Source: Ruminococcus flavefaciens (GTDB lineage Bacteria > Bacillota > Clostridia > Oscillospirales > Ruminococcaceae). From it: a stretch of DNA of 64,000 nucleotides. Position numbers and translations under genes: made by a program. Where the stretch lies: assembly GCA_023662725.1 (NCBI GenBank), contig JAMPIL010000004.1, positions 35,736-99,735 on the forward strand, in the 5' to 3' direction. Each line of letters opens with the position of its first letter. Within the stretch, counting starts at the first letter, position 1. Positions 1 to 64,000 of the stretch are shown here, piece after piece. The notes beneath the pieces were generated by a model. It did no database searches and was not told the origin of the DNA. It worked only from the letters and a program-made list of their open reading frames with translations.

Positions 1-1084
1 GACTTCCGGTCGTGATAAGAACGATTCTTTCGCTTTCATAGCGGTTCATCATTTCAATGTCAATGATGATTCCTTCCGGCACTTTAAGATAACCGAGTTC
101 GATCGCCGTATTTATGACGTTTATCATGCTTCTTCCGAAAACAGCAACTTTTCTGCCATATCTTTCCGCAGAGTTGATAATCTGCTGAACACGGTGAATA
201 TTTGAAGAGAAAGTTGCTATGATGATTCTTTTGCCCTCACCCATTTTGAAGAGTCTGTCGAATGATTCTCCGACAGTTCGCTCTGAATGAGTATACCCAG
301 GACGCTCAGCATTTGTCGAATCCGCCATAAGGGCAAGAACTCCTCTGCTTCCGAGTTCACCGAATCTTGCAAGATCAATAATTTCGCCGTCGATAGGGGA
401 GTAATCCACCTTGAAATCGCCTGTGTGGACAATAATTCCTGCCGGAGTATGAATAGCCATACCAACAGCGTCAGGAATAGAATGGTTTACCTTTATAAAT
501 TCGACTGCCATGCATCCCATTTTAACGGTCTTTTTAGGCTGAACAACGTTCAGCGTGACTTTGCCGTAAAGACCGTGTTCACGGAGCTTGCCTTCAATAA
601 GACCTATAGTAAGCCTTGTTCCGTAAACAGGAACATTGATTTTTTTAAGAAGATAAGCAAGACCGCCGATATGGTCTTCATGTCCGTGAGTAATAACGAT
701 TCCTCTTATTTTCTCTTTATTACGCTCAACATAGGTAAAATCCGGTATAACTATATCAACTCCGGGCATATCAGCATCAGGAAATGCAAGTCCGCAGTCG
801 AGAATAAAAATATCGTTGGAGCATTCAAAAACGGTCATATTTTTTCCGATCTCGTTCAATCCGCCGAGAGGAATTATCTTTACCGGAGTCCTTTTTATTT
901 CTTTAGGCTGTTTCGGGCGTGATTTTGCTGGGATTAACGAAATCTGTGTTTCGTTTGCATTGACATTATTATTCTGCGGAGCCGATGATTTTGACGGCTT
1001 TTTATAATATCTTTTATGTGCAGATGAAGGATTTCCATAATTGTTTCTGCGTGTATACTTCTTATTATTTTCTTTTTCGTTCAC
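1..1084 (-). CDS. rnj: Ribonuclease J, C-terminally cut by the window edge
   Basis: About 361 N-terminal residues of a metallo-beta-lactamase/beta-CASP ribonuclease, the 5'-3' exo- and endoribonuclease that acts in mRNA turnover and rRNA processing in the cytoplasm. The zinc motif HGHEDHIGG is encoded near 680-700, preceded by the usual PLGGLNEIGKN (near 840-870) and DCGLAFPD segments. The start is taken as the GTG at 1084, six to seven bases after AGAGAGG; no ATG precedes the conserved core in this frame. The first 60 or so residues are a basic, asparagine-rich extension seen in many clostridial RNase J proteins. Full-length homologues are about 550-560 residues, so roughly 200 residues lie outside the window. 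Family assignment is firm; the paralogue (J1 or J2) cannot be told. Confidence 0.92.
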   Translation of the reverse strand, partial: MNEKENNKKYTRRNNYGNPSSAHKRYYKKPSKSSAPQNNNVNANETQISLIPAKSRPKQPKEIKRTPVKIIPLGGLNEIGKNMTVFECSNDIFILDCGLAFPDADMPGVDIVIPDFTYVERNKEKIRGIVITHGHEDHIGGLAYLLKKINVPVYGTRLTIGLIEGKLREHGLYGKVTLNVVQPKKTVKMGCMAVEFIKVNHSIPDAVGMAIHTPAGIIVHTGDFKVDYSPIDGEIIDLARFGELGSRGVLALMADSTNAERPGYTHSERTVGESFDRLFKMGEGKRIIIATFSSNIHRVQQIINSAERYGRKVAVFGRSMINVINTAIELGYLKVPEGIIIDIEMMNRYESERIVLITTGS

Positions 1085-1389
1085 TATATAACCTCTCTTT
1101 CGTTGTCCGAGGAGCTTCTGAACTGGAACGAACGTGTTCAGGAAAACTCCGATTTATGTATATACGAATGGATTTCCGAATAAATTAAAGTTTTTATTTT
1201 GTAAAAATGTGTGATTCATCATTTTTGAACATGAAAAAATTCGAATATGCTTCTAAGAGGAAGAAGGATATCAGTAAATTATGTATAAAACGTTTATATT
1301 CGGAGAAAAGAGAAGAAAAACTTCTCTTAAAATATATTTAATGGCAGTTCTGTATGCCAATAAAGTCTTGAAAATACGGATTTATCATT

Positions 1390-1435
1390 TGAAAGCTGAA
1401 TATAAAGTGTAGCGGAGCAGTATATTCAGCTTTCA
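1390..1435. terminator. 15-bp perfect inverted repeat in a gene-free stretch
   Basis: TGAAAGCTGAATATA at 1390-1404 is exactly complementary to 1421-1435, with a 16-base loop, and A-rich sequence follows on the plus strand. It is the only ordered structure in the AT-rich 1085-1589 interval between rnj and the next gene; no coding frame there has a ribosome site. It could be a weak terminator for the minus-strand gene upstream of rnj, or a small palindromic repeat. Confidence 0.45.
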
Positions 1436-1589
1436 TCAAAAAAATATACAATATAATTATACAAAGATTTTAGTGAAATGTCAATAGAAAAACAGATTGT
1501 TTTTTAACATTATGCATAATAAATAAAATTTGCATACTATTTTCATTTTTATAAGAACTTGTGTTCATGCAGAAAATACCGTGTTTACT

Positions 1590-2696
1590 TCACATATCGT
1601 CGTATAAGTTTATCCTGCGTAGTTTTTCTGACCATGAATGGCAAAGTTCTGAAGCAGTTTCGGAATTATATGCCTGTGCAACAAGTGTTATCCTGTTTTT
1701 TCCGCTTCTTGAGATCAGAATTTTTCCTCCGTTTTCGGAATAAGCTTTTTTTATCGGTATTTTTTCTGCATTATCAAGAGTCACTTCACGTTTGACTGAA
1801 GCAAACTGCGGAAGTTTTTTTATTGTATCAATTAATTTTTTTCTGTCTGATGCAAGCTTTACACACATATAAAGGGGATCGTAGAGAAATCGCTGAGCTG
1901 CCGCTTTTTCCGGGATCGGATCTTCATAAGAAAATCTAACCAACTTCAATTTATTTTCATCATTGATAAAATCTGCAGCATAATGAAAATCTGACGGAAT
2001 ATAAATCTCTTTTTCCTTTTCTGAAAGAATAACAGCATAGGTCAGAATAAGTTTTTCATGTGAAATGAAGCCGACCTCATTTGAATAAGCGTTTACACGC
2101 TGACCATCGTCCGATATCTGAAAGACGATTTTCTCATCATCTCCGGTAAAAAATTCGTTCCAAAGCGAGCGGACAGAACGATTTCCGCAGCTTATTCCAG
2201 CCGGAATTGACGCATTTATATTATTAATAGAATCTGCAATATTGTCGATGTAAATGCTCCGAAATGAAGTGACCGCAGTTATTTTTCCGTTTTTTTCAGA
2301 TATTTCTGCCGGAGAACCATTCATTATGTTTTTTAGCTGACGTCCGTTTATCGGAAAACGATTACCATTGAAAATTGATATTTTTACGCTGTTTCCGCAT
2401 CCGCTCACATAAATTCCACAATCTGCTGAAAGCAGGGGAAATCCGAATCTGAATGACGGCAGATCAGTATTTTCGCAGACATACACATCACGTCCGCATT
2501 CTGAAATTCCACAGCAGACCGCATATAGAATGTGATTATGACCGAAACCGTCGCATCCTATGCTGAAACGTTTGAAGTGAGCCGACAAAATCCGTCCGAA
2601 TTCAGCCGCAGCAGAAGAGCTTAAGGTAACATTCGGAAGAGATTCGCAAGTTCCGTCTTTAAAACTAAAATATTTGTTTTCTCCTGAATAGCTCAT
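1590..2696 (-). CDS. Degenerate phosphohexomutase-like protein, function unknown
   Basis: 368 residues, start ATG after AAGGAGG. The fold appears to be that of alpha-D-phosphohexomutases (phosphomannomutase/phosphoglucosamine mutase). Residues around 45-125 follow the family order: a GCDGFGHN segment where active enzymes have GRDTRxSS, then LPSFRFGFPLLSADCGIYV where they have PTPxLxFxVxxLxADxGIxI. However, the phosphoserine loop TASHNP is replaced by VSGCGN, and the metal loop DGDGDR by SDDGQR near residue 200. A following FISHEKLILTYAVIL stretch matches the start of domain III. This suggests a pseudoenzyme or a much-diverged enzyme. Length is below the 450-500 residues of active members, and the C-terminal phosphate-binding domain is hard to recognise. 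The identification rests on motif spacing only. Confidence 0.5.
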   Translation of the reverse strand: MSYSGENKYFSFKDGTCESLPNVTLSSSAAAEFGRILSAHFKRFSIGCDGFGHNHILYAVCCGISECGRDVYVCENTDLPSFRFGFPLLSADCGIYVSGCGNSVKISIFNGNRFPINGRQLKNIMNGSPAEISEKNGKITAVTSFRSIYIDNIADSINNINASIPAGISCGNRSVRSLWNEFFTGDDEKIVFQISDDGQRVNAYSNEVGFISHEKLILTYAVILSEKEKEIYIPSDFHYAADFINDENKLKLVRFSYEDPIPEKAAAQRFLYDPLYMCVKLASDRKKLIDTIKKLPQFASVKREVTLDNAEKIPIKKAYSENGGKILISRSGKNRITLVAQAYNSETASELCHSWSEKLRRINLYDDM

Positions 2697-2721
2697 ATTT
2701 TTCCTCCTTAAAACCTGTAAC

Positions 2722-2949
2722 TAGAGCGTGTTCACATAAAAATAAATATGCGGATTTTCGAGCATAATTTTAGCGAATACAAGGGTGCGGATGTCCGGTG
2801 GACATCTCTGCGAAGCAGAAGCACCGACCGAGACGACAGTCGAGACTCGAAAATATGCAGGCAAGCTGTCGCTTAGCAAATATTTTCAACGCAGTAGTCG
2901 TCAAAATTTGCCGAAAATACGTGCGTTGTATTTATGTGAACACGCTCTA
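2722..2949. mobile_element. MITE, 228 bp, TA-flanked terminal inverted repeats
   Basis: The ends are exact 19-bp inverted repeats, TAGAGCGTGTTCACATAAA at 2722-2740 and its complement at 2931-2949. Each outer end is a TA dinucleotide, as expected for a TA target duplication of IS630/Tc1-type elements. There is no coding capacity inside. The interior holds several short palindromes, for example GATGTCC-ggt-GGACATC near 2788, so the RNA would fold extensively. It sits between the symporter stop and the ribosome site of the upstream gene. The non-autonomous class is inferred; no full-length partner is in the window. Confidence 0.75.
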
Positions 2950-2988
2950 ATACTTTAATATTCTATTAATTGACGTTTTCAGGAGGTT

Positions 2989-4236
2989 TTATTCCTTTTT
3001 AACTTTTTTGATAAGCAAAATAAGTCCCAGGAGATTTGGAAAAGCCATTAAGCCGTTAAAAATATCCGATAGAATCCATATTGTATTCAGCGACAGGATA
3101 GCTCCAAGCGATGCTGCGACAGAAAAAATTAACGAAAAATTTTTACCGGATAGCCTTCCGGTAAGAAATCTATATGCCGTTTCTCCGCAGTAATACCATC
3201 CTATAACAGTGCAGAAAGCGAATACTGCCATTTCAAATGAAAGAAACAGATCGCTGTAACTGCCGAGTACACGGGAAAAAGCTCCTGCAACAGAGCCGTC
3301 CGGTGAAGCGGACAAAATGACAAGAGCCGTCAAGGTACAGCATATCATCGTATCAAAAAATACCTCGAACATACTCCACATTCCCTGAAGCTTGGGAGAA
3401 TCACTTTCAGCAGCGCTATGAAGAATAGGCGAGCTTCCAAGTCCGGCTTCATTGGAAAAGATTCCTCTTCTGATACCGACTGAAACAGCATATCCGACAG
3501 TTCCGCCCGAAACCTGTCTTAATCCAAAAGCCTGAGAGAATATCGAAACGAAAGCAGATGAAAAGCTATTCCTGAATTTAATTAGAAGAATTATACAAAC
3601 TATCGTATAAAGAACGGAAGCAAGCGGCAAAAGTGTTTGCGCAGCAGAACCGATACGTTTTGCGCCTCCGCTTGTAACTGCGAAAATAATAAGGAAAATT
3701 ATTACGGCCGCAGCATATTTATTTACATCCGCACATCTGCTTATACTTTCTGTTAAAGAACTTACCTGAACCATTCCGCCCATTCCGAAAGCTGCTCCGA
3801 GACACATTACTGCAAAAAATACTGCGAGCAGATGGGAACCTACTCCTTTGCTGAGATACGCCATAGGACCTTTAAAGTCGGAATCACTGTAAATAACAGA
3901 TAAACTGTTTTCGGCGTAAACAAGAGCCATACCAAGAAGGGCTGAAATCCACATCCAGAAAATAGCTCCGGCTCCTCCCAGCGCTAAAGCAGAAGCAACT
4001 CCTGTTATGTTTCCTGTTCCCATAGCTGTTCCGAGCGACATACAAACAGTTTTCCACTGAGAGATTCCTTCTTTATCAGATTTGTTTTCATTTTTGGAAT
4101 GCTTTATAAGATAGGGGAGGGTTTTAAGCTGAATAAATCCAAGTTTAATGGTATAAACAGCTCCTGTAAAGAGAAGAAGAAAAATCAATCCTCCGCCCCA
4201 GACATGTGAACTGAGCTTTTCAAGAAAAATTATCAT
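2989..4236 (-). CDS. Sodium:amino acid symporter, AGCS family
   Basis: A 415-residue integral membrane carrier that imports alanine or glycine with sodium. The family signature is plain: an MGTGNITGVASAL stretch near the second membrane segment and FSNEAGLGSSPILHSAAE near residue 260, followed by the conserved GMWSMFEVFFDTMICCTLTALVIL helix. About ten hydrophobic helices are visible. The start at 4236 is chosen over an upstream frame-compatible ATG at 4269 because GGAGG stands seven bases before it and because the N-terminus MIIFLEKLSSHVWG fits the family. It is slightly shorter than the usual 450 residues. It is divergent from the next operon, leaving about 100 bp for both promoters. The substrate cannot be told from sequence. 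Confidence 0.9.
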   Translation of the reverse strand: MIIFLEKLSSHVWGGGLIFLLLFTGAVYTIKLGFIQLKTLPYLIKHSKNENKSDKEGISQWKTVCMSLGTAMGTGNITGVASALALGGAGAIFWMWISALLGMALVYAENSLSVIYSDSDFKGPMAYLSKGVGSHLLAVFFAVMCLGAAFGMGGMVQVSSLTESISRCADVNKYAAAVIIFLIIFAVTSGGAKRIGSAAQTLLPLASVLYTIVCIILLIKFRNSFSSAFVSIFSQAFGLRQVSGGTVGYAVSVGIRRGIFSNEAGLGSSPILHSAAESDSPKLQGMWSMFEVFFDTMICCTLTALVILSASPDGSVAGAFSRVLGSYSDLFLSFEMAVFAFCTVIGWYYCGETAYRFLTGRLSGKNFSLIFSVAASLGAILSLNTIWILSDIFNGLMAFPNLLGLILLIKKVKKE

Positions 4237-4276
4237 GAATAAACCTCCGGGAATATTTATTTTCTGCAAAAAGTGG

Positions 4277-4310
4277 TATACAGTACAAGATATTTGTGGT
4301 ATAATAGTTT
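4277..4310 (+). promoter_or_regulatory. Promoter of the PH-domain operon, with an inverted repeat over the -10
   Basis: TATAAT at 4300-4305 with an extended TGG in front, and a weak -35 TATACA at 4277-4282, spacer 17. GGTATAA and TTATACC (4298-4317) form an inverted repeat over the -10 and start site, and a further GGTATA lies at 4275, so a repressor site is possible. Confidence 0.6.
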
Positions 4311-4333
4311 TATACCAATTAAGGAGGCAGAAA

Positions 4334-4774
4334 GTGAAACGTTTTTATCCTGACAACAATTCTCTTACAGTTTTGAGAATGATTATAACTATATTTATTT
4401 TAACCATTATAGCAGCAATGAAATATTACATTCCTTCAGCCAAATTTGTTCTTATCACAGGAATAATACTTGCAGCGATCGGTTTTATTATCATGTTTGT
4501 TTACCTGCCGATATATTTTTCCTCGATAAAATATATCGTTACTGATTCTGAAATCACCAAAACCTGCGGAGTGTTTATAAAAACTCATCAGACGGTACGC
4601 TTCTCTTCGATTCAGTATACAACTATCATCCGAACTCCGTTTTCAAAATACACAGGAATTAATATCATTATTTTTTTTGTTTTCGGGGGACAGCTCCGTC
4701 TTACATTTATCGGTTATAACGATATGCTTGAAATCATTAAACTTACAGGAAGCGTCAGCGGAAAGGAGATATGA
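4334..4774 (+). CDS. Membrane protein with bacterial PH domain (YdbS-like)
   Basis: 146 residues. Two membrane helices (about residues 15-33 and 38-60) are followed by a bPH2/DUF304-type domain with the typical YIVTDSEITKTCGVF and VRFSSIQYTTIIRTPFSKYTGI strands. The start is the GTG at 4334, six bases after AAGGAGG; an in-frame ATG at 4235 would sit upstream of the promoter. Its last four bases overlap an ATG of the next gene, so the two are translationally coupled. In Bacillus the paired YdbS/YdbT proteins are membrane proteins linked to resistance to heterologous antimicrobial peptides. That role is known for the family, not shown here. Confidence 0.8.
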   Translation: MKRFYPDNNSLTVLRMIITIFILTIIAAMKYYIPSAKFVLITGIILAAIGFIIMFVYLPIYFSSIKYIVTDSEITKTCGVFIKTHQTVRFSSIQYTTIIRTPFSKYTGINIIIFFVFGGQLRLTFIGYNDMLEIIKLTGSVSGKEI

Positions 4775-4776
4775 AA

Positions 4777-6234
4777 ATGCATCACGAACATCCGCTTAGA
4801 ATACTTCGGTATTCAGCCAAAAATATATGGCTTTTAATCTTCCCGCTTTTAAGAGGTCTTCGTTTTATAAGATTTAGTAAGGATTGGTTTTATAACTGGG
4901 TAAAAGGAGCGTGGTTTGATATTCTGGTGGTCGGAACAATCATTATGTTCGGTCTTGTAAGGTGGTATTGCTCGACAATTGAAATTTCTGATTCAGCTAT
5001 AATTCACAATGATGGGCTTTTCTTTCGGTTAAGCAAAGCAATTCCGTATTCAAAGGTCAGTTCAGCAACAACCGAACGTCCATTTTATCTGCTTCCGTTT
5101 AATGCGGTTAAGCTGAGTTGTGATACTCGTGCGGGAATTTTTAAATCAACTGACATGAAGCTTTTGATAACCGAAAAAACTTGTACAGAAATAATGAAAA
5201 AAATGCCTCGTGTCAATGAGGAAAATAAAATAGAAAATATACCTAAACCTACTGCTCTTTCTATAATTTTATTTTCAGTCTTCTTCTCAAGCGGCTTTTC
5301 AGGCACGATTTACATTGCGGCTTTTTTCTTTCAGGGAGGAAACATTGCAAGAAACATTATAGGAGCGTCGCTTAGCCGTATTACCGAAGAAACATCTAAA
5401 TTTACTCACAAATGGGTAAATAAAATTCCGGATGCAGCTATAATTGCCGGAGTTTTCTTTATCTGCGCATGGATTCTTTCTTTTATTGTAAATTTACTTC
5501 GTTATTCAAGATTTTCTGTTAGCTGTGATAATAAATGTTTTTACACATCATACGGCGTTCTTACAAAAAAGGAGCATCAGATAACCGCTTCTCATATTAA
5601 TTATACAGATCTTCGTCAGAATCTTATTATGAAATTTTTTGAAGCTGTTGCCGTTCATATAAGCTGTGCAGGATATGGAGTAAGCAAGAGAAGTTTACCG
5701 GTTCTTCTTCCTGTAAGAAAAGAAAAAAATATCGGAAAAGATCTTGAAGCGATAGGAGTTCTCAGCGGAATTAAGAATGATTTCAAACCAAAAATGAATG
5801 GATTATGGCAATATATCTGGCAGCCGGTTATTTTGTCGGCTTCTCTTTTTCCGATTCACTTTACTGTTTCATATTTTTTTCCAAGCTTTTCGAAACTTAC
5901 ATTATTTGCTGCAATTATGCTGTCAATTCCGTCAATATGGTTTATAATAGTTAAAATCGCAGCTTTTTTTACAAGCGGAATATCAATATATGATGATAAA
6001 ATTATGATAAGATGCTGTAAATGGACAGGTTTTCATACGGTTGTGGCTGAAAGAAAAAAGCTCGTTAAAACAGGTTTTGAACAGACTATTTTTCAGAAAA
6101 TGGGTGGCAGATGCAGCGTTAGCTTTTGGTTTGAAGGAGAAGAACGTATAAAATATAAAGTCAAGGCAATTGATATAAGAAATGCTGTTAGAATTTCTGA
6201 ACTGCTTGATCATAATATTGGAAAATCTTTATAA
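4777..6234 (+). CDS. Multi-pass PH-domain protein (YdbT-like)
   Basis: 485 residues from the ATG at 4777. An ATG six bases earlier (4771) lies almost on top of the AAGGAG, so the second is preferred. It contains three bPH2/DUF304-like soluble segments (near residues 70-130, 245-320 and 400-475) separated by pairs of hydrophobic helices, the usual YdbT plan. Second gene of a two-gene operon with the small PH protein; both probably form one membrane complex. No terminator is obvious in the roughly 40 bases before the tRNA promoter. Confidence 0.8.
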   Translation: MHHEHPLRILRYSAKNIWLLIFPLLRGLRFIRFSKDWFYNWVKGAWFDILVVGTIIMFGLVRWYCSTIEISDSAIIHNDGLFFRLSKAIPYSKVSSATTERPFYLLPFNAVKLSCDTRAGIFKSTDMKLLITEKTCTEIMKKMPRVNEENKIENIPKPTALSIILFSVFFSSGFSGTIYIAAFFFQGGNIARNIIGASLSRITEETSKFTHKWVNKIPDAAIIAGVFFICAWILSFIVNLLRYSRFSVSCDNKCFYTSYGVLTKKEHQITASHINYTDLRQNLIMKFFEAVAVHISCAGYGVSKRSLPVLLPVRKEKNIGKDLEAIGVLSGIKNDFKPKMNGLWQYIWQPVILSASLFPIHFTVSYFFPSFSKLTLFAAIMLSIPSIWFIIVKIAAFFTSGISIYDDKIMIRCCKWTGFHTVVAERKKLVKTGFEQTIFQKMGGRCSVSFWFEGEERIKYKVKAIDIRNAVRISELLDHNIGKSL

Positions 6235-6275
6235 ATTATAATTTGAAATTTTTTTCATTTTCTTATAAAAAATAC

Positions 6276-6304
6276 TTGACAAACCTATTTTGATGTGATA
6301 TAAT
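6276..6304 (+). promoter_or_regulatory. tRNA-Pro promoter
   Basis: Consensus TTGACA at 6276-6281, 17-base spacer and TATAAT at 6299-6304, ending 29 bases before the mature tRNA. Confidence 0.85.
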
Positions 6305-6333
6305 ATATATCGTTGATTGATTAACTACGTTGT

Positions 6334-6409
6334 CTGGGTGTGGCGCAGTTGGTAGCGCGCTACCTTGGGGTGGTAGAGGCCGTGGGTTCAAGTCCCGTCA
6401 CTCAGACCA
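6334..6409 (+). tRNA. tRNA-Pro (anticodon GGG)
   Basis: Cloverleaf: acceptor 6334-6340 (CTGGGTG) pairs with 6399-6405 (CACTCAG), discriminator A at 6406 and encoded CCA at 6407-6409. The anticodon stem CTACC/GGTAG encloses the loop TTGGGGT, giving anticodon GGG for proline. The T arm carries GTTCAAGTC. It is the probable integration target of the prophage that follows. The tRNA stays intact because the last bases (CA) are shared with the phage end. Confidence 0.93.
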
Positions 6410-6517
6410 TAATCGTATCAGCAATGATACAATGTAAGAAATGCACTCACTTGGTGGGTGCATTTTTTTCGTGCTTGGGTGCAAAATCAAACGATTACAA
6501 TACCCGATGCACCCACT
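6408..6517. repeat. Left prophage end, 110-bp direct repeat copy 1 (attL region)
   Basis: 108 of 110 bases match 60832-60941 with no gap; the two differences fall in the T-run after a hairpin and in the cAAtacc/cAGtacc triplet. The repeat begins inside the tRNA CCA end. It contains the dyad GTATCA-gcaa-TGATAC and the 20-mer GGGTGCAAAATCAAACGATT (6477-6496). At both sites a serine recombinase 3' end follows about 65-70 bases later, so this is the phage left arm rather than bacterial sequence. Confidence 0.8.
6440..6468 (+). terminator. Rho-independent terminator after tRNA-Pro
   Basis: Stem AATGCACTCAC / GTGGGTGCATT with a TTG loop, then seven T. It lies inside the 110-bp phage repeat, so the prophage now supplies the tRNA terminator. 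Confidence 0.8.
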
Positions 6518-6535
6518 AAACGTTTGACAGCAAAA

Positions 6536-6572
6536 ACTCCCTTAACAGCGTAATTTTCGCTGTTAAGGGAGT
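6536..6572 (-). terminator. Terminator of the serine recombinase operon
   Basis: A perfect 15-bp stem (ACTCCCTTAACAGCG and complement) around a seven-base loop, 11 bases past the recombinase stop; T-rich on the minus-strand side. Confidence 0.85.
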
Positions 6573-6583
6573 TTGTTGTTTAT

Positions 6584-8044
6584 TCAGATTTTGATTTCCG
6601 TGCCGTCCTTGAACAGAAACACCATACTGCCGTCGTGAAAAACGGTCAACGTTTCAACAAAAGCCGTCCAGATATTCTCATCAAAAGTTTCAAGAATAGA
6701 ATCAGATTTTTTCAGCACACGCAGAATTTCCTGCATCTTGGCAATTCTGCCCTTTCGTTCAACCTCAATCTGTTCTTCGGCATCAATTTGTGCGGCGATT
6801 TCCTCGAATTCCGCCTGCAGTTCAACATTGTGTTCATCCTGCATTTTCAGCTGATTCAGCACAAACTGGCAATTCCTGATAACTACATCTCTCTGCTCGA
6901 AATATCGGGAAAAAGCGTTCAGAAATTTCTGCTGGATTTCATGTTCGTATAAGTGCGGCGTTGTACAAAAGTGCTCACCCTTGAACTTTGAATTGCACTG
7001 GTAAATCACACGGCGATATTTTGAGTTGGAATGCCATACTTTCGCACCAAAATAGCTGCCGCAGTCACCGCAAATCATTTTCGATGCAAAAATACTTGTA
7101 CTGCTGTACTGTTTACCGGCATTTTCACGTTTTAGAAATTCTTCTTGCACAAGATCAAATTCTTCCGGGCTGATGATTGCAGGGTGACTGTTTTCAACGT
7201 AATATTGCGTAATTTCTCCCTCATTGATTTTCTGTTTTTTGGTCAGAAAATCAACCGTGAACTTCTTCTGGAGCAGTGCGTCGCCCTTGTATTTTTCGTT
7301 GGTGAGAATGCTTTTTATTGTACGGCTCGCCCATTTTTCCTTGCCTGCCGGAGTTGGAACGCCTTGTGCGGTAAGCTCTGCTGCGATTTTATACGGCGTA
7401 AGCCCTGCGATGAATTTTCTGTAGATATATCGCACAATTTCGGCTTCCTCCGGCACGATTTCGGGAAGTCCGTCCGCACCTTTTCTGTAGCCTAAAAATG
7501 ATTTGTACGGCAGGCTGACTTTTCCGTCTGCAAAACGTTTTCGCTGTCCCCAAGTGACGTTCTCGGAAATCGAACGGCTTTCCTCCTGAGCAAGCGAGCT
7601 GAGAATACTTATCATCAGTTCGCCTTTGCTGTCAAATGTAAAAATATTTTCCTTTTGGAAATAAACCTCCACATCGTGCTCTTTCAGAAGTCGTATTGTA
7701 CTAAGCGAATCTACGGTATTTCGGGCAAAACGGCTGACGGATTTTGTAATAATTAAATTGATTTTTCCGTCAAGAGCATCCACAACCATCTGCTGAAATC
7801 CCTCACGCTTTTTGGTAGAAGTTCCGCTGATTCCCTCGTCCGTGTAGACTTTTACGAAATCCCAGTCCTCACGCTCCTTGATGAACTTTGTATAATAGTC
7901 AACTTGTGCTTTATAAGAGGTTACCTGTTCTTCCAAATCCGTGGAAACACGAGCATATGCAGCAACCTTTCTTTTCTCGATGTGTGCCGTTGGCATATGA
8001 GTTTCGGGGTTGAACGTTGATGGAATGACCGTTATTTTTGGCAT
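6584..8044 (-). CDS. Large serine recombinase 1 (phage integrase)
   Basis: 486 residues. The resolvase domain comes first: YARVSTD with the nucleophile Ser34, then SVSRFARNT near residue 105 and ENVTWGQRKRFADGK near residue 165. A recombinase domain follows (FIAGLTPYKIAAEL near 215), then a zinc ribbon (CGDCGSYF ... CNSKFKGEHFC, residues about 320-355) and a coiled-coil C-terminus rich in Glu and Lys. It catalyses attP x attB recombination through a 5'-phosphoserine link. It overlaps recombinase 2 by 13 bases and is the last gene of the phage transcript, directly beside the attachment site, the usual place for the integrase. Its closest relative in the window is the fragment at 61006-61900. 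Confidence 0.93.
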   Translation of the reverse strand: MPKITVIPSTFNPETHMPTAHIEKRKVAAYARVSTDLEEQVTSYKAQVDYYTKFIKEREDWDFVKVYTDEGISGTSTKKREGFQQMVVDALDGKINLIITKSVSRFARNTVDSLSTIRLLKEHDVEVYFQKENIFTFDSKGELMISILSSLAQEESRSISENVTWGQRKRFADGKVSLPYKSFLGYRKGADGLPEIVPEEAEIVRYIYRKFIAGLTPYKIAAELTAQGVPTPAGKEKWASRTIKSILTNEKYKGDALLQKKFTVDFLTKKQKINEGEITQYYVENSHPAIISPEEFDLVQEEFLKRENAGKQYSSTSIFASKMICGDCGSYFGAKVWHSNSKYRRVIYQCNSKFKGEHFCTTPHLYEHEIQQKFLNAFSRYFEQRDVVIRNCQFVLNQLKMQDEHNVELQAEFEEIAAQIDAEEQIEVERKGRIAKMQEILRVLKKSDSILETFDENIWTAFVETLTVFHDGSMVFLFKDGTEIKI

Positions 8045-9318
8045 GATTGCTTCCTCGCTTTCTCACGCATTTCGGCAGTCCAGCTCTCGGAGCGTGACCG
8101 CATCTGCCAGTGTTTTGTTTTCTCGTGACCGTCTGCAAAATGAAACTTCACAACGTAATCATCGCAGATGTCTATTTTCTCAATCTGCTCACCGAAAATT
8201 TCAGCGTTGAACTCCGTTAGACCAAGAACCTCCGCCGACAGCTTTTCTAAAGTGATTTCAGGAATCTGTCTTGATGGGCAGGCTGATTTCCCCTCACGGT
8301 TGAATGTACTGCAAATCCAAACATAACCTGCTGCTGTTTTCTTACGCTGATAGTGCTTGCCGCAACAGCTGCAAACCAGTTTTCCCGTGAATGGATAAAC
8401 CTGCTTTTTGCCGTTACTGCGGTTGTAATGCTCGGTACGACGATTCATTTCAGCCTGCACGGCAAGGTACTGTTCCATTGGAATAATCGCCTCGTGAGCG
8501 TCCTCAACATGATATTTCGGTAATTGCCCCTCGTTTTTCATCGGTTTTTTTGTGATGTGATTTTCAAGAAAAGTCGTCTGCAAAAGCAGATTACCTGTAT
8601 ATGTATAGTTGCAGATAATTTTTGTAACCGAGTTTTTGTGCCATTTACAGCCTTTTCTTGTGATTTTTCCCTGTGCATTAAGTTCATTGGCAATCTTCTG
8701 AGTTCCTGCACCGTCCAGATACGAATCGAAGATAAACCGCACAACTTCCGCTTCTTCTGGTTCAACAATCAGCACGCCGTTTTCGTAGCGATAGCCCAAA
8801 AGTGTGGCATTCCAAGGCATACCCTCTTTAAAATTTGTCTGAATCCGCCATTTCATATTATCGCTGACCGATTTGCTCTCCTCTTGTGCGAAACTCGCTA
8901 AAATACTTAACATAAGTTCTCCGTCACCCGAAATTGAATGCAGATTCTCTTTCTCAAACCACACATCAACTCCCAGATTTTTCAGTTCCCTGACGGTTTC
9001 AAGAAGTGTAACAGTATTTCTTGCGAATCTTGAAATTGCTTTTGTGATAATCAGTTCTACCTCGTGATTCCGGCATTTTTCAAGCATTCTCTGAAACTGC
9101 GGACGTTCCTCTTTCGTACCTGTCATGGCTTCATCAGCGTACACACCGCAAAATTCCCAGCCTGCATGATTTTTTATCAGATTCTGAAAATAGTCAATCT
9201 GAGATGCGAGCGAGTGGAGCATGGCATCTTTTCCGCTTGAAACTCGTGCATAGCCCACTACACGGAGCATTTTCGGCTTCGGCGGACGTTTATTAACAAG
9301 ATGTACTTTGCGTTCCAT
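8032..9318 (-). CDS. Large serine recombinase 2
   Basis: 428 residues from ATG 9318, which follows GGAAGGTG at the right distance; an upstream in-frame extension to 9378 lacks a ribosome site. Same plan as its neighbour: YARVSS with Ser27, ISRFARNT, a recombinase domain (AGTQKIANELNAQG), and a zinc ribbon CSCCGKHY ... C..C. It lacks the long C-terminal coiled coil of recombinase 1. Two different serine recombinases in one phage end may form a pair needed together, or one may serve in excision; the sequence does not say which. Only moderately similar to recombinase 1 at protein level, so not a recent duplicate. Confidence 0.9.
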   Translation of the reverse strand: MERKVHLVNKRPPKPKMLRVVGYARVSSGKDAMLHSLASQIDYFQNLIKNHAGWEFCGVYADEAMTGTKEERPQFQRMLEKCRNHEVELIITKAISRFARNTVTLLETVRELKNLGVDVWFEKENLHSISGDGELMLSILASFAQEESKSVSDNMKWRIQTNFKEGMPWNATLLGYRYENGVLIVEPEEAEVVRFIFDSYLDGAGTQKIANELNAQGKITRKGCKWHKNSVTKIICNYTYTGNLLLQTTFLENHITKKPMKNEGQLPKYHVEDAHEAIIPMEQYLAVQAEMNRRTEHYNRSNGKKQVYPFTGKLVCSCCGKHYQRKKTAAGYVWICSTFNREGKSACPSRQIPEITLEKLSAEVLGLTEFNAEIFGEQIEKIDICDDYVVKFHFADGHEKTKHWQMRSRSESWTAEMREKARKQSCQK

Positions 9319-9374
9319 AGACTTCACCTTCCTATTTAATAGTACTACTATATTCGCTCTGAATCGGCAAAAAG

Positions 9375-9533
9375 TCAAGGAATTTCACGGAATATACTGC
9401 ACAAAGATAAGCCGCATTTTTTGGCTAATATCTGTTCAGAAAGTCTGAATTCTTCGGCGGTCAGAAGTCCTGTTTTCAGGAAATTCCGCATCATAGCAAG
9501 CGATAATTTGTATTCTAAAATCTTCTCATTCAT
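9375..9533 (-). CDS. Small SHOCT-like protein next to the recombinases
   Basis: 52 residues, ATG 9533 after GGGAGAG. One amphipathic helix pair, with LLTAEEFRLSEQILAKKCGL resembling SHOCT-type short helices. Small proteins of this kind commonly sit directly before clostridial phage recombinases; the role is unknown. It overlaps the upstream zinc-finger gene by eight bases. Its last codons contain the 19-mer ACTGCACAAAGATAAGCCG (plus-strand sense) that recurs at 31696. Confidence 0.65.
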   Translation of the reverse strand: MNEKILEYKLSLAMMRNFLKTGLLTAEEFRLSEQILAKKCGLSLCSIFREIP

Positions 9534-9894
9534 GGCAGGCTCTCCCTTTTGCGGCACACTCCCGTGAACAGAAACGGCGTGGCTTTTTGCGGTAACTTAA
9601 AACGTCCTTGCCGCAAACTTCACATTGAATAATTACAGAATTGGTGTGCGTCATTTCGTTTTGGTGTACATTCCAGTAGTGCATACGACATTTATCGGAA
9701 CAGAATTTTTTCCTTTTCTTGTGCGGAGTATGTGTGAGAACAGCGCCGCAGTTCAGGCATACATCCGCTGTCTTTTTCCGCTGAAGATAGGACTTGATTG
9801 TATTTTTTGATATTTTTAATATTTCCGAAATTTCAGCAACAGACATTCCTTTGTCATTCATGCTGATAATTACGTTTTTTTCTATATTTGTCAT
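9526..9894 (-). CDS. HTH protein with two zinc-knuckle motifs
   Basis: 122 residues, ATG after GGAGGTG. An N-terminal sigma-like or resolvase-like helix-turn-helix (MSVAEISEILKISKNTIKSYL, residues about 17-37) is followed by two CxxC...CxxxC clusters (CLNCG...CSDKC and CEVCG...CSREC), each probably binding zinc. A DNA-binding regulator of the recombinase or lysis region is plausible. Same operon direction as the recombinases. Confidence 0.75.
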   Translation of the reverse strand: MTNIEKNVIISMNDKGMSVAEISEILKISKNTIKSYLQRKKTADVCLNCGAVLTHTPHKKRKKFCSDKCRMHYWNVHQNEMTHTNSVIIQCEVCGKDVLSYRKKPRRFCSRECAAKGRACHE

Positions 9895-10000
9895 ATCAAC
9901 ACCTCCACATTAAAGAAAGCGGAGACTATAAAATGTCTACTGCAAAGTCTAAAATCGTTAATTTGCACAGAAATAACAGCAGAAAATATCTGTTATATAC

Positions 10001-10034
10001 AAAAAAACCGGACACCTCAAAAAGAGATGTCCGG
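10001..10034 (-). terminator. Terminator after the lysis genes
   Basis: CCGGACACCTC / GAGATGTCCGG stem (10 of 11 pairs) followed by seven T on the minus strand, just beyond the amidase stop. It separates the late operon from the recombinase operon. The 9895-10000 interval otherwise holds only the leader of the HTH gene. Confidence 0.88.
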
Positions 10035-10042
10035 AGAAAGCA

Positions 10043-11041
10043 TTAAATATCAGATTTGTTTACCCAACCAGTTACATAGTAACCAATCGGAGTTTTGCCA
10101 CAGTTTTTCTTGTCGTTTGTAACTCTCACTTTGCCGTTGACCACCGTTCCGTCATAGATGTAGTAAGTACCAGAACATTTACTGCCGTTTTCAGCGGAAG
10201 ATGAAGCATAAAGTGCTGCGTTCTTCAGTACAATTTCCGCCCCCTTTGTATAGGATTTCACGGCATTGGTGAATACAGCATTACCGTTCTCATCATAGAC
10301 CGTATATCCTGATTTGCAGGCATTTTTCGCATTCTCCAAGGAAGAAAACGCTCCGATCTGGGACTTCGCATCACTCCAGCTTTTGCGAACACGGTAAAGC
10401 TGTGCAGTAGTAGTACTTGCCGATGTTGATGTGCCGGATTTCATGTAGGACTGCACCTTTTTCTTGAATGCAGACCAGTGTGGAAGAATATACAGCGGAC
10501 ACATTTTATAGCTATTTTTCGCCGTATTCAGGTAATCCACACTGCCGGATTTTCCGTCACGGACATTCAGCCAATGCGTGTGGGTATAGAGATGGTCGAT
10601 GCTGAGATTATACTTTTTCAACAGAGCCGCCGCCAGTTTTGCAGCGTTATCCTCGGATTTTTTATCAGTAGAATTGTATGCAGAACTCATAATGCACTCG
10701 ATAGCAATCGTTCTTCTGTTGCCGTTTCCGGATCCGTCAGCAGCGTGCCAGCCTGAAAGAGTAAGCGGAAGATTCTGCCATGCACAGATGTTGTCAACAT
10801 AATAATGCACACGAACGTCTTTCATGTTGCCATTTACGGTTGCACGAGTGTATTGCTCCGCAGGAGTTGTGCCACTTGCAACGGAAATCCAGTCCGTGTT
10901 ATGGATGGTGATGCCAATAATTTTGCCCTCCATAGAAGCGGAGGGCATATCGATTCTATTGGGATTGTGTCTTGTTAGCAGATACTCATTGACGGTCACA
11001 CCGCCAAAATTCGTAGTTTTATCGGGTTTTAAGATTGCCAT
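10043..11041 (-). CDS. Endolysin: N-acetylmuramoyl-L-alanine amidase with SPOR-like and SH3-like tail
   Basis: 332 residues from ATG 11041 (AGGAGG eight bases upstream). An Amidase_2/PGRP domain (residues about 25-205) carries the zinc histidines in GITIHNT and near IDHLYTHTHW, plus a KMCP segment. A SPOR-like repeat follows (YRVRKSWSDAKSQIGAFSSLENAKNAC, about 240-280), then a C-terminal SH3-type region of about 65 residues. It cleaves the amide bond between muramic acid and the stem peptide at the end of infection. No signal peptide, so export needs the adjacent holin, whose stop lies two bases before this start. A truncated homologue is fused to a recombinase at 61-62 kb. Confidence 0.92.
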   Translation of the reverse strand: MAILKPDKTTNFGGVTVNEYLLTRHNPNRIDMPSASMEGKIIGITIHNTDWISVASGTTPAEQYTRATVNGNMKDVRVHYYVDNICAWQNLPLTLSGWHAADGSGNGNRRTIAIECIMSSAYNSTDKKSEDNAAKLAAALLKKYNLSIDHLYTHTHWLNVRDGKSGSVDYLNTAKNSYKMCPLYILPHWSAFKKKVQSYMKSGTSTSASTTTAQLYRVRKSWSDAKSQIGAFSSLENAKNACKSGYTVYDENGNAVFTNAVKSYTKGAEIVLKNAALYASSSAENGSKCSGTYYIYDGTVVNGKVRVTNDKKNCGKTPIGYYVTGWVNKSDI

Positions 11042-11042
11042 A

Positions 11043-11486
11043 TTATTCGTCCTCCTTGTTAGTTCCTTTTTCTTCAATTCTGCCGACCTTTGTCTGCAAA
11101 ACATCGATTGCTTTCTTGATTGCAGGCGGATAAGGGATGCCCATAAGTGACGTATTTTCCACGATTGACAGCAGTTCATTCAGGCAAAAACTGATACAGA
11201 CTGCGTCACGGATATATGTTGTTCCGAGCAAAATATCCATTCTGACAGCGACGGCAATCAACATCAAGGTGCATACCTTTTTTGCAAGTCCGAACCAGCC
11301 AGCTTTTGACGATAAGCCGCCGCTGGCTGTGTGCTTTGACTTCTTCATAGCAGCAGTGACGATTCCGGTGAAAAAGTCAATTGCCATGAAGATCACAAGT
11401 GTGACCAGTGCGGAGTCCCAACCGCCAAAAATAGCGGCTATGAAGCCGCCGATCAGTCCTGCGATTGTACAGATTGTTTCTTTCAT
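11043..11486 (-). CDS. Phage holin (Phage_holin_4 family)
   Basis: 147 residues from the second Met codon, seven bases after GGAGG; the ATG at 11492 is too close to that site. Hydrophobic helices near residues 5-20, 28-48 and 70-90. LVTLVIFMAIDFFTGI and GLSSKAGWFGLAKKV are typical of the toxin-secretion/phage-lysis holin family. It permeabilises the membrane to release the amidase encoded next. A frameshifted near-copy is at 62067-62523. Confidence 0.9.
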   Translation of the reverse strand: MKETICTIAGLIGGFIAAIFGGWDSALVTLVIFMAIDFFTGIVTAAMKKSKHTASGGLSSKAGWFGLAKKVCTLMLIAVAVRMDILLGTTYIRDAVCISFCLNELLSIVENTSLMGIPYPPAIKKAIDVLQTKVGRIEEKGTNKEDE

Positions 11487-11488
11487 TT

Positions 11489-13141
11489 TCATCCCTCCAA
11501 AATTTTAATTGATTTAATTTGCGGATGCGAATTATTGGAACGCCCGGCAAAGGCAAAATAATACGTACCTTTGCCGACATTGCAATCGGATAAAGTAGTG
11601 ACAAAAGTTTCGGAATACAGCCATTGAAACGGAATTTTTACCGCCGTGCCATTCTGAATTTGCGTGTAAACATACACCGAAATTGGCACGTCACTGTGTT
11701 CAGGTTTCGGCACAAGATACAGATCGCCGGATTCCGTTGCGCCGGACTTGTAACACATAGAAATCTGCGAATTACCGGATAGATTCAGTTCCTTGGTGCA
11801 GACAACATAAACCACGCCGTCCCAGCCAAAATCGTCCATAGAAAAATGCATCTGATAATCATTGTCAGCAGAAAGAAAATGGGGATAATTCGCCGAAAAA
11901 TCAGCTAGAGAATTGTAGGCATTGTTGTAAATCGTGAACAGCTCAGCGCCATATTTTGAAACTGCATCGCTGCCTGACGAGAACAGCGTAATACCGTTGT
12001 TGTGCAGCGATTCCAGAACGGTGATTCTGTTTTCAAGCATTAAAATGGCATCGTTCTGATTCTGCTGGTCGTATTGCGTGGAATCACGGAACTGCTGAAA
12101 TTCAATATCAATGTCAGAAGTTTTATCCCATTTTGCCATTTTCGCCGCAGTAATACTGTTGAGTAGCGTCAGATTATGATGCCAATGCGCCTGCGAAATG
12201 ACAGGCTCAACAGATTCCTTGACCGTCCGGATCTCACGATTGACAGAGTCCTCAAATTCCTGCAAGCCGCCAATTGCCGTCACAAATTCCTCTGTGATTT
12301 TTTCAAGCGTCCCAAGATTACTATGATCATGCTTTGACACATTCAGCACATCAATTGCCAAGGCAAGCACATAGTTCGCCACGGGGTTGCTGCTCATTTC
12401 ATCAAGATGCGTGTCAATCGCCGTTATGCTGTCCAAAATATCTTGATTTTCATGATTATGGCCGCTCTCCAAAATCGGAGCAATCTGCGTTTCGATCAGT
12501 TTTTCGACATCCGTCGTTTTAGGATAATCCGACATATCAGGCGTTTCGCCGTCCTTGCCATCACGACCATCGACGCCGTTTTTACCGTCTGCTCCGTCTT
12601 TTCCGTCAACACCATTGACACCATCTTTTCCCGGCATCCCATCCGCCCCTTTCAGACTTTCCAGCCACTCCGCAAGCGTCCCCACAAAGCCGTTTTCCTG
12701 TGCCAATTCATAAGCCGATAGACCGTCCTTACCGTTGACACCTGCCTGAATTTCGGCAATTTTCTGCAACAACTGCGTATACAGATCGGGAGTGGGTGGA
12801 ATTGGTGTATCATCATCGCCCACAAATCCCGATGGGCGAATATTCAGCGTAATGGGAACAGTTGTCGCTCTCACGGTCGTGTCAGATGCCGCATCATAGC
12901 CGAAAACCGACATCTTTACCGCACCTGCATGAAGCTCCGCAGGAAGCTTGCAGGACGTTCCGTCAAAGCCTAAAACGATATTGTAAACCTCATCGCACTG
13001 GGAAAACTGCACAACCTTGTGAAACTTTTTCCAATCGCTGTCAAAGGTAAATTTCAGATTGACGAAAGCAATCTGATGATCGGCTATTACTTCACGCTCC
13101 AGAACCTCGATTTTCTGCTGTTTTACGAGAAATTTCCACAT
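11489..13141 (-). CDS. Baseplate/tail fibre protein with BppU-like head and collagen-like segment
   Basis: 550 residues; ATG overlaps the previous stop (TGATG) with GGAGG upstream. Residues 1-115 resemble the N-terminal domain of phage upper-baseplate proteins (BppU). Gly-X-X repeats follow (GKDG, GVDG, GADG; about 165-205), expected to form a trimeric collagen-like shaft. Next come helical coiled-coil stretches (about 215-385) and a beta-rich C-terminal domain ending in NNSHPQIKSIKILEG. Probably part of the adsorption apparatus. Host-range function is inferred from position and architecture. Confidence 0.8.
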   Translation of the reverse strand: MWKFLVKQQKIEVLEREVIADHQIAFVNLKFTFDSDWKKFHKVVQFSQCDEVYNIVLGFDGTSCKLPAELHAGAVKMSVFGYDAASDTTVRATTVPITLNIRPSGFVGDDDTPIPPTPDLYTQLLQKIAEIQAGVNGKDGLSAYELAQENGFVGTLAEWLESLKGADGMPGKDGVNGVDGKDGADGKNGVDGRDGKDGETPDMSDYPKTTDVEKLIETQIAPILESGHNHENQDILDSITAIDTHLDEMSSNPVANYVLALAIDVLNVSKHDHSNLGTLEKITEEFVTAIGGLQEFEDSVNREIRTVKESVEPVISQAHWHHNLTLLNSITAAKMAKWDKTSDIDIEFQQFRDSTQYDQQNQNDAILMLENRITVLESLHNNGITLFSSGSDAVSKYGAELFTIYNNAYNSLADFSANYPHFLSADNDYQMHFSMDDFGWDGVVYVVCTKELNLSGNSQISMCYKSGATESGDLYLVPKPEHSDVPISVYVYTQIQNGTAVKIPFQWLYSETFVTTLSDCNVGKGTYYFAFAGRSNNSHPQIKSIKILEG

Positions 13142-14253
13142 CAGTCAGCACCTCCGTTCGCCTTATCGTTCAGATATTTTTCCCAGCCGTTCTCATCGTT
13201 GGTGTAATTTCCTGCACCGCAATTTGCTGAAAATGAAAGGGCAATGGACGCATCAGCTGCCGTAACAGCACCGTCGCCGTCTGCATCGGGATAATTCACA
13301 CACCTTGATTCCGTCGCTGCACCGTAGCTGTCAAACCAGTAACGCTTGCCGTCAATGGTGCGGTGCTGATTGACCAGCTTGCCCTCCGAAAGCGAAATGT
13401 AGTACATATTTTCGCCATATTCCACCCAGCCCAGCTGAATATTTCCGTTCTGCGGATCGTAGTAATATCGTTTGCCAAATACAGTCCGCCAACCGGTTTT
13501 CAGCACGCCATTTGTGGCAAATTGATAGGGAATACCGCCGATTTCCTGTTCACCTGTGAGAGGATTTCCGGCAGAATCGTAATAAAAAAGTTCGCCGTCG
13601 GCATTGGATGTAAATCGGATCCTGTCAGCGTTATTGAATAGATATTGCCGCAACTTTTTGACTTCTGCGGTCAGCGTTCCGTCCTTCAAACCGCTGACCT
13701 CCTGCTTGATTTGTTCCATTTCATCGAGCATTTCCGAAACCTTACACTTGCCCAGAATGCACCTGACATAGCCGCATCTGCTTGTATTTGCCCGATAATC
13801 CGTGATATTTGACTGCTTGATCTCAGTTGCTCCTGCATTCAGGCGAACGGCTGCGAGGGTGAGGTAGGTTCTTGTCTGTGTGTTTGTGAAAGTCGGAATT
13901 TGAGGCGTGGTTGCCGCCGTTCCCGCCTTGATTTCAATGTCGCACTTGCGGTAGGTGTCATCTGTATCGCAGTAAATTCCGATGATGAGATACTTGCTCA
14001 TGGATTCGTCTACATATCGGGATAAATCCAGTGTGTAAGAGGAATCGTTGATAAAATAATGCCCATTGATCCACGCTTTTCCACGCCCGACCGTGACTTT
14101 CAGACCTGTTGCAGCCGCTGTCAATTTGAAGCAGTCGCCGTAATTATCCTGAATCCCGTTGCAGATTAGACTGCCGAGATAGTCGCAGAAATTCTCTGCT
14201 GTATAGGTTCTGTCGAGCCCTTTCGAGTTGAAAAATCCAAATGAAAATGCCAT
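13141..14253 (-). CDS. Tail/receptor-binding protein with cell-wall-binding repeats and a dockerin-like calcium loop
   Basis: 370 residues. The N-terminus MAFSFGFFNSKGLDRTYTAE is typical of siphovirus tail-tip structural proteins. Residues about 240-316 contain Trp/Tyr-rich cell-wall-binding (glucan/choline-binding type) repeats, such as KTGWRTVFGKRYYYD and IDGKRYWFDSYGAAT. The last 48 residues begin with DADGDGAVTAAD (323-334), a perfect 12-residue EF-hand loop with Asp at positions 1, 3, 5 and 12 as in type I dockerins, followed by a helix and GWEKYLND. Only one such repeat is present, where true dockerins have two. A cell-surface binding role in a cellulosomal host is an attractive inference. 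Translation is coupled to the following fibre gene. Confidence 0.78.
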   Translation of the reverse strand: MAFSFGFFNSKGLDRTYTAENFCDYLGSLICNGIQDNYGDCFKLTAAATGLKVTVGRGKAWINGHYFINDSSYTLDLSRYVDESMSKYLIIGIYCDTDDTYRKCDIEIKAGTAATTPQIPTFTNTQTRTYLTLAAVRLNAGATEIKQSNITDYRANTSRCGYVRCILGKCKVSEMLDEMEQIKQEVSGLKDGTLTAEVKKLRQYLFNNADRIRFTSNADGELFYYDSAGNPLTGEQEIGGIPYQFATNGVLKTGWRTVFGKRYYYDPQNGNIQLGWVEYGENMYYISLSEGKLVNQHRTIDGKRYWFDSYGAATESRCVNYPDADGDGAVTAADASIALSFSANCGAGNYTNDENGWEKYLNDKANGGAD

Positions 14254-14255
14254 AT

Positions 14256-15377
14256 TTATACCTCCCTGAATGTTGGTGTCAGGCTTATGCCGTTCTGATC
14301 GAAGCTCTCAACCATGCCAATCAACTGTATTTTCGGCTGTATCAAGCCAAATCGCTGATGCTCTACCATCACATAATCGCCGACGAAATAATCCGCATTG
14401 TAGCGAAACTGCGTGGATTGTACAGCAATCTGCGATTCCGAAGCTGTCAACGGTAAAATAATATTTTCCTTGCCACGCTCTTTCAGCAGTTCAATATACT
14501 CGGATTCAGAAATCGGCTTAGATTCACCATTTTCCTGTTGCTCATCCGCCATGTCTTTAGCGTCTACATAGATCTCATAACGCTCTAAAAAAGACGGCTC
14601 ATCGCCGTCGCAATATGTGGTGCGTTTTCGTTCTTCACCCTCTCCTTTTCCCAGAACATAGGCGAAATTCTGCTGTGCGGAAATGTCAGAGGAATATGTG
14701 AACGACAGCAGATTTGTGTATCTGTCAGAAAAAATGATGTGCGGATTTTCTTCCTGCAAAATGCTTCTGTCTGCACCTTGTGACAACTCAAAAACCATTC
14801 TATATTGACTGCTTGACGGAGTAATTTCCTGCAGACGAATATTTGCCGTGCCGCCGACAAGCGTACAAATTTTGTATACCCACTCCATGAGATTTTTGTA
14901 GCTGATTTGCATTTGCGTTGTTTTTGCCCAGCATTCACCGAAAACCTCGCCTTTGACAAGTCCCGGTATCTTGCGGACGCTGTTTTCCATCATGGCGTTT
15001 GCGGTGACGACAGCTCTGACGATTGCACCATAGCTCATGGATTGTTGAAAAAGGAACGTCGGATAAATGATTCGCCGGGACAGCAGTGACATCAGAAATC
15101 TGCCTGTTATCGTCAGATAATCGCCGTTTTCTGCGTCGGTTTCAAGCCTGACAGATTCGATGATGCCATAGTGATTTTTGTCATCATTGCGACTGACAAT
15201 TTTGCCGATTTTAAACATTTGCAGATTCTGCGGATCGGCTGCAATGTAAATTTCAAACGCTCCGCACTGGTAATATTCTACGTCCCAAAGGAGCGAAGAA
15301 AAGCTGTCACAGATTGCTTCAAGCGTTATCGTCAAGTCATTTTCATTTGCTGTCATTTTGTAAATTTCTATCTGCAT
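14256..15377 (-). CDS. Tail-associated protein, siphovirus ReqiPepy6 Gp37-like
   Basis: 373 residues from ATG 15377, seven bases after AGGAG (a GTG two codons earlier is less well placed). The beta-rich N-terminus (FSSLLWDVEYYQCGAFEIYIAA) and the long mixed body match the Gp37-like family that follows the distal tail protein in Gram-positive siphoviruses, probably a tail-tip hub or Tal-like component. No peptidase motif was recognised. It lies between the distal tail gene and the receptor-binding gene, consistent with that role. Confidence 0.75.
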   Translation of the reverse strand: MQIEIYKMTANENDLTITLEAICDSFSSLLWDVEYYQCGAFEIYIAADPQNLQMFKIGKIVSRNDDKNHYGIIESVRLETDAENGDYLTITGRFLMSLLSRRIIYPTFLFQQSMSYGAIVRAVVTANAMMENSVRKIPGLVKGEVFGECWAKTTQMQISYKNLMEWVYKICTLVGGTANIRLQEITPSSSQYRMVFELSQGADRSILQEENPHIIFSDRYTNLLSFTYSSDISAQQNFAYVLGKGEGEERKRTTYCDGDEPSFLERYEIYVDAKDMADEQQENGESKPISESEYIELLKERGKENIILPLTASESQIAVQSTQFRYNADYFVGDYVMVEHQRFGLIQPKIQLIGMVESFDQNGISLTPTFREV

Positions 15378-15379
15378 AA

Positions 15380-16231
15380 TCACACTCCTAAATAAGCGTT
15401 GCGGTGAATAAGCCGGACTTTCAGATTGGAAATACCACCCGATGCACGGAGATAAAATTTGTTTTCACCCTCTCGCAAGGTTAGCCAAGTTGAACCCGAT
15501 ACAAGCCGATTGATGATATTTGTTGTCACGCCTTCACGCTCCAGCATAACCGTTTTATTGCCGGTTTTCGTGGTGATCCGGATAATATCTCCCTCCTCAA
15601 TATCGCCGAGAATCTGCATATATTCGTCGGTTTCAGCGTTGTACAAAGTAGGATTTTTGGCAGGTCCTCCGCTGATTTCAAGCGTGAACCCAGTTTCATC
15701 ACCATCGTTCTGAATCGTCATCATGTTCTGTGTGTTGTATTTGCCAAGCGGAAATGGCTTGTCGTCATCGGGAAAAATGAAGTGAAAAGCACCGAAAACC
15801 TGCGAATATTCGGCAATTTGCGTTTCTGTGGAGTACCAATAAATATCCGGGCAGATAATCGAAATCTGACCGCTTGTGAACTGCTCGAAATTGCTGATTT
15901 CGCAGGTTTCCACGTATCCCTCTGTGTACACATCAATGTTGGGTGTGCGGTAGTAAATCTTGATATATCGGGAAGTTTTTACAACTCTGTACAGTTCGTG
16001 ACGTCGTTTTTCAATACCGATGCCACGCATCTGAAAGGTAATCACAAGGTTACGTTTTTCGATGAATGCGTTGTTCAGATAACTGCCGTTCATGCCTGCG
16101 TAAGTCGATGTGCTGATCGTTCCGTTTGGAGGATACAGACCGTCTATTTTGGAGGTCATGTACTGGTTGGCGGTGGTTGTCATATTAAGCTGTTCGCCGT
16201 TTTCGTTTTCTAAAATTAAGGTGAATCGCAT
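15380..16231 (-). CDS. Distal tail (Dit-like) protein
   Basis: 283 residues, ATG after AGGAGG. It has the phage_tail/Dit pattern: MRFTLILENENGEQLN at the start, KRNLVITFQMRG around residue 60, and a second beta domain in the C-terminal half (NKTVMLEREGVTTNIINRL). In Dit-type tails a hexameric ring of this protein joins tail tube to tip. The next gene upstream in the phage order should be the tape measure, but the TetR-GH9 operon lies between them. Confidence 0.8.
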   Translation of the reverse strand: MRFTLILENENGEQLNMTTTANQYMTSKIDGLYPPNGTISTSTYAGMNGSYLNNAFIEKRNLVITFQMRGIGIEKRRHELYRVVKTSRYIKIYYRTPNIDVYTEGYVETCEISNFEQFTSGQISIICPDIYWYSTETQIAEYSQVFGAFHFIFPDDDKPFPLGKYNTQNMMTIQNDGDETGFTLEISGGPAKNPTLYNAETDEYMQILGDIEEGDIIRITTKTGNKTVMLEREGVTTNIINRLVSGSTWLTLREGENKFYLRASGGISNLKVRLIHRNAYLGV

Positions 16232-16407
16232 GGATTTGACCTCCTTTCTGAAGATTGACTTTTTCGAGGATGGGTGTATACTGTAAAAGTGTAAGTTCTC
16301 AATAAGTCAAAATTTACATATTATTTTAAGACAAAGGTATTTCACAGTGTTATATTAATTAGCTTGAAAAATAACGGAATCTACCTACTTTTGATACACT
16401 TGATTGG

Positions 16408-16460
16408 TAAAAATAGTAAAAGACATGTTCTCTGAGAAGTCATGTCTTTTACTATTTTTA
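16408..16460 (-). terminator. Terminator of the GH9 cellulase operon
   Basis: A 20-bp perfect stem (16408-16427 with 16441-16460) around a 13-base loop, starting at the cellulase stop codon. The arms end in runs of T on both strands, so it may insulate the moron in both directions. The rest of 16232-16407 shows no gene. Confidence 0.88.
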
Positions 16461-18821
16461 ATGATTCATTTGTCGAATTAAAAGTTGTTTCATAAGGCAC
16501 AAGTCAAACACATTTAGCATTTCATCTTCACATAAATCTCCTGCTTTCCAGTCAACAAGATGAACATCAGGTACAGCTAACAGCCACTTCTGCATTATGA
16601 CAACATCCGCAACAGAAAATTTACCGTCTGCATTCACATCTCCCTCTACTCTGGTTGCACTGTAAGTTTCTGTAAATGAAAGAAGATAAGTAAGCGGAGA
16701 GTTCCAGTAAATCGTTACTTCATTAGTGGAATAGCTTTCCTGATTATCAACATAACATTTTCCTGTAGGCAAACCCGAACAATATGCCTGTGCAGCACTG
16801 TCTTCAAGATACGGATGTACTCCGCCGACAAGCATTCCTTTCATGGACTGTTCTTTTGCTATTGATGGTCTGTGGTGAGGGTGTTCGGGCGAAACAGTTC
16901 CATAGCCTGTAAAATAACATATACCAATCGGATTACAGCCCATAAGATAATTAAGGTTAGAGTTTGCAGCTTTAATATATTTACTGTCACCTGTGAGAAG
17001 ATAAGCATTTCCGAGGATAATTCCCTGATTTGCGGCAGTCATATTACTGCCCCAACCGCCTTTGTAATGCTGAACAACAGACAAACCATAGGGACTTTTT
17101 TCTGCATTTCTTACATGAGTATCTGCTCTGCTGATAATTGCATTTTTTGCATTGATATATACAGAAGATGTTTTATCAATATCTTCCATAGTCGCAATTG
17201 CAATATTACCGTAATCACCGAAATTCGCAGAATCAAGTCCGTCCTCCACCGTCATATTTTCAAGTTTTGTCAGATAGACAGCTTCACCTGTAGCACGCCA
17301 CATCTGTGCTACTGCCCAGTATCTTTCATCTTTATCGGAACTGTCGCCGTATGAACCCGTTACAATATCGGAGGGATTTTCAAAAATAAAATTAGGATTA
17401 TCCTCTAAGAACTGCCATGCTTTTTCAGCAGAGGAAAGACATTTTTCGGCAAATTCTGTATCAATATCCTGATAAATTTCATAAGCAAGTGCCATTGTAC
17501 CACAGAAATTCGCCGTTGCAGTTGTGGAAACAGGCGTAACAATCAATTCATCTGTTTCCTCCTCCGGCATAACATATCCGGGAAATGCCGCACAGGTGAC
17601 TTTATGATACACACCGCCTGACGAATCCTGCATTTTCAGCATCCATTCAATTTCATATCTTGCCTCGTCCAGTACGTCGGGAATACCATTTCCGCTTTCA
17701 GAAATGCCGATATTGTCACTGAATAATGATGGTGAATTATCATAGGCATAAAGCAAATCAGCAACAGTTTTCGCACCTGTTACAGTATATCTGCCGTAAT
17801 CTCCTGCATCGTGCCAACCACCACTGACATCGATAGTTTTGCTTGTTCCGTAAATCGTTGCTTTGCTTGTATGACACGCTTTGTGTCCAAAAGTATCATC
17901 CTCAACTTCACAACCGCATCTCTGCAAATAAAGCATACGTACAGAATCATCAAGCACTGAATTATAAACAGAGTCTGATATTTCAAAAGTATATGAGTTG
18001 TCAAGATTTCCGCAAGCAATATAATATTTGCCTGCTTCCTTAACCTGCGTAAAATCTCCCGTTCTGTTATTTTCACCCGAAAAATCACAGTAATTTTCTT
18101 TGGAGAGTTCACCAGTATAAACTACTTCATTTGTATCGGCATTCACAACAGAAAATTCAGTTTCATCACCTGCATTGCTGAATACTGCCGTCTTGACAGA
18201 ATCAGTATGATAACCTACCTGATTTGTAACAATTGACGGCTCATAACGTTTGAATCCTGAATAATCAACGTTACTGTCATCAACCAGTTCAACAACAACA
18301 TTATCAAGATAAATTGTATGTGCTGGTATATCGTCACCGTAGTTGCCACAGTTGAATACAAGCCTTGACATAATATCCGTGTCATATTCCATTGTGAACG
18401 TATAATCAACAGTCTGCGTTTCAGATGTAAGGGAAAGGTCCTCCCAAGTATAAGCCTGATAATTACCGCCGTTCTGCTGAATACCGCCCTGTACAGTACA
18501 ATCTTTATCAGAAGATATGTCATAACTGATACGGTAAACGCCGTTTTTATACAGCGGAATAATATCATAAAAAAGCTGTACAGAATAGCTTACTGTGCCT
18601 GCCGATGCCACATTAAGTGCAAGTTGTCCGTTTTTCGATGTAACAGAACATTCTCCTCCGCTTTGATAATATGTACCCCAACCGCTTGTATTGTAATCGA
18701 AAGTTGAATTGCTGACAAGATTTTCATTCTCCGCTGAAACTGGAACAAAGGTAACCACGCTGCTTATCATAGCAGCTGCACACAGAAGAGAAATACATTT
18801 TTTTAGTACTTTATGCTTCAT
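16458..18821 (-). CDS. Dockerin-bearing family 9 glycoside hydrolase (cellulase)
   Basis: 787 residues. Signal peptide 1-30 ending VPVSA. A CBM4/9-like beta-sandwich follows (about 33-180: NLVSNSTFDYNTSGWGTYY ... HTIYLDNVVVELV), then the CelD_N immunoglobulin-like domain (about 193-285, IVTNQVGYHTDSVKTAVFSN). The GH9 (alpha/alpha)6 domain (about 290-720) has GGWHDAGDYGRY with the catalytic Asp pair, PHHRPS with the active-site His, and the general-acid Glu in YSTNEVTIYW. A Ruminococcus-type dockerin ends the protein (727-787, GDVNADGKFSVADVV ... KAGDLCEDEMLNVFDLCLM). It is a secreted endo- or processive cellulase for cohesin docking. It overlaps the TetR gene by four bases and is carried inside prophage tail genes. 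Complete, with no sign of decay. Confidence 0.95.
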   Translation of the reverse strand: MKHKVLKKCISLLCAAAMISSVVTFVPVSAENENLVSNSTFDYNTSGWGTYYQSGGECSVTSKNGQLALNVASAGTVSYSVQLFYDIIPLYKNGVYRISYDISSDKDCTVQGGIQQNGGNYQAYTWEDLSLTSETQTVDYTFTMEYDTDIMSRLVFNCGNYGDDIPAHTIYLDNVVVELVDDSNVDYSGFKRYEPSIVTNQVGYHTDSVKTAVFSNAGDETEFSVVNADTNEVVYTGELSKENYCDFSGENNRTGDFTQVKEAGKYYIACGNLDNSYTFEISDSVYNSVLDDSVRMLYLQRCGCEVEDDTFGHKACHTSKATIYGTSKTIDVSGGWHDAGDYGRYTVTGAKTVADLLYAYDNSPSLFSDNIGISESGNGIPDVLDEARYEIEWMLKMQDSSGGVYHKVTCAAFPGYVMPEEETDELIVTPVSTTATANFCGTMALAYEIYQDIDTEFAEKCLSSAEKAWQFLEDNPNFIFENPSDIVTGSYGDSSDKDERYWAVAQMWRATGEAVYLTKLENMTVEDGLDSANFGDYGNIAIATMEDIDKTSSVYINAKNAIISRADTHVRNAEKSPYGLSVVQHYKGGWGSNMTAANQGIILGNAYLLTGDSKYIKAANSNLNYLMGCNPIGICYFTGYGTVSPEHPHHRPSIAKEQSMKGMLVGGVHPYLEDSAAQAYCSGLPTGKCYVDNQESYSTNEVTIYWNSPLTYLLSFTETYSATRVEGDVNADGKFSVADVVIMQKWLLAVPDVHLVDWKAGDLCEDEMLNVFDLCLMKQLLIRQMNH

Positions 18822-19453
18822 TTCAAATCCTCCTTTAAAAATTGCATCATAAAAGTATATACCGTATCACGCACTGTAACGGGATAATAAGGTATTTCTG
18901 TAAGCTGTATGGCTTCAATTTGTTTCTGACTTTGCATTACATAAGAATCAAGTCCATATAAAAACGTAAAAAAAGATACTTGAAATACTCTCTTTTCAGA
19001 GGTAGTCATGGAAGGGAAAAATTTATCCAGACATGAAAGAAAAATTTGAATTGCTTTATAAGTAATCTTTTGAACCTCAGAAATACGTTCTGTACGGCTG
19101 TTTTCTTCAAGCTCAAGATGATTCCATGAAATCAGTTTCAACATTTTTTTCTTGTTTTCAAGAGTATCCGAAACAGCAGATGCAAATTCAGAAGCCGTCA
19201 TATTTTCATTATTTTCTATTTTATGGAGTTCTTCCACCCAATCAGTCAGTTCCTTACAAGTAAGACCGAGAAAAATTTCTTCTTTTGTCTTGAAATAATT
19301 GTAAATGGAACTGCGTGTCATGCTGATTTCCTGTTCGATGTCACGCATGGAAATATTGCGAAAACTCCTGCTTTGAAACAACTTATCAAAAGCGTTTATG
19401 ATTTCTTCTTTTCTAAAATCCGTCAATTCAAGTGAACCTCTTGACATTACCAT
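18818..19453 (-). CDS. TetR-family repressor of the cellulase operon
   Basis: 211 residues, ATG after GGAGGCGAT. The N-terminal TetR helix-turn-helix is at about 10-60: EEIINAFDKLFQSRSFRNISM, then SMTRSSIYNYFKTKEEIFLGL. The C-terminal ligand domain (YsiA/YfiR-type length) is not assignable to an effector. It is first in a two-gene operon with GH9 and has two palindromic operators around its own promoter, so autoregulated control of the cellulase is likely. It is not a normal part of a siphovirus tail module. Confidence 0.9.
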   Translation of the reverse strand: MVMSRGSLELTDFRKEEIINAFDKLFQSRSFRNISMRDIEQEISMTRSSIYNYFKTKEEIFLGLTCKELTDWVEELHKIENNENMTASEFASAVSDTLENKKKMLKLISWNHLELEENSRTERISEVQKITYKAIQIFLSCLDKFFPSMTTSEKRVFQVSFFTFLYGLDSYVMQSQKQIEAIQLTEIPYYPVTVRDTVYTFMMQFLKEDLK

Positions 19454-19482
19454 ATCGCCTCCATGCTTAATAATTTTTAAAT

Positions 19483-19540
19483 TGACAACTTGTCAGTTTA
19501 ATTCCTTTTTAATTATACACCTAAACTGACAAGTTGTCAA
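19483..19540 (-). promoter_or_regulatory. TetR-GH9 promoter with two palindromic operators
   Basis: On the minus strand, -35 TTGACA (19540-19535), 17-base spacer and -10 TATAAT (19517-19512), both consensus. Two 13-bp palindromes, TGACAAGTTGTCA (19527-19539, over the -35) and TGACAACTTGTCA (19483-19495, downstream of the start), form the arms of a 19-bp inverted repeat (19482-19500 and 19522-19540). This geometry fits repression by a TetR dimer at each site. The 19541-19811 stretch beyond is AT-rich with no gene. Confidence 0.88.
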
Positions 19541-19811
19541 TATATATTTTTAAGACCATCTTTTTGTACAAATTTTGCAAGCAGTTTTTGTGGAAAATCA
19601 ACACATATAATTTTCAATTACACCTATATACTATAAATTAGCATTTTCGGCAACTCGCACAAATCAGTGGCACATTTTCGTTGTATAACCTATTTTGAGT
19701 GGTGTGCAATAAAAAGTATAAAAATTTGAATATAGATCTATTATTTTACAATTTATATTTTACTAATTTTCGATTTTGTAAATCAAAGGGGCGACCAAAA
19801 ATCGCTCCTTA

Positions 19812-22800
19812 TTACATTTTCAACGCATTCCTTGTCTGCCGATAAATCTCCAGCCGTGACAGTGATTTTGGACTATTATTGGTCTGATTCACCGTCCGGC
19901 TGTTGTCATAGTTGTTGATAACCGTTCTGGCAGGATTATTTTTCATAGGCGAAGAAATCCCGTCAAGGCTCAAACCAATATTGGAATCCAGCGACATCTG
20001 CATCGCATCAGCAACACCCTCAACCGCCTTGGAAATTAACTTTTTGCTCTTGTTGATTCCCTCCGCAAGACCGCCGATGAAGTCCGGCATCCAGCTTTCA
20101 AAATCTGTTAGCGGACCCTTTTCGGGAACGGAAAAATGCAGATATTCCCAGATTATATTTGCCACGTCGCACACGGAATTGTAGAGGTCGGCGATCATAT
20201 AGCGAATGCCATTGATAAGGTTCTGCATCAGATCATAACCCCACTGCCATGAGGAATTTGCGATATTTTTAATGCAGTCAGCGGCGGAATTCAGTCCGCT
20301 TGAAACAGCGTCACGAATGCCGCCGATCCTGTCCCACACGCCATTTTTCACATTATCCCAAATATTGAAAACAGTGTCACGGACATTATTCATTGCTCCA
20401 CGAACTGCATCGGGCATGGCATTCCAAGCAGAAGAAACAGCGGATTTTATCGAGTTTACGGTATTTTTTACGCTGTCAGAAATACTGCTCCAAGTAGCAG
20501 TAATCGTATTTTTCATACTCGTCTGACCGTCAGAAATAAAGTTTTTGATTCCGTTCCACACACTTGAAATAACATTTTTAATGCCGTTTGTCGCTGTGGC
20601 GATTGTGTTCTTAATTAAATCCCAGCCCGATTTCACGCCGTTTCCGATGCCTGTAAGAACAGCGTCCATATTTGTTTTGATGTTGTTCCAGACGGTTGTA
20701 ACTTCTGTCAGCGTGTTCTCCATAAACGTCTGCACAGTAGTTACAATATTGGACATGGCGTTCTTGAATGTGTCCGTCAGAGCCGTTGTGATGTTCGTTC
20801 CGAATGTGCTGAGTGCGTTATCCACCATTCCTGCGTTGGCAGTAATTCCGTCCGCAAGTCCTTGCATAAAGTCCGGCATCCAGGATTCAAAATCGGTCAG
20901 AGGGCCTTCGTCCGGCACGGAAAAATGCAGGAAACTGCGGATTTTGTCCGCCACACCTGTGACAGCATCAGTTACCTTGCTGATACAGCTTTTAATACCG
21001 TCCACAATGCCGTTGATGATATCAGCACCCCAGTTCCACGCCTCACTTGCAAGATTTTTAACAAAGCTTACAGCATTATTAAAGCCGTTCACAATTGTAT
21101 CTTTGATACCAGTTATTGTATTGGAAATTGCCGATTTTACGCTGTTCCAGATGTTAGACACAGTTGTTTTGATGCTGTTCATTACGTTTGTAATGGTCGT
21201 TTTGATAGCGTTCCAGATATTCGATACAGTTGTAGAAATGGCATTTAAAATACTTGAAACTGTACCGCTAATCGTATTCCAGACTGAAGAAATGACAGAC
21301 CAGATAGAATTTAAAATGCCCGAAATAAAGCCGGATATAGCAGTCCACACGGTTGAAATTACATTATGAACAGTATCCATAGCCGTGGAAATAGCGGTAG
21401 AAATTGCATTCCATATCGTTTCAAAGAACGATTTTATGCCTTCAAGAATTGGTGTAATAAATTCAACAATAGCGTTCCATATGGTTTGGATTTTTTCGGA
21501 AATCCAGTCCATAACATTGCTGATAATAATGTGAATCGCCTGAAAAATGGTTTCAAAAAGGTATTTAAACGCCTCTAAAAGCGGAGAAATAAACTCATAA
21601 ATCGTATTCCAGACCGTTGAAATTGTGGTATATATCGCATTCAGCACTGTGGATATTGCCGTAGAAACAGCGTTCCATACAGTTGTAATTACCGTCTGAA
21701 TAGCTGTGATTTTCTCCGAAATATAGCCATATATCGTATTCCAGATACCTATAAAGAAGTCTTTAATTGCAGTCCAAATGGTGGTGAAAAACGTCTGTAT
21801 TCCTGTGAAAATATTTGTAACAAAAGCTGTGATGCTGTTCCAGATTCCAACGAAAAAGTCCTTGATTGATGTCCAGACCTCGCTCCATGAAGTACCAAAC
21901 CAACCGAGAAATACATCTGCGATACCTTCGAGGGTGCTTATAATATTGGAAAAGCAATTCTTGATAAAGTCCCATATTCCGACAAAAATGCCCTTGATAC
22001 CGTTCCACATCTGCTCCCAGTCGCCTGTGAACAGCCCGATAAAAATATCCAAAATGCCGAGAATCACATCAACGATAACATCGAAAGTTTCCGCAATATA
22101 TGTGAAAACTCCTTCAAACCAAGGAGCAAGAATATCACACAAGCCCTGCCACACTGATTTTACAACATCGCCGAAATCCTCAAAATTAAATCCGAGAGCA
22201 TTTAATCTATCGACAATTCCCTGCGTCAGATTTGAAAAAGTAGCTTTGATTTTCTCCCAAATCGCAATGATGCTGTTTCTGAAATCCTCGTTTGTATTCC
22301 AAAGATGCACGAAAGCAGCCACAAGAGCCGCAATCGCCGCAACAACAGCAACCACAGGAGCGGAAATTCCACCAATCGCACCGCTTAATGCAGTAAATGC
22401 ACCCTTTACTGATGAGATGATAGCAGGTCCCTTTGCAATTAACTGCATCAGTCCGCCAATGCCGGACGTGACTTTTCCAATTACAATTAAGACAGGTCCT
22501 AATGCTGCCACAACAGCAGCGATTTTGATAATCATATTTTGTGTTTCAGAATCTAAGCCGTTGAACTTGTCAATCCATTCCTGGATTTTCGTAATAATGG
22601 GTGTTAAATGCTGTGCCAAAAGCTGTCCTAAAGATGTCATCAGAACATCAATGGACGACTTTAATTTCTCAATAGAACCGCCGAAACCGCTCATCATAGC
22701 CTCTGCCATTCTGTCCGTTGTGCCGGAGCAGTCGGACAGTGACGTATTTAATTTTCCCACATCTTCCGGTGCGGTGTTGATCAAAGCTAACCACGGAGCC

Positions 22801-24206
22801 ATTTGATTTTTACCGAAAATAGCGGACGCCGCAGCGATCTGCTCCGATTCAGAAAGCTTGGAAAAAGCCTTGTTTAACTCAGATTGAATGGCAACCGAAT
22901 CCTTCATGGAACCGTCTGCATTTGTTACAGAAATGCCCAGCTGCTCCATCATCGCCGCACCGTCTTCCGCCGGACTGACAAGTCTTGCAAGACCTGTTTT
23001 CAGGGAATTTGCAGCGACGTCCGCCTCAATTCCGTTGTTCGCCATAACGCCCATATATAGGGCTGCGTCGTTGATATTGTAGCCTGCTGATGAGAAAATC
23101 GGGGCTGCAACAGACATCGCACTTGAAAGGCTGTCCACGTCCAAAGCGGAGTTATTGCAGGCTGCCGCAAACACATCAGCGTAGTCTGCCGCCTCGTCAA
23201 AGGAGCCGTGAAATCCGTTGATTGTGGCAACCAATCCGGCGGAAACGGTGTCCAGATTGCCACCCTCTCCGGCAGTCAGATTCATGGCAGGTGCAAGGGC
23301 AGAAGCAGCTTGCTCGGCGGTGAGACCGGCTCTTGCAAAATTTAGTGCGGCATTTGCGGCGTCACTCATACCAAATGTGGAGTTGGCGGCGGCATTTTTC
23401 ATCGCCGTATCAAGCATTTCCGCCTGTTCTTCGGTGTTTTCCATGGTGGAGTTGACAAGCTGCATGGTCTTATCCACATCGGCAAATTTCTTTGCTGCTG
23501 TGCCGCCAAGTGCTGTAATGCCTGCGGTCAAAGGCAATAATTTCTGACCAGTGCCGGAAATTTTATCACCGGCATTTTGCAGTTTCCCACCAACATCTCC
23601 GATTTTTTCAAGAGCGGATTTAGAGTTTTCCGCCTCACGCTGCAGGTTCTGAAGTGCCTGTTCTGTTTCTATGATTTCACGTTGGAGAGCGTCATATTGT
23701 TCCGGTGAAATGGGGTGACCAAATTCTTCATCGACATCCTGAGCCGCTTTTTTCAGGTTTTCCAAATCCGTTTCTGTATCGGAAATTTCCTTTTGCAGAG
23801 CGTCGTATTTTTCCTGAGAAATTTCGCCCTTTGCAAGCTGTTCATCGGCATCCTTGGATTTTTCCTTGAGGTCTTTTAGTTTGGTTTCCGTTTCACTGAT
23901 TTTTGTTTTCAGTGGGTCGTATTTGGCTTTCCATGCGTCGTATTGATTTGCAGATTTGGCTGCTTCCTCATTTGCTTTTTTGAGCGTTTCCAGCTTGTCG
24001 CCAGTTAAGGAAACTGCATCGGCAAGGAGCTTCTGTTTCTGTGAGAGAAGCTCTGTATTGGTCGGGTCGAGTTTTAGAAGTTTTTCTACGTCTTTTAGCT
24101 GTGTCTGCGTGTTCTTGATATTTTTATTGACGCCTTCGAGAGCCTTACTTAGCTTAGTTGTGTCGCCGCCGATTTCAACGGTTATCCCTCGAATTCTGTT
24201 TGCCGT
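19812..24206 (-). CDS. Tape measure protein
   Basis: About 1464 residues; sets tail length and helps DNA entry. A coiled-coil N-terminus (residues 1-200, TKLSKALEGVNKNIKNTQTQ) is followed by the phage_tail_TMP core (about 210-420, with FARAGLTAEQAASALAPAMN) and hydrophobic helices near 560-640. A very long array of WN-I-x-x-x-I repeats follows. LHFSVP(D/E)xGPLTDFESWMPDF occurs twice near the C-terminus, as in other clostridial tape measures. The frame is open upstream of the first usual start codon (TTG at 23765) for 147 more codons that match tape-measure N-termini. There it begins ACG-GCA-AAC-AGA nine bases after GGAGG (24220-24216). ACG at 24206 is therefore the best start position, though non-canonical. 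Confidence 0.9.
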   Translation of the reverse strand, partial: TANRIRGITVEIGGDTTKLSKALEGVNKNIKNTQTQLKDVEKLLKLDPTNTELLSQKQKLLADAVSLTGDKLETLKKANEEAAKSANQYDAWKAKYDPLKTKISETETKLKDLKEKSKDADEQLAKGEISQEKYDALQKEISDTETDLENLKKAAQDVDEEFGHPISPEQYDALQREIIETEQALQNLQREAENSKSALEKIGDVGGKLQNAGDKISGTGQKLLPLTAGITALGGTAAKKFADVDKTMQLVNSTMENTEEQAEMLDTAMKNAAANSTFGMSDAANAALNFARAGLTAEQAASALAPAMNLTAGEGGNLDTVSAGLVATINGFHGSFDEAADYADVFAAACNNSALDVDSLSSAMSVAAPIFSSAGYNINDAALYMGVMANNGIEADVAANSLKTGLARLVSPAEDGAAMMEQLGISVTNADGSMKDSVAIQSELNKAFSKLSESEQIAAASAIFGKNQMAPWLALINTAPEDVGKLNTSLSDCSGTTDRMAEAMMSGFGGSIEKLKSSIDVLMTSLGQLLAQHLTPIITKIQEWIDKFNGLDSETQNMIIKIAAVVAALGPVLIVIGKVTSGIGGLMQLIAKGPAIISSVKGAFTALSGAIGGISAPVVAVVAAIAALVAAFVHLWNTNEDFRNSIIAIWEKIKATFSNLTQGIVDRLNALGFNFEDFGDVVKSVWQGLCDILAPWFEGVFTYIAETFDVIVDVILGILDIFIGLFTGDWEQMWNGIKGIFVGIWDFIKNCFSNIISTLEGIADVFLGWFGTSWSEVWTSIKDFFVGIWNSITAFVTNIFTGIQTFFTTIWTAIKDFFIGIWNTIYGYISEKITAIQTVITTVWNAVSTAISTVLNAIYTTISTVWNTIYEFISPLLEAFKYLFETIFQAIHIIISNVMDWISEKIQTIWNAIVEFITPILEGIKSFFETIWNAISTAISTAMDTVHNVISTVWTAISGFISGILNSIWSVISSVWNTISGTVSSILNAISTTVSNIWNAIKTTITNVMNSIKTTVSNIWNSVKSAISNTITGIKDTIVNGFNNAVSFVKNLASEAWNWGADIINGIVDGIKSCISKVTDAVTGVADKIRSFLHFSVPDEGPLTDFESWMPDFMQGLADGITANAGMVDNALSTFGTNITTALTDTFKNAMSNIVTTVQTFMENTLTEVTTVWNNIKTNMDAVLTGIGNGVKSGWDLIKNTIATATNGIKNVISSVWNGIKNFISDGQTSMKNTITATWSSISDSVKNTVNSIKSAVSSAWNAMPDAVRGAMNNVRDTVFNIWDNVKNGVWDRIGGIRDAVSSGLNSAADCIKNIANSSWQWGYDLMQNLINGIRYMIADLYNSVCDVANIIWEYLHFSVPEKGPLTDFESWMPDFIGGLAEGINKSKKLISKAVEGVADAMQMSLDSNIGLSLDGISSPMKNNPARTVINNYDNSRTVNQTNNSPKSLSRLEIYRQTRNALKM

Positions 24207-24240
24207 GATTGGTCACCTCCGTTCAATTGCATAATATGCC

Positions 24241-24408
24241 TTAAAATCGGTCAAAATCGTCCTGCGCGGCAATTTCCTTCCAGCCGGAATAGTCGTCCCT
24301 TTCTCTTTCGCTATACATATCATTCACCAATCCGATAGTAAGAAGCTCCAGCTCGGAAAGAGAAATTCCGAGCTGAACGCATCTCAGGAGAAATAAAGGC
24401 GTAGTCAT
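24241..24408 (-). CDS. Short tail-assembly chaperone partner
   Basis: 55 residues, MTTPLFLLRCVQLGISLSEL ... DDYSGWKEIAAQDDFDRF. The ATG overlaps the stop of the longer chaperone gene (ATGA). Size, position between the long chaperone and the tape measure, and the acidic, aromatic C-terminus fit the second (gpT-like) chaperone of siphovirus tails, here made as a separate coupled gene rather than by a frameshift. Confidence 0.7.
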   Translation of the reverse strand: MTTPLFLLRCVQLGISLSELELLTIGLVNDMYSERERDDYSGWKEIAAQDDFDRF

Positions 24409-24785
24409 CGGTCTGTCAGTCTTGCGATGTTTTTTTTAGCTTCCACCTGCGTGGCGGTGTTGAGTCCCCACAATTCAATGAGCTGCGGAAGAATCTCATA
24501 AATACTGAACGTGTTAAACTGCTCCAAAAAGTCGTCAGGATTATCCGGAACATTCTCCGGATCAGCGTGCTTCGCCATGATGAAAGCGATATTTTCAAAA
24601 ACCTCCAGACTCTCAATATCAAGCCCGGAGTTCTCTGCATCGCCATCCTTAACATTTTTCTGCAAAGCGGCGAAATCTCGGTAGATATCACGCCCGAATT
24701 TCAAGCGATAAAGACGAGGCACAGCGGCACTCGCCTTAAACGGTACTTCGATTCCGTCTACGATAATATTTTTCTTGATAGCCAT
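24405..24785 (-). CDS. Tail assembly chaperone (gpG-like)
   Basis: 126 residues. It begins MAIKKNIIVDGIEVPFKASAAVPRLYRLKFGRD and has the acidic middle and WGLN segment common in Gram-positive phage chaperones encoded between major tail and tape-measure genes. It ends in an ATGA overlap with the short partner. It keeps the tape measure soluble while the tail tube assembles. Confidence 0.8.
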   Translation of the reverse strand: MAIKKNIIVDGIEVPFKASAAVPRLYRLKFGRDIYRDFAALQKNVKDGDAENSGLDIESLEVFENIAFIMAKHADPENVPDNPDDFLEQFNTFSIYEILPQLIELWGLNTATQVEAKKNIARLTDR

Positions 24786-24797
24786 GCTGTACCTCCG

Positions 24798-25403
24798 TTA
24801 TGATGTTGTTTTTGCGGTCGTCTTAGCAGCCGTTGAAAAAGTCGGGATATACACGGATTTGTACCAGTTATCGTAAACCGTCTTATCTGTTTCCTCACAG
24901 CTTTTGGACTTCACAAGACCATTTTCAAGGGCAGAAGCGGTCAGCGACAGCGACTCCGTCTTTACTTCCTTAGAGTCCTCTGTGGTAGCGGATTCCGTTG
25001 CAGGACGTGCTACGGAGCAACGATACATCACATGACGAATGTGGTTTTTATCGCCACAAAACTCGAAAAACAACGCAAACTCGGCAACTTCCGCGTCATT
25101 GCTTTCTACAAGAACGCCCTTGCTGTCCAGTTTCTGTCCCAGAATTTCCGTTGCAAAATCTGTTGTGACAAGTGCAATTTCGAGCTCCCCTTCATATCCG
25201 GAATTGTTATTGCACATATAGTACACGATGTTATCGGCGTAAAACGGTTCATTTTCGCCGCTTGCATCGATGCTGAGCGATACCGCACCGGGCAGACGGA
25301 CGGGCGTAGCATACACCGGCATTCCGTCCTCACCGTAGGACGTGATTTTCGCCCAATGCACCTTATTCAGTCCAAATTTGACTTTATTCTTTTCCATAGC
25401 CAT
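24798..25403 (-). CDS. Major tail protein (phi13-like)
   Basis: 201 residues, ATG eight bases after GGAGG. NKVKFGLNKVHWAKIT, then GAVSLSIDASGENEPFYADNIVYY and a GYEGELEIALV strand are the signature of the phi13/major tail tube family. It forms the stacked hexamers of the tail tube. The C-terminal 25 residues are Ala/Thr-rich. Position just before the chaperones supports the call. Confidence 0.88.
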   Translation of the reverse strand: MAMEKNKVKFGLNKVHWAKITSYGEDGMPVYATPVRLPGAVSLSIDASGENEPFYADNIVYYMCNNNSGYEGELEIALVTTDFATEILGQKLDSKGVLVESNDAEVAEFALFFEFCGDKNHIRHVMYRCSVARPATESATTEDSKEVKTESLSLTASALENGLVKSKSCEETDKTVYDNWYKSVYIPTFSTAAKTTAKTTS

Positions 25404-25406
25404 AAG

Positions 25407-25724
25407 TTATACCTCCATTTTATACAACACTTCATACATCTCCTCAGATGCAATCCATGTTTCAGTTTTATTGTAAAAAATATGATGCCGCCGCAGAACA
25501 GCTTCTATTTCCGCCTCTGTTTCGGGAGATTTTTCATCGGTATATAGCTCAATATCCAGCTTTTTGAAGCTGTGATACATCCGATTATCCGCTGAAAAAG
25601 TATTTTCACCCGGCGACAGAAAAATCAGGAATGGCGGTTTCGGACTTTCGCCCTCACTAAAGTGGTGATATGCGAATGGCAGCCCCATTTCCAGCATCAT
25701 TTCGTTAATTTCTTCATAACTCAT
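25407..25724 (-). CDS. Tail completion / head-tail joining protein
   Basis: 105 residues beginning MSYEEINEMMLEMGLPFAYHHF, with PPFLIFLSPGENTFSADNRMY and LDIELYTDEKSPETEAEIE. This is the pattern of the small tail-terminator-type protein found between HK97-gp10-like and major tail genes. It overlaps the gp10-like gene by four bases. Confidence 0.75.
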   Translation of the reverse strand: MSYEEINEMMLEMGLPFAYHHFSEGESPKPPFLIFLSPGENTFSADNRMYHSFKKLDIELYTDEKSPETEAEIEAVLRRHHIFYNKTETWIASEEMYEVLYKMEV

Positions 25725-26098
25725 TTTAATTCCTTCTCGATGAGCGATTCCAATAAATCCGCCCCATTTTCTTCGGCAGGAGCGATATGCGGCTTGCCTG
25801 TAACACGTCCCCCATTTCTTTTTGCATGACCATGCTCCAACAAATGCGCAATCTGATAGCGGTCTTTGGAATGCACCGTAATTTCAAGGGAATGGCTATT
25901 CTCCTTGACTTTTTTCGTCGTCCAGCTTTTCGCATATTTTCCGGTACGTTTCGGAGCATTTGCGGAAATCTCCTTTTTCACAGATGTTGCAGTCTTGCGG
26001 ACTGCTTTTTTCATGGCAGTATCCGCAAGGTCTGCATATTCCTGTAATCCTTTCATAATTTCGTCAGCCATATCGTCAATAGATGTCATCTGGGGCAC
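25721..26098 (-). CDS. HK97 gp10-like head-tail protein
   Basis: 125 residues. The N-terminal helix contains DEIMKGLQEYADLADTAMKKAVRKTATSVKKEI, then APKRTGKYAKSWTTKK and HLLEHGHAKRNGGRVTGKPHIAPAEE, the usual motif of the HK97-gp10 family that completes the neck or tail. It starts within the end of the adaptor gene (23-base overlap). Confidence 0.88.
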   Translation of the reverse strand: MPQMTSIDDMADEIMKGLQEYADLADTAMKKAVRKTATSVKKEISANAPKRTGKYAKSWTTKKVKENSHSLEITVHSKDRYQIAHLLEHGHAKRNGGRVTGKPHIAPAEENGADLLESLIEKELK

Positions 26099-26429
26099 CT
26101 GCTTTCCTTGCTTTTGCAGTAATTTTCAGATAATCACGATGCTCAAAATTCGGCGATATTCCTACAATATCATAAATCGCACCACGAAAAGAAATGCGGT
26201 TTGCCGCCGCCCCAATTCCCATTGTCATGCTGTTTTGCCGAATCATAAACTGCAATGTCTGCACCTCTTTTGTCGTGCCGTTATCGGAATTTTCCACCGA
26301 ATTTTTTACGGAAACAGAAGCCCAGCAGGAGAATAATTCATCCCACTGAGCCTTGTGATTTCCGATATGATCGACACGTGTCGATTGCTCCAGAATCGTG
26401 ATACGCTGATTTAATTTTCCGATTTCCAC
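26076..26429 (-). CDS. Head-tail adaptor (Phage_H_T_join)
   Basis: 117 residues, MEIGKLNQRITILEQSTRVDHIGNHKAQWDELFSCWASV. The GKLNQRITI start, Trp-rich middle and ISFRGAIYDIVGISPNFEHRDYLKI are typical of SPP1 gp16-type stoppers. The start overlaps the stop of the preceding connector gene by one base. Confidence 0.88.
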   Translation of the reverse strand: MEIGKLNQRITILEQSTRVDHIGNHKAQWDELFSCWASVSVKNSVENSDNGTTKEVQTLQFMIRQNSMTMGIGAAANRISFRGAIYDIVGISPNFEHRDYLKITAKARKAGAPDDIY

Positions 26430-26710
26430 TAAATTACTCCTTCGCGCTGTGCAAATAAAATGGAACGCAGAGTGAGCGTCAGCTTATGAAAATCCGCAGT
26501 ATTTCGGTTTTCGTAGAGATATGATACCGTGAACAGCATCGCTGTTCTAGTCGTATCTTCATTTCTCTCAAACTTCTCCTCACTCATACGTCCCACGTCC
26601 ATCACAAGCCGATGCGCTGTGTCGATCAGCGTGAGGATGAGCTTGTCATCCTCACAGTTGTCAACACGGAGATAATTTTTTGCCTCCTGCAATGTTACCA
26701 CCCTCACCAC
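26429..26710 (-). CDS. Head-tail connector (gp6-like)
   Basis: 93 residues, nearly all helical: VVTLQEAKNYLRVDNCEDDKLILTLIDTAHRLV. This is the Phage_gp6/HK97 gp6 family that docks on the portal. Genes 26710 down to 25407 form a tightly overlapping neck operon. Confidence 0.85.
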   Translation of the reverse strand: MVRVVTLQEAKNYLRVDNCEDDKLILTLIDTAHRLVMDVGRMSEEKFERNEDTTRTAMLFTVSYLYENRNTADFHKLTLTLRSILFAQREGVI

Positions 26711-26724
26711 CGCCTTTCAGAATT

Positions 26725-27903
26725 TTACTGTGTAGATTTTGCAGAAAGCTTCAAAATCTGCACTGCTTCCGGAAGTACCAGCTTGCCGTCAACACGCTCT
26801 TTGGCGACAAATCCGATCATGCCGTTACCTGCAAAAAGTTCGTTGAGCTGCTTGAACGAACGTGAACCTCTATCGCCGATGTTGTAATACTTGAAATCAC
26901 CAAAAGCAACAGCATTTTCAGGTACATAAGCAGACGTGTAAACCGCATAGCCAAGCACCTTATCAGGCTCACCCATCTGATAGGATGGCTGCCAGAGATA
27001 CGCACCATTGTTGTCTTTAAGCTTGCGGAGCATTGCAAGAGTCTTATCGTTCATAATGAACGCTGCATTTTTTCTGTACGGACGCTTAAGTGCATAAACG
27101 AGATCGATAATATCATCGGTTTTCACAGCAGCTCCGGCAGTTGCGGCAAGCTGTCCGCCTCCTGTGGCATTGAAAATACCTGTAGGCTTACCGGTTCCAT
27201 TACCGTTCAGGAATGCATCCTCTTCGGCATTTGCAAGTGCATTTCCAAACTGTGTGATGATATAGTTTTCAAGTCCGAAAGCATTATCATAAAGCAGTTC
27301 CTCCGTCACCTTGATTGCAACGTGAAGCTTGTGCGCATCCATAAGAATCTGATCGAAAGTTGCATCCCCCCAAGTAAGAGCTTCACCTTCTTCAATCCAC
27401 GCAGCCGCAGGTTTTGTTGCGGCAATATTGATCCTGTGTTCACCGCTTGTGGTGATCCTCGTACCAAGCCTACGCATGATGTTTTCCTCTTCAAGTACAT
27501 CAATCAGACGGCGGTCGTATTCAACGGGAACAAGATAACCCCCGTCAGCGTCCACGCCCTCCTGTAAAATGTTGTTGACCTGCTTGAAATTTGTGCGAAG
27601 TGCCTGTAACATACCTTTTCTGTATTCATCAGACGCTCTTCCTGTTTTTTCACTGGGTTCACCGGATGCAGGCTTGCCAAGAATCGGCGAACCTACAGGT
27701 CTATTCAGTTCTGCATCAAGTGCAGCCTGTCTCTCAAGCCGCTGAATTTCCTTGCCGAGGTCAACAATCTGCTTCTCCATTGCATCATACTTTGCTGAGT
27801 CCTCTTCGGATAAAAGTCCGCTGTCGTTACGCTTGGAATCGAGGAAATTTCTCGCCTCGTCCCATGCCTTCGCTCTTTTTTCTCTCAGTTCCTGAATTGT
27901 CAT
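26725..27903 (-). CDS. Major capsid protein, HK97 fold
   Basis: 392 residues from ATG 27903, eight bases after GGAGG; an in-frame start five codons earlier has no such site. The first 70 residues are a charged coiled coil (scaffold-like delta domain) that the protease encoded just upstream would remove. The HK97 core then runs from about residue 95 (YLVPVEYDRRLIDVLEEENIMRRLG) through LLYDNAFGLENYIITQFGNALANAEE and GTGKPTGIFNATGG. It builds the icosahedral head. Confidence 0.93.
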   Translation of the reverse strand: MTIQELREKRAKAWDEARNFLDSKRNDSGLLSEEDSAKYDAMEKQIVDLGKEIQRLERQAALDAELNRPVGSPILGKPASGEPSEKTGRASDEYRKGMLQALRTNFKQVNNILQEGVDADGGYLVPVEYDRRLIDVLEEENIMRRLGTRITTSGEHRINIAATKPAAAWIEEGEALTWGDATFDQILMDAHKLHVAIKVTEELLYDNAFGLENYIITQFGNALANAEEDAFLNGNGTGKPTGIFNATGGGQLAATAGAAVKTDDIIDLVYALKRPYRKNAAFIMNDKTLAMLRKLKDNNGAYLWQPSYQMGEPDKVLGYAVYTSAYVPENAVAFGDFKYYNIGDRGSRSFKQLNELFAGNGMIGFVAKERVDGKLVLPEAVQILKLSAKSTQ

Positions 27904-27918
27904 AATCAGTTCCTCCAA

Positions 27919-28671
27919 TCAATATTTTAATAATTCCAGCCTTTTGTCAAGCTGGTCAATGGGTGTGCCGGATGTTTTTGCAGAGATCTTCTGTAAAAAG
28001 GAATCTCTTGTACGATTTGAAGAATACAGCATAGCGGAAATGTTTTCCTCGGGCTTATCGTCTGCTCCTTCCTCTCCTTTGGATTCTTCCGGCTCATCCT
28101 CTTCCGGAATAAACGACTTTTTCTTTTCGTCAAAAAGAATGCCGTCTACGAATCCCAACTGCAATGCTTTTTCAGCATTCAGCCATGTTTCATCGTCCAT
28201 CAGCTTTGAAATTTTATTGCGTGAAAGCCCTGTTTTTCGGACATAAGCATTGATGATGCCCTCCTTGATTTCGTCAAGAAGTGCTATTGCTTTTTCCATA
28301 TCGGACTTGTTTCCACTCGCCAAAGTCATGGGATTATGAACCATCAAATATCCGGTCGGACTGATCAGCGTTTCATCACCTGCCATAGCAACAACAGATG
28401 CCGCACTTGCAGCGATGCCGTCAATTTTCACTGTAACTTTGCTTTTGTGATTTCTCAGCATCGTGTAAATCTGGCTTGCGGAAACGCAATCTCCGCCGGG
28501 ACTGTTGATCCAGACGGTCAGATTGCCGCTGACCTTCGCCAGTTCATCACGGAACATAGCAGGCGTTATCTCATCTCCGAACCATGTATAGTCAGAAATA
28601 GGACCTTCAAAGTACAATTCCGTTTCACCGGAGTCCTCATTTTTCACCCAGTTCCAAAATTTCTTATTCAT
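27919..28671 (-). CDS. Prohead protease, ClpP-like
   Basis: 250 residues from ATG 28671 (GAGGAAAATACAG upstream). ClpP fold: VWINSPGGDCVSASQIYTML near residue 55, the Ser nucleophile in IAASAASVVAMAG (about 85), and the catalytic His in YLMVHNP. The acidic low-complexity tail (residues 185-215, EEDEPEESKGEEGADDKPEE) is usual for this group. It matures the capsid. Starts eight bases inside the portal gene. Confidence 0.9.
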   Translation of the reverse strand: MNKKFWNWVKNEDSGETELYFEGPISDYTWFGDEITPAMFRDELAKVSGNLTVWINSPGGDCVSASQIYTMLRNHKSKVTVKIDGIAASAASVVAMAGDETLISPTGYLMVHNPMTLASGNKSDMEKAIALLDEIKEGIINAYVRKTGLSRNKISKLMDDETWLNAEKALQLGFVDGILFDEKKKSFIPEEDEPEESKGEEGADDKPEENISAMLYSSNRTRDSFLQKISAKTSGTPIDQLDKRLELLKY

Positions 28672-29926
28672 CTGTATTTTCCTCACTTTCATTTTGTTTT
28701 GGAGAATATGCAGCCCCTGCATCCTGCAAACGGCTCATCGAACCGTTGCAAAGGTAAAGGTCGCCGCCTAAATCGGCAGAAATCCGGTTCATATCCTCCA
28801 ATTCACGAATATCATTTGCCGACATCCAACCGTTCTGACGTGCGGTTGCATAGCCTTGCATTCGAGAAGCATAATCGCCGCGGAGCAGTCCCTCAACGTT
28901 GAATTTAATGAAATACTGCCCTTTTTCTGAATCGGATAAAAGAGACTTCTGCAAAGCCTGTTCCCAGCGGACAAGCCAAGGATCGAGCGTGTATTTCACA
29001 AATTCGAGGGACTGCTGTTCTATATTGCTGAATGTAGCGTGTTCCAGATCACCGATCATGTGCAAAGGCATACGATAAAGCCTTGCGATTTCTGAAACCT
29101 GAAATTTTCTTGTTTCAAGGAACTGCGCCTCATTATTTGGAATGGCAATAGGTGTGTACTTCATGCCTTCTTCTAAAACTGCTACTTTATGGGCGTTGCT
29201 TGAACCATAGGCATGATGCCATGCTTTCCGCACTTTTTCGGGGTCTTTGATAACACCGGGATGCTCCAGTACAGCGGACGGACTTGCACCGTTTGCAAAG
29301 AACGTCGATCCGTATTCCTCGCAGGCAAGGGAAATTCCTATCGCATTCTTTGCCATAGCAATTGGCGAATAACCGACCAATCCATCAAATCCAAGACCGC
29401 ATATATGCAGAACATCTTCCTGACGAAGAACGATGTCGCCCTGTTCTTTCAGATTTGGATTTGCTTCATCGTATCGGCTGTAAATGTAAATCAAGCGGTT
29501 ACGTTCGTCACGGTCAACCTTGATTTTATCAGGCATAAGCGGATACAGTCCAATAACCTCGCCACGACCATTTCGGATGATTTGAGCGTAAGCGTTGCCG
29601 TAAATCAGCAAATGCGACATCAGCGTTTCACGGAAAATAAAGCTTGTCATTTCGGGATTGGGCTGATCGTGCAGCAAAAAATATAGCGGGTGCGTCGGCA
29701 CTCGCTCTTTTCCGTTATCGGTGTATTTATAGACGTGAAGCGGCAATTGTGCTATCGCTTCACTCAGAACCCTCACGCAGGCATACACAACTGTATGCTG
29801 CAATGCCGTTCTGTCGTTGACTCGTTTTCCGCTGCTGCTCCGTCCGAAGAAATAGCTGTAGGACGGAGAATCATAGCTGTTTGTTGGCTTGTCTCGGCTT
29901 TTGAATAAACCTTTGAAAATGCTCAT
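28664..29926 (-). CDS. Portal protein (HK97 family)
   Basis: 420 residues. The N-terminus carries GKRVNDRTALQHTVVYACVRVLSEAIAQLPLHVYK, the phage_portal signature, followed by HPLYFLLHDQPNPEMTSFIFRE and GLYPLMPDKIKV. The C-terminal half has AFSKHG-independent helical crown sequence ending in an acidic tail (QNESEENTDE). It forms the dodecameric DNA gate at one capsid vertex. ATG after GGAGATG. Confidence 0.92.
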   Translation of the reverse strand: MSIFKGLFKSRDKPTNSYDSPSYSYFFGRSSSGKRVNDRTALQHTVVYACVRVLSEAIAQLPLHVYKYTDNGKERVPTHPLYFLLHDQPNPEMTSFIFRETLMSHLLIYGNAYAQIIRNGRGEVIGLYPLMPDKIKVDRDERNRLIYIYSRYDEANPNLKEQGDIVLRQEDVLHICGLGFDGLVGYSPIAMAKNAIGISLACEEYGSTFFANGASPSAVLEHPGVIKDPEKVRKAWHHAYGSSNAHKVAVLEEGMKYTPIAIPNNEAQFLETRKFQVSEIARLYRMPLHMIGDLEHATFSNIEQQSLEFVKYTLDPWLVRWEQALQKSLLSDSEKGQYFIKFNVEGLLRGDYASRMQGYATARQNGWMSANDIRELEDMNRISADLGGDLYLCNGSMSRLQDAGAAYSPKQNESEENTDE

Positions 29927-29941
29927 AAAATCATCTCCAAT

Positions 29942-31534
29942 CTACAGAATTAACAAATCCCTCTCATCATAAACGGAAACAGAAGAAACACATCCACGCC
30001 GAATCGCACGGTCAAGAGCCATAATCAGGGCAACCGCACCGTCAATCTTCTCTGTGGATTTCTCTTTGTCGGGCTTGATATTTCCGGCAGGGTCACGCTT
30101 GATAAAAATATTGTCCATATTCCAGCGGAGGACGGGGTGACCGTTGTGAGCAAGTTTCTGTTCAAGCGTCAACTTCATAAGTTCTTTGGTCGGCGGCGAC
30201 ATATCCCGATAACCTTGACCGAACTGCACCAGCGTGAAGCCCAGCCCCTCAAGATTCTGGCTCATCTGAACAGCACCCCAGCGGTCAAAAGCAATCTCTT
30301 TGATGTGAAATTTTGTACCCAGTTCATCTATGAAATTCTCGATAAAGCCGTAATGCACAACATTTCCCTCAGTCGTTTTCAGATAACCCTGCCGTTCCCA
30401 TAAATCATAGGGAACGTGGTCACGGTTGACACGGAGAGGAAGCGTTTCTTCCGGCAGCCAGAAGTACGGCAGAACATAGTAAAAATCGTCCTCATCAGTT
30501 GGCGGAAAAACAAGCACAAATGCCGTAATATCAGTTGTACTCGAAAGATCAAGACCGCCATAACAGACACGTCCTGCAAGGAAATCTTCGTCAAAAGCAA
30601 CCTTGCATTTATCCCACTTTTCCATTGGCATCCAACGAACAGCCTGTTTTACCCATTGATTCAAACGAAGCTGTCTGAATGCGTTCTCCTCGCCGGGAGT
30701 TTCCTTTGCGGAGTTGCAGGCAGCCACGACTTTATCCATTCCGATAGTTTTATCAAGGCTTGGATTCGCCTTTTTCCAGACCTCGGGGTCTGTCCAGTCC
30801 TCGGATTCATCGGCACCGTAAATGACAGGATAAAAAGTCGGATCATGCTTTCTGCCTTCGAGGATATCCTTTGCCTTGGAATGTACCTCGTAGCAAATTG
30901 AATTGGTGTCCGTTCCGGCAGTGGTGATAAGGAAATACAGCGGCTGCATTCTTGCGTCGCCTGAACCCTTTGTCATAACATCAAACAGCTTTCTGTTAGG
31001 CTGCGTATGAAGCTCGTCAAAGACCACACCGTGTATGTTAAAGCCGTGTTTGCTGAATGCTTCGGAGGAAAGCACCTGATAAAAGCTGTTTGTCGGAGTG
31101 TAAATAATACGTTTCTGCGATGCAAGAATTTTTACTCGCTTGTTTAGTGCAGGACACATCCGCACCATATCAACCGCAACTTCAAAAACAATGCCTGCCT
31201 GCTGACGGTCAGCGGCACAGCCATAAACTTCGGCACGCTCTTCGCCGTCACCGCAGGTGAGCAGTAGTGCTACTGCCGCCGCAAGCTCTGATTTACCGTT
31301 TTTCTTAGGTATTTCGATGTAAGCCGTGTTAAACTGTCGATATCCATTCGGTTTCAGAATCCCGAACAGGTCACGGATAATCTGCTCCTGCCAGTCGAGC
31401 AGTTCAAACTTTTTTCCTGCCCACGTACCTTTTGTGTGGCAGAGGCACTGAATAAAATTGACGGCGTAATCCGCCGCCTTTTTGCTGTATTTGGAATCCT
31501 CTGCCATAAAGCGTGTCGGTTTGAATTTTGCCAT
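29942..31534 (-). CDS. terL: Large terminase subunit
   Basis: 530 residues from ATG 31534 (GGAGG upstream). ATPase domain: a Walker A variant in IEIPKKNGKSELAAAVAL (about 80-97) and Walker B VVFDELHT (about 180). Nuclease domain acidic residues in GGLDLSSTTDITAFVL (about 325) and near KEIAFDRWGA and EKIDGAVALIMALDRA. Terminase_1/YmfN type. It packages DNA together with the small subunit, which here lies more than 8 kb upstream. A promoter and a terminator hairpin stand directly before this gene. Confidence 0.94.
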   Translation of the reverse strand: MAKFKPTRFMAEDSKYSKKAADYAVNFIQCLCHTKGTWAGKKFELLDWQEQIIRDLFGILKPNGYRQFNTAYIEIPKKNGKSELAAAVALLLTCGDGEERAEVYGCAADRQQAGIVFEVAVDMVRMCPALNKRVKILASQKRIIYTPTNSFYQVLSSEAFSKHGFNIHGVVFDELHTQPNRKLFDVMTKGSGDARMQPLYFLITTAGTDTNSICYEVHSKAKDILEGRKHDPTFYPVIYGADESEDWTDPEVWKKANPSLDKTIGMDKVVAACNSAKETPGEENAFRQLRLNQWVKQAVRWMPMEKWDKCKVAFDEDFLAGRVCYGGLDLSSTTDITAFVLVFPPTDEDDFYYVLPYFWLPEETLPLRVNRDHVPYDLWERQGYLKTTEGNVVHYGFIENFIDELGTKFHIKEIAFDRWGAVQMSQNLEGLGFTLVQFGQGYRDMSPPTKELMKLTLEQKLAHNGHPVLRWNMDNIFIKRDPAGNIKPDKEKSTEKIDGAVALIMALDRAIRRGCVSSVSVYDERDLLIL

Positions 31535-31556
31535 TGTTTCACCTCCAATCCGCATG

Positions 31557-31580
31557 AAAAAAGACCTGAAAATCAGGTCT
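31557..31580 (-). terminator. Terminator hairpin between the late promoter and terL (attenuator candidate)
   Basis: AGACCTGA-ttt-TCAGGTCT with five to six T following on the minus strand, 22 bases before the terL start. A second compact hairpin CGCCCC-aa-GGGGCG lies at 31600-31613. Both sit in the leader from the promoter at 31649-31677, so late transcription would have to pass a terminator. Confidence 0.75.
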
Positions 31581-31648
31581 GAAACGGTTATTTTTTGAAC
31601 GCCCCTTGGGGCGGATTTTTAATTGAGATTGCTCTTCCATTGTAATGT

Positions 31649-31677
31649 ATTTTACCATAAAAAATCAAGTAAATCAA
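31649..31677 (-). promoter_or_regulatory. Late (terminase) promoter
   Basis: -35 TTGATT (31677-31672), 17-base spacer, -10 TAAAAT (31654-31649). The 19-mer CGGCTTATCTTTGTGCAGT lies 18 bases upstream of the -35 and is repeated before the recombinase 2 gene. The 31535-31805 interval has no convincing gene; a 33-codon frame at 31640-31539 would begin at the transcription start. Confidence 0.65.
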
Positions 31678-31805
31678 GTCATTTTGAAACAATAAACTGC
31701 ACAAAGATAAGCCGGAAAATCGGTGTGAATTGTACTGCCGGAGGAAACGAAAACGGCTGTACGAGAGACAGCCCCGAAGGGCTGCCGTGATTTTCGGCGG
31801 TCTGG

Positions 31806-31985
31806 TTACTTGCTGTTTTTGCCCAATTCGTAGGCTCTTTCGAGCATTCTCTGGAGCGCTGTCACGCTGATTTCCTTGAAATCCTCGTCGTCGTTGTCGC
31901 GGCTGTCAAGTCCGCCTCTCACCTCGATGCTGTAGCTCTCTTCCATTGCGATTTTCTCCAGCGCCTTCTCGATGTTCTTGTTCAT
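31806..31985 (-). CDS. Small acidic phage protein
   Basis: 59 residues, MNKNIEKALEKIAMEESYSIEVRGGLDSRDNDDEDF ... ERAYELGKNSK. ATG eight bases after GGAGG. No family recognised. It has its own promoter cassette (32040-32093) nearly identical to that of the next small gene. Confidence 0.7.
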   Translation of the reverse strand: MNKNIEKALEKIAMEESYSIEVRGGLDSRDNDDEDFKEISVTALQRMLERAYELGKNSK

Positions 31986-32039
31986 TTTCGTTTCCTCCAA
32001 AAATTTTTCCCGTGGGGTTTTTCCCCTTCTGGTAGTTAC

Positions 32040-32093
32040 ATATTACCATACTATCCGGCACTTATCAAGCGGCTAAAAGTACAGAATATCGGG
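32040..32093 (-). promoter_or_regulatory. Promoter cassette 1
   Basis: -35 TTGATA (32068-32063), 17-base spacer, -10 TAATAT (32045-32040), and an upstream box CCCGATATTCTGTAC (32093-32079). A CACAATTGTG palindrome lies a little further upstream (about 32107-32116). The sequence 31987-32120 matches 32448-32582 over nearly its whole length. Confidence 0.75.
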
Positions 32094-32278
32094 AAAAATC
32101 AACCCTCACAATTGTGTGATATATGCTTTTTCGTAACAGCCCCACAAACGCTCCGTGTGCCGCCGCTTTGCGTGTGGGGTAACCTTGCGAGAGCGAGAAA
32201 AAGGGCGAACGTGCGGAAACGTGGCGGCTGTACGAGCAACAGCACCTCTTGCGAGGGCTGTGCTTTTGGCGGCTGTTC

Positions 32279-32446
32279 TCAGGCTCTGACAATGTTGAAG
32301 TCGGTAATGCTTAAGCCGTTCTTTCTGACGTAGTCGCAAAGCCAATTGTCTGCTTTGGCAGGGCTGTTAAACTCCTTGATTGTTTTCCAGACCAGCTTTC
32401 CGGGTTTCTCCGCTGTCAGTGCCTTAACTTTCCATGTGTGTGCCAT
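32279..32446 (-). CDS. Small phage protein, Trp-rich
   Basis: 55 residues, MAHTWKVKALTAEKPGKLVW ... LSITDFNIVRA. ATG eight bases after GGAGG, with the same upstream ATG/leader sequence as the 31985 gene. Looks like a compact alpha/beta fold; no family recognised. The 32000-32278 interval holds the cassette of the next gene and a GC-rich stretch (32150-32270) that is partly repeated at 33060-33165. Confidence 0.65.
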   Translation of the reverse strand: MAHTWKVKALTAEKPGKLVWKTIKEFNSPAKADNWLCDYVRKNGLSITDFNIVRA

Positions 32447-32500
32447 TTTCGTTTCCTCCAAAAAATTTTTTTCGTGGGGTTTTCCCCTTTCGGTAGTTAC

Positions 32501-32553
32501 ATATTACCATACAATCCGGCACTTATCAAGCGGCTAAAAGTACAGAATATCGG
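32501..32553 (-). promoter_or_regulatory. Promoter cassette 2
   Basis: -35 TTGATA (32529-32524), spacer 17, -10 TAATAT (32506-32501), box CCGATATTCTGTAC upstream (32553-32540) and the CACAATTGTG palindrome beyond. Near-duplicate of cassette 1. Confidence 0.75.
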
Positions 32554-32631
32554 GAAAAACCAGCCCTCACAATTGTGTGATATACACCATTGAAGGAAAG
32601 CGGGAAAGGGGCATTTTTCAGCCCCTTGTCC

Positions 32632-32901
32632 TTAGTCGTTCAGGTGATCGAAGCACCACTTTATGGCATCGCCGCCGTCGTCAAAGGGTGTCGGTGCGGT
32701 TGTTCTGAGGTTTAGGCGGCATTCTACGTAGGAAAGTCCAGTCTCTTCCTCATCCTCAATGAACTCGTAAACCGCCGCCTCAAAACCTCTGCAGGTCAGT
32801 CCGCAGACCAGAACCTTTTCGCCGTATTTCAGCACTGCACCCTGTTCTGCACATCCGTTCATTTCGAGGCGCTCCATTGTTGTAACCTGTTCCCATTTCA
32901 T
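32632..32901 (-). CDS. Small phage protein, function unknown
   Basis: 89 residues, MKWEQVTTMERLEMNGCAEQ ... GDAIKWCFDHLND, ATG after GGAGG. Mixed alpha/beta with three cysteines that do not form an evident zinc site. Served by promoter cassette 3. Confidence 0.7.
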   Translation of the reverse strand: MKWEQVTTMERLEMNGCAEQGAVLKYGEKVLVCGLTCRGFEAAVYEFIEDEEETGLSYVECRLNLRTTAPTPFDDGGDAIKWCFDHLND

Positions 32902-32959
32902 AATTGTTTCCTCCGTTTTGGTTTAAATTTCGGTGCGTTCTTCGCTTCCGTTGTGTAGT

Positions 32960-33015
32960 ATATTACCATAGTTTTTTACACTTATCAAGTGGCTAAATCT
33001 GACGAAATATCGAGG
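32960..33015 (-). promoter_or_regulatory. Promoter cassette 3
   Basis: -35 TTGATA (32988-32983), spacer 17, -10 TAATAT (32965-32960), box CCTCGATATTTCGTC (33015-33001). More diverged than cassettes 1 and 2 but the same architecture. Confidence 0.72.
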
Positions 33016-33160
33016 CAAATCAGCTCTCATAATTGTGCAGTATATGCCTTCAAAAACAAGCCCCACAGCCGCCAACGTGTGCCTCCATTCTGCAAAAAGG
33101 GTAACTTTGCGAGGAAAAGCAAAATGGCGGACTTGCGGCAACGTGGCGGCTCTGTGGCGA

Positions 33161-33367
33161 TTATTCAGCGTAATTCCGATGAATAATGCTGATAATTTTT
33201 TCCTGTTCCTCGGTGGAAACTCCGATGGCATCCGAGGCTTCTCTGCAACCGCAGTCAGGGCAAATTTGGCTGTTGTCAACTCTTGAAATGGCAGGTCGCT
33301 CCGTGTAGGATTGACCGCATTTCGGGCAGATTCTCGGTTCTCTGATCTCATTTTTTATTTTCCACAC
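33161..33367 (-). CDS. Small zinc-ribbon protein
   Basis: About 68 residues. Two CxxC pairs, CPKCGQSYTERP and CPDCGCRE, form a zinc ribbon, followed by a helix EEQEKIISIIHRNYAE. The GTG at 33367 is a likely start, overlapping the end of the preceding gene; an in-frame TTG at 33391 is the alternative, and neither has a clear ribosome site. Probably translationally coupled. Role unknown. Confidence 0.65.
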   Translation of the reverse strand: MWKIKNEIREPRICPKCGQSYTERPAISRVDNSQICPDCGCREASDAIGVSTEEQEKIISIIHRNYAE

Positions 33368-33800
33368 CTCTTTCGCTGATGTCAAACGCAAGCCGCAAAT
33401 ATTTCAGATCAAAACCGAAATTGCGGTAACCCTGAACACAGGTTCTGATGTAGGAACTGCTCGGAATCCCCAGCGGCCGTTCCTCGTGCATGATGTACAC
33501 AAAAGCCCTGATTTTTCGGCGGTTTACGGCAACTTCCATTTCCGTTTTGTAGTAAAAATTCGGGCAGCCCTCGTACAAATCCAAGCGACATTCATCGGCT
33601 GCCGAAACCTCCCAGACTGCAACGGGAACTTTGGAATTTTCCGCTTTTTCAATGGTGAGGTAAGAGCCTGTTTTCGAACCTTTGAAAAGCAGCTCGTAGC
33701 CGTGAATCCATGATGTTCCGACGGGCTTTGCGTCAGGGCAGCGGTACTTCATCTGCTGAACGTTAAGGTTTGAGCCGTAAGCCAGATAATATTTCTTCAT
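33348..33800 (-). CDS. Gamma-glutamylcyclotransferase-like (GGCT/AIG2) protein
   Basis: 150 residues. The phosphate-loop-like YGSNLNVQQMKYRCPDA at residues 8-24 and the catalytic Glu in LDLYEGCPNFYYK near 85 mark the GGCT fold, which releases 5-oxoproline from gamma-glutamyl peptides or amines. Length matches the family. It is encoded just after an amidoligase, and such pairs may add and remove gamma-glutamyl-like links on a peptide or protein. The substrate here is unknown. Confidence 0.85.
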   Translation of the reverse strand: MKKYYLAYGSNLNVQQMKYRCPDAKPVGTSWIHGYELLFKGSKTGSYLTIEKAENSKVPVAVWEVSAADECRLDLYEGCPNFYYKTEMEVAVNRRKIRAFVYIMHEERPLGIPSSSYIRTCVQGYRNFGFDLKYLRLAFDISERGVENKK

Positions 33801-33891
33801 TGTAATCGTTCCTTTCTGAAGGAAGCTTCCTTCTACTGCCTTAAGCCACCCGTAGGTGGCGGTTTAGGGCAGCAGGAGGAAACCTCCTGCG

Positions 33892-34833
33892 TTATGCTCC
33901 GTATCTCCAAGCGGCATTGCCGTCAAGGTTGCGTGTTAAAAAATCTCTTGCTGTGGCGAATTCTTCGCCAACCATGCCAAGCCGAATCAGCCAAGTCCGC
34001 ATTGCGAATTTCGGATTTTCGGTCTGCTGTGGTTTTGGGCTTGCTGTTCTGATTTCTTTTGCCATTTCGGAAAGCGCTAAGCAAAGCTGAATCCAACTCT
34101 TGAGCTGTCCTGCGTGAAGTCCGTTTTTCTTGCCGTCGGCGGGCTTGTCGAAGTTGAAGCATCGGAACTCAATCGTGCCTTTTGTGAAAACTGCGTGGTA
34201 ATTCGTCATATGGTATCGGCTGTCGTTGTAGTGTTGATTTCGCTCATAATTCGCATTATTTGCCGTGTACCAAATGTCCGCAAGCTGTGCCATTGTTATA
34301 GGCTTTTTCTTGTTGAGCTGCTCGATGAAAGTGGGATTTACCGTTCGGCAGTAGTGGTTTATCCTGCCCTGATCGATTTTCAAAGCGTCGGCGATCAGTC
34401 TTTCATGGCTTGCCATGATGTTCGCAAGGTTTCTGAGGCTCTGCGGTGTGTGCCCATTTGCTCCGATGTGGCAATGGACGCCCGCCCCGATTCCTGCGTG
34501 GCTGATTGCTCCTGCCTTTCTGAGTCTGCGAACAAGCTCCTGCAAGGTTTCAATGTCCTCGTAGTGAAGAATCGGTGTAATCAGCTCGCACTTTTCGCTG
34601 TCGGGTCCTGCGATTGAAATATCCCTCGAAAATTTCCATTCTCTGTTCTGTGCATCCCAAGCCGACCAAGTGCAGTAGCCGTTTCGGCTTGCTGTATCTT
34701 CAAATCTGCCTGTTCCGAAGAAGTCGGCGGCGATCTTTGCCGCCTTTTCTCTGGTGATGCTGTTCATCTCGATTTCCACTCCGATGGTCTGATTTTTAAG
34801 GTTCTCAATCTGCTTTGCTGTTTTCTCGTTCAT
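33892..34833 (-). CDS. Amidoligase family protein (ATP-grasp-like)
   Basis: 313 residues. GVEIEMN (residue 18), WKFSRDISIAGPDSEKCELITPIL (about 65-90), HCHIGANGHTPQSLRN and TIEFRCFNFD follow the Amidoligase_2 pattern. These are COOH-amine ligases of the glutamine-synthetase/ATP-grasp type that make amide links in peptide tags or cell-wall-like products. The last 41 residues (NPKFAMRTWLIRLGMVG ... LDGNAAWRYG) are an extra module shared with the gene at 35259. Own promoter at 34893-34921. The 33801-33891 gap holds only short inverted repeats. Confidence 0.85.
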   Translation of the reverse strand: MNEKTAKQIENLKNQTIGVEIEMNSITREKAAKIAADFFGTGRFEDTASRNGYCTWSAWDAQNREWKFSRDISIAGPDSEKCELITPILHYEDIETLQELVRRLRKAGAISHAGIGAGVHCHIGANGHTPQSLRNLANIMASHERLIADALKIDQGRINHYCRTVNPTFIEQLNKKKPITMAQLADIWYTANNANYERNQHYNDSRYHMTNYHAVFTKGTIEFRCFNFDKPADGKKNGLHAGQLKSWIQLCLALSEMAKEIRTASPKPQQTENPKFAMRTWLIRLGMVGEEFATARDFLTRNLDGNAAWRYGA

Positions 34834-34892
34834 CGTATTTTCCTCCGTAATTTCGGTGTTTTTTGGGACTTTCCGTCCTTTCGTTGTGTTAC

Positions 34893-34921
34893 ATATTACC
34901 GCATAACGAAGGATAAAGCAA
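34893..34921 (-). promoter_or_regulatory. Promoter 4 (amidoligase)
   Basis: -35 TTGCTT (34921-34916), spacer 17, -10 TAATAT (34898-34893). Same -10 and spacing as the other cassettes but without the CCGATATT box. A hairpin TTTCGGC/GCCGAAA lies just upstream (about 34941-34962). Confidence 0.7.
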
Positions 34922-34983
34922 TACCATAGTTACACAATCTTTTCGGCTGTATTTCGCCGAAAGTCTGGTGTATTTATACACTT

Positions 34984-35012
34984 GCAATACTTGCTATTCT
35001 ATGGTATACTTG
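34984..35012 (+). promoter_or_regulatory. Antisense-oriented promoter, inverted relative of the terminase promoter
   Basis: TTGCAA (34984-34989), 17-base spacer, TATACT (35007-35012) on the plus strand, facing the 3' end of the minus-strand DUF4314 gene. About 70 bases from here resemble the minus-strand terminase promoter and leader (31677-31610), including ACAATGGA and ATTAAAAAT. No plus-strand gene follows. Confidence 0.5.
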
Positions 35013-35035
35013 GATACAATGGAGAAGGATCTCGA

Positions 35036-35275
35036 TTAAAAATTCGCTCCAATGTCGGTCAGAATTTCCACAACATCAACATTAGGAATTACCGAAAGAC
35101 TGCTGCCATTCTGCCAATGAATATGAACACTTCCGGCATCATCAACGAACTGAATTTCACCGATTGTTCCGACAGGCGGTGCAAACTTATCTTCCATTAA
35201 GATGAGACGCACCATTGTTCCTGCCGGATATTTTTCTCGGAGCACCGCAAGCTCCTTTTCATTCGGAAACCGCAT
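35036..35275 (-). CDS. DUF4314 protein
   Basis: 79 residues, MRFPNEKELAVLREKYPAGTMVRLILMED, then PPVGTIGEIQFVDDAGSVHIHWQNGSSLSVIPNVD: the small beta-barrel (SH3-like) DUF4314 family common in clostridial mobile elements. It starts 17 bases inside the preceding gene. Function unknown. Confidence 0.82.
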   Translation of the reverse strand: MRFPNEKELAVLREKYPAGTMVRLILMEDKFAPPVGTIGEIQFVDDAGSVHIHWQNGSSLSVIPNVDVVEILTDIGANF

Positions 35276-35912
35276 CGTTTACACCTCCATGTCTGAACGC
35301 TGAGCTGCCCGAAAGATTGCGAAGCAACACTTTTCTTGTCGCCTTAAATTCAGTACCTACCATGCCCAACCGAATCAAAAAGCAGCGAAATGAATACTTT
35401 GGATTATCGCTGGTATCGGGCTTGTAGTTGATTCGTTTTTGATTCCTTGCAAACTCGCAGAGCATAGAAATAAAGGTGCTGTAAGCCTCTGCATCGCCGT
35501 CCTGTTCGACCGTGAACCAAGGGAAATCCACGGTTTTTTCCGTCACCTGAAATTCTACGCTGTCGGTTTTGAACGCCGTCTTGAAAAGCTCACCCTTATT
35601 TTCAAGAATCCGTCTGACTCTGTTCAGCGTTCGCTCGTCAAGGGAATCCCTCGGCATCTGAACGGTCAACTTTGAATTGTCAGATGCCGCAGAATAGCCC
35701 ATTTGCTCCAGTTTTGACAGCAGATTCTGGACTTCTTTTTCGTCCGTGTCATCGCTGATAATCAGCGTACCGTCTTTTGTTACGGTGCAGTTGCCGATGA
35801 TGTAAGAGCAAGTCGGCATATACTGATATTCGGCAGGAATTCCGGTTATTTCGCTGATTGCCTTGACAAGCTTTTTTCGGTCTTCGCCTGTGAGATTGAA
35901 TTTGATGTTCAT
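35259..35912 (-). CDS. Virulence-associated-protein-like phage protein
   Basis: 217 residues from ATG 35912, after GGGAGGTAATCAT. The N-terminal half, FNLTGEDRKKLVKAISEITGIPAEYQYMPTCSYIIG, matches the accessory protein often labelled virulence-related in clostridial phages and conjugative elements. Its C-terminus (NPKYSFRCFLIRLGMVG ... LSGSSAFRHG) is the same module as in the amidoligase. Activity unknown. Confidence 0.7.
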   Translation of the reverse strand: MNIKFNLTGEDRKKLVKAISEITGIPAEYQYMPTCSYIIGNCTVTKDGTLIISDDTDEKEVQNLLSKLEQMGYSAASDNSKLTVQMPRDSLDERTLNRVRRILENKGELFKTAFKTDSVEFQVTEKTVDFPWFTVEQDGDAEAYSTFISMLCEFARNQKRINYKPDTSDNPKYSFRCFLIRLGMVGTEFKATRKVLLRNLSGSSAFRHGGVNDAVSE

Positions 35913-35959
35913 ATGATTACCTCCCATTTTCGCCGTCGCTGCGGCGTTTTCGTAATCAC

Positions 35960-36013
35960 ATATTAACTCTTTTTCTCACAGATAGCAAGTGTGACATATG
36001 ACGAAATATCGGG
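35960..36013 (-). promoter_or_regulatory. Promoter cassette 5
   Basis: -35 TTGCTA (35988-35983), spacer 17, -10 TAATAT (35965-35960), box GCCCGATATTTCGTCA (about 36014-35999). It serves the 35912 operon. Confidence 0.7.
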
Positions 36014-36044
36014 CAGAAATCTGTTGTTTTTCTACCTGATAACT

Positions 36045-37703
36045 TTATGTGAATTCGGTGGATAACTTAGTATCGGTTCGTTCACAATTTGCTCCAATGC
36101 TCGCAAAATAGACGATTCCGGCTAAAACAAACCACGCACACGGCATTGCGATACCGTTGCCCCACATCTTGTAGGCGGCGCTATCGGAATACGGATTTTT
36201 CAGCCATTTTTCCACCTGCTTGCGACTTTTCGGTTTAGTGGATTTTCCTATAGCCTTGCGGTGCGTTTCAAAAACATCATACCACCAGTCAATTTCTTCA
36301 TCTGTGGGATTTTCGGTTTCAAGACCATCGCACCACCAAGTTGGCATACCTTGCAGCGACGCACATTCCTGCGGTGTCAGGCGGCGAACGATATATTCGA
36401 TTTCGGCAGTGCTGTCGTTGACAGTCGGTGGGTCTTTGTAGTCGGACGCAACAAGCGTTCCGGCTTTTTCCTTTTCTGCAATTGTGTGGTGCGAACTTTT
36501 GCTCGTGGAATATTTCGGGTGGGAAACTCCGCCTGCACCAGATGCAACAATGGTCGGTGATTTTTCTTCCTCAATCTGAAAGCTGAATTTTGCCTTGTAA
36601 CCCTGATTCATCGCAGGTCTGCCGATGCCGTAGGAAACAGCGTGATTTTCTGTGCAGTTTAAGGTGTACATTGTATCGGCTTCTTTGTAGCCGTCACCGT
36701 GATGTGATGGACGTGACCCGTTGCCCTCAATTACAACCATTCCGCCCTGATTTTTGCATGGCGACTGATTGCTTGTATCAATTGTCCGAGCGGTGTCAGC
36801 CTTGTAAAATCCGCTGTTGGGATTGTCGGACATCATGGAATTGCTGTGTTTCGAGCAGATTCCAAATGCCTGTTTTTCCACCACAAACGGCTGATTGTTG
36901 CCGCCTGTTCCATATGATGCGGATACAGTCTGAGCAACTTCAATCGGGCCTGTATATCTCGTATCCTGCGAATGATTTTCAAACATCAGCCCTGTGCCTG
37001 ACGCTCCAGAGCCATTTTCAGCACTTCGGGAAGCTGCTTGCCACGCTCTGAAGCTCTCCGCAGAATACCCTGACACGCCTTCGGACTCAAATAATATTTG
37101 CCCGGCACGTTGACCTGTAAAATCGATGACAGCATACAGGCGGAGCCTTCGCTGTGGGACACCCCAGTATTGGGCGTCGAGGCACCTATAGGCGACAGAG
37201 AAATGATCTCCCATGATGCATCCTGCCTTCTGCCATTTGTCAGGTCGAGGTACAGTAATTGATTCGTCTGCAATTTTGCAGAACTCTTCAAGGACTTTTC
37301 TGAAATCCTCGCCTGAATTGCTTGAAAAAATGCCTCCGACGTTTTCAAATACTCCGAATTTGGGATATTCTCCATTCGTTGCACACCTCATTTCTTTAAT
37401 GATTCTGATTGCCTGAAAAAACAGTCCCGACCGTGCGGCGTTCAATCCTTCGCGCTTGCCTGCGATACTGACGTCGGTGCAGGGACTGCCGAATGTAATG
37501 ATGTCCACCAGTTCAATATCCGCACCGTTAATCTGTGAAATATCGCCATAATGCTTTACCTGCGGCAGCCTTTTGGTCGTTACTCTGATACAGAAAGGTT
37601 CAATTTCTGAACTCCATTTCGGTTCAATGCCTGCAAGAATTCCGGCAAGTTCAAAACCGCCTGAACCTGAAAACAGACTGCCGAGAGTGAGTTTATTATT
37701 CAT
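36045..37703 (-). CDS. DNA (cytosine-5) methyltransferase
   Basis: 552 residues. Motif I LGSLFSGSGGFELAG at residue 7, motif IV GSPCTDVSIAGKREGL with the catalytic Cys (about 75), motif VI FENVGGIF, motif VIII VPQRRLRLYAVIDF, a long variable region (about 225-430) and motifs IX-X RRLTPQECASLQGMP and YKMWGNGIAMPCAW. It would make 5-methylcytosine on phage or host DNA, probably to evade restriction; no cognate nuclease adjoins it. It overlaps the PAPS-reductase gene by eight bases. Confidence 0.92.
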   Translation of the reverse strand: MNNKLTLGSLFSGSGGFELAGILAGIEPKWSSEIEPFCIRVTTKRLPQVKHYGDISQINGADIELVDIITFGSPCTDVSIAGKREGLNAARSGLFFQAIRIIKEMRCATNGEYPKFGVFENVGGIFSSNSGEDFRKVLEEFCKIADESITVPRPDKWQKAGCIMGDHFSVAYRCLDAQYWGVPQRRLRLYAVIDFTGQRAGQILFESEGVSGYSAESFRAWQAASRSAENGSGASGTGLMFENHSQDTRYTGPIEVAQTVSASYGTGGNNQPFVVEKQAFGICSKHSNSMMSDNPNSGFYKADTARTIDTSNQSPCKNQGGMVVIEGNGSRPSHHGDGYKEADTMYTLNCTENHAVSYGIGRPAMNQGYKAKFSFQIEEEKSPTIVASGAGGVSHPKYSTSKSSHHTIAEKEKAGTLVASDYKDPPTVNDSTAEIEYIVRRLTPQECASLQGMPTWWCDGLETENPTDEEIDWWYDVFETHRKAIGKSTKPKSRKQVEKWLKNPYSDSAAYKMWGNGIAMPCAWFVLAGIVYFASIGANCERTDTKLSTEFT

Positions 37704-38511
37704 TTTCGGATTTCAACCTCTCTTTCAGTGCCGTAAAAAACGCCTTGTTTCTGACTGAAATACCTTTTGCAAGGCATTCATTTTCAAAAGCAAAGCGTAT
37801 TTCGAGTTCTTTTACGGAGTAATCCGCACGGTATTTTTGCCATGTCATTTCATCATATCGGCGAAGTTTTGCCCATAAATCAGGATAAAACTCCCACAGT
37901 TTCCGCAGCTCCGACAAGGATTGCAGAGGGCAGAGCCAGCAGCTTACACGCTTGAATCTATCATACAAGCCGTTCCAGTCAAAACCACGCTCTTTGCAGT
38001 ATTGCAGGCAGTCGGCTTCTGTCATATTCCATTCCACAAGCGGGTGGATGCACTCGGAACGCTGATTGTTTTTTCGTTCCAAGCGATACTGTTCATCAGC
38101 CGCAATGCCGACATACTGGCGAATATCATATTTTTCTCGCAGACTGCGGAGAAACTGCTCTCTCGGTTGATCTTTCAAACGATTTGTACACCACCGCATT
38201 TTCGGACCCATCCAGCCATAGCCGTTGTAATCCTTACCGAATAAGGCACGAAACTTTTCAGGATTTCCACGCTTTATTTGGGATTCGGAAAAATAATAAT
38301 CAAAGCTGTGTTCTGCCTTGATTCTTGTTATTGATCTGCCGATGTACTTTTCCAGTTTCTCCAGATGTGCATACATATCGGGGAATTCAAGTCCCGTATC
38401 GCAGAACAGAATCATATCAACCGGACGATTTTCTTCAAGCAATCGGAGCAGCATAGCTGTGGAATCCTTTCCTCCGGACAGGGAACATATGAAAAAAGGC
38501 GTTCTATTCAC
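37696..38511 (-). CDS. PP-loop PAPS-reductase family protein
   Basis: 271 residues. PP-loop SLSGGKDSTAML at residue 9, then LFCDTGLEFPDMYAHL, KMRWCTNRLK and a CWLCPLQSL pair: phosphoadenosine-phosphosulfate reductase/DndC-like ATP pyrophosphatase fold. Phages often carry one beside methylases; a nucleic-acid or thiol modification role is possible, but no Dnd partners (dndB, dndD, dndE) are near. It overlaps genes on both sides by eight bases, in an operon with two methylases. Confidence 0.85.
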   Translation of the reverse strand: MNRTPFFICSLSGGKDSTAMLLRLLEENRPVDMILFCDTGLEFPDMYAHLEKLEKYIGRSITRIKAEHSFDYYFSESQIKRGNPEKFRALFGKDYNGYGWMGPKMRWCTNRLKDQPREQFLRSLREKYDIRQYVGIAADEQYRLERKNNQRSECIHPLVEWNMTEADCLQYCKERGFDWNGLYDRFKRVSCWLCPLQSLSELRKLWEFYPDLWAKLRRYDEMTWQKYRADYSVKELEIRFAFENECLAKGISVRNKAFFTALKERLKSENE

Positions 38512-39760
38512 GCTGTTCCACCTCTTTCACCAGTTCCGAATATGGTATCTGTTTACCGTCACGAATGACAAATACACCGTCAGAGTTTCCGGTATCTTCA
38601 ACATATCGGCGAAGAATAACGGACGCATATTTTTCGTCAAGCTCCATTGTATAACAAATGCGGTTCATCTGTTCACAAGCCATAAGAGTCGAGCCGCTGC
38701 CACCGAATGTATCAATTACCACAGCATTTTCCTGCGTGGAGTTGCCAATAGGATAGCTGAGAAGGTCAAGCGGCTTTGAAGTAGGATGATTTGCATTTCG
38801 TTTCGGTTTGTCGAAATTCCAGATAGTAGTCTGTTTGCGGTCGGAGTACCAAGGGTGTTTACCATTCTGCATAAAGCCATAAAGTACAGGTTCATGCTGC
38901 CACTGATAATCGGAGCGTCCAAGAACAAGACTGTCCTTTACCCAGATACAGCAACCGGCAAGATGAAATCCCGCATCTACAAAAGCTCTGCGGAAATTCA
39001 GACCCTCAGTATCTGCATGGAAAACATATGCCGCACCACCCTTTTCAAGGTGGTCAGCCATACATTTGAAAGCAGAAAGAAGAAATGTATAAAATTCTTC
39101 GTTCTTCATGCTGTCATTCTGAATGGTAAGCCCGCTGGAGCTTTTGAAAGATACACCATACGGCGGATCTGTCAAAATGAGATTAGCCTTTGTATCTCCC
39201 ATAAGGGCAGATACATCTTCGGCAGATGTTGCATCACCGCACATAAGCTTGTGTCTGCCGACTGTCCAGATATCGCCGCGTTGTACGAATGCAGCTTTTT
39301 CAAGAGCTGATGTCAAGTCAAAATCATCGTCTTTTACATCATCAACGTTTGTATCAAAAAGGTCGGCGATTTCTTTTTCATCGAATCCGGTAAGACCGAG
39401 GTCAAAGCCGAGGTTCTGAAGTTCTTCCATTTCCACGGCAAGCAGCTCATCGTCCCAGCCTGCGTCCAAAGCGGAGCGATTATCGTTGAGAATATACGCA
39501 CGTTTCTGAGCTTCTGTCAGGTGATCGACGTATACGCAGGGAATCTCTGTAATCCCTTCCTCTCTTGCCGCAGCCACACGTCCGTGACCTGCAAGAATAG
39601 TGAATTTTTTGTCGATGATAACAGGATTGACAAATCCAAATTCACGGAGAGAAGAGCGTAATTTCAGAATCTGTTCCTTGCTGTGCGTACGGGCATTATT
39701 TGCATAAGGCACGAGCTTGTCGATATTCACAAGCTGAAATTCTGTGGTTGTTTTCATCAT
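38504..39760 (-). CDS. ParB-domain DNA adenine/cytosine N-methyltransferase
   Basis: 418 residues; starts ATGATG after AGGAGG. A ParB/Srx nuclease-like domain (about 8-100: VNIDKLVPYANNARTHSKEQI, GHGRVAAAREEG) is fused to a beta-type N-methylase with LILTDPPYGVSF (about 200) and DTFGGSGSTLMACEQ (about 365). DPPY suggests N6-adenine. Such fusions are typical of phage packaging regions and may mark DNA around pac or cos or block restriction. Confidence 0.9.
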   Translation of the reverse strand: MMKTTTEFQLVNIDKLVPYANNARTHSKEQILKLRSSLREFGFVNPVIIDKKFTILAGHGRVAAAREEGITEIPCVYVDHLTEAQKRAYILNDNRSALDAGWDDELLAVEMEELQNLGFDLGLTGFDEKEIADLFDTNVDDVKDDDFDLTSALEKAAFVQRGDIWTVGRHKLMCGDATSAEDVSALMGDTKANLILTDPPYGVSFKSSSGLTIQNDSMKNEEFYTFLLSAFKCMADHLEKGGAAYVFHADTEGLNFRRAFVDAGFHLAGCCIWVKDSLVLGRSDYQWQHEPVLYGFMQNGKHPWYSDRKQTTIWNFDKPKRNANHPTSKPLDLLSYPIGNSTQENAVVIDTFGGSGSTLMACEQMNRICYTMELDEKYASVILRRYVEDTGNSDGVFVIRDGKQIPYSELVKEVEQRE

Positions 39761-39918
39761 CCAGCCCTCCTGTGAAGAATTCTTTGCAGTCCCTTGCGAG
39801 CGTCCATAACTTTTCCGTTCGCCGCTTGTCCCTTGAGTGTGCGGTACTGCTGTTTTGTGAGATGCTGACGGCTGTTCTTCAAGTCACGCCAGAATTGTGT
39901 GTCGGTGTTTGATTTCAT
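39757..39918 (-). CDS. Small basic phage protein
   Basis: 53 residues, MKSNTDTQFWRDLKNSRQHL ... GLQRILHRRAG, net basic and helical. GTGAGG precedes the ATG closely and its stop overlaps the next ATG (ATGATG). Proteins with this KQQYRTLKGQA pattern commonly accompany HNH/terminase genes in clostridial phages; role unknown. Confidence 0.65.
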   Translation of the reverse strand: MKSNTDTQFWRDLKNSRQHLTKQQYRTLKGQAANGKVMDARKGLQRILHRRAG

Positions 39919-39926
39919 AAATTTCC

Positions 39927-40487
39927 TCACTTCCTGCTGCTTAACAGCTGCTCCATTAAATCGTCCTGCGGAGAACCGTCAAATTTGGTGGTGCAGTTCT
40001 GCTTCACGATGTCAAAAATCTCATACCAAAGCAGATTCGCCTGTTTCTGAAACGTCTGACTCATCTGCACGAATGGTGAAGCAATGACACCACCCGTAGT
40101 CGGATGCTTTCCCAGTAGTCCATAGGAACTGAGTGCCTCTTCACACTGGATAAATCGTGCAAACGCCTGAGAATAGCTTTCCAGCAGACGTTTATTGACC
40201 AGCTTTTCGCAGCCACGATTTTTCAGCCATAGCCATGTTTCTTTGTAAATTTCATCCGCACCGAGCGGCTTTCCGTTCTTCTGATGTGCCGACAGATATT
40301 CGCTTGGCGACGGCATATCCGCACCAATCAAATCGGCTGCATCATCGAGATTGTCTGCTTCCAGTTCCGGAGTATGAAATTCAATAATATCGGCATCCTT
40401 ACCGTCAGCAATTTTATCAGCGAGTGCCTTTGGCTTATCTCCTGCACGAACACGTCTGCCGCCACGATTTGTACCGTCTTTCGCCAT
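39927..40487 (-). CDS. terS: Small terminase subunit (P27-like)
   Basis: 186 residues. Basic N-terminus MAKDGTNRGGRRVRAGDKPKAL followed by YKETWLWLKNRGCEKLVNKRLLESYSQAFARFIQCEE and TTGGVIASPFVQMSQTFQKQANLLWYEI, the phage_P27/Terminase_4 pattern. It recognises the packaging site. Unlike in most siphoviruses it is not next to terL; three DNA-modification genes and the accessory block lie between. Confidence 0.88.
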   Translation of the reverse strand: MAKDGTNRGGRRVRAGDKPKALADKIADGKDADIIEFHTPELEADNLDDAADLIGADMPSPSEYLSAHQKNGKPLGADEIYKETWLWLKNRGCEKLVNKRLLESYSQAFARFIQCEEALSSYGLLGKHPTTGGVIASPFVQMSQTFQKQANLLWYEIFDIVKQNCTTKFDGSPQDDLMEQLLSSRK

Positions 40488-40518
40488 ATTGTTTCACCTG
40501 CCTTTAGGTATAAAAATA

Positions 40519-40532
40519 GCCGAAACTTCGGC
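40519..40532 (-). terminator. Short hairpin between HNH and terS
   Basis: GCCGAA-gt-TTCGGC with TATTTTTAT following on the minus strand; a weak terminator. The remaining 40533-40653 holds no gene. Confidence 0.45.
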
Positions 40533-40653
40533 AGTTTCGACTTGTAATAATATTTAAGGGGTTAATAGGGCGTTTGAACCCTGATTTTTGTGTGTTTGAG
40601 GGCGCACCGGTAGATTTCTTGCATATTTTTAGGGATTTTCTTACCCCCGGCGG

Positions 40654-41004
40654 TCAGTAGGTGTACTCAGGATTCTTATCCTCGGTCCATGTTTTCTTAT
40701 CGTGGCAGGGCTTACAGAGTGCCTGAAAATTACTCTCGCTCCACATAAGCTCTGGACGGTTTCTGTGTGGGACTATATGGTCAACCACAGTTGCTTTAAC
40801 ATATCTGCCCTCACGCATACACATCACACACAATGGATGCTTACGGAGATATGCCGCACGGACTTTTCTCCACTTGCTGTTGTAACCTCGGCTTTCTGCC
40901 GAAGGTCTGTCAGGGTACAAGGGTTTGTGTTCTTCGCAGTACTTACCCTCGGTCAGATTCGGACAGCCGGGGTGGGTGCAAGGTTTCTTTGTTTTTCTTG
41001 GCAT
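40654..41004 (-). CDS. HNH endonuclease
   Basis: 116 residues from ATG 41004 (GGAGATG upstream). Zinc-binding pairs (CTHPGCPN, CEEH, CVMC ... CKPCH), then VDHIVPHRNRPELMWSESNFQALCKPCHDKKT, the HNH core. Such nucleases next to terminase genes assist genome cleavage during packaging. Confidence 0.92.
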   Translation of the reverse strand: MPRKTKKPCTHPGCPNLTEGKYCEEHKPLYPDRPSAESRGYNSKWRKVRAAYLRKHPLCVMCMREGRYVKATVVDHIVPHRNRPELMWSESNFQALCKPCHDKKTWTEDKNPEYTY

Positions 41005-41021
41005 AAAATCATCTCCAATAC

Positions 41022-41056
41022 AAAAACCGCAGGCACTATTGCACCTACGGTTTTTA
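41022..41056 (-). terminator. Terminator upstream of the HNH gene
   Basis: AAAACCG(T)AGG...CC(T/G)CGGTTTTT imperfect stem with a T-run on the minus strand. It closes the early operon ahead of the packaging genes. Confidence 0.65.
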
Positions 41057-41138
41057 TCCATATCTTTCTATTATACAGTTTATCACTTTTTGCTGTGCAA
41101 GTCAATACTTTTCGCAAAAGTCTGCACGGATTGCACAC

Positions 41139-41552
41139 TTATTTTTTCATAATCTCCTCCAAAACTGCAACAGCCTTGTCTTTGATGTTATAGATTGTTC
41201 TTCGGGAACAGTGAAGTTTCTTGGCGATAGCAGTAGGACGTTCGTGATGAAAGTACATACACTCAATAACGGTACGCTCTTCCAGCGGAAGTTTCTTGAC
41301 AGCTTCAACAAGCGCAGCTTTTGTATCAGCATATCTGTCAATATCAGCATTGATTTCCAGCTGTAAATCAACGACTTTTGCAACGATAACGCCAATCTTG
41401 TCAGGCACATAAGAAGATGATTTCGGCATACCATCACTTACAGGTGCGGAAATTGATGTTGCCATTTCTCGAAGATGACGTTCCTGCTCCAGTTTGGAAT
41501 CAATGAGAGCATCAAGACAACGGATTTTTTCAAGAGTTTCGATTACTGTCAT
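41139..41552 (-). CDS. Sigma-like late regulator (DUF1492/ArpU type)
   Basis: 137 residues. An N-terminal coiled-coil region is followed by a sigma-70 region-4 helix-turn-helix at the end (LPLEERTVIECMYFHHERPTAIAKKLHCSRRTIYNIKDKAVAVL). The position at the end of the early genes, before terminase, is where late-transcription activators of this type normally lie; it may act at the promoter at 31.65 kb. It overlaps the previous gene by 23 bases. Confidence 0.8.
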   Translation of the reverse strand: MTVIETLEKIRCLDALIDSKLEQERHLREMATSISAPVSDGMPKSSSYVPDKIGVIVAKVVDLQLEINADIDRYADTKAALVEAVKKLPLEERTVIECMYFHHERPTAIAKKLHCSRRTIYNIKDKAVAVLEEIMKK

Positions 41553-41979
41553 ATGTATCTCCTTTCATCGTTTCGGTGATTTTGCGTTCCTGCAGTTTTG
41601 CAAAAGTTGGCTCACCAGTCATAAGTGAGACTGCTTTGCAGGCAAGCAGTGCTATTTCTGTAATGTCATTTGATTTCTGTATCGCCGTACATATCATTTC
41701 CGACTGCCTGATATTTTCCTGATAATGGCGATAAACTTCGAGCCTGTTTTTATGCTCCTGCAAATCCTCGTGATAATGACAGAGCAGGACAGATTTCTGT
41801 TTTTCGGCATCGGATTTAGCAAGCCCCTCAAACTTAAAAGCGTAGTAGATTTTCCTGAGCTCCGAAAAATACTTATATTCAGCGGGTGGAAAATCAGAAA
41901 CATCAATTGTACCGTCATAAACCTGACGTTCGAGTTTGCAAAAAGTATCTATGTCCTTGAAATTGATAACGGTTTTCAT
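41530..41979 (-). CDS. Hypothetical helical phage protein
   Basis: 149 residues, MKTVINFKDIDTFCKLERQV ... Mostly helical, charged, with no recognised domain. ATG after GGAGG, read together with the sigma-like gene. Function unknown. Confidence 0.7.
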   Translation of the reverse strand: MKTVINFKDIDTFCKLERQVYDGTIDVSDFPPAEYKYFSELRKIYYAFKFEGLAKSDAEKQKSVLLCHYHEDLQEHKNRLEVYRHYQENIRQSEMICTAIQKSNDITEIALLACKAVSLMTGEPTFAKLQERKITETMKGDTYDSNRNS

Positions 41980-42001
41980 TTTACCTCCTTGTGGAATTAT
42001 A

Positions 42002-42085
42002 AGGAAGTATATAATAATAAATATATATTTTATATTTTCTTTTCTTTTTTAAAAGAGAAGTAAGAAAAGAAAGAATATACTTCCT
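42002..42085. other. Long AT-rich stem-loop between primase and early genes
   Basis: AGGAAGTATAT (42002-42012) pairs with 42075-42085, and polypurine/polypyrimidine tracts inside (AAAAGAAAAGAAA-type) can pair further, giving a nested hairpin of about 84 bases. It lies 18 bases past the primase stop and before the next ribosome site; it could terminate or process the transcript. Confidence 0.5.
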
Positions 42086-42103
42086 CATACCTCCAAATTA
42101 CTT

Positions 42104-44374
42104 TTATTCACCTACCGAGACTGCTAACGAAATGCCAATGTAACGAACTCCGTTGGAGGTCTTTTTGTTATAATGCTTGCTCATTTCAATGCCAAATTTG
42201 CGGCTCGGCATTTTGTACTCGTTATTTTCAGCAGCCCACCTGCAGTAAACCGCATAAAGAGCAGATGCTTTCGCCTCGCCGCCGTCCACGCAGTAGTCGG
42301 AGGCAAGAAATGCTGCAATAACATCCATTTCGTTACGGTATTCTTTTACAGCGTCCTGCACGGCTTTCGGTTTATTCAGACCCTCATATTTCCACAGGCG
42401 ATATCCCTCCATCATCCAGGCGAGAATATCCGGCATCTCTTCGCGGAGCTTGTCGCCGAGATTCTTATCGACTTTTTCTTCGGGAATAATCGTTGTAAAA
42501 GGAATAATATGGATTCTGCGCCATATTCCGAGGTCGGTGCCGCGGATCGTAGGCTTATGGTTGGTAGCCATCCACAGCTTGAACTCCGGGCGATATTCAA
42601 ATTCATCACCGTACAACTTTCGAGCCGTAACCATATCATCGCCGGTAAGCTGTTTGATAAGACCCTCATTAAGGCGCATACCCTCGTTCGGCTCAACCGA
42701 TGTAACGAGACGAGCGCCTTTGAGACGGGCAATGTCTGTATTTGCAGAGGAACTGTTATTTTTCATCATGATACTCTCCGGCTGAATGTTGGTCGCATAT
42801 TCTCCAAGTATAAGACGTATAATTTCAAGAAAGGTCGACTTGCCGTTTCTGCCTGTGCCATAGAGAAAGAACACACACTGTTCTGTGGTCAGACCGCACA
42901 GGCAGTAGCCAAGTGCTTTCTGAACGTAGCGGATAAGTTCTTTATCACCGTTAAAAATGTCATCAAGAAAGCGAAGCCACAGAACAGGTCTTTTAGGATT
43001 AACCGGCATTGAAGTGCCGAGCATACGCGTCATATACATTTCAGGACTATGAGGAGAAACTGCGCACGTATCGAGGTCAAGAACACCGCTTTGTGAATTT
43101 ACAAGCGTTTTATAGGTATCAAGCTGTGCCGGAGAAATCGGTACAATATGTTCGAGTTCCTTGACCATTGCACGTTTTGCCGCATTTGAACGGGTACGCT
43201 TCATATGCTTCTGATAAGCCTGAAGCATAGAACCGCCATCATATTCAGCCCATACCCTCAATTCTGCTTTCATGCGTTCAAGAATCACATCAGCAGCGGC
43301 ATAGACCGCACCCCTGTCGTCATATACCCACTTGCCGTCCTTGTAGTACATCCAGCGCTTGTCAGTGTAATTATAACGGAATGTATCGCCGCAGTAATCT
43401 TTCATGCGTTCAGCATTTCCGGTATCATCAAGGGTGTGCATCGGAAGTTTAGGTTTAGAAACACTGCCATTTCCGACAGTAATTCTGTAATCATCTTCGG
43501 GAGCAGGCGTATAGAAATTCTGACATCCTGCTGCAGCTTTTGCAAGGGTAATTGCACCATATGTAGAGCCGTTCTGCCGTCTGTCCCACTTATCACGCAT
43601 TAAACCTGAACTGCGGTAAATGCCGTCCATAAGAGACGTATCTCCGCCGCACCAGAATGCAAGCATAGAGCAGAATGCCATATCCGCTTCCGACTGGGAC
43701 GGATAATCCGAAAAATCGCCGGAATACAGCTTTGCAAATTTATCGCCGTTCTGGGAGTTCAATATTTTTTCTATCAGTTCCTGCTCTGTAAATGTAGGAA
43801 TCGTTTTCATCGGCATTGCCGCAGCAGTGGGAGCGAATTTCTGCACGCCGAGATATTTTGTATGGAGCGTTTTTACACGCTCCGTACCGTCGGCAATCTG
43901 CGAAAAACTGCCGATCTGTTTACCCGTCATGATAAAATAGCGACCGCTGTCGTACATCTCAACCTTGCCGCGCCTGCGTCCATTGGGCGGAAGAGTACCG
44001 CGGCAGATGAGGTGGATGCCGTTTCCAGACTGTGAAATTTCGGCGTAAGTCTGCATGGTATCAATAAATTCAGCCACGATATTATTTCTGTCACCTTTCA
44101 GGTAGTCGTCAACGTCTGAACGGCAGTCATCAAGGTCAATACCAAAATATCCCGAACCGCTGAACATGAAACCGATACCGTCATAGTTAATGGAAGTGCG
44201 GACGACGGTGTCATAATCGCTCCACGTCTGCGGATTGTTGGACATTGCCTGACCTCCGGTATACGGATTTATCGGGATTTTCTTGATTCCGCTGTGGGAA
44301 TTGGCGTCGGGTACTGCTTTCCAGCATACCCAGTTATTAAGTAATTTGAGTTCGTCAGGGATATTATTAAACAT
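42104..44374 (-). CDS. Phage/plasmid primase-helicase, P4/D5 family
   Basis: 756 residues. The N-terminal primase-polymerase (AEP-like) region has GIGFMFSGSGYFGIDLDDCRSDVD (about 65-90) and SGNGIHLICRG. A D5_N linker domain (about 300-460) is followed by an SF3 helicase with Walker A YGTGRNGKSTFLEII (about 500) and TSVEPNEGMRLNE / LWMATNHKPTIRGTD motifs. A PriCT-like tail ends the protein. It starts phage DNA replication by priming and unwinding. Confidence 0.92.
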   Translation of the reverse strand: MFNNIPDELKLLNNWVCWKAVPDANSHSGIKKIPINPYTGGQAMSNNPQTWSDYDTVVRTSINYDGIGFMFSGSGYFGIDLDDCRSDVDDYLKGDRNNIVAEFIDTMQTYAEISQSGNGIHLICRGTLPPNGRRRGKVEMYDSGRYFIMTGKQIGSFSQIADGTERVKTLHTKYLGVQKFAPTAAAMPMKTIPTFTEQELIEKILNSQNGDKFAKLYSGDFSDYPSQSEADMAFCSMLAFWCGGDTSLMDGIYRSSGLMRDKWDRRQNGSTYGAITLAKAAAGCQNFYTPAPEDDYRITVGNGSVSKPKLPMHTLDDTGNAERMKDYCGDTFRYNYTDKRWMYYKDGKWVYDDRGAVYAAADVILERMKAELRVWAEYDGGSMLQAYQKHMKRTRSNAAKRAMVKELEHIVPISPAQLDTYKTLVNSQSGVLDLDTCAVSPHSPEMYMTRMLGTSMPVNPKRPVLWLRFLDDIFNGDKELIRYVQKALGYCLCGLTTEQCVFFLYGTGRNGKSTFLEIIRLILGEYATNIQPESIMMKNNSSSANTDIARLKGARLVTSVEPNEGMRLNEGLIKQLTGDDMVTARKLYGDEFEYRPEFKLWMATNHKPTIRGTDLGIWRRIHIIPFTTIIPEEKVDKNLGDKLREEMPDILAWMMEGYRLWKYEGLNKPKAVQDAVKEYRNEMDVIAAFLASDYCVDGGEAKASALYAVYCRWAAENNEYKMPSRKFGIEMSKHYNKKTSNGVRYIGISLAVSVGE

Positions 44375-44386
44375 AATTTTCTCCTT

Positions 44387-44779
44387 TCAGACTTCGGATA
44401 TAAATCTGATCGTCTTGCCTTTATTTCTTGCCCATTTCATTTCCTGAATCATTCCGGCGGTATATGCTTTGCCGAAAATCCATACCTCTGTACATCGTCC
44501 CATTATCGCCTTGCTGAAAAGAACCGCTGTTTTACGCTCTTTCGGAGTACGCATATCAACGACTTCCGAAAAAAGCAGATGCGGTGAAATCGGGATTCCG
44601 CCGTTATCCTTTGCCCATCGGCAGCAGGCAATCGCATAGCTTGCAGAATTTCTGTCAGTATACGGTGAACAGATATACACCATAGGACGATAGTTTTTTC
44701 TGCTCTCCTCACGCTGTATACGGTTGAGGGCTTCATAAGCTGTCGGATCTGCATAACCCTCACTGTTGTGATATTTCAT
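44387..44779 (-). CDS. DUF4406 (nucleoside 2-deoxyribosyltransferase-like) protein
   Basis: 130 residues from ATG 44779 (GGAGG upstream). VYICSPYTDRNSASYAIACCRWAKDNGGIPISPHLLF and KAIMGRCTEVWIFGKAYTAGM are the Rossmann-like motifs of DUF4406/nucleoside deoxyribosyltransferase relatives. Possibly alters nucleotide pools during replication; the reaction is not established. The 44780-44853 gap contains an ATATGGAGGACAT-type palindrome. Confidence 0.8.
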   Translation of the reverse strand: MKYHNSEGYADPTAYEALNRIQREESRKNYRPMVYICSPYTDRNSASYAIACCRWAKDNGGIPISPHLLFSEVVDMRTPKERKTAVLFSKAIMGRCTEVWIFGKAYTAGMIQEMKWARNKGKTIRFISEV

Positions 44780-44853
44780 AATTACCTCCATATTGTCCAT
44801 ATATGGAGGACATGAAGTTGCCCTCCATAGGACGTTATATTATTTGTATCTAT

Positions 44854-45420
44854 TTAGAACGGCACATCGCCGTCACCAAGAATTTCCTCAAAATCATCAA
44901 GACTGCCAAATCCGGCACTGCCTGCAAACTGCTCCAGCTTTTTCGGTGCGACGGTATCAGCTGAAACTGCCGTTTTTTCCTTGTAAATATGCTTGCATTC
45001 GGGAAATTTACTGCCGTTCATATACTTCACACGCTCGTTAGTTCTGCCGTTGTACTCCTCGTGGTCAATCGTTACACGCATAACATGGTTGATAAGGTCA
45101 GCACAAAGATCATTAACGGTTTCGTAGGACTTGCCGCTTGGGAGCATTGCCGCCTTTGCAAGCTGCATAATCTGTTTGAAACTGTAGCCCTGCACCTGCA
45201 TATCAGCCTCGGTCGGTTCACGGCGTTTCCAAAGCGTATGGAAAATGCAGCGGTTCTTGTACTTCTGCTCCACATCATTTCTGATGATGAGTGTCAGATT
45301 CAGACCTGTTGCACCGTTTTGCGTAGTACGTTCTTCGATGTCTTTGATGATTACCTCATATTCGCCCTTGGGGATAAGGTCGAAGTCCTGCACATCATCA
45401 TAATTGGTTGAGAATCCCAT
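44854..45420 (-). CDS. DUF669 phage protein
   Basis: 188 residues from ATG 45420 (AGGAGG upstream). LIPKGEYEVIIKDIEERTTQNGATGLNLTLIIRND is the DUF669 signature, an OB-like domain; the acidic C-terminus (LDDFEEILGDGDVPF) resembles the tails of single-strand-DNA-binding proteins that recruit partners. An SSB-like role next to the helicase and annealase is an inference. Confidence 0.8.
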   Translation of the reverse strand: MGFSTNYDDVQDFDLIPKGEYEVIIKDIEERTTQNGATGLNLTLIIRNDVEQKYKNRCIFHTLWKRREPTEADMQVQGYSFKQIMQLAKAAMLPSGKSYETVNDLCADLINHVMRVTIDHEEYNGRTNERVKYMNGSKFPECKHIYKEKTAVSADTVAPKKLEQFAGSAGFGSLDDFEEILGDGDVPF

Positions 45421-45422
45421 AA

Positions 45423-45737
45423 TTAGCCTCCTTGAATAAGTTTTACTGCGTCTTCGGCACTCCTGCAAATACCTGCAATTGCACCGCTTTTTCGCATAGT
45501 TTCAATGAATTTTAACTGTTCCGCTGACGGCTTGCCTTTCGGAGTTTTCACCTCGATAAAAACTGCACATCCGTCAGATTTTCGTAATCCGAAAAGGTCG
45601 CTGAATCCTTTCGGAACGCCTGTATTAAAATATCTTCCATCAAATGTACAGCCTGCTCCGACATTCATTCGAAAAATGATACAGCTGTCGGCAAGGGCTA
45701 TACGAATTTCATTTTGTATCTTATGTTCCTCTGTCAT
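45423..45737 (-). CDS. VRR-NUC domain nuclease
   Basis: 104 residues from ATG 45737, overlapping the helicase stop (ATGA). GVPKGFSDLFGLRKSDGCAVFIEVKTPKGKPSAEQLKFIE gives the PD-(D/E)XK catalytic D...EVK set of the VRR-NUC family, a structure-selective nuclease used in phage recombination and replication. Confidence 0.9.
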   Translation of the reverse strand: MTEEHKIQNEIRIALADSCIIFRMNVGAGCTFDGRYFNTGVPKGFSDLFGLRKSDGCAVFIEVKTPKGKPSAEQLKFIETMRKSGAIAGICRSAEDAVKLIQGG

Positions 45738-47065
45738 TTTATCCACCCTCTTTGCCTTGCCTGAAAGTAGCACCAGCCTTGTTTGTAGCCCATTTTCTTG
45801 GCGTAAGCCTGTAAATCATGTATATTTTTGCAGTCATCAGACGAACTGAAATCGAGTGTAAAACCTGTAATTTTCTCCAGTTTGGTATTTTCCTCGGTAT
45901 CGAGAGTACGCTCCTTTTTCGGAAAAATATATCCGCAGGCAGGGCATAAAGGTCTGCCGAATTTAGGCGGCTCAAAAGTATAAAAGCATTCTGGACATTG
46001 TGTAACCTTAACCTCATCGTCAACGTCACGCTTGTTTTCGGACTTTTTCCTGCCGTCAAGCGACCATTCCCTGTCCGCATCAGGCATTCCGAAACGAGCG
46101 TAATTACCGACATGGTCTATGATAATTGCACGCTTGCCTTTTTTATAACGCATACACCGCATGGACTGCTGAATATAGAGAGTAAGCGATTTTGTCGGTC
46201 GGAGGAGTATTGCACACTCGCAGTCGGGAACGTCAAAACCCTCGCTGATTAAATCAACATTGCAGAGAATTTTTATTTCACCTTTGCGGAAATCGGCTAT
46301 AATCTGTTCCCTTTCGTCTTTTGGCGTAGCTCCGTCAATATGCTCCGCTGAAATTCCTGCAATTCTGAATTCTTCTGCCATAACCATAGAATGATTTACG
46401 GAAACGCAGTAGCAAATTGCCTGTTTGCCGTCCGCAAGCTGTCTGTAATACTTTATTGCATCGCCGAATACGGCGGTTTTCAGCATTGCCTTTTCCACGG
46501 ATTTCGTTTCGTATTCGCCATGCCGTATTTTGATTCCCGTAAGGTCGGCAATGGAAGGAGCGTAGTAATCGTAAGGTGCGAGGTAGTGACGCTCGATGAG
46601 CCATTTCGCCGATACCCCGACTACAAGTGCGTCGTTTACATCGCCAAGTCCTGAACCGTCGAGCCTGACAGGTGTAGCTGTAACGCCGATTCTTTTCGCA
46701 TTCGGAAAGGCATCGTAAATCTTGCGGTATGTAGACGCTTTGGAATGATGATTTTCATCGGTTATTATCAGATCTGGAGCAGGCAGGCGAGAAATCCGCC
46801 TGCTTGCCGTCTGTACCATCATTACATCGCATCTGCTCATATCCACGCCCCACCACTCAAACGTCCTCTTTATCTGCTCTACCAGTTCCTTCCGATGAAC
46901 GAGAAACAAAACCTGATTATTTTTAGCAGTCGCAGATTTTGCGATATCCGCAACAATTACGGATTTACCTCCGCCGCAGGGAAGTACGATACAAGGGGCT
47001 CTTGCACCGTGGCGGTAAGCGTCACGCGCCTTTTCAATCAATTCAATCTGATACGGTCTCAGCAT
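45734..47065 (-). CDS. SF2 DEAD/DEAH-type helicase
   Basis: 443 residues. Motif I LPCGGGKSVIVADIA (about 28-42), motif II ITDENHHS (about 100), motif III GVTATPVRLDG, and HelC motifs IDGATPKDEREQIIADFRKGEIKILCNVDLISEGFDVP and QQSMRCMR. A CxxC...CPACGYIFP zinc ribbon is near residue 365. It unwinds DNA in phage replication or recombination. Confidence 0.92.
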   Translation of the reverse strand: MLRPYQIELIEKARDAYRHGARAPCIVLPCGGGKSVIVADIAKSATAKNNQVLFLVHRKELVEQIKRTFEWWGVDMSRCDVMMVQTASRRISRLPAPDLIITDENHHSKASTYRKIYDAFPNAKRIGVTATPVRLDGSGLGDVNDALVVGVSAKWLIERHYLAPYDYYAPSIADLTGIKIRHGEYETKSVEKAMLKTAVFGDAIKYYRQLADGKQAICYCVSVNHSMVMAEEFRIAGISAEHIDGATPKDEREQIIADFRKGEIKILCNVDLISEGFDVPDCECAILLRPTKSLTLYIQQSMRCMRYKKGKRAIIIDHVGNYARFGMPDADREWSLDGRKKSENKRDVDDEVKVTQCPECFYTFEPPKFGRPLCPACGYIFPKKERTLDTEENTKLEKITGFTLDFSSSDDCKNIHDLQAYAKKMGYKQGWCYFQARQRGWIK

Positions 47066-47930
47066 TTGCTTTCTGCTCCTTCAGCTTTTTGATTTCAGCA
47101 GTCATACATTTCCAGCAGAGACAGCGACCGTAATTTTTCAGCGTACCATTAGCGATTTCGTCGGCTGTTTTCTTAGAGTTTCCCGTGATGACAAGTCCGC
47201 AGTCAGTACAACGTTGAGGTTCAACACCGTCAGCAAGCCAATCACGAAGAGAAATGCCGAGTTCTGGGGTAATAATGCCTGTCCAGCTGTCGAGAAAAGT
47301 CGTATCCTTTGATACAATTGCGATATGGTTTCGGGCGATATTCAGCACCAAATCAAATTCGTATTCTGTATTTTCACGCTGAACCGGAGCAAGTCCGAGC
47401 TTAACCGGGACAGTCTTGCCACGCTCATTTTGCTCCATTGTGTATGCCATTTTTGTACGCATCGTCACAATCACATGACAGTCAAGCGACAGCAGTGAAT
47501 TTATCAGCAGATTCTGCTTTTTGCCCGCATCGTTCCACGCTGTAAATGAATTCTTGCCAGCCTGCTGTTCGATACTTTCTTTGAAGTCGAGAACGCCGCC
47601 CTCGCCCTCCCACGCATGAGAAAAGCTGTCGATTATCACAACTCCGTCCGTTCCGACAGCCTGCTGTGCTTCCTTTGCGATTGCAATGTAGCGTTCTGCG
47701 GTAAATGGCGGAGTGAGTTCCTGATAGAGATATTCACCAACTTCGAGGTCACTGCGGTTTCCATAAAATTGCCCTCTGCCGTGTTCGGTATCAATGAGGG
47801 CGATTTTTTCCCAGTTCTGCGTTACTCCGTATGCGAGGTAGAGGGCGGAGAGGGTTTTTCCCGCACCGCTCGGACCTGCAAGGGCAACACGCATTTTCGC
47901 CGATTTTCGCTGTACTTTCTGAAATGCCAT
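47043..47930 (-). CDS. RecA-like AAA ATPase (Sak4-type recombination protein)
   Basis: 295 residues. Walker A LAGPSGAGKTLSAL (about 18-31), Walker B GVVIIDSFSHAW (about 97), and a C-terminal zinc ribbon CTDCGLVITG ... CLCWKCM. Single RecA-core proteins of this kind in siphovirus recombination modules act as strand-annealing/exchange proteins and work with an SSB-like partner (here perhaps DUF669). Confidence 0.82.
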   Translation of the reverse strand: MAFQKVQRKSAKMRVALAGPSGAGKTLSALYLAYGVTQNWEKIALIDTEHGRGQFYGNRSDLEVGEYLYQELTPPFTAERYIAIAKEAQQAVGTDGVVIIDSFSHAWEGEGGVLDFKESIEQQAGKNSFTAWNDAGKKQNLLINSLLSLDCHVIVTMRTKMAYTMEQNERGKTVPVKLGLAPVQRENTEYEFDLVLNIARNHIAIVSKDTTFLDSWTGIITPELGISLRDWLADGVEPQRCTDCGLVITGNSKKTADEIANGTLKNYGRCLCWKCMTAEIKKLKEQKANAETVSD

Positions 47931-47942
47931 AAGTCTGCCTCC

Positions 47943-48404
47943 TTACTTGATTTGAATATTCTGACGTTCAACAAGCCTTGCACCGTCAACCGTCTGACCT
48001 GCCTTGATAGCGTTTCTGATTGCCGTCCTGTTGGGAGTGTAGGTAATTTTTTCCCTGCACCACTTCCTGTCAAGGACGTTTTCGTCAATTTCAGTTGATT
48101 CCGATTTTCTGAATGATACGCAAACTCTTGCCGTCTCAAATTTCTGATAGCCGACTGCATCAGCAAGCCATTTTTTGAGTGCTTCAGCCTTATTTACAGC
48201 CGATTTCATACGCTTGTCAAGCGCATCACGTTCCGCCTTGATTGCCGTCACATCTGAATCAAGATTTTTAATCCAGAGTGCCACTTTTTCAATCTTTGTA
48301 TCACGCTCCATAAGCAGTTCATTCAGACGTTCAAGGTCAATAATTTCACCCGTTTCCTCGTCCACACAAGCCGTTATAGATGAATCAATTTCATAGAGTG
48401 TCAT
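47943..48404 (-). CDS. Siphovirus Gp157-family protein
   Basis: 153 residues: long helical coiled coil (RDTKIEKVALWIKNLDSDVTAIKAERDALDKRM, about 33-65), then LADAVGYQKFETARVCVSFRKSES and ITYTPNRTAIRNAIKAGQTVDGARL, the Gp157 pattern. In Streptococcus phages Gp157 is linked to phage resistance; biochemical role unknown. It overlaps the antirepressor by four bases. Confidence 0.85.
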   Translation of the reverse strand: MTLYEIDSSITACVDEETGEIIDLERLNELLMERDTKIEKVALWIKNLDSDVTAIKAERDALDKRMKSAVNKAEALKKWLADAVGYQKFETARVCVSFRKSESTEIDENVLDRKWCREKITYTPNRTAIRNAIKAGQTVDGARLVERQNIQIK

Positions 48405-49168
48405 ACTGATTCCTCCTTTTCGATGGTCGGAAGATGTCCGTCTTTTTTCATAAGTTCATAGATAAACAGGCGACCTTTCTGCGTCCAGTATGTATGCACC
48501 GTTGTGTGCGGCTGACCGTCATTTCCGTTATGAACATAAGTTTTGGTGCTTGTATATCCCAATTGTGCATACTTCTGATACAAAAGCCAGATTTTGCCCT
48601 GCTTGTACTGAACTCCCTTGCTGTAAAGCCACTCATTCATTCTGCGTGCCGACCAGCCGTAATCCTTGCTGATATGCGAAATCGGAAGTAAGTCAGAACA
48701 GGCAAGAACAACATCGTAATAGCTTGCTTTTGGCTTCAATTCCGCAATCTGCTGTGTCTGAACCGCAACGGTGTCAAGAAGTCTGATATTTTCAGATTTT
48801 ACGAGCGAAAGCTGACGTTCTGCAAACTGCAGTGCTCTTGCCATAACCGCTTCGGGGCTGTTCCACCTGCGTTCGAGTTCAAGGAAGTACTCACGGCATT
48901 TCTTGCCGATTTCCGTTCTCTGAATCATACAGATTTCCTTCGCCATTTCGATTGTCATCTGGTGGTCGGTGTATGTTGTAACGTTGCCCTGAGCTGTTGC
49001 TCTTTTTTGAGTAACAGCTACAAAGTCCGAATTTTCGCTGAATCCGTATTCTGTCATTCTCTTGAACCAGTCGTTATAGCGTGTCTGAACATTGAGTACC
49101 TCGTGCAGTTCTCTGCCCATAACCGTCGGGCGTTCGTTTTCATAAGAAACGCTGATTAAATCATTCAT
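48401..49168 (-). CDS. Phage antirepressor (AntA domain plus KilAC)
   Basis: 255 residues. The N-terminal AntA/AntB domain (ELHEVLNVQTRYNDWFKRMTEYGF, MTIEMAKEICMIQRTEIGKKCREYFLELE) is followed by a coiled coil and a KilAC/ANT domain (LLPISHISKDYGWSARRMNEWLYSKG, YTSTKTYVHNG). It would lift lysogenic repression; its target repressor was not found in this prophage. Confidence 0.9.
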   Translation of the reverse strand: MNDLISVSYENERPTVMGRELHEVLNVQTRYNDWFKRMTEYGFSENSDFVAVTQKRATAQGNVTTYTDHQMTIEMAKEICMIQRTEIGKKCREYFLELERRWNSPEAVMARALQFAERQLSLVKSENIRLLDTVAVQTQQIAELKPKASYYDVVLACSDLLPISHISKDYGWSARRMNEWLYSKGVQYKQGKIWLLYQKYAQLGYTSTKTYVHNGNDGQPHTTVHTYWTQKGRLFIYELMKKDGHLPTIEKEESV

Positions 49169-49364
49169 TTTTCATTACCTCCATTGTTTTTGTGTTGTTT
49201 GTGAGTGCCGAAAGCATGGTACACATTGCTGAAAGCTGTATCAGGAGTGAAGCGCCTCTTTTCATAAGCATACCGTACGGCAGCGGAATATCCTGACGTT
49301 CGGCGGTAAGTTTCATAAGATGTGCCACGTCAAGGCATTCACGTTCGGAAACAATTACCTGCAT
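49161..49364 (-). CDS. Small early phage protein
   Basis: 67 residues from ATG 49364 (GGGAGG upstream): MQVIVSERECLDVAHLMKLT ... NNTKTMEVMKNE, one hydrophobic helix near the end. Overlaps the antirepressor start by eight bases. No family recognised. Confidence 0.6.
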   Translation of the reverse strand: MQVIVSERECLDVAHLMKLTAERQDIPLPYGMLMKRGASLLIQLSAMCTMLSALTNNTKTMEVMKNE

Positions 49365-49419
49365 AATTTTCACCTCCCGATGTAAAGAAAGTACAAGCAT
49401 CAAATTGTCTATTCGAGTT

Positions 49420-50028
49420 TTAAATTTCGTCACTTTGCACAATTTTTCTGATTGATTTCAGTGCATTTGCAATAGTGTTTGTTACCGTTGTTCTCTTAAC
49501 CTTAAGAATTTCTGCAATTTCCTCGTGTGTATATCCATACACGAAACTATAAATAATCATTGTACGCTGACGTTCCGTAAGACAGCTGCACAATTCAAGA
49601 AATGAGTCCTCAATTTCCGGTTGATGATTGTCCGCAATACCCTCGATGCCCTCCTCATCATCTTCAGCAAATTCATAATGATGATAAAGATTCCTGGATT
49701 CCTGATTATGTTCCAGACGGCTCTCACCGTACATCATTACAGCTATGTACCATTCAAATTCCAGCATTTCGCTTTCGGAAAATTTTCTGATATTTTTCTT
49801 TCGGGTGGAATCATATGTATACCCTTTGCACTTGCGAACCGGAAAAACAGTAGTGCCGGAAACCGAAGTATAGCAGATAAAGCCATTGGAGTAACAAACG
49901 GCATTTCCGTCCTCGCTGACTGCTACTGGAATTCCAGTGGTTCTGATTTTCCTGACCGAAGGTGCTCTGCCCACTGTTTTTTCAGGAACAAGTCTGAGCA
50001 GTTCTTTTAATGTGATATGCGAATTCAT
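49420..50028 (-). CDS. Sigma-70-like/ArpU-type early regulator
   Basis: 202 residues from ATG 50028. The N-terminal half is a small basic domain (MNSHITLKELLRLVPEKTVGRAPSVRKIRTTG). The C-terminal region-4 helix-turn-helix is LTERQRTMIIYSFVYGYTHEEIAEILKVKRTTVTNTIANALKSIRKI. It heads the long minus-strand early operon and may guide RNA polymerase to phage promoters. The AAAGGA ribosome site lies inside a sequence that can pair with the leader (see 50030-50176), so its translation may be switched. Confidence 0.82.
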   Translation of the reverse strand: MNSHITLKELLRLVPEKTVGRAPSVRKIRTTGIPVAVSEDGNAVCYSNGFICYTSVSGTTVFPVRKCKGYTYDSTRKKNIRKFSESEMLEFEWYIAVMMYGESRLEHNQESRNLYHHYEFAEDDEEGIEGIADNHQPEIEDSFLELCSCLTERQRTMIIYSFVYGYTHEEIAEILKVKRTTVTNTIANALKSIRKIVQSDEI

Positions 50029-50029
50029 A

Positions 50030-50176
50030 TTGTATCCTTTCCGGGCGAGGATACAACAAAAGAGGTCACACGACTGCGCATCGTATGACCTCGCTGCCTG
50101 AAAAAGGGCGCAAAAAGCCAAGGGTACTACAAGTCGTTACATCTGCCTTCCGGCAAATAACTCAATGTTGTATCCT
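50030..50176 (-). promoter_or_regulatory. Structured 5' leader with two mutually exclusive pairings
   Basis: Minus-strand order: GGATACAAC (50175-50167), then a hairpin GAGGTCATACGA/TCGTGTGACCTC (50092-50062, 11 of 12 pairs) followed by TTTTGTT, then GTTGTATCC (50057-50049), then GGATACAA (50037-50030), which follows AAA to make the Shine-Dalgarno AAAGGA two bases before ATG. The middle segment can pair with either flank. Pairing downstream hides the ribosome site; pairing upstream frees it. Confidence 0.6.
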
Positions 50177-50484
50177 AAGCCCTATTACGTAATTCAGGCG
50201 TAAGAATTAAATTTTATTACAGGGATTTATATGAAACTGCTAATCAGTCTCGTAAATGTCCCTCTACTGTTAGTGAAAAAATAAGGAAAAGTTAACTCTT
50301 AAAATGAAAATTCCGTCTTTTTGCACAAAAGCACATACTTCAAGCAAGATGAATTTCATCTGACTGACAACATAAGATATGGAGAAGACCACCCTCTCAC
50401 TAATTAGATATAACGATCTGGTCGTTACGAAAAAGAAATATGTTTCAATTTTGCCTAAAGAAGCAGATTATTTCTCCAAAGCTA

Positions 50485-50513
50485 TTGCTTTTTTGTGAGA
50501 AACGTGGTATAAT
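50485..50513 (+). promoter_or_regulatory. Promoter of the defence operon
   Basis: TTGCTT (50485-50490), spacer 17, TATAAT (50508-50513) with an extended TGG. It lies 120 bases before the first ABC-3C gene and diverges from the early phage operon. The rest of 50177-50634 is AT-rich with no gene. Confidence 0.75.
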
Positions 50514-50634
50514 GAGGAATAAGAATTCAAGTTTCAAGATGTTGTATTTCCTTGGTGTTTTTATCATATATTTTCTTCAATTTCTGTCAATAGCAATTTC
50601 TTTTCTTCAGTTTCTTTTTTGAGAGGGTGTTTTT

Positions 50635-51861
50635 ATGTCAGAATTTATTAATCTTTTCCTATGTGGTGGAGTATTCTGTTTCCTTTTAGATGAGATGAAA
50701 CCTATGCGGAATTCAGCAAGAAAACATCTTGCAGGTAGTTGTGATAAGCATTCGGCTATAGATGTTATGCAGGACTTATTATTTGCAATTAAAGGAACTG
50801 AATCAATAAGTGCTGCAAAAGATATATCTCTATATAAAGAGTGTAAAAGCAAAGGCTCGGTCAATGTACCTTTTAATGAAGCTCCGTTTTGTGATAGTTT
50901 TGATAATGCTGTCCGGAATGACTTTCATAATGTTTTGAAAAGAATCACAGATTTTACTGACAAACGTATTGATTTGGCAAAAAAAGAATGGTTGGTACAA
51001 GTTTTCTTGTATATTATCTTTCATGATGATGAAATTCTTGAAACTGATATTTTTTATATTGGAAATGATGGTACTCCTAAAACTAAAGAGGAAATGCGAA
51101 AAATATCACATTTTTATTTTCAGCCATTTTTAATAGGCGTTCTGCATTATATATTAAAAAACAGACGCGAAGACAACTGCAACGGTATAGGTACACTTGA
51201 TTTTCTGGGAGAAAAAACTGGAAATAAGCGACGTTTTAAATCCACACTTAATATTCAACTTGATAAAAAAATAACAGTTTCAATAATAGAATTTCATTTT
51301 AATAATAAAAATGGCAACTCTATTATTGAGACTGTTATTGATAAATCAACAAAATCTAACAAATCTTCAAATCATAAACTTCGTAAATTACCTACCATAC
51401 CGATTCCAGATGAAATCAGTGAATATGAGCATAGGTATATTGAGGCTATGCTACAGGCATTCGCTCAAAAAATTAATGTTCCCGAATTAACTATTGATGA
51501 ATTAAAAACAAATCCTTTTTATAATAACAAATTTATTAGAGAAAGACGATATTATTTTGAGACAGAAGCACTTCACAGAGGGACAAGAGATATATATGAT
51601 GATACGGAAGATGAATATTTCAATATTTTTCTTTCAGAAATCTATGATTGGATTATTGATACATATGAGGAAATATATCCTACCGGTTATGAACGTCTGA
51701 TGTCCGTTCTGGACAAAGCAATGCAGGCTCGTACTGACAAATTCATTGTTTCACATGAGACGGCATGGATAGGCAATGGAGAACGCAGAGGAGCGTGTCA
51801 TTTCCTCATTAATTTACAAATATTAGATGGATGGGTGAAAAATAGTGCAGAAAATATTTAA
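50635..51861 (+). CDS. ABC-3C system protein with C-terminal docking domain
   Basis: 408 residues, ATG after GAGAGGG. The C-terminal third (about 305-400: RERRYYFETEALHRGTRDIY, then DWIIDTYEEIYPTGYERLMSVLDKA and GACHFLINLQILDGWV) fits the ABC-three-component C-terminal domain that links an effector to the ATPase. The N-terminal part (about 1-290) is unassigned and would be the effector. AT-rich, unlike the phage genes nearby. First gene of a three-gene operon overlapping the next by 17 bases. Confidence is moderate for the system, low for any activity. Confidence 0.65.
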   Translation: MSEFINLFLCGGVFCFLLDEMKPMRNSARKHLAGSCDKHSAIDVMQDLLFAIKGTESISAAKDISLYKECKSKGSVNVPFNEAPFCDSFDNAVRNDFHNVLKRITDFTDKRIDLAKKEWLVQVFLYIIFHDDEILETDIFYIGNDGTPKTKEEMRKISHFYFQPFLIGVLHYILKNRREDNCNGIGTLDFLGEKTGNKRRFKSTLNIQLDKKITVSIIEFHFNNKNGNSIIETVIDKSTKSNKSSNHKLRKLPTIPIPDEISEYEHRYIEAMLQAFAQKINVPELTIDELKTNPFYNNKFIRERRYYFETEALHRGTRDIYDDTEDEYFNIFLSEIYDWIIDTYEEIYPTGYERLMSVLDKAMQARTDKFIVSHETAWIGNGERRGACHFLINLQILDGWVKNSAENI

Positions 51862-52294
51862 CAGTATTTTTGAAAATAAACTCCGACTTATTCTTGTTAT
51901 TTCTGTTTTCAATGATCCACAAAATGCAGATATGCTATATGCAGCTGACTTTTTAGCAGTTTACAGTAAAATTTTTAATTTGTCCGACGATAATTTGAAT
52001 GGTGAAAATCAATACAAATTCAGTGAGTTTGTTTCAAGACGTTCGCTGGTTTATAAAGTTTTGAGAGAAATGGCATTAGACGGTCTTGTAACTCCGATTC
52101 CTACAAAAGCAGGAATTGTTTATCAGATTACTGAAACAGGAAAGAATCTGAGCGAATCACTAAGCAGTGAGTATGCAATACAATATCGTGAAACAGCAAA
52201 AAAAGTAGTAAATGCCATTATCGGAAAATCTGAAATTGAAATCATATCTCAAATTAATGCTGTTTCGGCAAAATCTTTAAAGGAGTCGTTGTAA
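51845..52294 (+). CDS. ABC-3C middle component (wHTH-like)
   Basis: 149 residues; GTG start within the end of the previous gene. A short helical N-terminus, FNSIFENKLRLILVISVFND, and a winged-helix-like middle (RRSLVYKVLREMALDGLVTPIPTKAGIVYQITETGKNL) match the small middle component placed between docking protein and ATPase in ABC-3C loci. It probably bridges the two partners. TAATG overlap with the next gene. Confidence 0.65.
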   Translation: MQKIFNSIFENKLRLILVISVFNDPQNADMLYAADFLAVYSKIFNLSDDNLNGENQYKFSEFVSRRSLVYKVLREMALDGLVTPIPTKAGIVYQITETGKNLSESLSSEYAIQYRETAKKVVNAIIGKSEIEIISQINAVSAKSLKESL

Positions 52295-54147
52295 TGAAAC
52301 GGTTTTATATAACATCAATTACCGCAACAGGTAGTGGTGTACATGATTCAACAATTACCTTTGAAAAGGGTGTGAATATAATCTATGGACCTTCAGACAC
52401 TGGTAAGTCATATATTATGAAATGTATTGATTTTATGTTCTGTTGTGATGGAGCTCCGTTTACAAGAGCGGATACCGGGTATGATGCTATAGCTATATGT
52501 TTTGAAAATGATGACGGAGAAAAAATAACTGTTAAAAGAAAAATAGTTGATGGAACTAAGAATGGTGAGCCTATAGATCGTGGAGATAGCAAAGTATATA
52601 TTGAAACTACTCTTAATAACTATCTGACTAAAGAATATAAAAAAGAAGAATACCAGTCCTTACTTCTTAAGCTGTTTGGAATAGATGAGGAATATAAATT
52701 AATTTCAAACAAAGATTTTAAACAAGCTAATTTAAAATTGCGTTCGTTCTTTCATCTTTTCTTTTTAGATGAAGACCATATTTTTCAGGCGAAGGAAGTG
52801 TTTTTTAATCCCAATTTCCCAAAAACTATATTCGATTTTATGATTTTGCTGTTTTTATTTTCCGGAAAGGATTACAACGAACTTGTGCCGACTGAAAGTA
52901 CAGAAGATAAGAATAAAAAGGCATTGCAGAAAAAAGGCGTTATAAAATATCTTCGTGAAAAAGTCAAAAACTTAACAGAACGACATGAAGAAGCCAGAAA
53001 AAAATTACTTGAACTTGGTGATGTTAATGTTGAAAGCAAGCTGAATGAAATCATAACAGAAATTTTTGAAATCGACCGGGAAATCTCTGAATTAAAAGAA
53101 AAAAGTCATCAATATATGTCAGGTATTCTTTCAGTTAAATCCCGATTACAGGAAGCACGTGTTTTAAGCGGACGATACAAGGCACTTCATACGCAGTATT
53201 TATCAGATATAAAACGTCTTAATTTTATTTCTGATGGAGATAAAAAAGCTGTAAACATCCGAAGGCTTACAAAATGTCCATTTTGTGAAAGCAAAATGCA
53301 CGAACAGCTTGAACATTCTGAATCATTTGCAGAAGCAACTTCCATAGAATTGAAACGTGTGAAATTGCAGTTGCAGGATTTACAAGAAGTTGAAAAAGAT
53401 GTGGCTGATGAAATTGTACAGCTTGAAGCAGAGTTGGAAATACTTTCTGCACAATATGATGAGATACTGAATCATCTAAAAGAACTTAAGCCAAAAGCAG
53501 AAAATCTGAAAATTACAAAAGATAATTATCTTGAAATTATAGCAGTTCAACAGAATGTATATGCGTTTGAAATGTTTTCAAAAGAACTTGATGCCGAAGC
53601 TGCTGCCAGTGAATGCGAAAGTGATGATGGAAATCCTGAATTTTCTGTAAAACTTGCCAAACAGTATATGGAAAAAAACACCTGGCAAAAAATGAGTGAT
53701 ACCTTTGCGGATATTGTAAAAGCTTGTGAATATCCAAATTTTACAACTGGAAACATCAGTATCAACTCGATGGATGCGATTATAAATGGAAAGCATAAAT
53801 CTTCACATGGCAAGGGCTATAGAGCTTTTTTGAATACAATTCTGCTTTTTTCTCTTATGAAATCGCTTGAAGAAAATGGCAGATATGCAATGCACTTTCT
53901 TTTTCTTGACTCACCGATATTGTCTTTAAAAGAGAAAAAAATAGAAATATCAGACAGCGAAAAAATCACTGATGGAATGAAAGAGGCTCTTTTTCGCTAT
54001 CTGATTGAAAACTGCGGTGAAAATCAGATTATTATTATTGAAAATGATATTCCTGAAAATGTTGATTACAGTAAAGCACATTTAATTGAATTTACTAAAG
54101 ATGAAAAGAAAGGAAGATATGGATTTTTGAAAAACTATAAGGCATAA
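52294..54147 (+). CDS. ABC-3C SMC/Rad50-like ATPase (DUF3732 type)
   Basis: 617 residues. Walker A IIYGPSDTGKSYIMKCIDFM at about 30; a long coiled-coil arm (about 215-430) with the zinc-hook-like CPFC near residue 329; Walker B MHFLFLDSPILSL near 545; then ENQIIIIENDIPE. This is the DUF3732 organisation of the ATPase in ABC-3C defence systems. Ribosome site AAAGGAG. It likely senses foreign DNA or replication intermediates; the trigger is unknown. Confidence 0.78.
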   Translation: MKRFYITSITATGSGVHDSTITFEKGVNIIYGPSDTGKSYIMKCIDFMFCCDGAPFTRADTGYDAIAICFENDDGEKITVKRKIVDGTKNGEPIDRGDSKVYIETTLNNYLTKEYKKEEYQSLLLKLFGIDEEYKLISNKDFKQANLKLRSFFHLFFLDEDHIFQAKEVFFNPNFPKTIFDFMILLFLFSGKDYNELVPTESTEDKNKKALQKKGVIKYLREKVKNLTERHEEARKKLLELGDVNVESKLNEIITEIFEIDREISELKEKSHQYMSGILSVKSRLQEARVLSGRYKALHTQYLSDIKRLNFISDGDKKAVNIRRLTKCPFCESKMHEQLEHSESFAEATSIELKRVKLQLQDLQEVEKDVADEIVQLEAELEILSAQYDEILNHLKELKPKAENLKITKDNYLEIIAVQQNVYAFEMFSKELDAEAAASECESDDGNPEFSVKLAKQYMEKNTWQKMSDTFADIVKACEYPNFTTGNISINSMDAIINGKHKSSHGKGYRAFLNTILLFSLMKSLEENGRYAMHFLFLDSPILSLKEKKIEISDSEKITDGMKEALFRYLIENCGENQIIIIENDIPENVDYSKAHLIEFTKDEKKGRYGFLKNYKA

Positions 54148-54173
54148 AAAATTATTTAAGAATCGAGGTAAAT

Positions 54174-55757
54174 ATGAGCAATAAACTTGAACTTACATGG
54201 CATGGCAAGGATCAGGAAATCCGCATTGAACCACGCCTTTTAATAGAAAAGCCGGAGCTTTCCAACGTGGGAAACGCTCCGGATACGGAAAATATGCTGA
54301 TACACGGCGACAATCTGCTTGCCCTGAAAGCTTTGGAGAGCAAGTACACAGGACAAGTAAGGTGTATATATATCGATCCGCCATATAATACTGGTTCAGC
54401 TTTTGAGCATTATGACGATAATCTGGAGCATAGTCAGTGGCTTAATTTAATGCGTCCCAGACTGGAGATTCTGAAAAATCTGCTTGCTGACGACGGCAGT
54501 ATCTGGATTAGCATTGACGACGACGAGGGACATTATTTAAAAGTTCTTTGTGATGAGATTTTTGGAAGAAATAATTTCATAAGTACTGTAATTTGGGAGA
54601 AAAGATATGCTCCTACGAATGATTCAAAATTTCTTTCTGACAGTCATGACTTTATTTTGGTATATGCCAAAAATAAAAATTCATTGTCAATAAATTTGTT
54701 GCCACGTACTGAACAGCAGAACAAATATTATAAATATGATGATAATGACGGAAGAGGAAGATGGCGTTCAGATAATGTGCTTGTAAAATCATTTTCTGAA
54801 AGTGGAGTATTTCCAATTGTAAATCCTAATACAGGTGTTGAATATTATCCTCCGCAGGGAAGTTGTTATAGATTCAGCAAAGAAACTGCTGAAAGGTATT
54901 TAAAAGAGGATAGGTTTTATTTTGGAAAAGACGGAAAAGGTGCACCACAATTAAAAAGATATTTGTCTGAAGTAAAGCAGGGTGTTACAGCTATGACAAT
55001 CTGGAAACGTGATGATGTTTCAGATAATCAGGAGGCAAAAAAAGAGGTTAAAGCCTTTAATTCTGAATCAGTTTTTGCTACCCCAAAACCTGAAAGACTG
55101 ATTGAAAGAGTACTGACACTTGCCACAAACGAGGGTGATTTGGTGCTTGACAGCTTTTTAGGAAGCGGCACAACTGCCGCCGTCGCACACAAAATGGGAC
55201 GAAAATATATCGGTATCGAAATGGGCGAACACGCCTACACGCACTGTAAAAAAAGACTTGACATGGTTATTTCCGGCGAGGACAAGGGCGGAATCTCAAA
55301 ATCTGTGAACTGGACGGGCGGCGGCGGATACCGTTTCTATGAGCTTGCTCCGACACTCATCAACAAGGACGATTTTGACGCATTTATAATAAATCCCGCT
55401 TATAGCCCTGATATGCTTGCGGCGGCTATGGCTCTCCATGAGGGCTTTACATATCAGCCTGATGCGGAGTGCTTCTGGAAACAATCACACGGCAGCGAAA
55501 ATTCGTATCTGTTCGTGACAACACGTCATCTGACAGTCGCATTCCTTGATTCAATTGCCGCAAGTATGGAAGATAACGAGTATCTTGTAATTGCCTGCTG
55601 TTCTTTTGAGAAAGGTCTGGAAAAGTCAAATCCGCATATTGCAATCAAGAAAATACCGCAAATGCTGCTTGAACGCTGTGAATTCGACAAGTCCGACTAC
55701 AGCCTGAATATCATTCATCCGCCTGTTTATGAAGATGAGGAGGACTGCGATGCATAA
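54174..55757 (+). CDS. mod: Type III restriction-modification methyltransferase (Mod)
   Basis: 527 residues. Beta-class N6-adenine methylase: motif IV CIYIDPPYNTGSAF (about 63-76), target-recognition region (about 125-300), motif I VLDSFLGSGTTAAVAHKMGRKYIGIE (about 325). A C-terminal domain of about 140 residues interacts with Res. It methylates the recognition site on one strand. Bases 54540-55080 are noticeably more AT-rich than both ends of the gene. Its stop overlaps the Res start. Confidence 0.92.
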   Translation: MSNKLELTWHGKDQEIRIEPRLLIEKPELSNVGNAPDTENMLIHGDNLLALKALESKYTGQVRCIYIDPPYNTGSAFEHYDDNLEHSQWLNLMRPRLEILKNLLADDGSIWISIDDDEGHYLKVLCDEIFGRNNFISTVIWEKRYAPTNDSKFLSDSHDFILVYAKNKNSLSINLLPRTEQQNKYYKYDDNDGRGRWRSDNVLVKSFSESGVFPIVNPNTGVEYYPPQGSCYRFSKETAERYLKEDRFYFGKDGKGAPQLKRYLSEVKQGVTAMTIWKRDDVSDNQEAKKEVKAFNSESVFATPKPERLIERVLTLATNEGDLVLDSFLGSGTTAAVAHKMGRKYIGIEMGEHAYTHCKKRLDMVISGEDKGGISKSVNWTGGGGYRFYELAPTLINKDDFDAFIINPAYSPDMLAAAMALHEGFTYQPDAECFWKQSHGSENSYLFVTTRHLTVAFLDSIAASMEDNEYLVIACCSFEKGLEKSNPHIAIKKIPQMLLERCEFDKSDYSLNIIHPPVYEDEEDCDA

Positions 55758-58419
55758 CGATTTTCCAATGTACACCCCTGAATATATCAGCGGTGTTATG
55801 TCACTCCGTAAGCCACAGAAAAAATCTCTCGAAATCCTCGATAATATCCTTTGTAACGTTGATTTGAAAAAAGGCATGAATCTCGATTCGGCTCTTGAAA
55901 CCATAAATAAACTTTACCCGATTTGCACAAATTTCGAGCGTGATTTTATGTCACTGACATTCGCTCTTGCTACGGGGGTTGGTAAAACTCGTCTTATGGG
56001 TGCGTTTATTACATATCTGTACACCAAACATAATATCAGAAATTTCTTCGTCGTTGCCTATAACACGACTATTTACGATAAGTTACAGCGTGATTTTGGT
56101 GACCCAAATAATCCGAAGTATGTATTCAGAGGATTGAGTTGTTTTCCAAATCCACCTGAAATTATTACAGGTGACGATTACAGAGGAAAACCGCTGCCAT
56201 CACTTCAAAGCAAAGTCCGCATTTTTATATTTAATATCAGCAAGTTTGATAAAGAAAATGCAAATATGAAAAAGGTCAGCGATTACTATGAAACATCGTT
56301 TTACGGCGATTTATCGGCACTTTCCGACCTTGTTCTGCTTATGGACGAATCACATCACTACCACGGCGAAAAAGGGGAACAGGTACTGAATGAGTTACAC
56401 CCGTTGCTCGGTCTGGAACTTACTGCAACACCGCTGACCAATAAAAAATCCAAAGGCAAGCAGGTACCGTTCAAGAATGTTGTATATGAATATCCGCTGT
56501 CAAAAGCAATTGCAGACGGCTATACGAGAACGCCTTTTCTTGTTACACGACCCGATGCAAGCTTTTTTAATTTCGGTGATGAACAGATAGACAAACTGAT
56601 GCTGCAGGACGGCATTTATTGTCATGAGGATATTAAGGTAACGCTGAAAGTATATGCTGAAAATAACGGACTGCCTGTGATTAAGCCTTTTATGCTTATT
56701 GTCTGCAAGGATACCACCCATGCACAATGGGTTGAGAACTATGTAAAATCCGATGAATTTCGTGGCGGTGCTTATCGCAGTAAAGTAATTATTGTTCATT
56801 CCAAGCAGGGAAAGGCAGAATCGGAAGCAAATACAAAGCTGCTCCTTGAAGTTGAAAGAGCCGATAATCCGATAGAAATCGTTATTCATGTGGATAAGCT
56901 AAAAGAGGGCTGGGATGTAAATAATCTGTATACGATCGTTCCGCTGAGAACGGCGGCATCTAAAATTCTCCGTGAGCAAATGGTCGGTCGTGGACTTCGC
57001 TTGCCATATGGTGAACGTACAGGTGATGATGCAGTTGACAGGGTTATGCTGACAGCCCATGATAAATTTAATGAAATCATCGAGGAAGCACAAAAGGGCG
57101 ATTCTATCTTCAAAGCAGGTAATGTTATCAGGATTGAGGATACACAGCCGGAGCAGATATCGGGAGTGCAGTTATCTTTACCAACAGAACCTGACGAAAT
57201 ACTTGCATCTGCATATGAAGCCACGGGTATCGAGCGTACTGATGAGACAGATAAGACGATTCAGGAAATCCATATTGAAATCCGTCACGGTATTGATGAC
57301 GCTATACAGAAATCGCCCGGTCATATCGTCACAGCATCTGAAAGAAAGCATATAGCACAGGCGGCAGTAAAAAAGGCAGAGGAAAAACGGGATTTCGCCG
57401 CTGTTTACAATGAAGAAAGTACACCTGCCATCGTCCGCAATTGGGCGGAGCAGGAAGCCGAAAAAATTCATATTGCTGCAATAGAAAAATTTATTCCGAT
57501 ACCACGAATCCGTGTAACCGATTTGGGTGCGGAGGAGTATGTGTTTATGCCATTTGAACTTGATTTGACCGTTTTTACACATCAACCGCTTTCAGCGGAA
57601 CTACTCATACAGAATCTTCAGAACCGTGCGGAACAGGAGCGTGTCAAAGCAGGATATATTGATTTTGAGGGCTATAAGCCTAAGAGTGTTATTCTGGCGG
57701 AACTTCGTGAAAAGCCTGAAATCGACTACAACAAATGTGGTGAACTTGTCAGGTCGCTGATTACTGCTGTAATCGAACATTATGAAAACAAGCATGGTAC
57801 AAATGGAATGCAAAGCATTGTGATGATGTACCGAATGGAGATAAGCAATCTTATCTATAAACAGATGATGCAGCATTTTTATTGTGAAAACGGCTTTATT
57901 CAGGAAGAAGTGCTTGATGAAAATACTGTTAACCTTAAACCGCACTGCACACACAAAAGCAAGTGTTATTTGTATGATGACGATTATAAAGGTGATATCC
58001 GTTCCGTACTGTTTACGGGAATCAAGAAAGGTGTATTCAGTGAAATAAAAGTCGACAGCCACGAGGGTGAACTTACATTTGCAAGACTTGTTGAACGTGA
58101 TGAGGCTGTAAAAAACTGGCTTCGACCTGCTCCAAAACAGTTTAATATTACTTATAATCACGGTAAAAGTTATGAACCCGATTTTGTCGTTGAAACCGAA
58201 GATACAATTTATCTTGTTGAAGTAAAAGCTGAAAATGAAATGAATGACCCTGACGTAATTGCAAAAAAGAAGCGTGGTATCCAATACTGTCAAACAGTTA
58301 CTCGCTGGAGCGAAGCAAACAGTCGAAAACCGTGGAAGTATTTGTTTATACCGTCAAAACAGATACTGCCGAATACCACTTTTCAGATGATTGTTAAGCG
58401 ATTTGTTGCAGAGAGTTAA
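55750..58419 (+). CDS. res: Type III restriction endonuclease subunit (Res)
   Basis: 889 residues from ATG 55750 (GGAGG upstream). SF2 helicase: LATGVGKTRLMGAF (about 78), LLMDESHHYHGEKG (about 198), LTATPL, then LREQMVGRGLRLP (motif VI). C-terminal PD-(D/E)XK nuclease YEPDFVVETEDTIYLVEVKAENE (about 808-830) provides cleavage. Together with Mod it restricts unmodified DNA. Complete and apparently functional. Confidence 0.93.
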   Translation: MHNDFPMYTPEYISGVMSLRKPQKKSLEILDNILCNVDLKKGMNLDSALETINKLYPICTNFERDFMSLTFALATGVGKTRLMGAFITYLYTKHNIRNFFVVAYNTTIYDKLQRDFGDPNNPKYVFRGLSCFPNPPEIITGDDYRGKPLPSLQSKVRIFIFNISKFDKENANMKKVSDYYETSFYGDLSALSDLVLLMDESHHYHGEKGEQVLNELHPLLGLELTATPLTNKKSKGKQVPFKNVVYEYPLSKAIADGYTRTPFLVTRPDASFFNFGDEQIDKLMLQDGIYCHEDIKVTLKVYAENNGLPVIKPFMLIVCKDTTHAQWVENYVKSDEFRGGAYRSKVIIVHSKQGKAESEANTKLLLEVERADNPIEIVIHVDKLKEGWDVNNLYTIVPLRTAASKILREQMVGRGLRLPYGERTGDDAVDRVMLTAHDKFNEIIEEAQKGDSIFKAGNVIRIEDTQPEQISGVQLSLPTEPDEILASAYEATGIERTDETDKTIQEIHIEIRHGIDDAIQKSPGHIVTASERKHIAQAAVKKAEEKRDFAAVYNEESTPAIVRNWAEQEAEKIHIAAIEKFIPIPRIRVTDLGAEEYVFMPFELDLTVFTHQPLSAELLIQNLQNRAEQERVKAGYIDFEGYKPKSVILAELREKPEIDYNKCGELVRSLITAVIEHYENKHGTNGMQSIVMMYRMEISNLIYKQMMQHFYCENGFIQEEVLDENTVNLKPHCTHKSKCYLYDDDYKGDIRSVLFTGIKKGVFSEIKVDSHEGELTFARLVERDEAVKNWLRPAPKQFNITYNHGKSYEPDFVVETEDTIYLVEVKAENEMNDPDVIAKKKRGIQYCQTVTRWSEANSRKPWKYLFIPSKQILPNTTFQMIVKRFVAES

Positions 58420-58432
58420 AAAGGAGAGCGTA

Positions 58433-59320
58433 ATGAAAAAGAGTATCACAATGCTATTGATGGATGGTGAACCGTCCGGCAGAATCAAATGCACACTTGG
58501 CAATTGGACAGGTGTAGCGTACAAAATTCCACGCATTATGCTGGACAGCTGCAAAGACCGTGAACATCTCAAACAAAGCGGTGTTTACTTCCTGCTCGGA
58601 AAATCCGATGATACTGGCAAGGGTATAGCGTATATCGGTCAGGCAGGTGCTCGCAAAAACGGTGAGGGTATTCTTTATCGTTTGCTTGAACACAAGCGTA
58701 ATCCGGAAAAAGATTTCTGGAATGAGGCGATTGTATTCACCACACTGGACGATTCTCTCGGTCCTACAGAAATCAGCTATCTTGAAAACAGCTTCTGTAA
58801 AATGGCTGTCAAAGCCGACAGATATTCGATTAAAAACGGAAACGCGCCAACTCCCGGAAATATCAGCGAGGAAAAAGAGTGTGTGATGCAGGAATTTATC
58901 GAAAGGGCAAAAGACATAATCGGAATGCTCGGTCATAATCTCTTTGAGTCCAAAGACCCTCGTGCCGTCAACACTGCTACATCCGTACAAGAAACCATAG
59001 CGTCTTCAGTTCTGTATTTAAACCGTACAATAAAAGATGTCGGTGAAATTCAAGCTACAGGATTGCTGACAACAGAGGGTTTTGTTGTGCTGAAGGGAAG
59101 CCATATATCACCCGTGGAAGATAATACTATTTCTTGTACGCTTAAAGAAAGACGAAAAAATGCTCAGATTGACAGCAACGGAATTTTACTTGCTGATGAA
59201 CTGTTTAACAGTCCGTCATATGCTGCAATGTTTGTTATTGGAAAGAGTGCAAATGGCCTGACAAGCTGGAAAACTGATGAGGGCATTTCGTTAAAGCAAA
59301 TTGAATCAGCTGATGAATAA
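58433..59320 (+). CDS. GIY-YIG nuclease with DUF4357 domain
   Basis: 295 residues from ATG 58433 (AAGGAG upstream). GVYFLLGKSDDTGKGIAYIGQAGARKNGEGILYRLLEHK (about 47-85) is the GIY-YIG core, with Glu in GPTEISYLENSF. The DUF4357 domain is C-terminal (TTEGFVVLKGSHISPVED ... GLTSWKTDEG). This protein is often found as an extra gene of type III RM operons; its contribution is not defined. Confidence 0.88.
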   Translation: MKKSITMLLMDGEPSGRIKCTLGNWTGVAYKIPRIMLDSCKDREHLKQSGVYFLLGKSDDTGKGIAYIGQAGARKNGEGILYRLLEHKRNPEKDFWNEAIVFTTLDDSLGPTEISYLENSFCKMAVKADRYSIKNGNAPTPGNISEEKECVMQEFIERAKDIIGMLGHNLFESKDPRAVNTATSVQETIASSVLYLNRTIKDVGEIQATGLLTTEGFVVLKGSHISPVEDNTISCTLKERRKNAQIDSNGILLADELFNSPSYAAMFVIGKSANGLTSWKTDEGISLKQIESADE

Positions 59321-59324
59321 ACTA

Positions 59325-59365
59325 AAAAACCCGCCAGATAGTAAAATCATCCAGCGGTCTTTTTA
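59325..59365. terminator. Bidirectional terminator after the defence operon
   Basis: ACCCGCCAGAT...ATCCAGCGGTC with T5 on the plus strand and T6 on the minus strand; imperfect stem with a loop of about ten bases. Confidence 0.6.
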
Positions 59366-59369
59366 TAAG

Positions 59370-59409
59370 CAAACGATTATTCAAAATGGGTGCAAATCCA
59401 ATTGATTTA
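59370..59409. repeat. 40-bp direct repeat, left of the Rpn-like gene
   Basis: CAAACGATTAT, AAAATGGGTGCAAA and a GATTT end match 60631-60670 at about 33 of 39 positions. The repeat brackets the PD-(D/E)XK gene; part of it recurs as the 20-mer GGGTGCAAAATCAAACGATT in both phage left arms. Confidence 0.6.
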
Positions 59410-59522
59410 ACAGCTGATTTTTCTTACGGATTACTATGATACTTGCGTGAATTATTTGCTTGAAATTACAAATTGTAGCAATGTTTATCAGAGAAAATAA
59501 CATAAAAGTGCCGTCAAAAAAT

Positions 59523-59549
59523 CGCTCCAACAGGTTATCTGTTGGAGCG
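59523..59549 (-). terminator. Terminator of the Rpn-like gene
   Basis: Perfect 11-bp stem CGCTCCAACAG/CTGTTGGAGCG, loop of five, followed by ATTTTTTG on the minus strand. Confidence 0.88.
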
Positions 59550-59556
59550 TTACGTT

Positions 59557-60498
59557 TTATGTTAAGCCGAGGATTTTTTTCGCCTGTGACTCCTCGATGC
59601 CACTGTCAATCATATTTCTGAGGACTTCCTTCAGTGTTTCAGCTCTACCTTTAGCTTCGCCTTCCGCTCTGCCTTTAGCTTCACCTTCCTGAATCGCATC
59701 ATTCCTCATATCTTCAATCGCTTTACACACATCAATCGACTCCTCTCCATCTTTGATTTCAAGCTGTGAATTTGTAATTGTGTTGATCACCACTGCTGCC
59801 TGTCTCGGAACACTGTGGAAAGCTTCGTCATTATGCAGGGCAGCGTTCAGCAGATTTTTATCTTTTGAAAACTTGATGTACTTCAAAACAGTTCTTAAAT
59901 CAGTACTGAACTTATCCAGTTTCTCCTCCGAGAGCTCCTGCGGTGCAATCAAATTAATCCTGTAATCCGGAGTATATGCAAGAATACGTTCATCCTTAAC
60001 CAGCATCATATCACGAATCGTTCTCGGTGCGTCCCATTCGCTTGCACCGAAATATACAACAAGCGTGATAACCGGCAGAAGTTTATCCGATTTATAAAAT
60101 CCTGACAGATATTCTGCATTTGTATCACCTGTATTATTGGCATTTCTATGCGATTTACCTGCATCAGAGACCTGTTTTGTGTACTGAAGTGCATCATACA
60201 GCATATTTCTGACCGGCATCGCATAATGAATGTCCGTCTGGTTTTCAATTCCGAGAATCAGGTATGCCGCATTCTCGTCCGCCATAGCCGTTGCCATTTT
60301 CAGCACATCACGGAATTTCTGTACTGGCTCAGATTTGTTGTCATCTCCATATGGAAGAACAATTTCCGCTGTATCCAGTTCATGCAGGCTTTCAGGTTTT
60401 ATGACCTGTTCGCCGCCATATATCAGGTAATTGAAGGCATCTGCAAATACTTCCGTATTCTGCATATACTCCTTCGTTACCGTATCTTTTATACCCAC
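59557..60498 (-). CDS. Rpn/PD-(D/E)XK nuclease-family transposase-like protein
   Basis: 313 residues; GTG start at 60498, preceded by AAGGACG at a rather long distance. The Rpn/PDDEXK_2 architecture is seen in ENAAYLILGIENQTDIHYAMPVRNMLYD (about 95-122, the catalytic D..ExQ region) and LLPVITLVVYFGASEWDAPRTI (about 165). The C-terminus carries EGEAKGRAEGEAKGRAE repeats and a helical tail IDSGIEESQAKKILGLT. Such proteins are implicated in recombination or phage defence. Own consensus promoter (60525-60553) and flanking direct repeats suggest an independent cassette. Confidence 0.85.
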   Translation of the reverse strand: MGIKDTVTKEYMQNTEVFADAFNYLIYGGEQVIKPESLHELDTAEIVLPYGDDNKSEPVQKFRDVLKMATAMADENAAYLILGIENQTDIHYAMPVRNMLYDALQYTKQVSDAGKSHRNANNTGDTNAEYLSGFYKSDKLLPVITLVVYFGASEWDAPRTIRDMMLVKDERILAYTPDYRINLIAPQELSEEKLDKFSTDLRTVLKYIKFSKDKNLLNAALHNDEAFHSVPRQAAVVINTITNSQLEIKDGEESIDVCKAIEDMRNDAIQEGEAKGRAEGEAKGRAETLKEVLRNMIDSGIEESQAKKILGLT

Positions 60499-60524
60499 GA
60501 CGCATCACGTCCTTTCATATTTCT

Positions 60525-60553
60525 ATTATAGCACTTTTTTCTGAAAATTGCAA
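60525..60553 (-). promoter_or_regulatory. Promoter of the Rpn-like gene
   Basis: -35 TTGCAA (60553-60548), spacer 17, -10 TATAAT (60530-60525). Confidence 0.8.
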
Positions 60554-60630
60554 GGGATTTCAGAACTTTTTCATCAAAATTTCGGTTTCATCAATTTTAT
60601 GTTGATATCAAGGGTAAGACTGCCTGCTCT

Positions 60631-60670
60631 CAAACGATTATCAAAAATGGGTGCAAAATCAAACGATTTG
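60631..60670. repeat. 40-bp direct repeat, right of the Rpn-like gene
   Basis: Partner of 59370-59409. It includes the exact 20-mer GGGTGCAAAATCAAACGATT at 60649-60668; another CAAACGATT follows at 60680. The 60554-60805 interval has no gene. Confidence 0.6.
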
Positions 60671-60805
60671 CATTGAGAACAAACGATTGCCGAAAATCAC
60701 TTACTAACGGAGCAAGCTATGGAAATTTTCAATCAGTTCAACTTTGACCGCCTGTAGTACTATAATTTCAAAAACCTCGCTAAACAGCGATATTTTCGTG
60801 GTTTT

Positions 60806-60857
60806 ATTGTATCAAAATAGCAAATCTTAGACATAATCGTATCAGCAATGATACAAT
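60806..60857. other. attP-like dyad site at the junction of two prophages
   Basis: ATTGTATCA (60806-60814) and its complement TGATACAAT (60849-60857) are arranged symmetrically around 60831/60832, exactly where the 110-bp phage-end repeat begins. Size (52 bp) and symmetry fit a serine-integrase attP. The left junction at 6408 has only the right arm, next to the tRNA. Confidence 0.65.
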
Positions 60858-60941
60858 GTAAGAAATGCACTCACTTGGTGGGTGCATTTCTTTCGTGCTT
60901 GGGTGCAAAATCAAACGATTACAGTACCCGATGCACCCACT
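60832..60941. repeat. 110-bp direct repeat copy 2 (left end of the second prophage)
   Basis: Matches 6408-6517 at 108 of 110 positions; followed, as there, by a (different) terminator and a recombinase 3' end. Confidence 0.85.
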
Positions 60942-60960
60942 TTTGTTTGATATCAAAAAA

Positions 60961-60996
60961 AGCCCTGCGACAGCCATTTTCGGCTATCACAGGGCT
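60961..60996 (-). terminator. Terminator of the second recombinase remnant
   Basis: AGCCCTGCGACAGCC/GGCTATCACAGGGCT stem (13 of 15 pairs) around a short loop. Its sequence is unrelated to the hairpin in the same place at 6536. Confidence 0.8.
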
Positions 60997-61005
60997 GATT
61001 TTTTT

Positions 61006-62064
61006 TTATATTTTCACTTCCGTCCCGTCCTTGAACAGAAACACCATACTGCCATCACGGAAAACGGTCAACGTTTCAACAAGAGCTGTCCAGATATTCT
61101 CATCAAATGCTTCAAGAATGGAATCGGATTTTTTAAGTACACGCAGAATTTCCTGCATCTTGGCAATTCTGCCTTTGCGTTCGGCAGCAAGCTGTTCTTC
61201 GGCATCAATTTGTGCGACGATTTCCTCGTAACGTGCGTTCAGTTCGCTGTAATTGGAGTCAGTTCCTCCGCTTTCTATATATTCTTTCAGTTGTTTATTG
61301 ATTTCATCAAACTCCGCTTGTAATTCTGAATTGTGTTCATTCTGCAATTTCAGCTGATTTAACACAAACTGGCAATTTCCGATAACCACATCTTTCTGCC
61401 CGAAATATCGGGAAAAAGCATTCAGAAACTTCTGCTGGATTTCGTGTTCGTACAAGTGCAGTGTTGTGCAGAAATGTTCACTTTTGAACTTTGAATTACA
61501 CTGGTAAATCACACGGCGATATTTCGAGTTGGAGTGCCAGACCTTCGCACCGAAATAACTGCCGCAGTCTCCGCAAATCATTTTCGATGCAAAAATACTC
61601 GTACTACTGTACTGTTTACCAACATTTTCACGTTTAAGAAATTCCTCCTGTACCATATCAAATTCCAACGGATCTATAATAGCAGGGTGGCTGTTTTCAA
61701 CGTAATACTGCGGAATTTCGCCTTCGTTAATTTTCTGCTTTTTTGTCAAAAAATCAACTGTAAACTTCTTCTGAAGCAGTGCGTCGCCCTTGTATTTTTC
61801 GTTGGTGAGAATACTTTTTATTGTACGGCTCGCCCATTTTTCCTTGCCTGCCGGAGTTGAAACGCCTTGTGCGGTAAGCTCTGCGGCGATTTTATATGGC
61901 GTAAGTCCTGCGATGAATGTATTGTGGATCGTCACGCCAATAATTTTGCCCTCCATCGAAACAGAGGGCATTGCGATACGATTGGGACTGTGTTTTGTGA
62001 GCAGATACTCATTGACGGTCACACCGCCGAGAGTCGTTGTTTTATCAGGTTTTAAGATTGCCAT
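61006..62064 (-). pseudogene. Amidase N-terminus fused to serine-recombinase C-terminus (deletion product)
   Basis: 352 codons, open throughout. The first 46 or so residues (MAILKPDKTTTLGGVTVNEYLL ... GKIIGVTIHNT) are the start of the phage amidase; residues from FIAGLTPYKIAAELTAQG onward are the C-terminal two thirds of recombinase 1, with an extra 26-residue coiled-coil stretch (IESGGTDSNYSELNARYEEI) that recombinase 1 lacks. The junction lies near 61915-61925. Relative to the intact prophage a segment of about 3.5 kb is missing. Both enzymes lose their active sites, so neither integration nor lysis should work. AGGAGG still precedes the start. Confidence 0.88.
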
Positions 62065-62066
62065 AA

Positions 62067-62523
62067 TCAATTCTCCTCCTTGTTGTTTTCGTTGGTTGTT
62101 TCCTCATCAATTCTGTCGACTTTTGTCTGCAAAACATCGATTGCTTTCTTGATTGTGGGCGGATACGGGATTCCCATAAGCGACGTATTTTCCACGATTG
62201 ACAAGCTCATTCAGACAAAAAATGATGCAGACTGCGTCACGAATGTAGGTCGTTCCAAGCATAATATCCATGCGAAAAGCGACTGCGATAAGCATCAGGG
62301 TACACACCTTTTTTGCAAGCCCGAACCAGCCTGCCTTTGAGGATAATCCGCCGCTTTTTGTGTGCTTGGACTTTTTTATGGCAGCAGTTATGATTCCTGT
62401 GAAAAAGTCAATTGCCATAAAAATCACAAGCGTGACCAATGCGGAGTTCCAGCCGCCAAAAATAGCGGTTATGAAGCCGCCTACCAGTCCTGCGATGGTG
62501 CAAAGGGTTTCTTTCATTTTCAT
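62067..62523 (-). pseudogene. Frameshifted phage holin of the second prophage
   Basis: Closely matches the holin at 11043-11486 through YIRDAVCIIFCLNEL, then a two-base loss near 62200-62207 (gacaagctc here, gacagcagttc in the intact copy) shifts the frame. The C-terminal sequence KVDRIDEETTNENNKEEN continues in another frame to a stop at 62067. The shifted reading would run to 62107. Confidence 0.85.
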
Positions 62524-62643
62524 CATTCCTTTCGTGATTTGGGTATAAAAAGACCGTCTTTGGCGTTTGCCGCGGACGGTTGCTGACATTTTTTTGATCT
62601 GTTGTTTTTTAAAATATCCCGATTTATTGGATACAACAAAAAT

Positions 62644-62674
62644 GCACCCTTAATTCACATCAGAATAAGGGTGC
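62644..62674 (-). terminator. Terminator of the truncated GH9 gene
   Basis: GCACCCTTA / TAAGGGTGC stem with T5 on the minus strand. The surrounding 62527-62737 has no gene and seems to be the boundary between prophage remnant and host. Confidence 0.8.
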
Positions 62675-62737
62675 GTATATTAATTTTACAACAATCAAAG
62701 CATTTTCTATTTGTTTTTGTTGAAATAAAAACACCTA

Positions 62738-63961
62738 TCAATTATTTATTTGCTTTAAAAGCTCTCTCTTCATAAGGCAAAGATCAAAAACATCAAGCCT
62801 TTCATCTTGGCATAAGTCGCCAGCTTTCCAATCTGCAAGATGAACGTCGGGAACAGCCAGCAGCCACCTCTGCATTGCCACTACATCAGCAATATTAAAC
62901 ATACCATCTGCGTTCACATCTCCGATAACGCTTTCCTGCGACTGTGACATAACCGATGCCATAAGAAAGACCATGGCTGCGTTGCCATACAAAGTGTTTT
63001 CATTCGTTGTATACTCTCCATCACTGTCAATGTAGCATTTTCCATCAAATTTCGAGAGATGTCGGTTGTCATAAATATTGGTACCCTCGGTAAAATATCC
63101 AGCAGGAACATGGTACGGCTCCAACCGTTTGTCACGGGAATAAATGCCGCTGTAGATGTTTTCAACACAATTTTCGCCGTTGCCTGAAACATAACTGAAT
63201 GAGACAGGGTTTGCACCCAGCAGATAATTTGCCGTTCCGGTAATGCACTGTATCACATCATCAGGTATGGTATCTTCTGTTATGGTGCAGCCAAGTACAA
63301 AGGATGTAGCGCTTTGTGCAATTACCTCATTAGAACCCCACCAATATCCCCATGTGGGAACAACTGTACCCCATACATCGGTTTTCATTCTCTCGCTTTT
63401 CCAACGATTGAACTGTTCAAAGGTATCATTGATCTCCTTTGCAGGAGCATCGTTTTCATAAAGATAGTGTACAAAACCCAAGAAGGAATCACTGCTGTGT
63501 CCATAGCCAAGCGAATTGTTTGGCTGGAAGCAATTCAAAACGGACGTATCCTTTGCATGGGCAATCATATACGTTTCATAAGGCGAAGCATTGCCACCGG
63601 ATTCTTTGACAGCCCGATAAATCGCACCTGCTGCCCAGAACATATTGCGATCCAGAGTCTCTTGTGTAAATGTATAGGTACGGTTGGCGGCGTCAATGGA
63701 CATATGCTTTTCATTGCTTGGGTCATTCAGCCAATCCCAGGCTCTTAAAGAAACTTCAAGGCATTCGTCGGCAAAGTCCGCATAAGCAGGCACATTTTTA
63801 TATACAATATATGCATGAGCAAAGACAGCCGCAGCGCTGGCAGTTGCGTCATGGGAACGCAGCTCGCTTTCCGCACCGCCTGTTGAGGATCGTTTCAGCG
63901 TATCCTCAATATATATCGTATCACCAGAATAATTGGCTGCCACATAGAATGGATCGTCTAT
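62738..63961 (-). pseudogene. 5'-truncated dockerin-bearing GH9 cellulase
   Basis: About 408 codons of the C-terminal half of a family 9 hydrolase: DDPFYVAANYSGD, NYLLGANPVSFSYVSGNG and the general-acid region YTTNENTLYGNAAMVFLM. A dockerin follows (GDVNADGMFNIADVV ... KAGDLCQDERLDVFDLCLM), nearly the same as that of the prophage-borne GH9. A stop codon lies six codons before DDPFY, and the catalytic Asp region and signal peptide are absent. The 39 bases beyond (TATAAT-containing) do not read as GH9, so the gene was cut by an insertion or deletion near 63962. A GTG at 63943 could still start a fragment. Confidence 0.85.
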
Positions 63962-64000
63962 AATAAATTAGACAGAAAAGATTAAGCCGTGGTATAATAT

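Follow-up and report, generated by a model that had tools for sequence, protein, structure and literature searches.

What does it mean that the left end of a prophage lying beside a tRNA-Pro gene of Ruminococcus flavefaciens occurs a second time at the far end of the same prophage, where it abuts an inverted repeat? The original prediction for the window (the whole 64,000-nucleotide stretch of DNA analysed here) was a tandem double lysogen, and we consider it very probable that the internal join is an attP site reconstituted between tandem prophages, in the order attL - phage A - attP - remnant B, at the 3' end of tRNA-Pro. The features on which the argument turns are the following.

6334..6409, plus strand: tRNA-Pro (GGG), called by ARAGORN and Rfam RF00005; attL takes its host half from the CCA end of this gene
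6408..6433, plus strand: attL of phage A, with core CATA at 6408-6411 (likely CA, 6408-6409) and P' arm TGATACAAT at 6425-6433
6408..6517, plus strand: left-end repeat, copy A
6408..60831, no strand: prophage A, 54,424 bp, its ends set by attL and the attP-like site
60806..60857, plus strand: very probable reconstituted attP, with P arm 60806-60814, core CATA 60832-60835 (likely CA, 60832-60833) and P' arm 60849-60857
60832..60941, plus strand: left-end repeat, copy B

Two elements with a common left end

The sequence at 6408-6517 recurs, ungapped, at 60832-60941 with 108 of 110 positions identical, as predicted, and the two mismatches (offsets 58 and 92) leave identical runs of 58, 33 and 17 bases. 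The repeat starts at the second C of the CCA encoded in tRNA-Pro (ARAGORN bounds 6334-6409), where an outer attL with its host flank is present. Beyond each copy lie a hairpin and then the 3' end of a large serine recombinase gene on the minus strand, which had also been predicted, and the likeness continues past them: 61300-61929 matches 6797-7426 at 87%, and 61919-62524 matches 10896-11493 at 84%, the two segments overlapping by 11 bp at 61919-61929. Read from B to A, the homology skips from rec1 (A 7426) to the start of the amidase gene (A 10896) and stops near the start of the holin gene. The repeat and this colinear homology into recombinase, amidase and holin genes uphold the view that a complete-looking phage, A, and a decayed relative, B, have their left end in common; the two elements share one orientation and a common end sequence, as tandem prophages do. 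Beside its left end, A carries an integration module.

6584..8044, minus strand: rec1, large serine recombinase 1, with resolvase, recombinase and zinc-ribbon domains (Pfam) and YARVS and SRFAR motifs
8032..9378, minus strand: rec2, large serine recombinase 2 (Pfam), 39% identical to rec1 over 338 aa
9526..9894, minus strand: small HTH/zinc-finger-like protein (Pfam HTH matches), candidate accessory factor

Both recombinases have the resolvase, recombinase and zinc-ribbon domains, with a catalytic serine motif, that mark serine recombinases. Relatives of rec1 were found at 40 loci in a bacterial collection and 20 in a viral collection. In 38 of these 60 loci a separate rec2 match sits immediately upstream of rec1; tblastn detected an HTH-protein relative likewise in 38 of the 60 distinct loci, though not in the same 38, and many of the loci that lack one or the other match are cut by contig or flank ends. 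At the tRNA-Pro of another genome, L213 (4232-8839) is another layered tRNA-Pro site, in which a second recombinase module of greater divergence comes after a truncated rec1 and left end. L233 (PV036433.1, which its record calls a complete phage genome) has at 6388-9893 two convergent recombinase modules across one attP-like site, and may represent a pair of prophages or a single phage that carries both modules.

Further annotated features of prophage A are listed below.

10043-11179, minus strand: amidase (Pfam)
11043-11492, minus strand: holin (Pfam)
16458-18821, minus strand: GH9 cellulase with CBM4_9, CelD_N and a dockerin-like C-terminus (Pfam)
18818-19453, minus strand: TetR-like regulator (Pfam)
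19812-23765, minus strand: tape measure (PHROGs)
26725-27918, minus strand: major capsid (PHROGs)
27919-28722, minus strand: protease (PHROGs)
28664-29926, minus strand: portal (PHROGs)
29942-31555, minus strand: terminase large subunit (PHROGs)
50635-54147, plus strand: Lamassu-like LmuA/LmuC/LmuB (PADLOC, Pfam)
54174-58419, plus strand: type III methylase and restriction enzyme (Pfam)
58391-59320, plus strand: PDC-S14-like gene, closing the PADLOC/Pfam defence block 50635..59320
59557..60498, minus strand: Rpn/YhgA-like gene at the right end of A (NCBIfam match below cut-off)
60648..60668, plus strand: 21-bp TGGGTGCAAAATCAAACGATT at A's right end

With structural, lysis, replication and recombination genes that include terminase, portal, protease, capsid, tape measure, tail, holin and amidase, A appears to be a complete-looking temperate tailed phage. 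Its GH9 and TetR-like cargo sits between the Dit and tape measure genes, an interval of 3581 bp in A compared with 19-2560 bp across the 40 relatives' loci in which both genes are visible. Prophage A bears a cellulosomal-type enzyme (its dockerin match is weak and below the Pfam cut-off), and the part of the open-access literature searched held no paper evidently on a prophage-borne enzyme of this type. No relative of this GH9 was confirmed in viral contigs, and among phage records six had a match, none of them covering 80% of the query. In A's right arm the Lamassu-like, type III restriction-modification and PDC-S14-like genes adjoin one another. A 141-nt direct repeat (31983-32123 and 32444-32584, 91% identical, 461 bp apart) lies upstream of the terminase gene, and a gene of the amidoligase family (PF12224) is found at 33892-34833. 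What can be seen of the second element and its surroundings is much shorter.

61006..62070, minus strand: fused frame of remnant B, amidase N-terminal coding sequence joined in frame to the rec1 recombinase and zinc-ribbon domains
62107..62589, minus strand: holin of remnant B, which over 109 aa shares 89% identity with that of A
62738..63943, minus strand: C-terminal part of a GH9-dockerin gene (Pfam)
63950..64000, plus strand: end of a repeated sequence, present at seven other places in the genome, six of them contig starts

Pfam found no resolvase domain in 61006..62070, and the remnant is without rec2 and without the HTH gene. The rec1 part is 80% identical in amino acid sequence to A's rec1 over 322 columns. 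B is thus no copy of A; it is what a related phage's left end looks like after an internal deletion. The dockerin-coding DNA of the 62738-63943 fragment matches that of A at 77.5% over 169 bp; the fragment may be either phage-B cargo or a neighbouring host gene. The repeated sequence is probably an insertion sequence (a name we give it by surmise), and the contig stops inside it at window position 64000, so that B's far end and attR are unseen.

Attempts to reach the attR of this locus and B's right half from elsewhere in the genome did not find them, the contig ending in a sequence that is repeated at other contig ends. In two genomes with an empty site, G001 and G024, the first gene after tRNA-Pro encodes a UTP-glucose-1-phosphate uridylyltransferase (the G001 protein matches PF01704) and the second is a gene that by eye resembles an ABC exporter; in the present genome the uridylyltransferase gene sits on C8 beside other genes, and synteny yielded no attR. 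The largest protein in the flank of the G003 join (below) has no convincing homologue here, its one match (E 1e-5) involving a repeat-like stretch, and tracing the repeated element to its other places in the genome did not find the far side. The missing N-terminal half of the cut GH9 gene was sought among the 13 GH9 places of the genome, and the other 12 (A's included) were rejected as nearly full-length to the profile.

A host origin of the 110-bp sequence would predict its presence downstream of tRNA-Pro in other strains. We surveyed 35 other genomes of the genus, obtaining the sequence downstream of tRNA-Pro from 26 of them, together with six order-level relatives, and none of the 26 or the six carries it, in keeping with the prediction that it belongs to the phage; G026 has a similar hairpin after its tRNA-Pro without the att sequence. 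When 60 genomes, this one included, were searched with 60780-61300, seven matched (this genome, G003, G014, G020, G026, G028 and G042), the G014, G020, G026, G028 and G042 matches being short, weak stretches. The G003 match spans the P arm and core and that of G020 the core and P' arm. We set aside G042 as a P-arm look-alike in a promoter region without att features, and G014, G026 and G028 as gene, hairpin or recombinase-end similarities. The end copies of A and B are 98% alike and B's copy is 91% identical to that of L082, while the recombinase genes of A differ by ~13% from those of B and by as much from those of L082; these few differences hint that the A and B end copies were later converted toward each other.

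The attP-like join and its counterparts in relatives

The sequence of the join is ATTGTATCA-N17-CA-N15-TGATACAAT, with A's right end to the left of the core and B's left end to its right. As predicted, the 9-bp inverted repeat formed by ATTGTATCA (60806-60814) and TGATACAAT (60849-60857) is perfect and is centred between 60831 and 60832, at the start of the repeat. Counted from the CA common to host and phage the arms lie at N17 and N15, two bases off symmetry, and the crossover is likely to lie ~1 bp to the right of the geometric centre of the inverted repeat. The crossover had been placed among the few bases shared beside the tRNA CCA, and this can be sharpened: it falls inside CATAATCG, and attL at 6408 and the G003 join narrow it to CATA (6408-6411 / 60832-60835), most simply the dinucleotide CA, which we infer to be the exact site of exchange. 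An inverted-repeat attP of ~50 bp with a short core, here bounded to CATA by attL and the G003 join, is of the form expected for a serine recombinase, and a complete or hybrid att site at the internal join is a property of tandem prophages. The AT-rich window contains 53 matches (overlaps counted) to inverted repeats with a 20-50 bp gap, compared with 12.4 expected from 20 first-order Markov sequences, and the chance that one is centred ≤1 bp from the start of the repeat is ~6e-4 at the modelled density and about four times that at the observed density. The raw count alone is not decisive, and the argument for attP therefore rests on conserved junctions; what makes 60806-60857 convincing is that independent junctions repeat its motif with almost unchanged spacing.

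In 14 attL junctions CCA is followed by TGATACAA at N15-17. Their host sides are tRNA-Pro in four, tRNA-Leu in two (L084 and L097; ARAGORN), tRNA-like 3' ends uncalled by ARAGORN in PV036441.1 and L064, and other host flanks in six (L066, L067, L086, L087, L088 and L091); they amount to about five independent lineages, since the six loci with other host flanks have near-identical phage ends and L064 and L084 are alike. The junctions were first chosen from loci showing TTGTATCA/TGATACAA, and all 17 such loci, of 43, were then examined. Of these 17, which have the 8-mer after rec1, eleven agree with the CCA pattern, L107 agrees with CA alone (at N16, without CCA) and five do not fit (L096, L101, L104, L108 and L112), so that the 14 junctions consist of the 11 CCA-fitting loci plus L110, PV036441.1 and the window. 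The remaining 26 of the 43 rec1 loci are without the 8-mer, and the recombinases at these and the misfitting loci probably use other arms or sit away from their att site. AACGAT occurs 36 times after rec1 over the 43 loci, compared with 7.8 expected, an excess inflated by the near-identical ends of L066, L067, L086, L087, L088 and L091. The tRNA-Pro attL of the window recurs in L082 (whose rec1 is 87% identical), L083 and L110; L110 retains just the last ~27 bases of the tRNA-Pro gene at attL, which hints that the host site needs little beyond those bases.

The other side of the exchange is visible in G003:C250, where an attR-like join, ATTGTATCAAAATAGCAAATCTTAGACATA, is identical to 60806-60835 (30 bases) and then passes into different sequence. 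Beyond this P arm are two WXG100-like genes (one above the Pfam cut-off) and an Ig-domain protein, without a phage left end, and the contig keeps ~50 bases ahead of the P arm. Because the same P arm in G003 runs straight into non-phage sequence, we regard the P arm as a terminus. P arms lie at N17 in the window, G003, G067:C61 and PV036433.1; the last two are further attP-like sites, each a symmetric N17-CA-N17, and CA is the dinucleotide common to the junctions and the attP-like sites. In G067:C61 (L212) the full palindrome, with a CATAATCG core, occupies 1419-1472 between host-type genes and a PDDEXK_9 fragment; blastn of this 12.5-kb contig against the window gave no longer match, and the palindrome is maybe a scar. 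G020 has a P'-like arm of the form CATAATCG, N15, TGATACAAT, with TGTCA instead of CCA on the host side. At that locus (L024, G020:C104), the arm, the CATAATCG core and a nearby copy of CAAACGATAG lie at ~1501-1600, no tRNA, CCA or recombinase was present within the 3 kb fetched, and the arm is perhaps a relic of another integration. CCA is thus the main target, though other targets exist. Two exact attP patterns had no match in viral contigs, and ~60 kb read on the phage side of the attL of An173, a distant relative, contained no matching right arm.

Repeats flank these att sites. The only other exact copies of TGGGTGCAAAATCAAACGATT in the window are at 6476-6496 and 60900-60920, so that it stands at both ends of A and at B's left end and nowhere else in the window, and A's Rpn/YhgA-like gene is flanked by 39-nt repeats (59370-59408 and 60631-60669) that are 85% alike. 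CAAACGATT occurs seven times in the window, compared with ~1.6 expected, and six of the seven lie at A's two ends or at B's left end; several are mutual copies, and we picked the motif only after noticing them. Related motifs (AAACGATAGC and similar) recur beside the att site in one group of relatives, and in An173 a motif cluster is present at the attL side only, which speaks against two-sided arms there. Genes flanked by such repeats include the Rpn-like gene in A and a GH26-CBM35-dockerin gene in L110; the latter (868-2541, minus strand) lies between attL and rec1 within a direct left-end repeat of ~70 bp, and over 56 aa its dockerin shares 79% identity with the one in the GH9 fragment at 62738. 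The repeats may be binding sites for accessory proteins or mere boundaries of exchanged modules. A composite integration system that departs from the customary lone serine integrase, in which two large serine recombinases and the HTH/zinc-finger protein would act on an attP core flanked on both sides by iterated CAAACGATT-type arm-type accessory sites, with the tRNA CCA as main target and old left ends as landing pads at which prophages and their cargo (cellulosomal-type enzymes, defence genes) pile up at the tRNA, is a speculative scheme that we think rather unlikely.

History of the locus and other explanations

In the history that we propose, A and B would be related temperate phages lying head to tail at the tRNA-Pro 3' end, from a lineage whose left end is accompanied by a module of three integration genes (HTH protein, rec2, rec1). 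The recombinase would exchange attP (P arm - CA - P' arm) with a host CA, mostly that of a tRNA CCA end, and leave the tRNA intact in attL. With one phage resident, the other would enter the same site through integrase acting on the resident attL or attR, or through homologous recombination of the ends, and by whichever route A's right end (P arm) and B's left end (CA, P' arm) would rebuild a full attP; three routes (A attP × B attL, B attP × A attR, or homologous recombination between ends) could produce the same order, so that the phage-phage recombination originally proposed is one possibility among them. Since B is decayed, A is more likely to be the newcomer than B, and it presumably still excises; simple excision of A would need attL × attP recombination, attP (not attR) being on its right. 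B lost its recombination genes by internal deletion at the 11-bp shared sequence, and the repeated element cuts its GH9-dockerin neighbour.

The same arrangement could in principle be a single element, B being a duplicated left-end/recombinase module in A's own right end with the true right end beyond the contig. Relatives do have extra pieces of this sort, since L110 has two copies of the left-end segment around its GH26-dockerin gene, L213 a full second module after a truncated rec1, and PV036433.1 its two convergent modules at one attP-like site. A duplication, however, would not place a P-CA-P' site at the join and leaves unexplained the ~13% divergence over colinear genes, and in G003 the same P arm stands directly against non-phage sequence as a terminus; we judge this reading very unlikely. 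Highly unlikely, in our estimation, is an assembly artefact in which an excised circular A, with a true attP, was merged at the shared repeat with a chromosome that carries only B. The genome is a draft of 70 contigs and the exact 58-base run could confuse short k-mer assembly, but such a merge must have swapped copies within that run and kept the A- and B-specific bases with their own downstream genes, and the P-CA-P' site and the phage would be real even so.

That the inverted repeat is a transcription terminator or a chance palindrome, and the long repeat two unrelated insertions that share a terminator, would fit the excess of inverted repeats in the window noted above, the hairpin just to the right of the join, the similar hairpin after tRNA-Pro in the G026 host and the short similarity to promoter-region sequence in G042. 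Against this, diverged phages show the arms again in their junctions, at an almost constant spacing from CCA, and the homology runs on into the recombinase, amidase and holin genes, and we consider it extremely unlikely. A reconstituted attP between tandem prophages remains our reading of the join.

Relation to known systems

Lambda-type tandem dilysogens have the order attL - phage - attP - phage - attR, as here; unlike here, they involve a tyrosine integrase and identical or near-identical partners. The closest precedents, as described in the parts of the sources consulted, are the following. In Mycobacterium abscessus T36, T38 and T48 a pair of distinct prophages occupies a single site in tandem, a tRNA-Thr standing at attL and a hybrid att separating the two, and both integrase action on attL/attR and homologous recombination are considered by the authors as alternative origins (PMC9934374). 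Virions of single members of those tandems were detected (PMC9934374); both members occur as virions there and immunity is integration-dependent, whereas here one member is a remnant and the recombinases are paired large serine recombinases. Accretion with decayed CIMEs resembles the present case in that a decayed element that keeps its att site is joined in tandem by a newcomer of the same specificity, and differs in that conjugative or mobilizable elements are involved rather than a tailed phage (PMC5704250). Both a hybrid att between tandem prophages and the accretion of a newcomer onto a decayed element are already described (PMC9934374, PMC5704250); what is less usual here is the use of paired large serine recombinases with an HTH protein, mostly at tRNA CCA ends, and the repeats that flank the att sites.

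Phi1207.3 of Streptococcus pyogenes likewise has a serine recombinase pair beside the lysis cassette at one end; it differs in a third recombinase in its left arm, and the text examined gives no tRNA site (PMC4260502). Javan113 (Streptococcus phage, MK448670.1) also has a recombinase pair with a zinc-finger gene before it, and its match to rec1 is 61% identical over 82% of the query. Streptococcal ICEs are described, in the text available, as using serine recombinase triplets to enter protein genes (PMC4701971). Of 23 tyrosine-integrase sites in M. abscessus, 16 overlap a tRNA or tmRNA gene, and the text examined names no serine-integrase site in a tRNA gene; the same source states that serine-integrase att sites are hard to predict, the shared core being very short (PMC10654092).

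The phage records closest to A are gut phages. Its rec1 is 59% identical to that of PV036433.1 and 58% to that of PV036441.1, both assigned by their records to Ca. Heliusvirales, and PV036441.1 has the same attL architecture as here. Terminase, portal, Clp-type protease and capsid are all present in A; of these four the capsid alone was compared with records, and it is 77.5% identical to that of PV036450.1. In the parts consulted, the Candidatus Heliusviridae / Ca. Heliusvirales gut phages differ from A in cargo and host (PMC9226167), and a term search of the main Ca. Heliusviridae paper found the words integrase and recombinase absent from the text searched (PMC9226167).

A tandem lysogen displays one phage's attL and attP in a single sequence, and together with its relatives this one fixes the P arm, core and P' arm for a lineage of gut phages. 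An integration tool for Ruminococcus and its relatives could be developed from the system, and the stacking of prophages at one tRNA offers cellulose-degrading and defence genes a way to pass from strain to strain. The double insertion exposes the attachment rules of a little-studied virus group.
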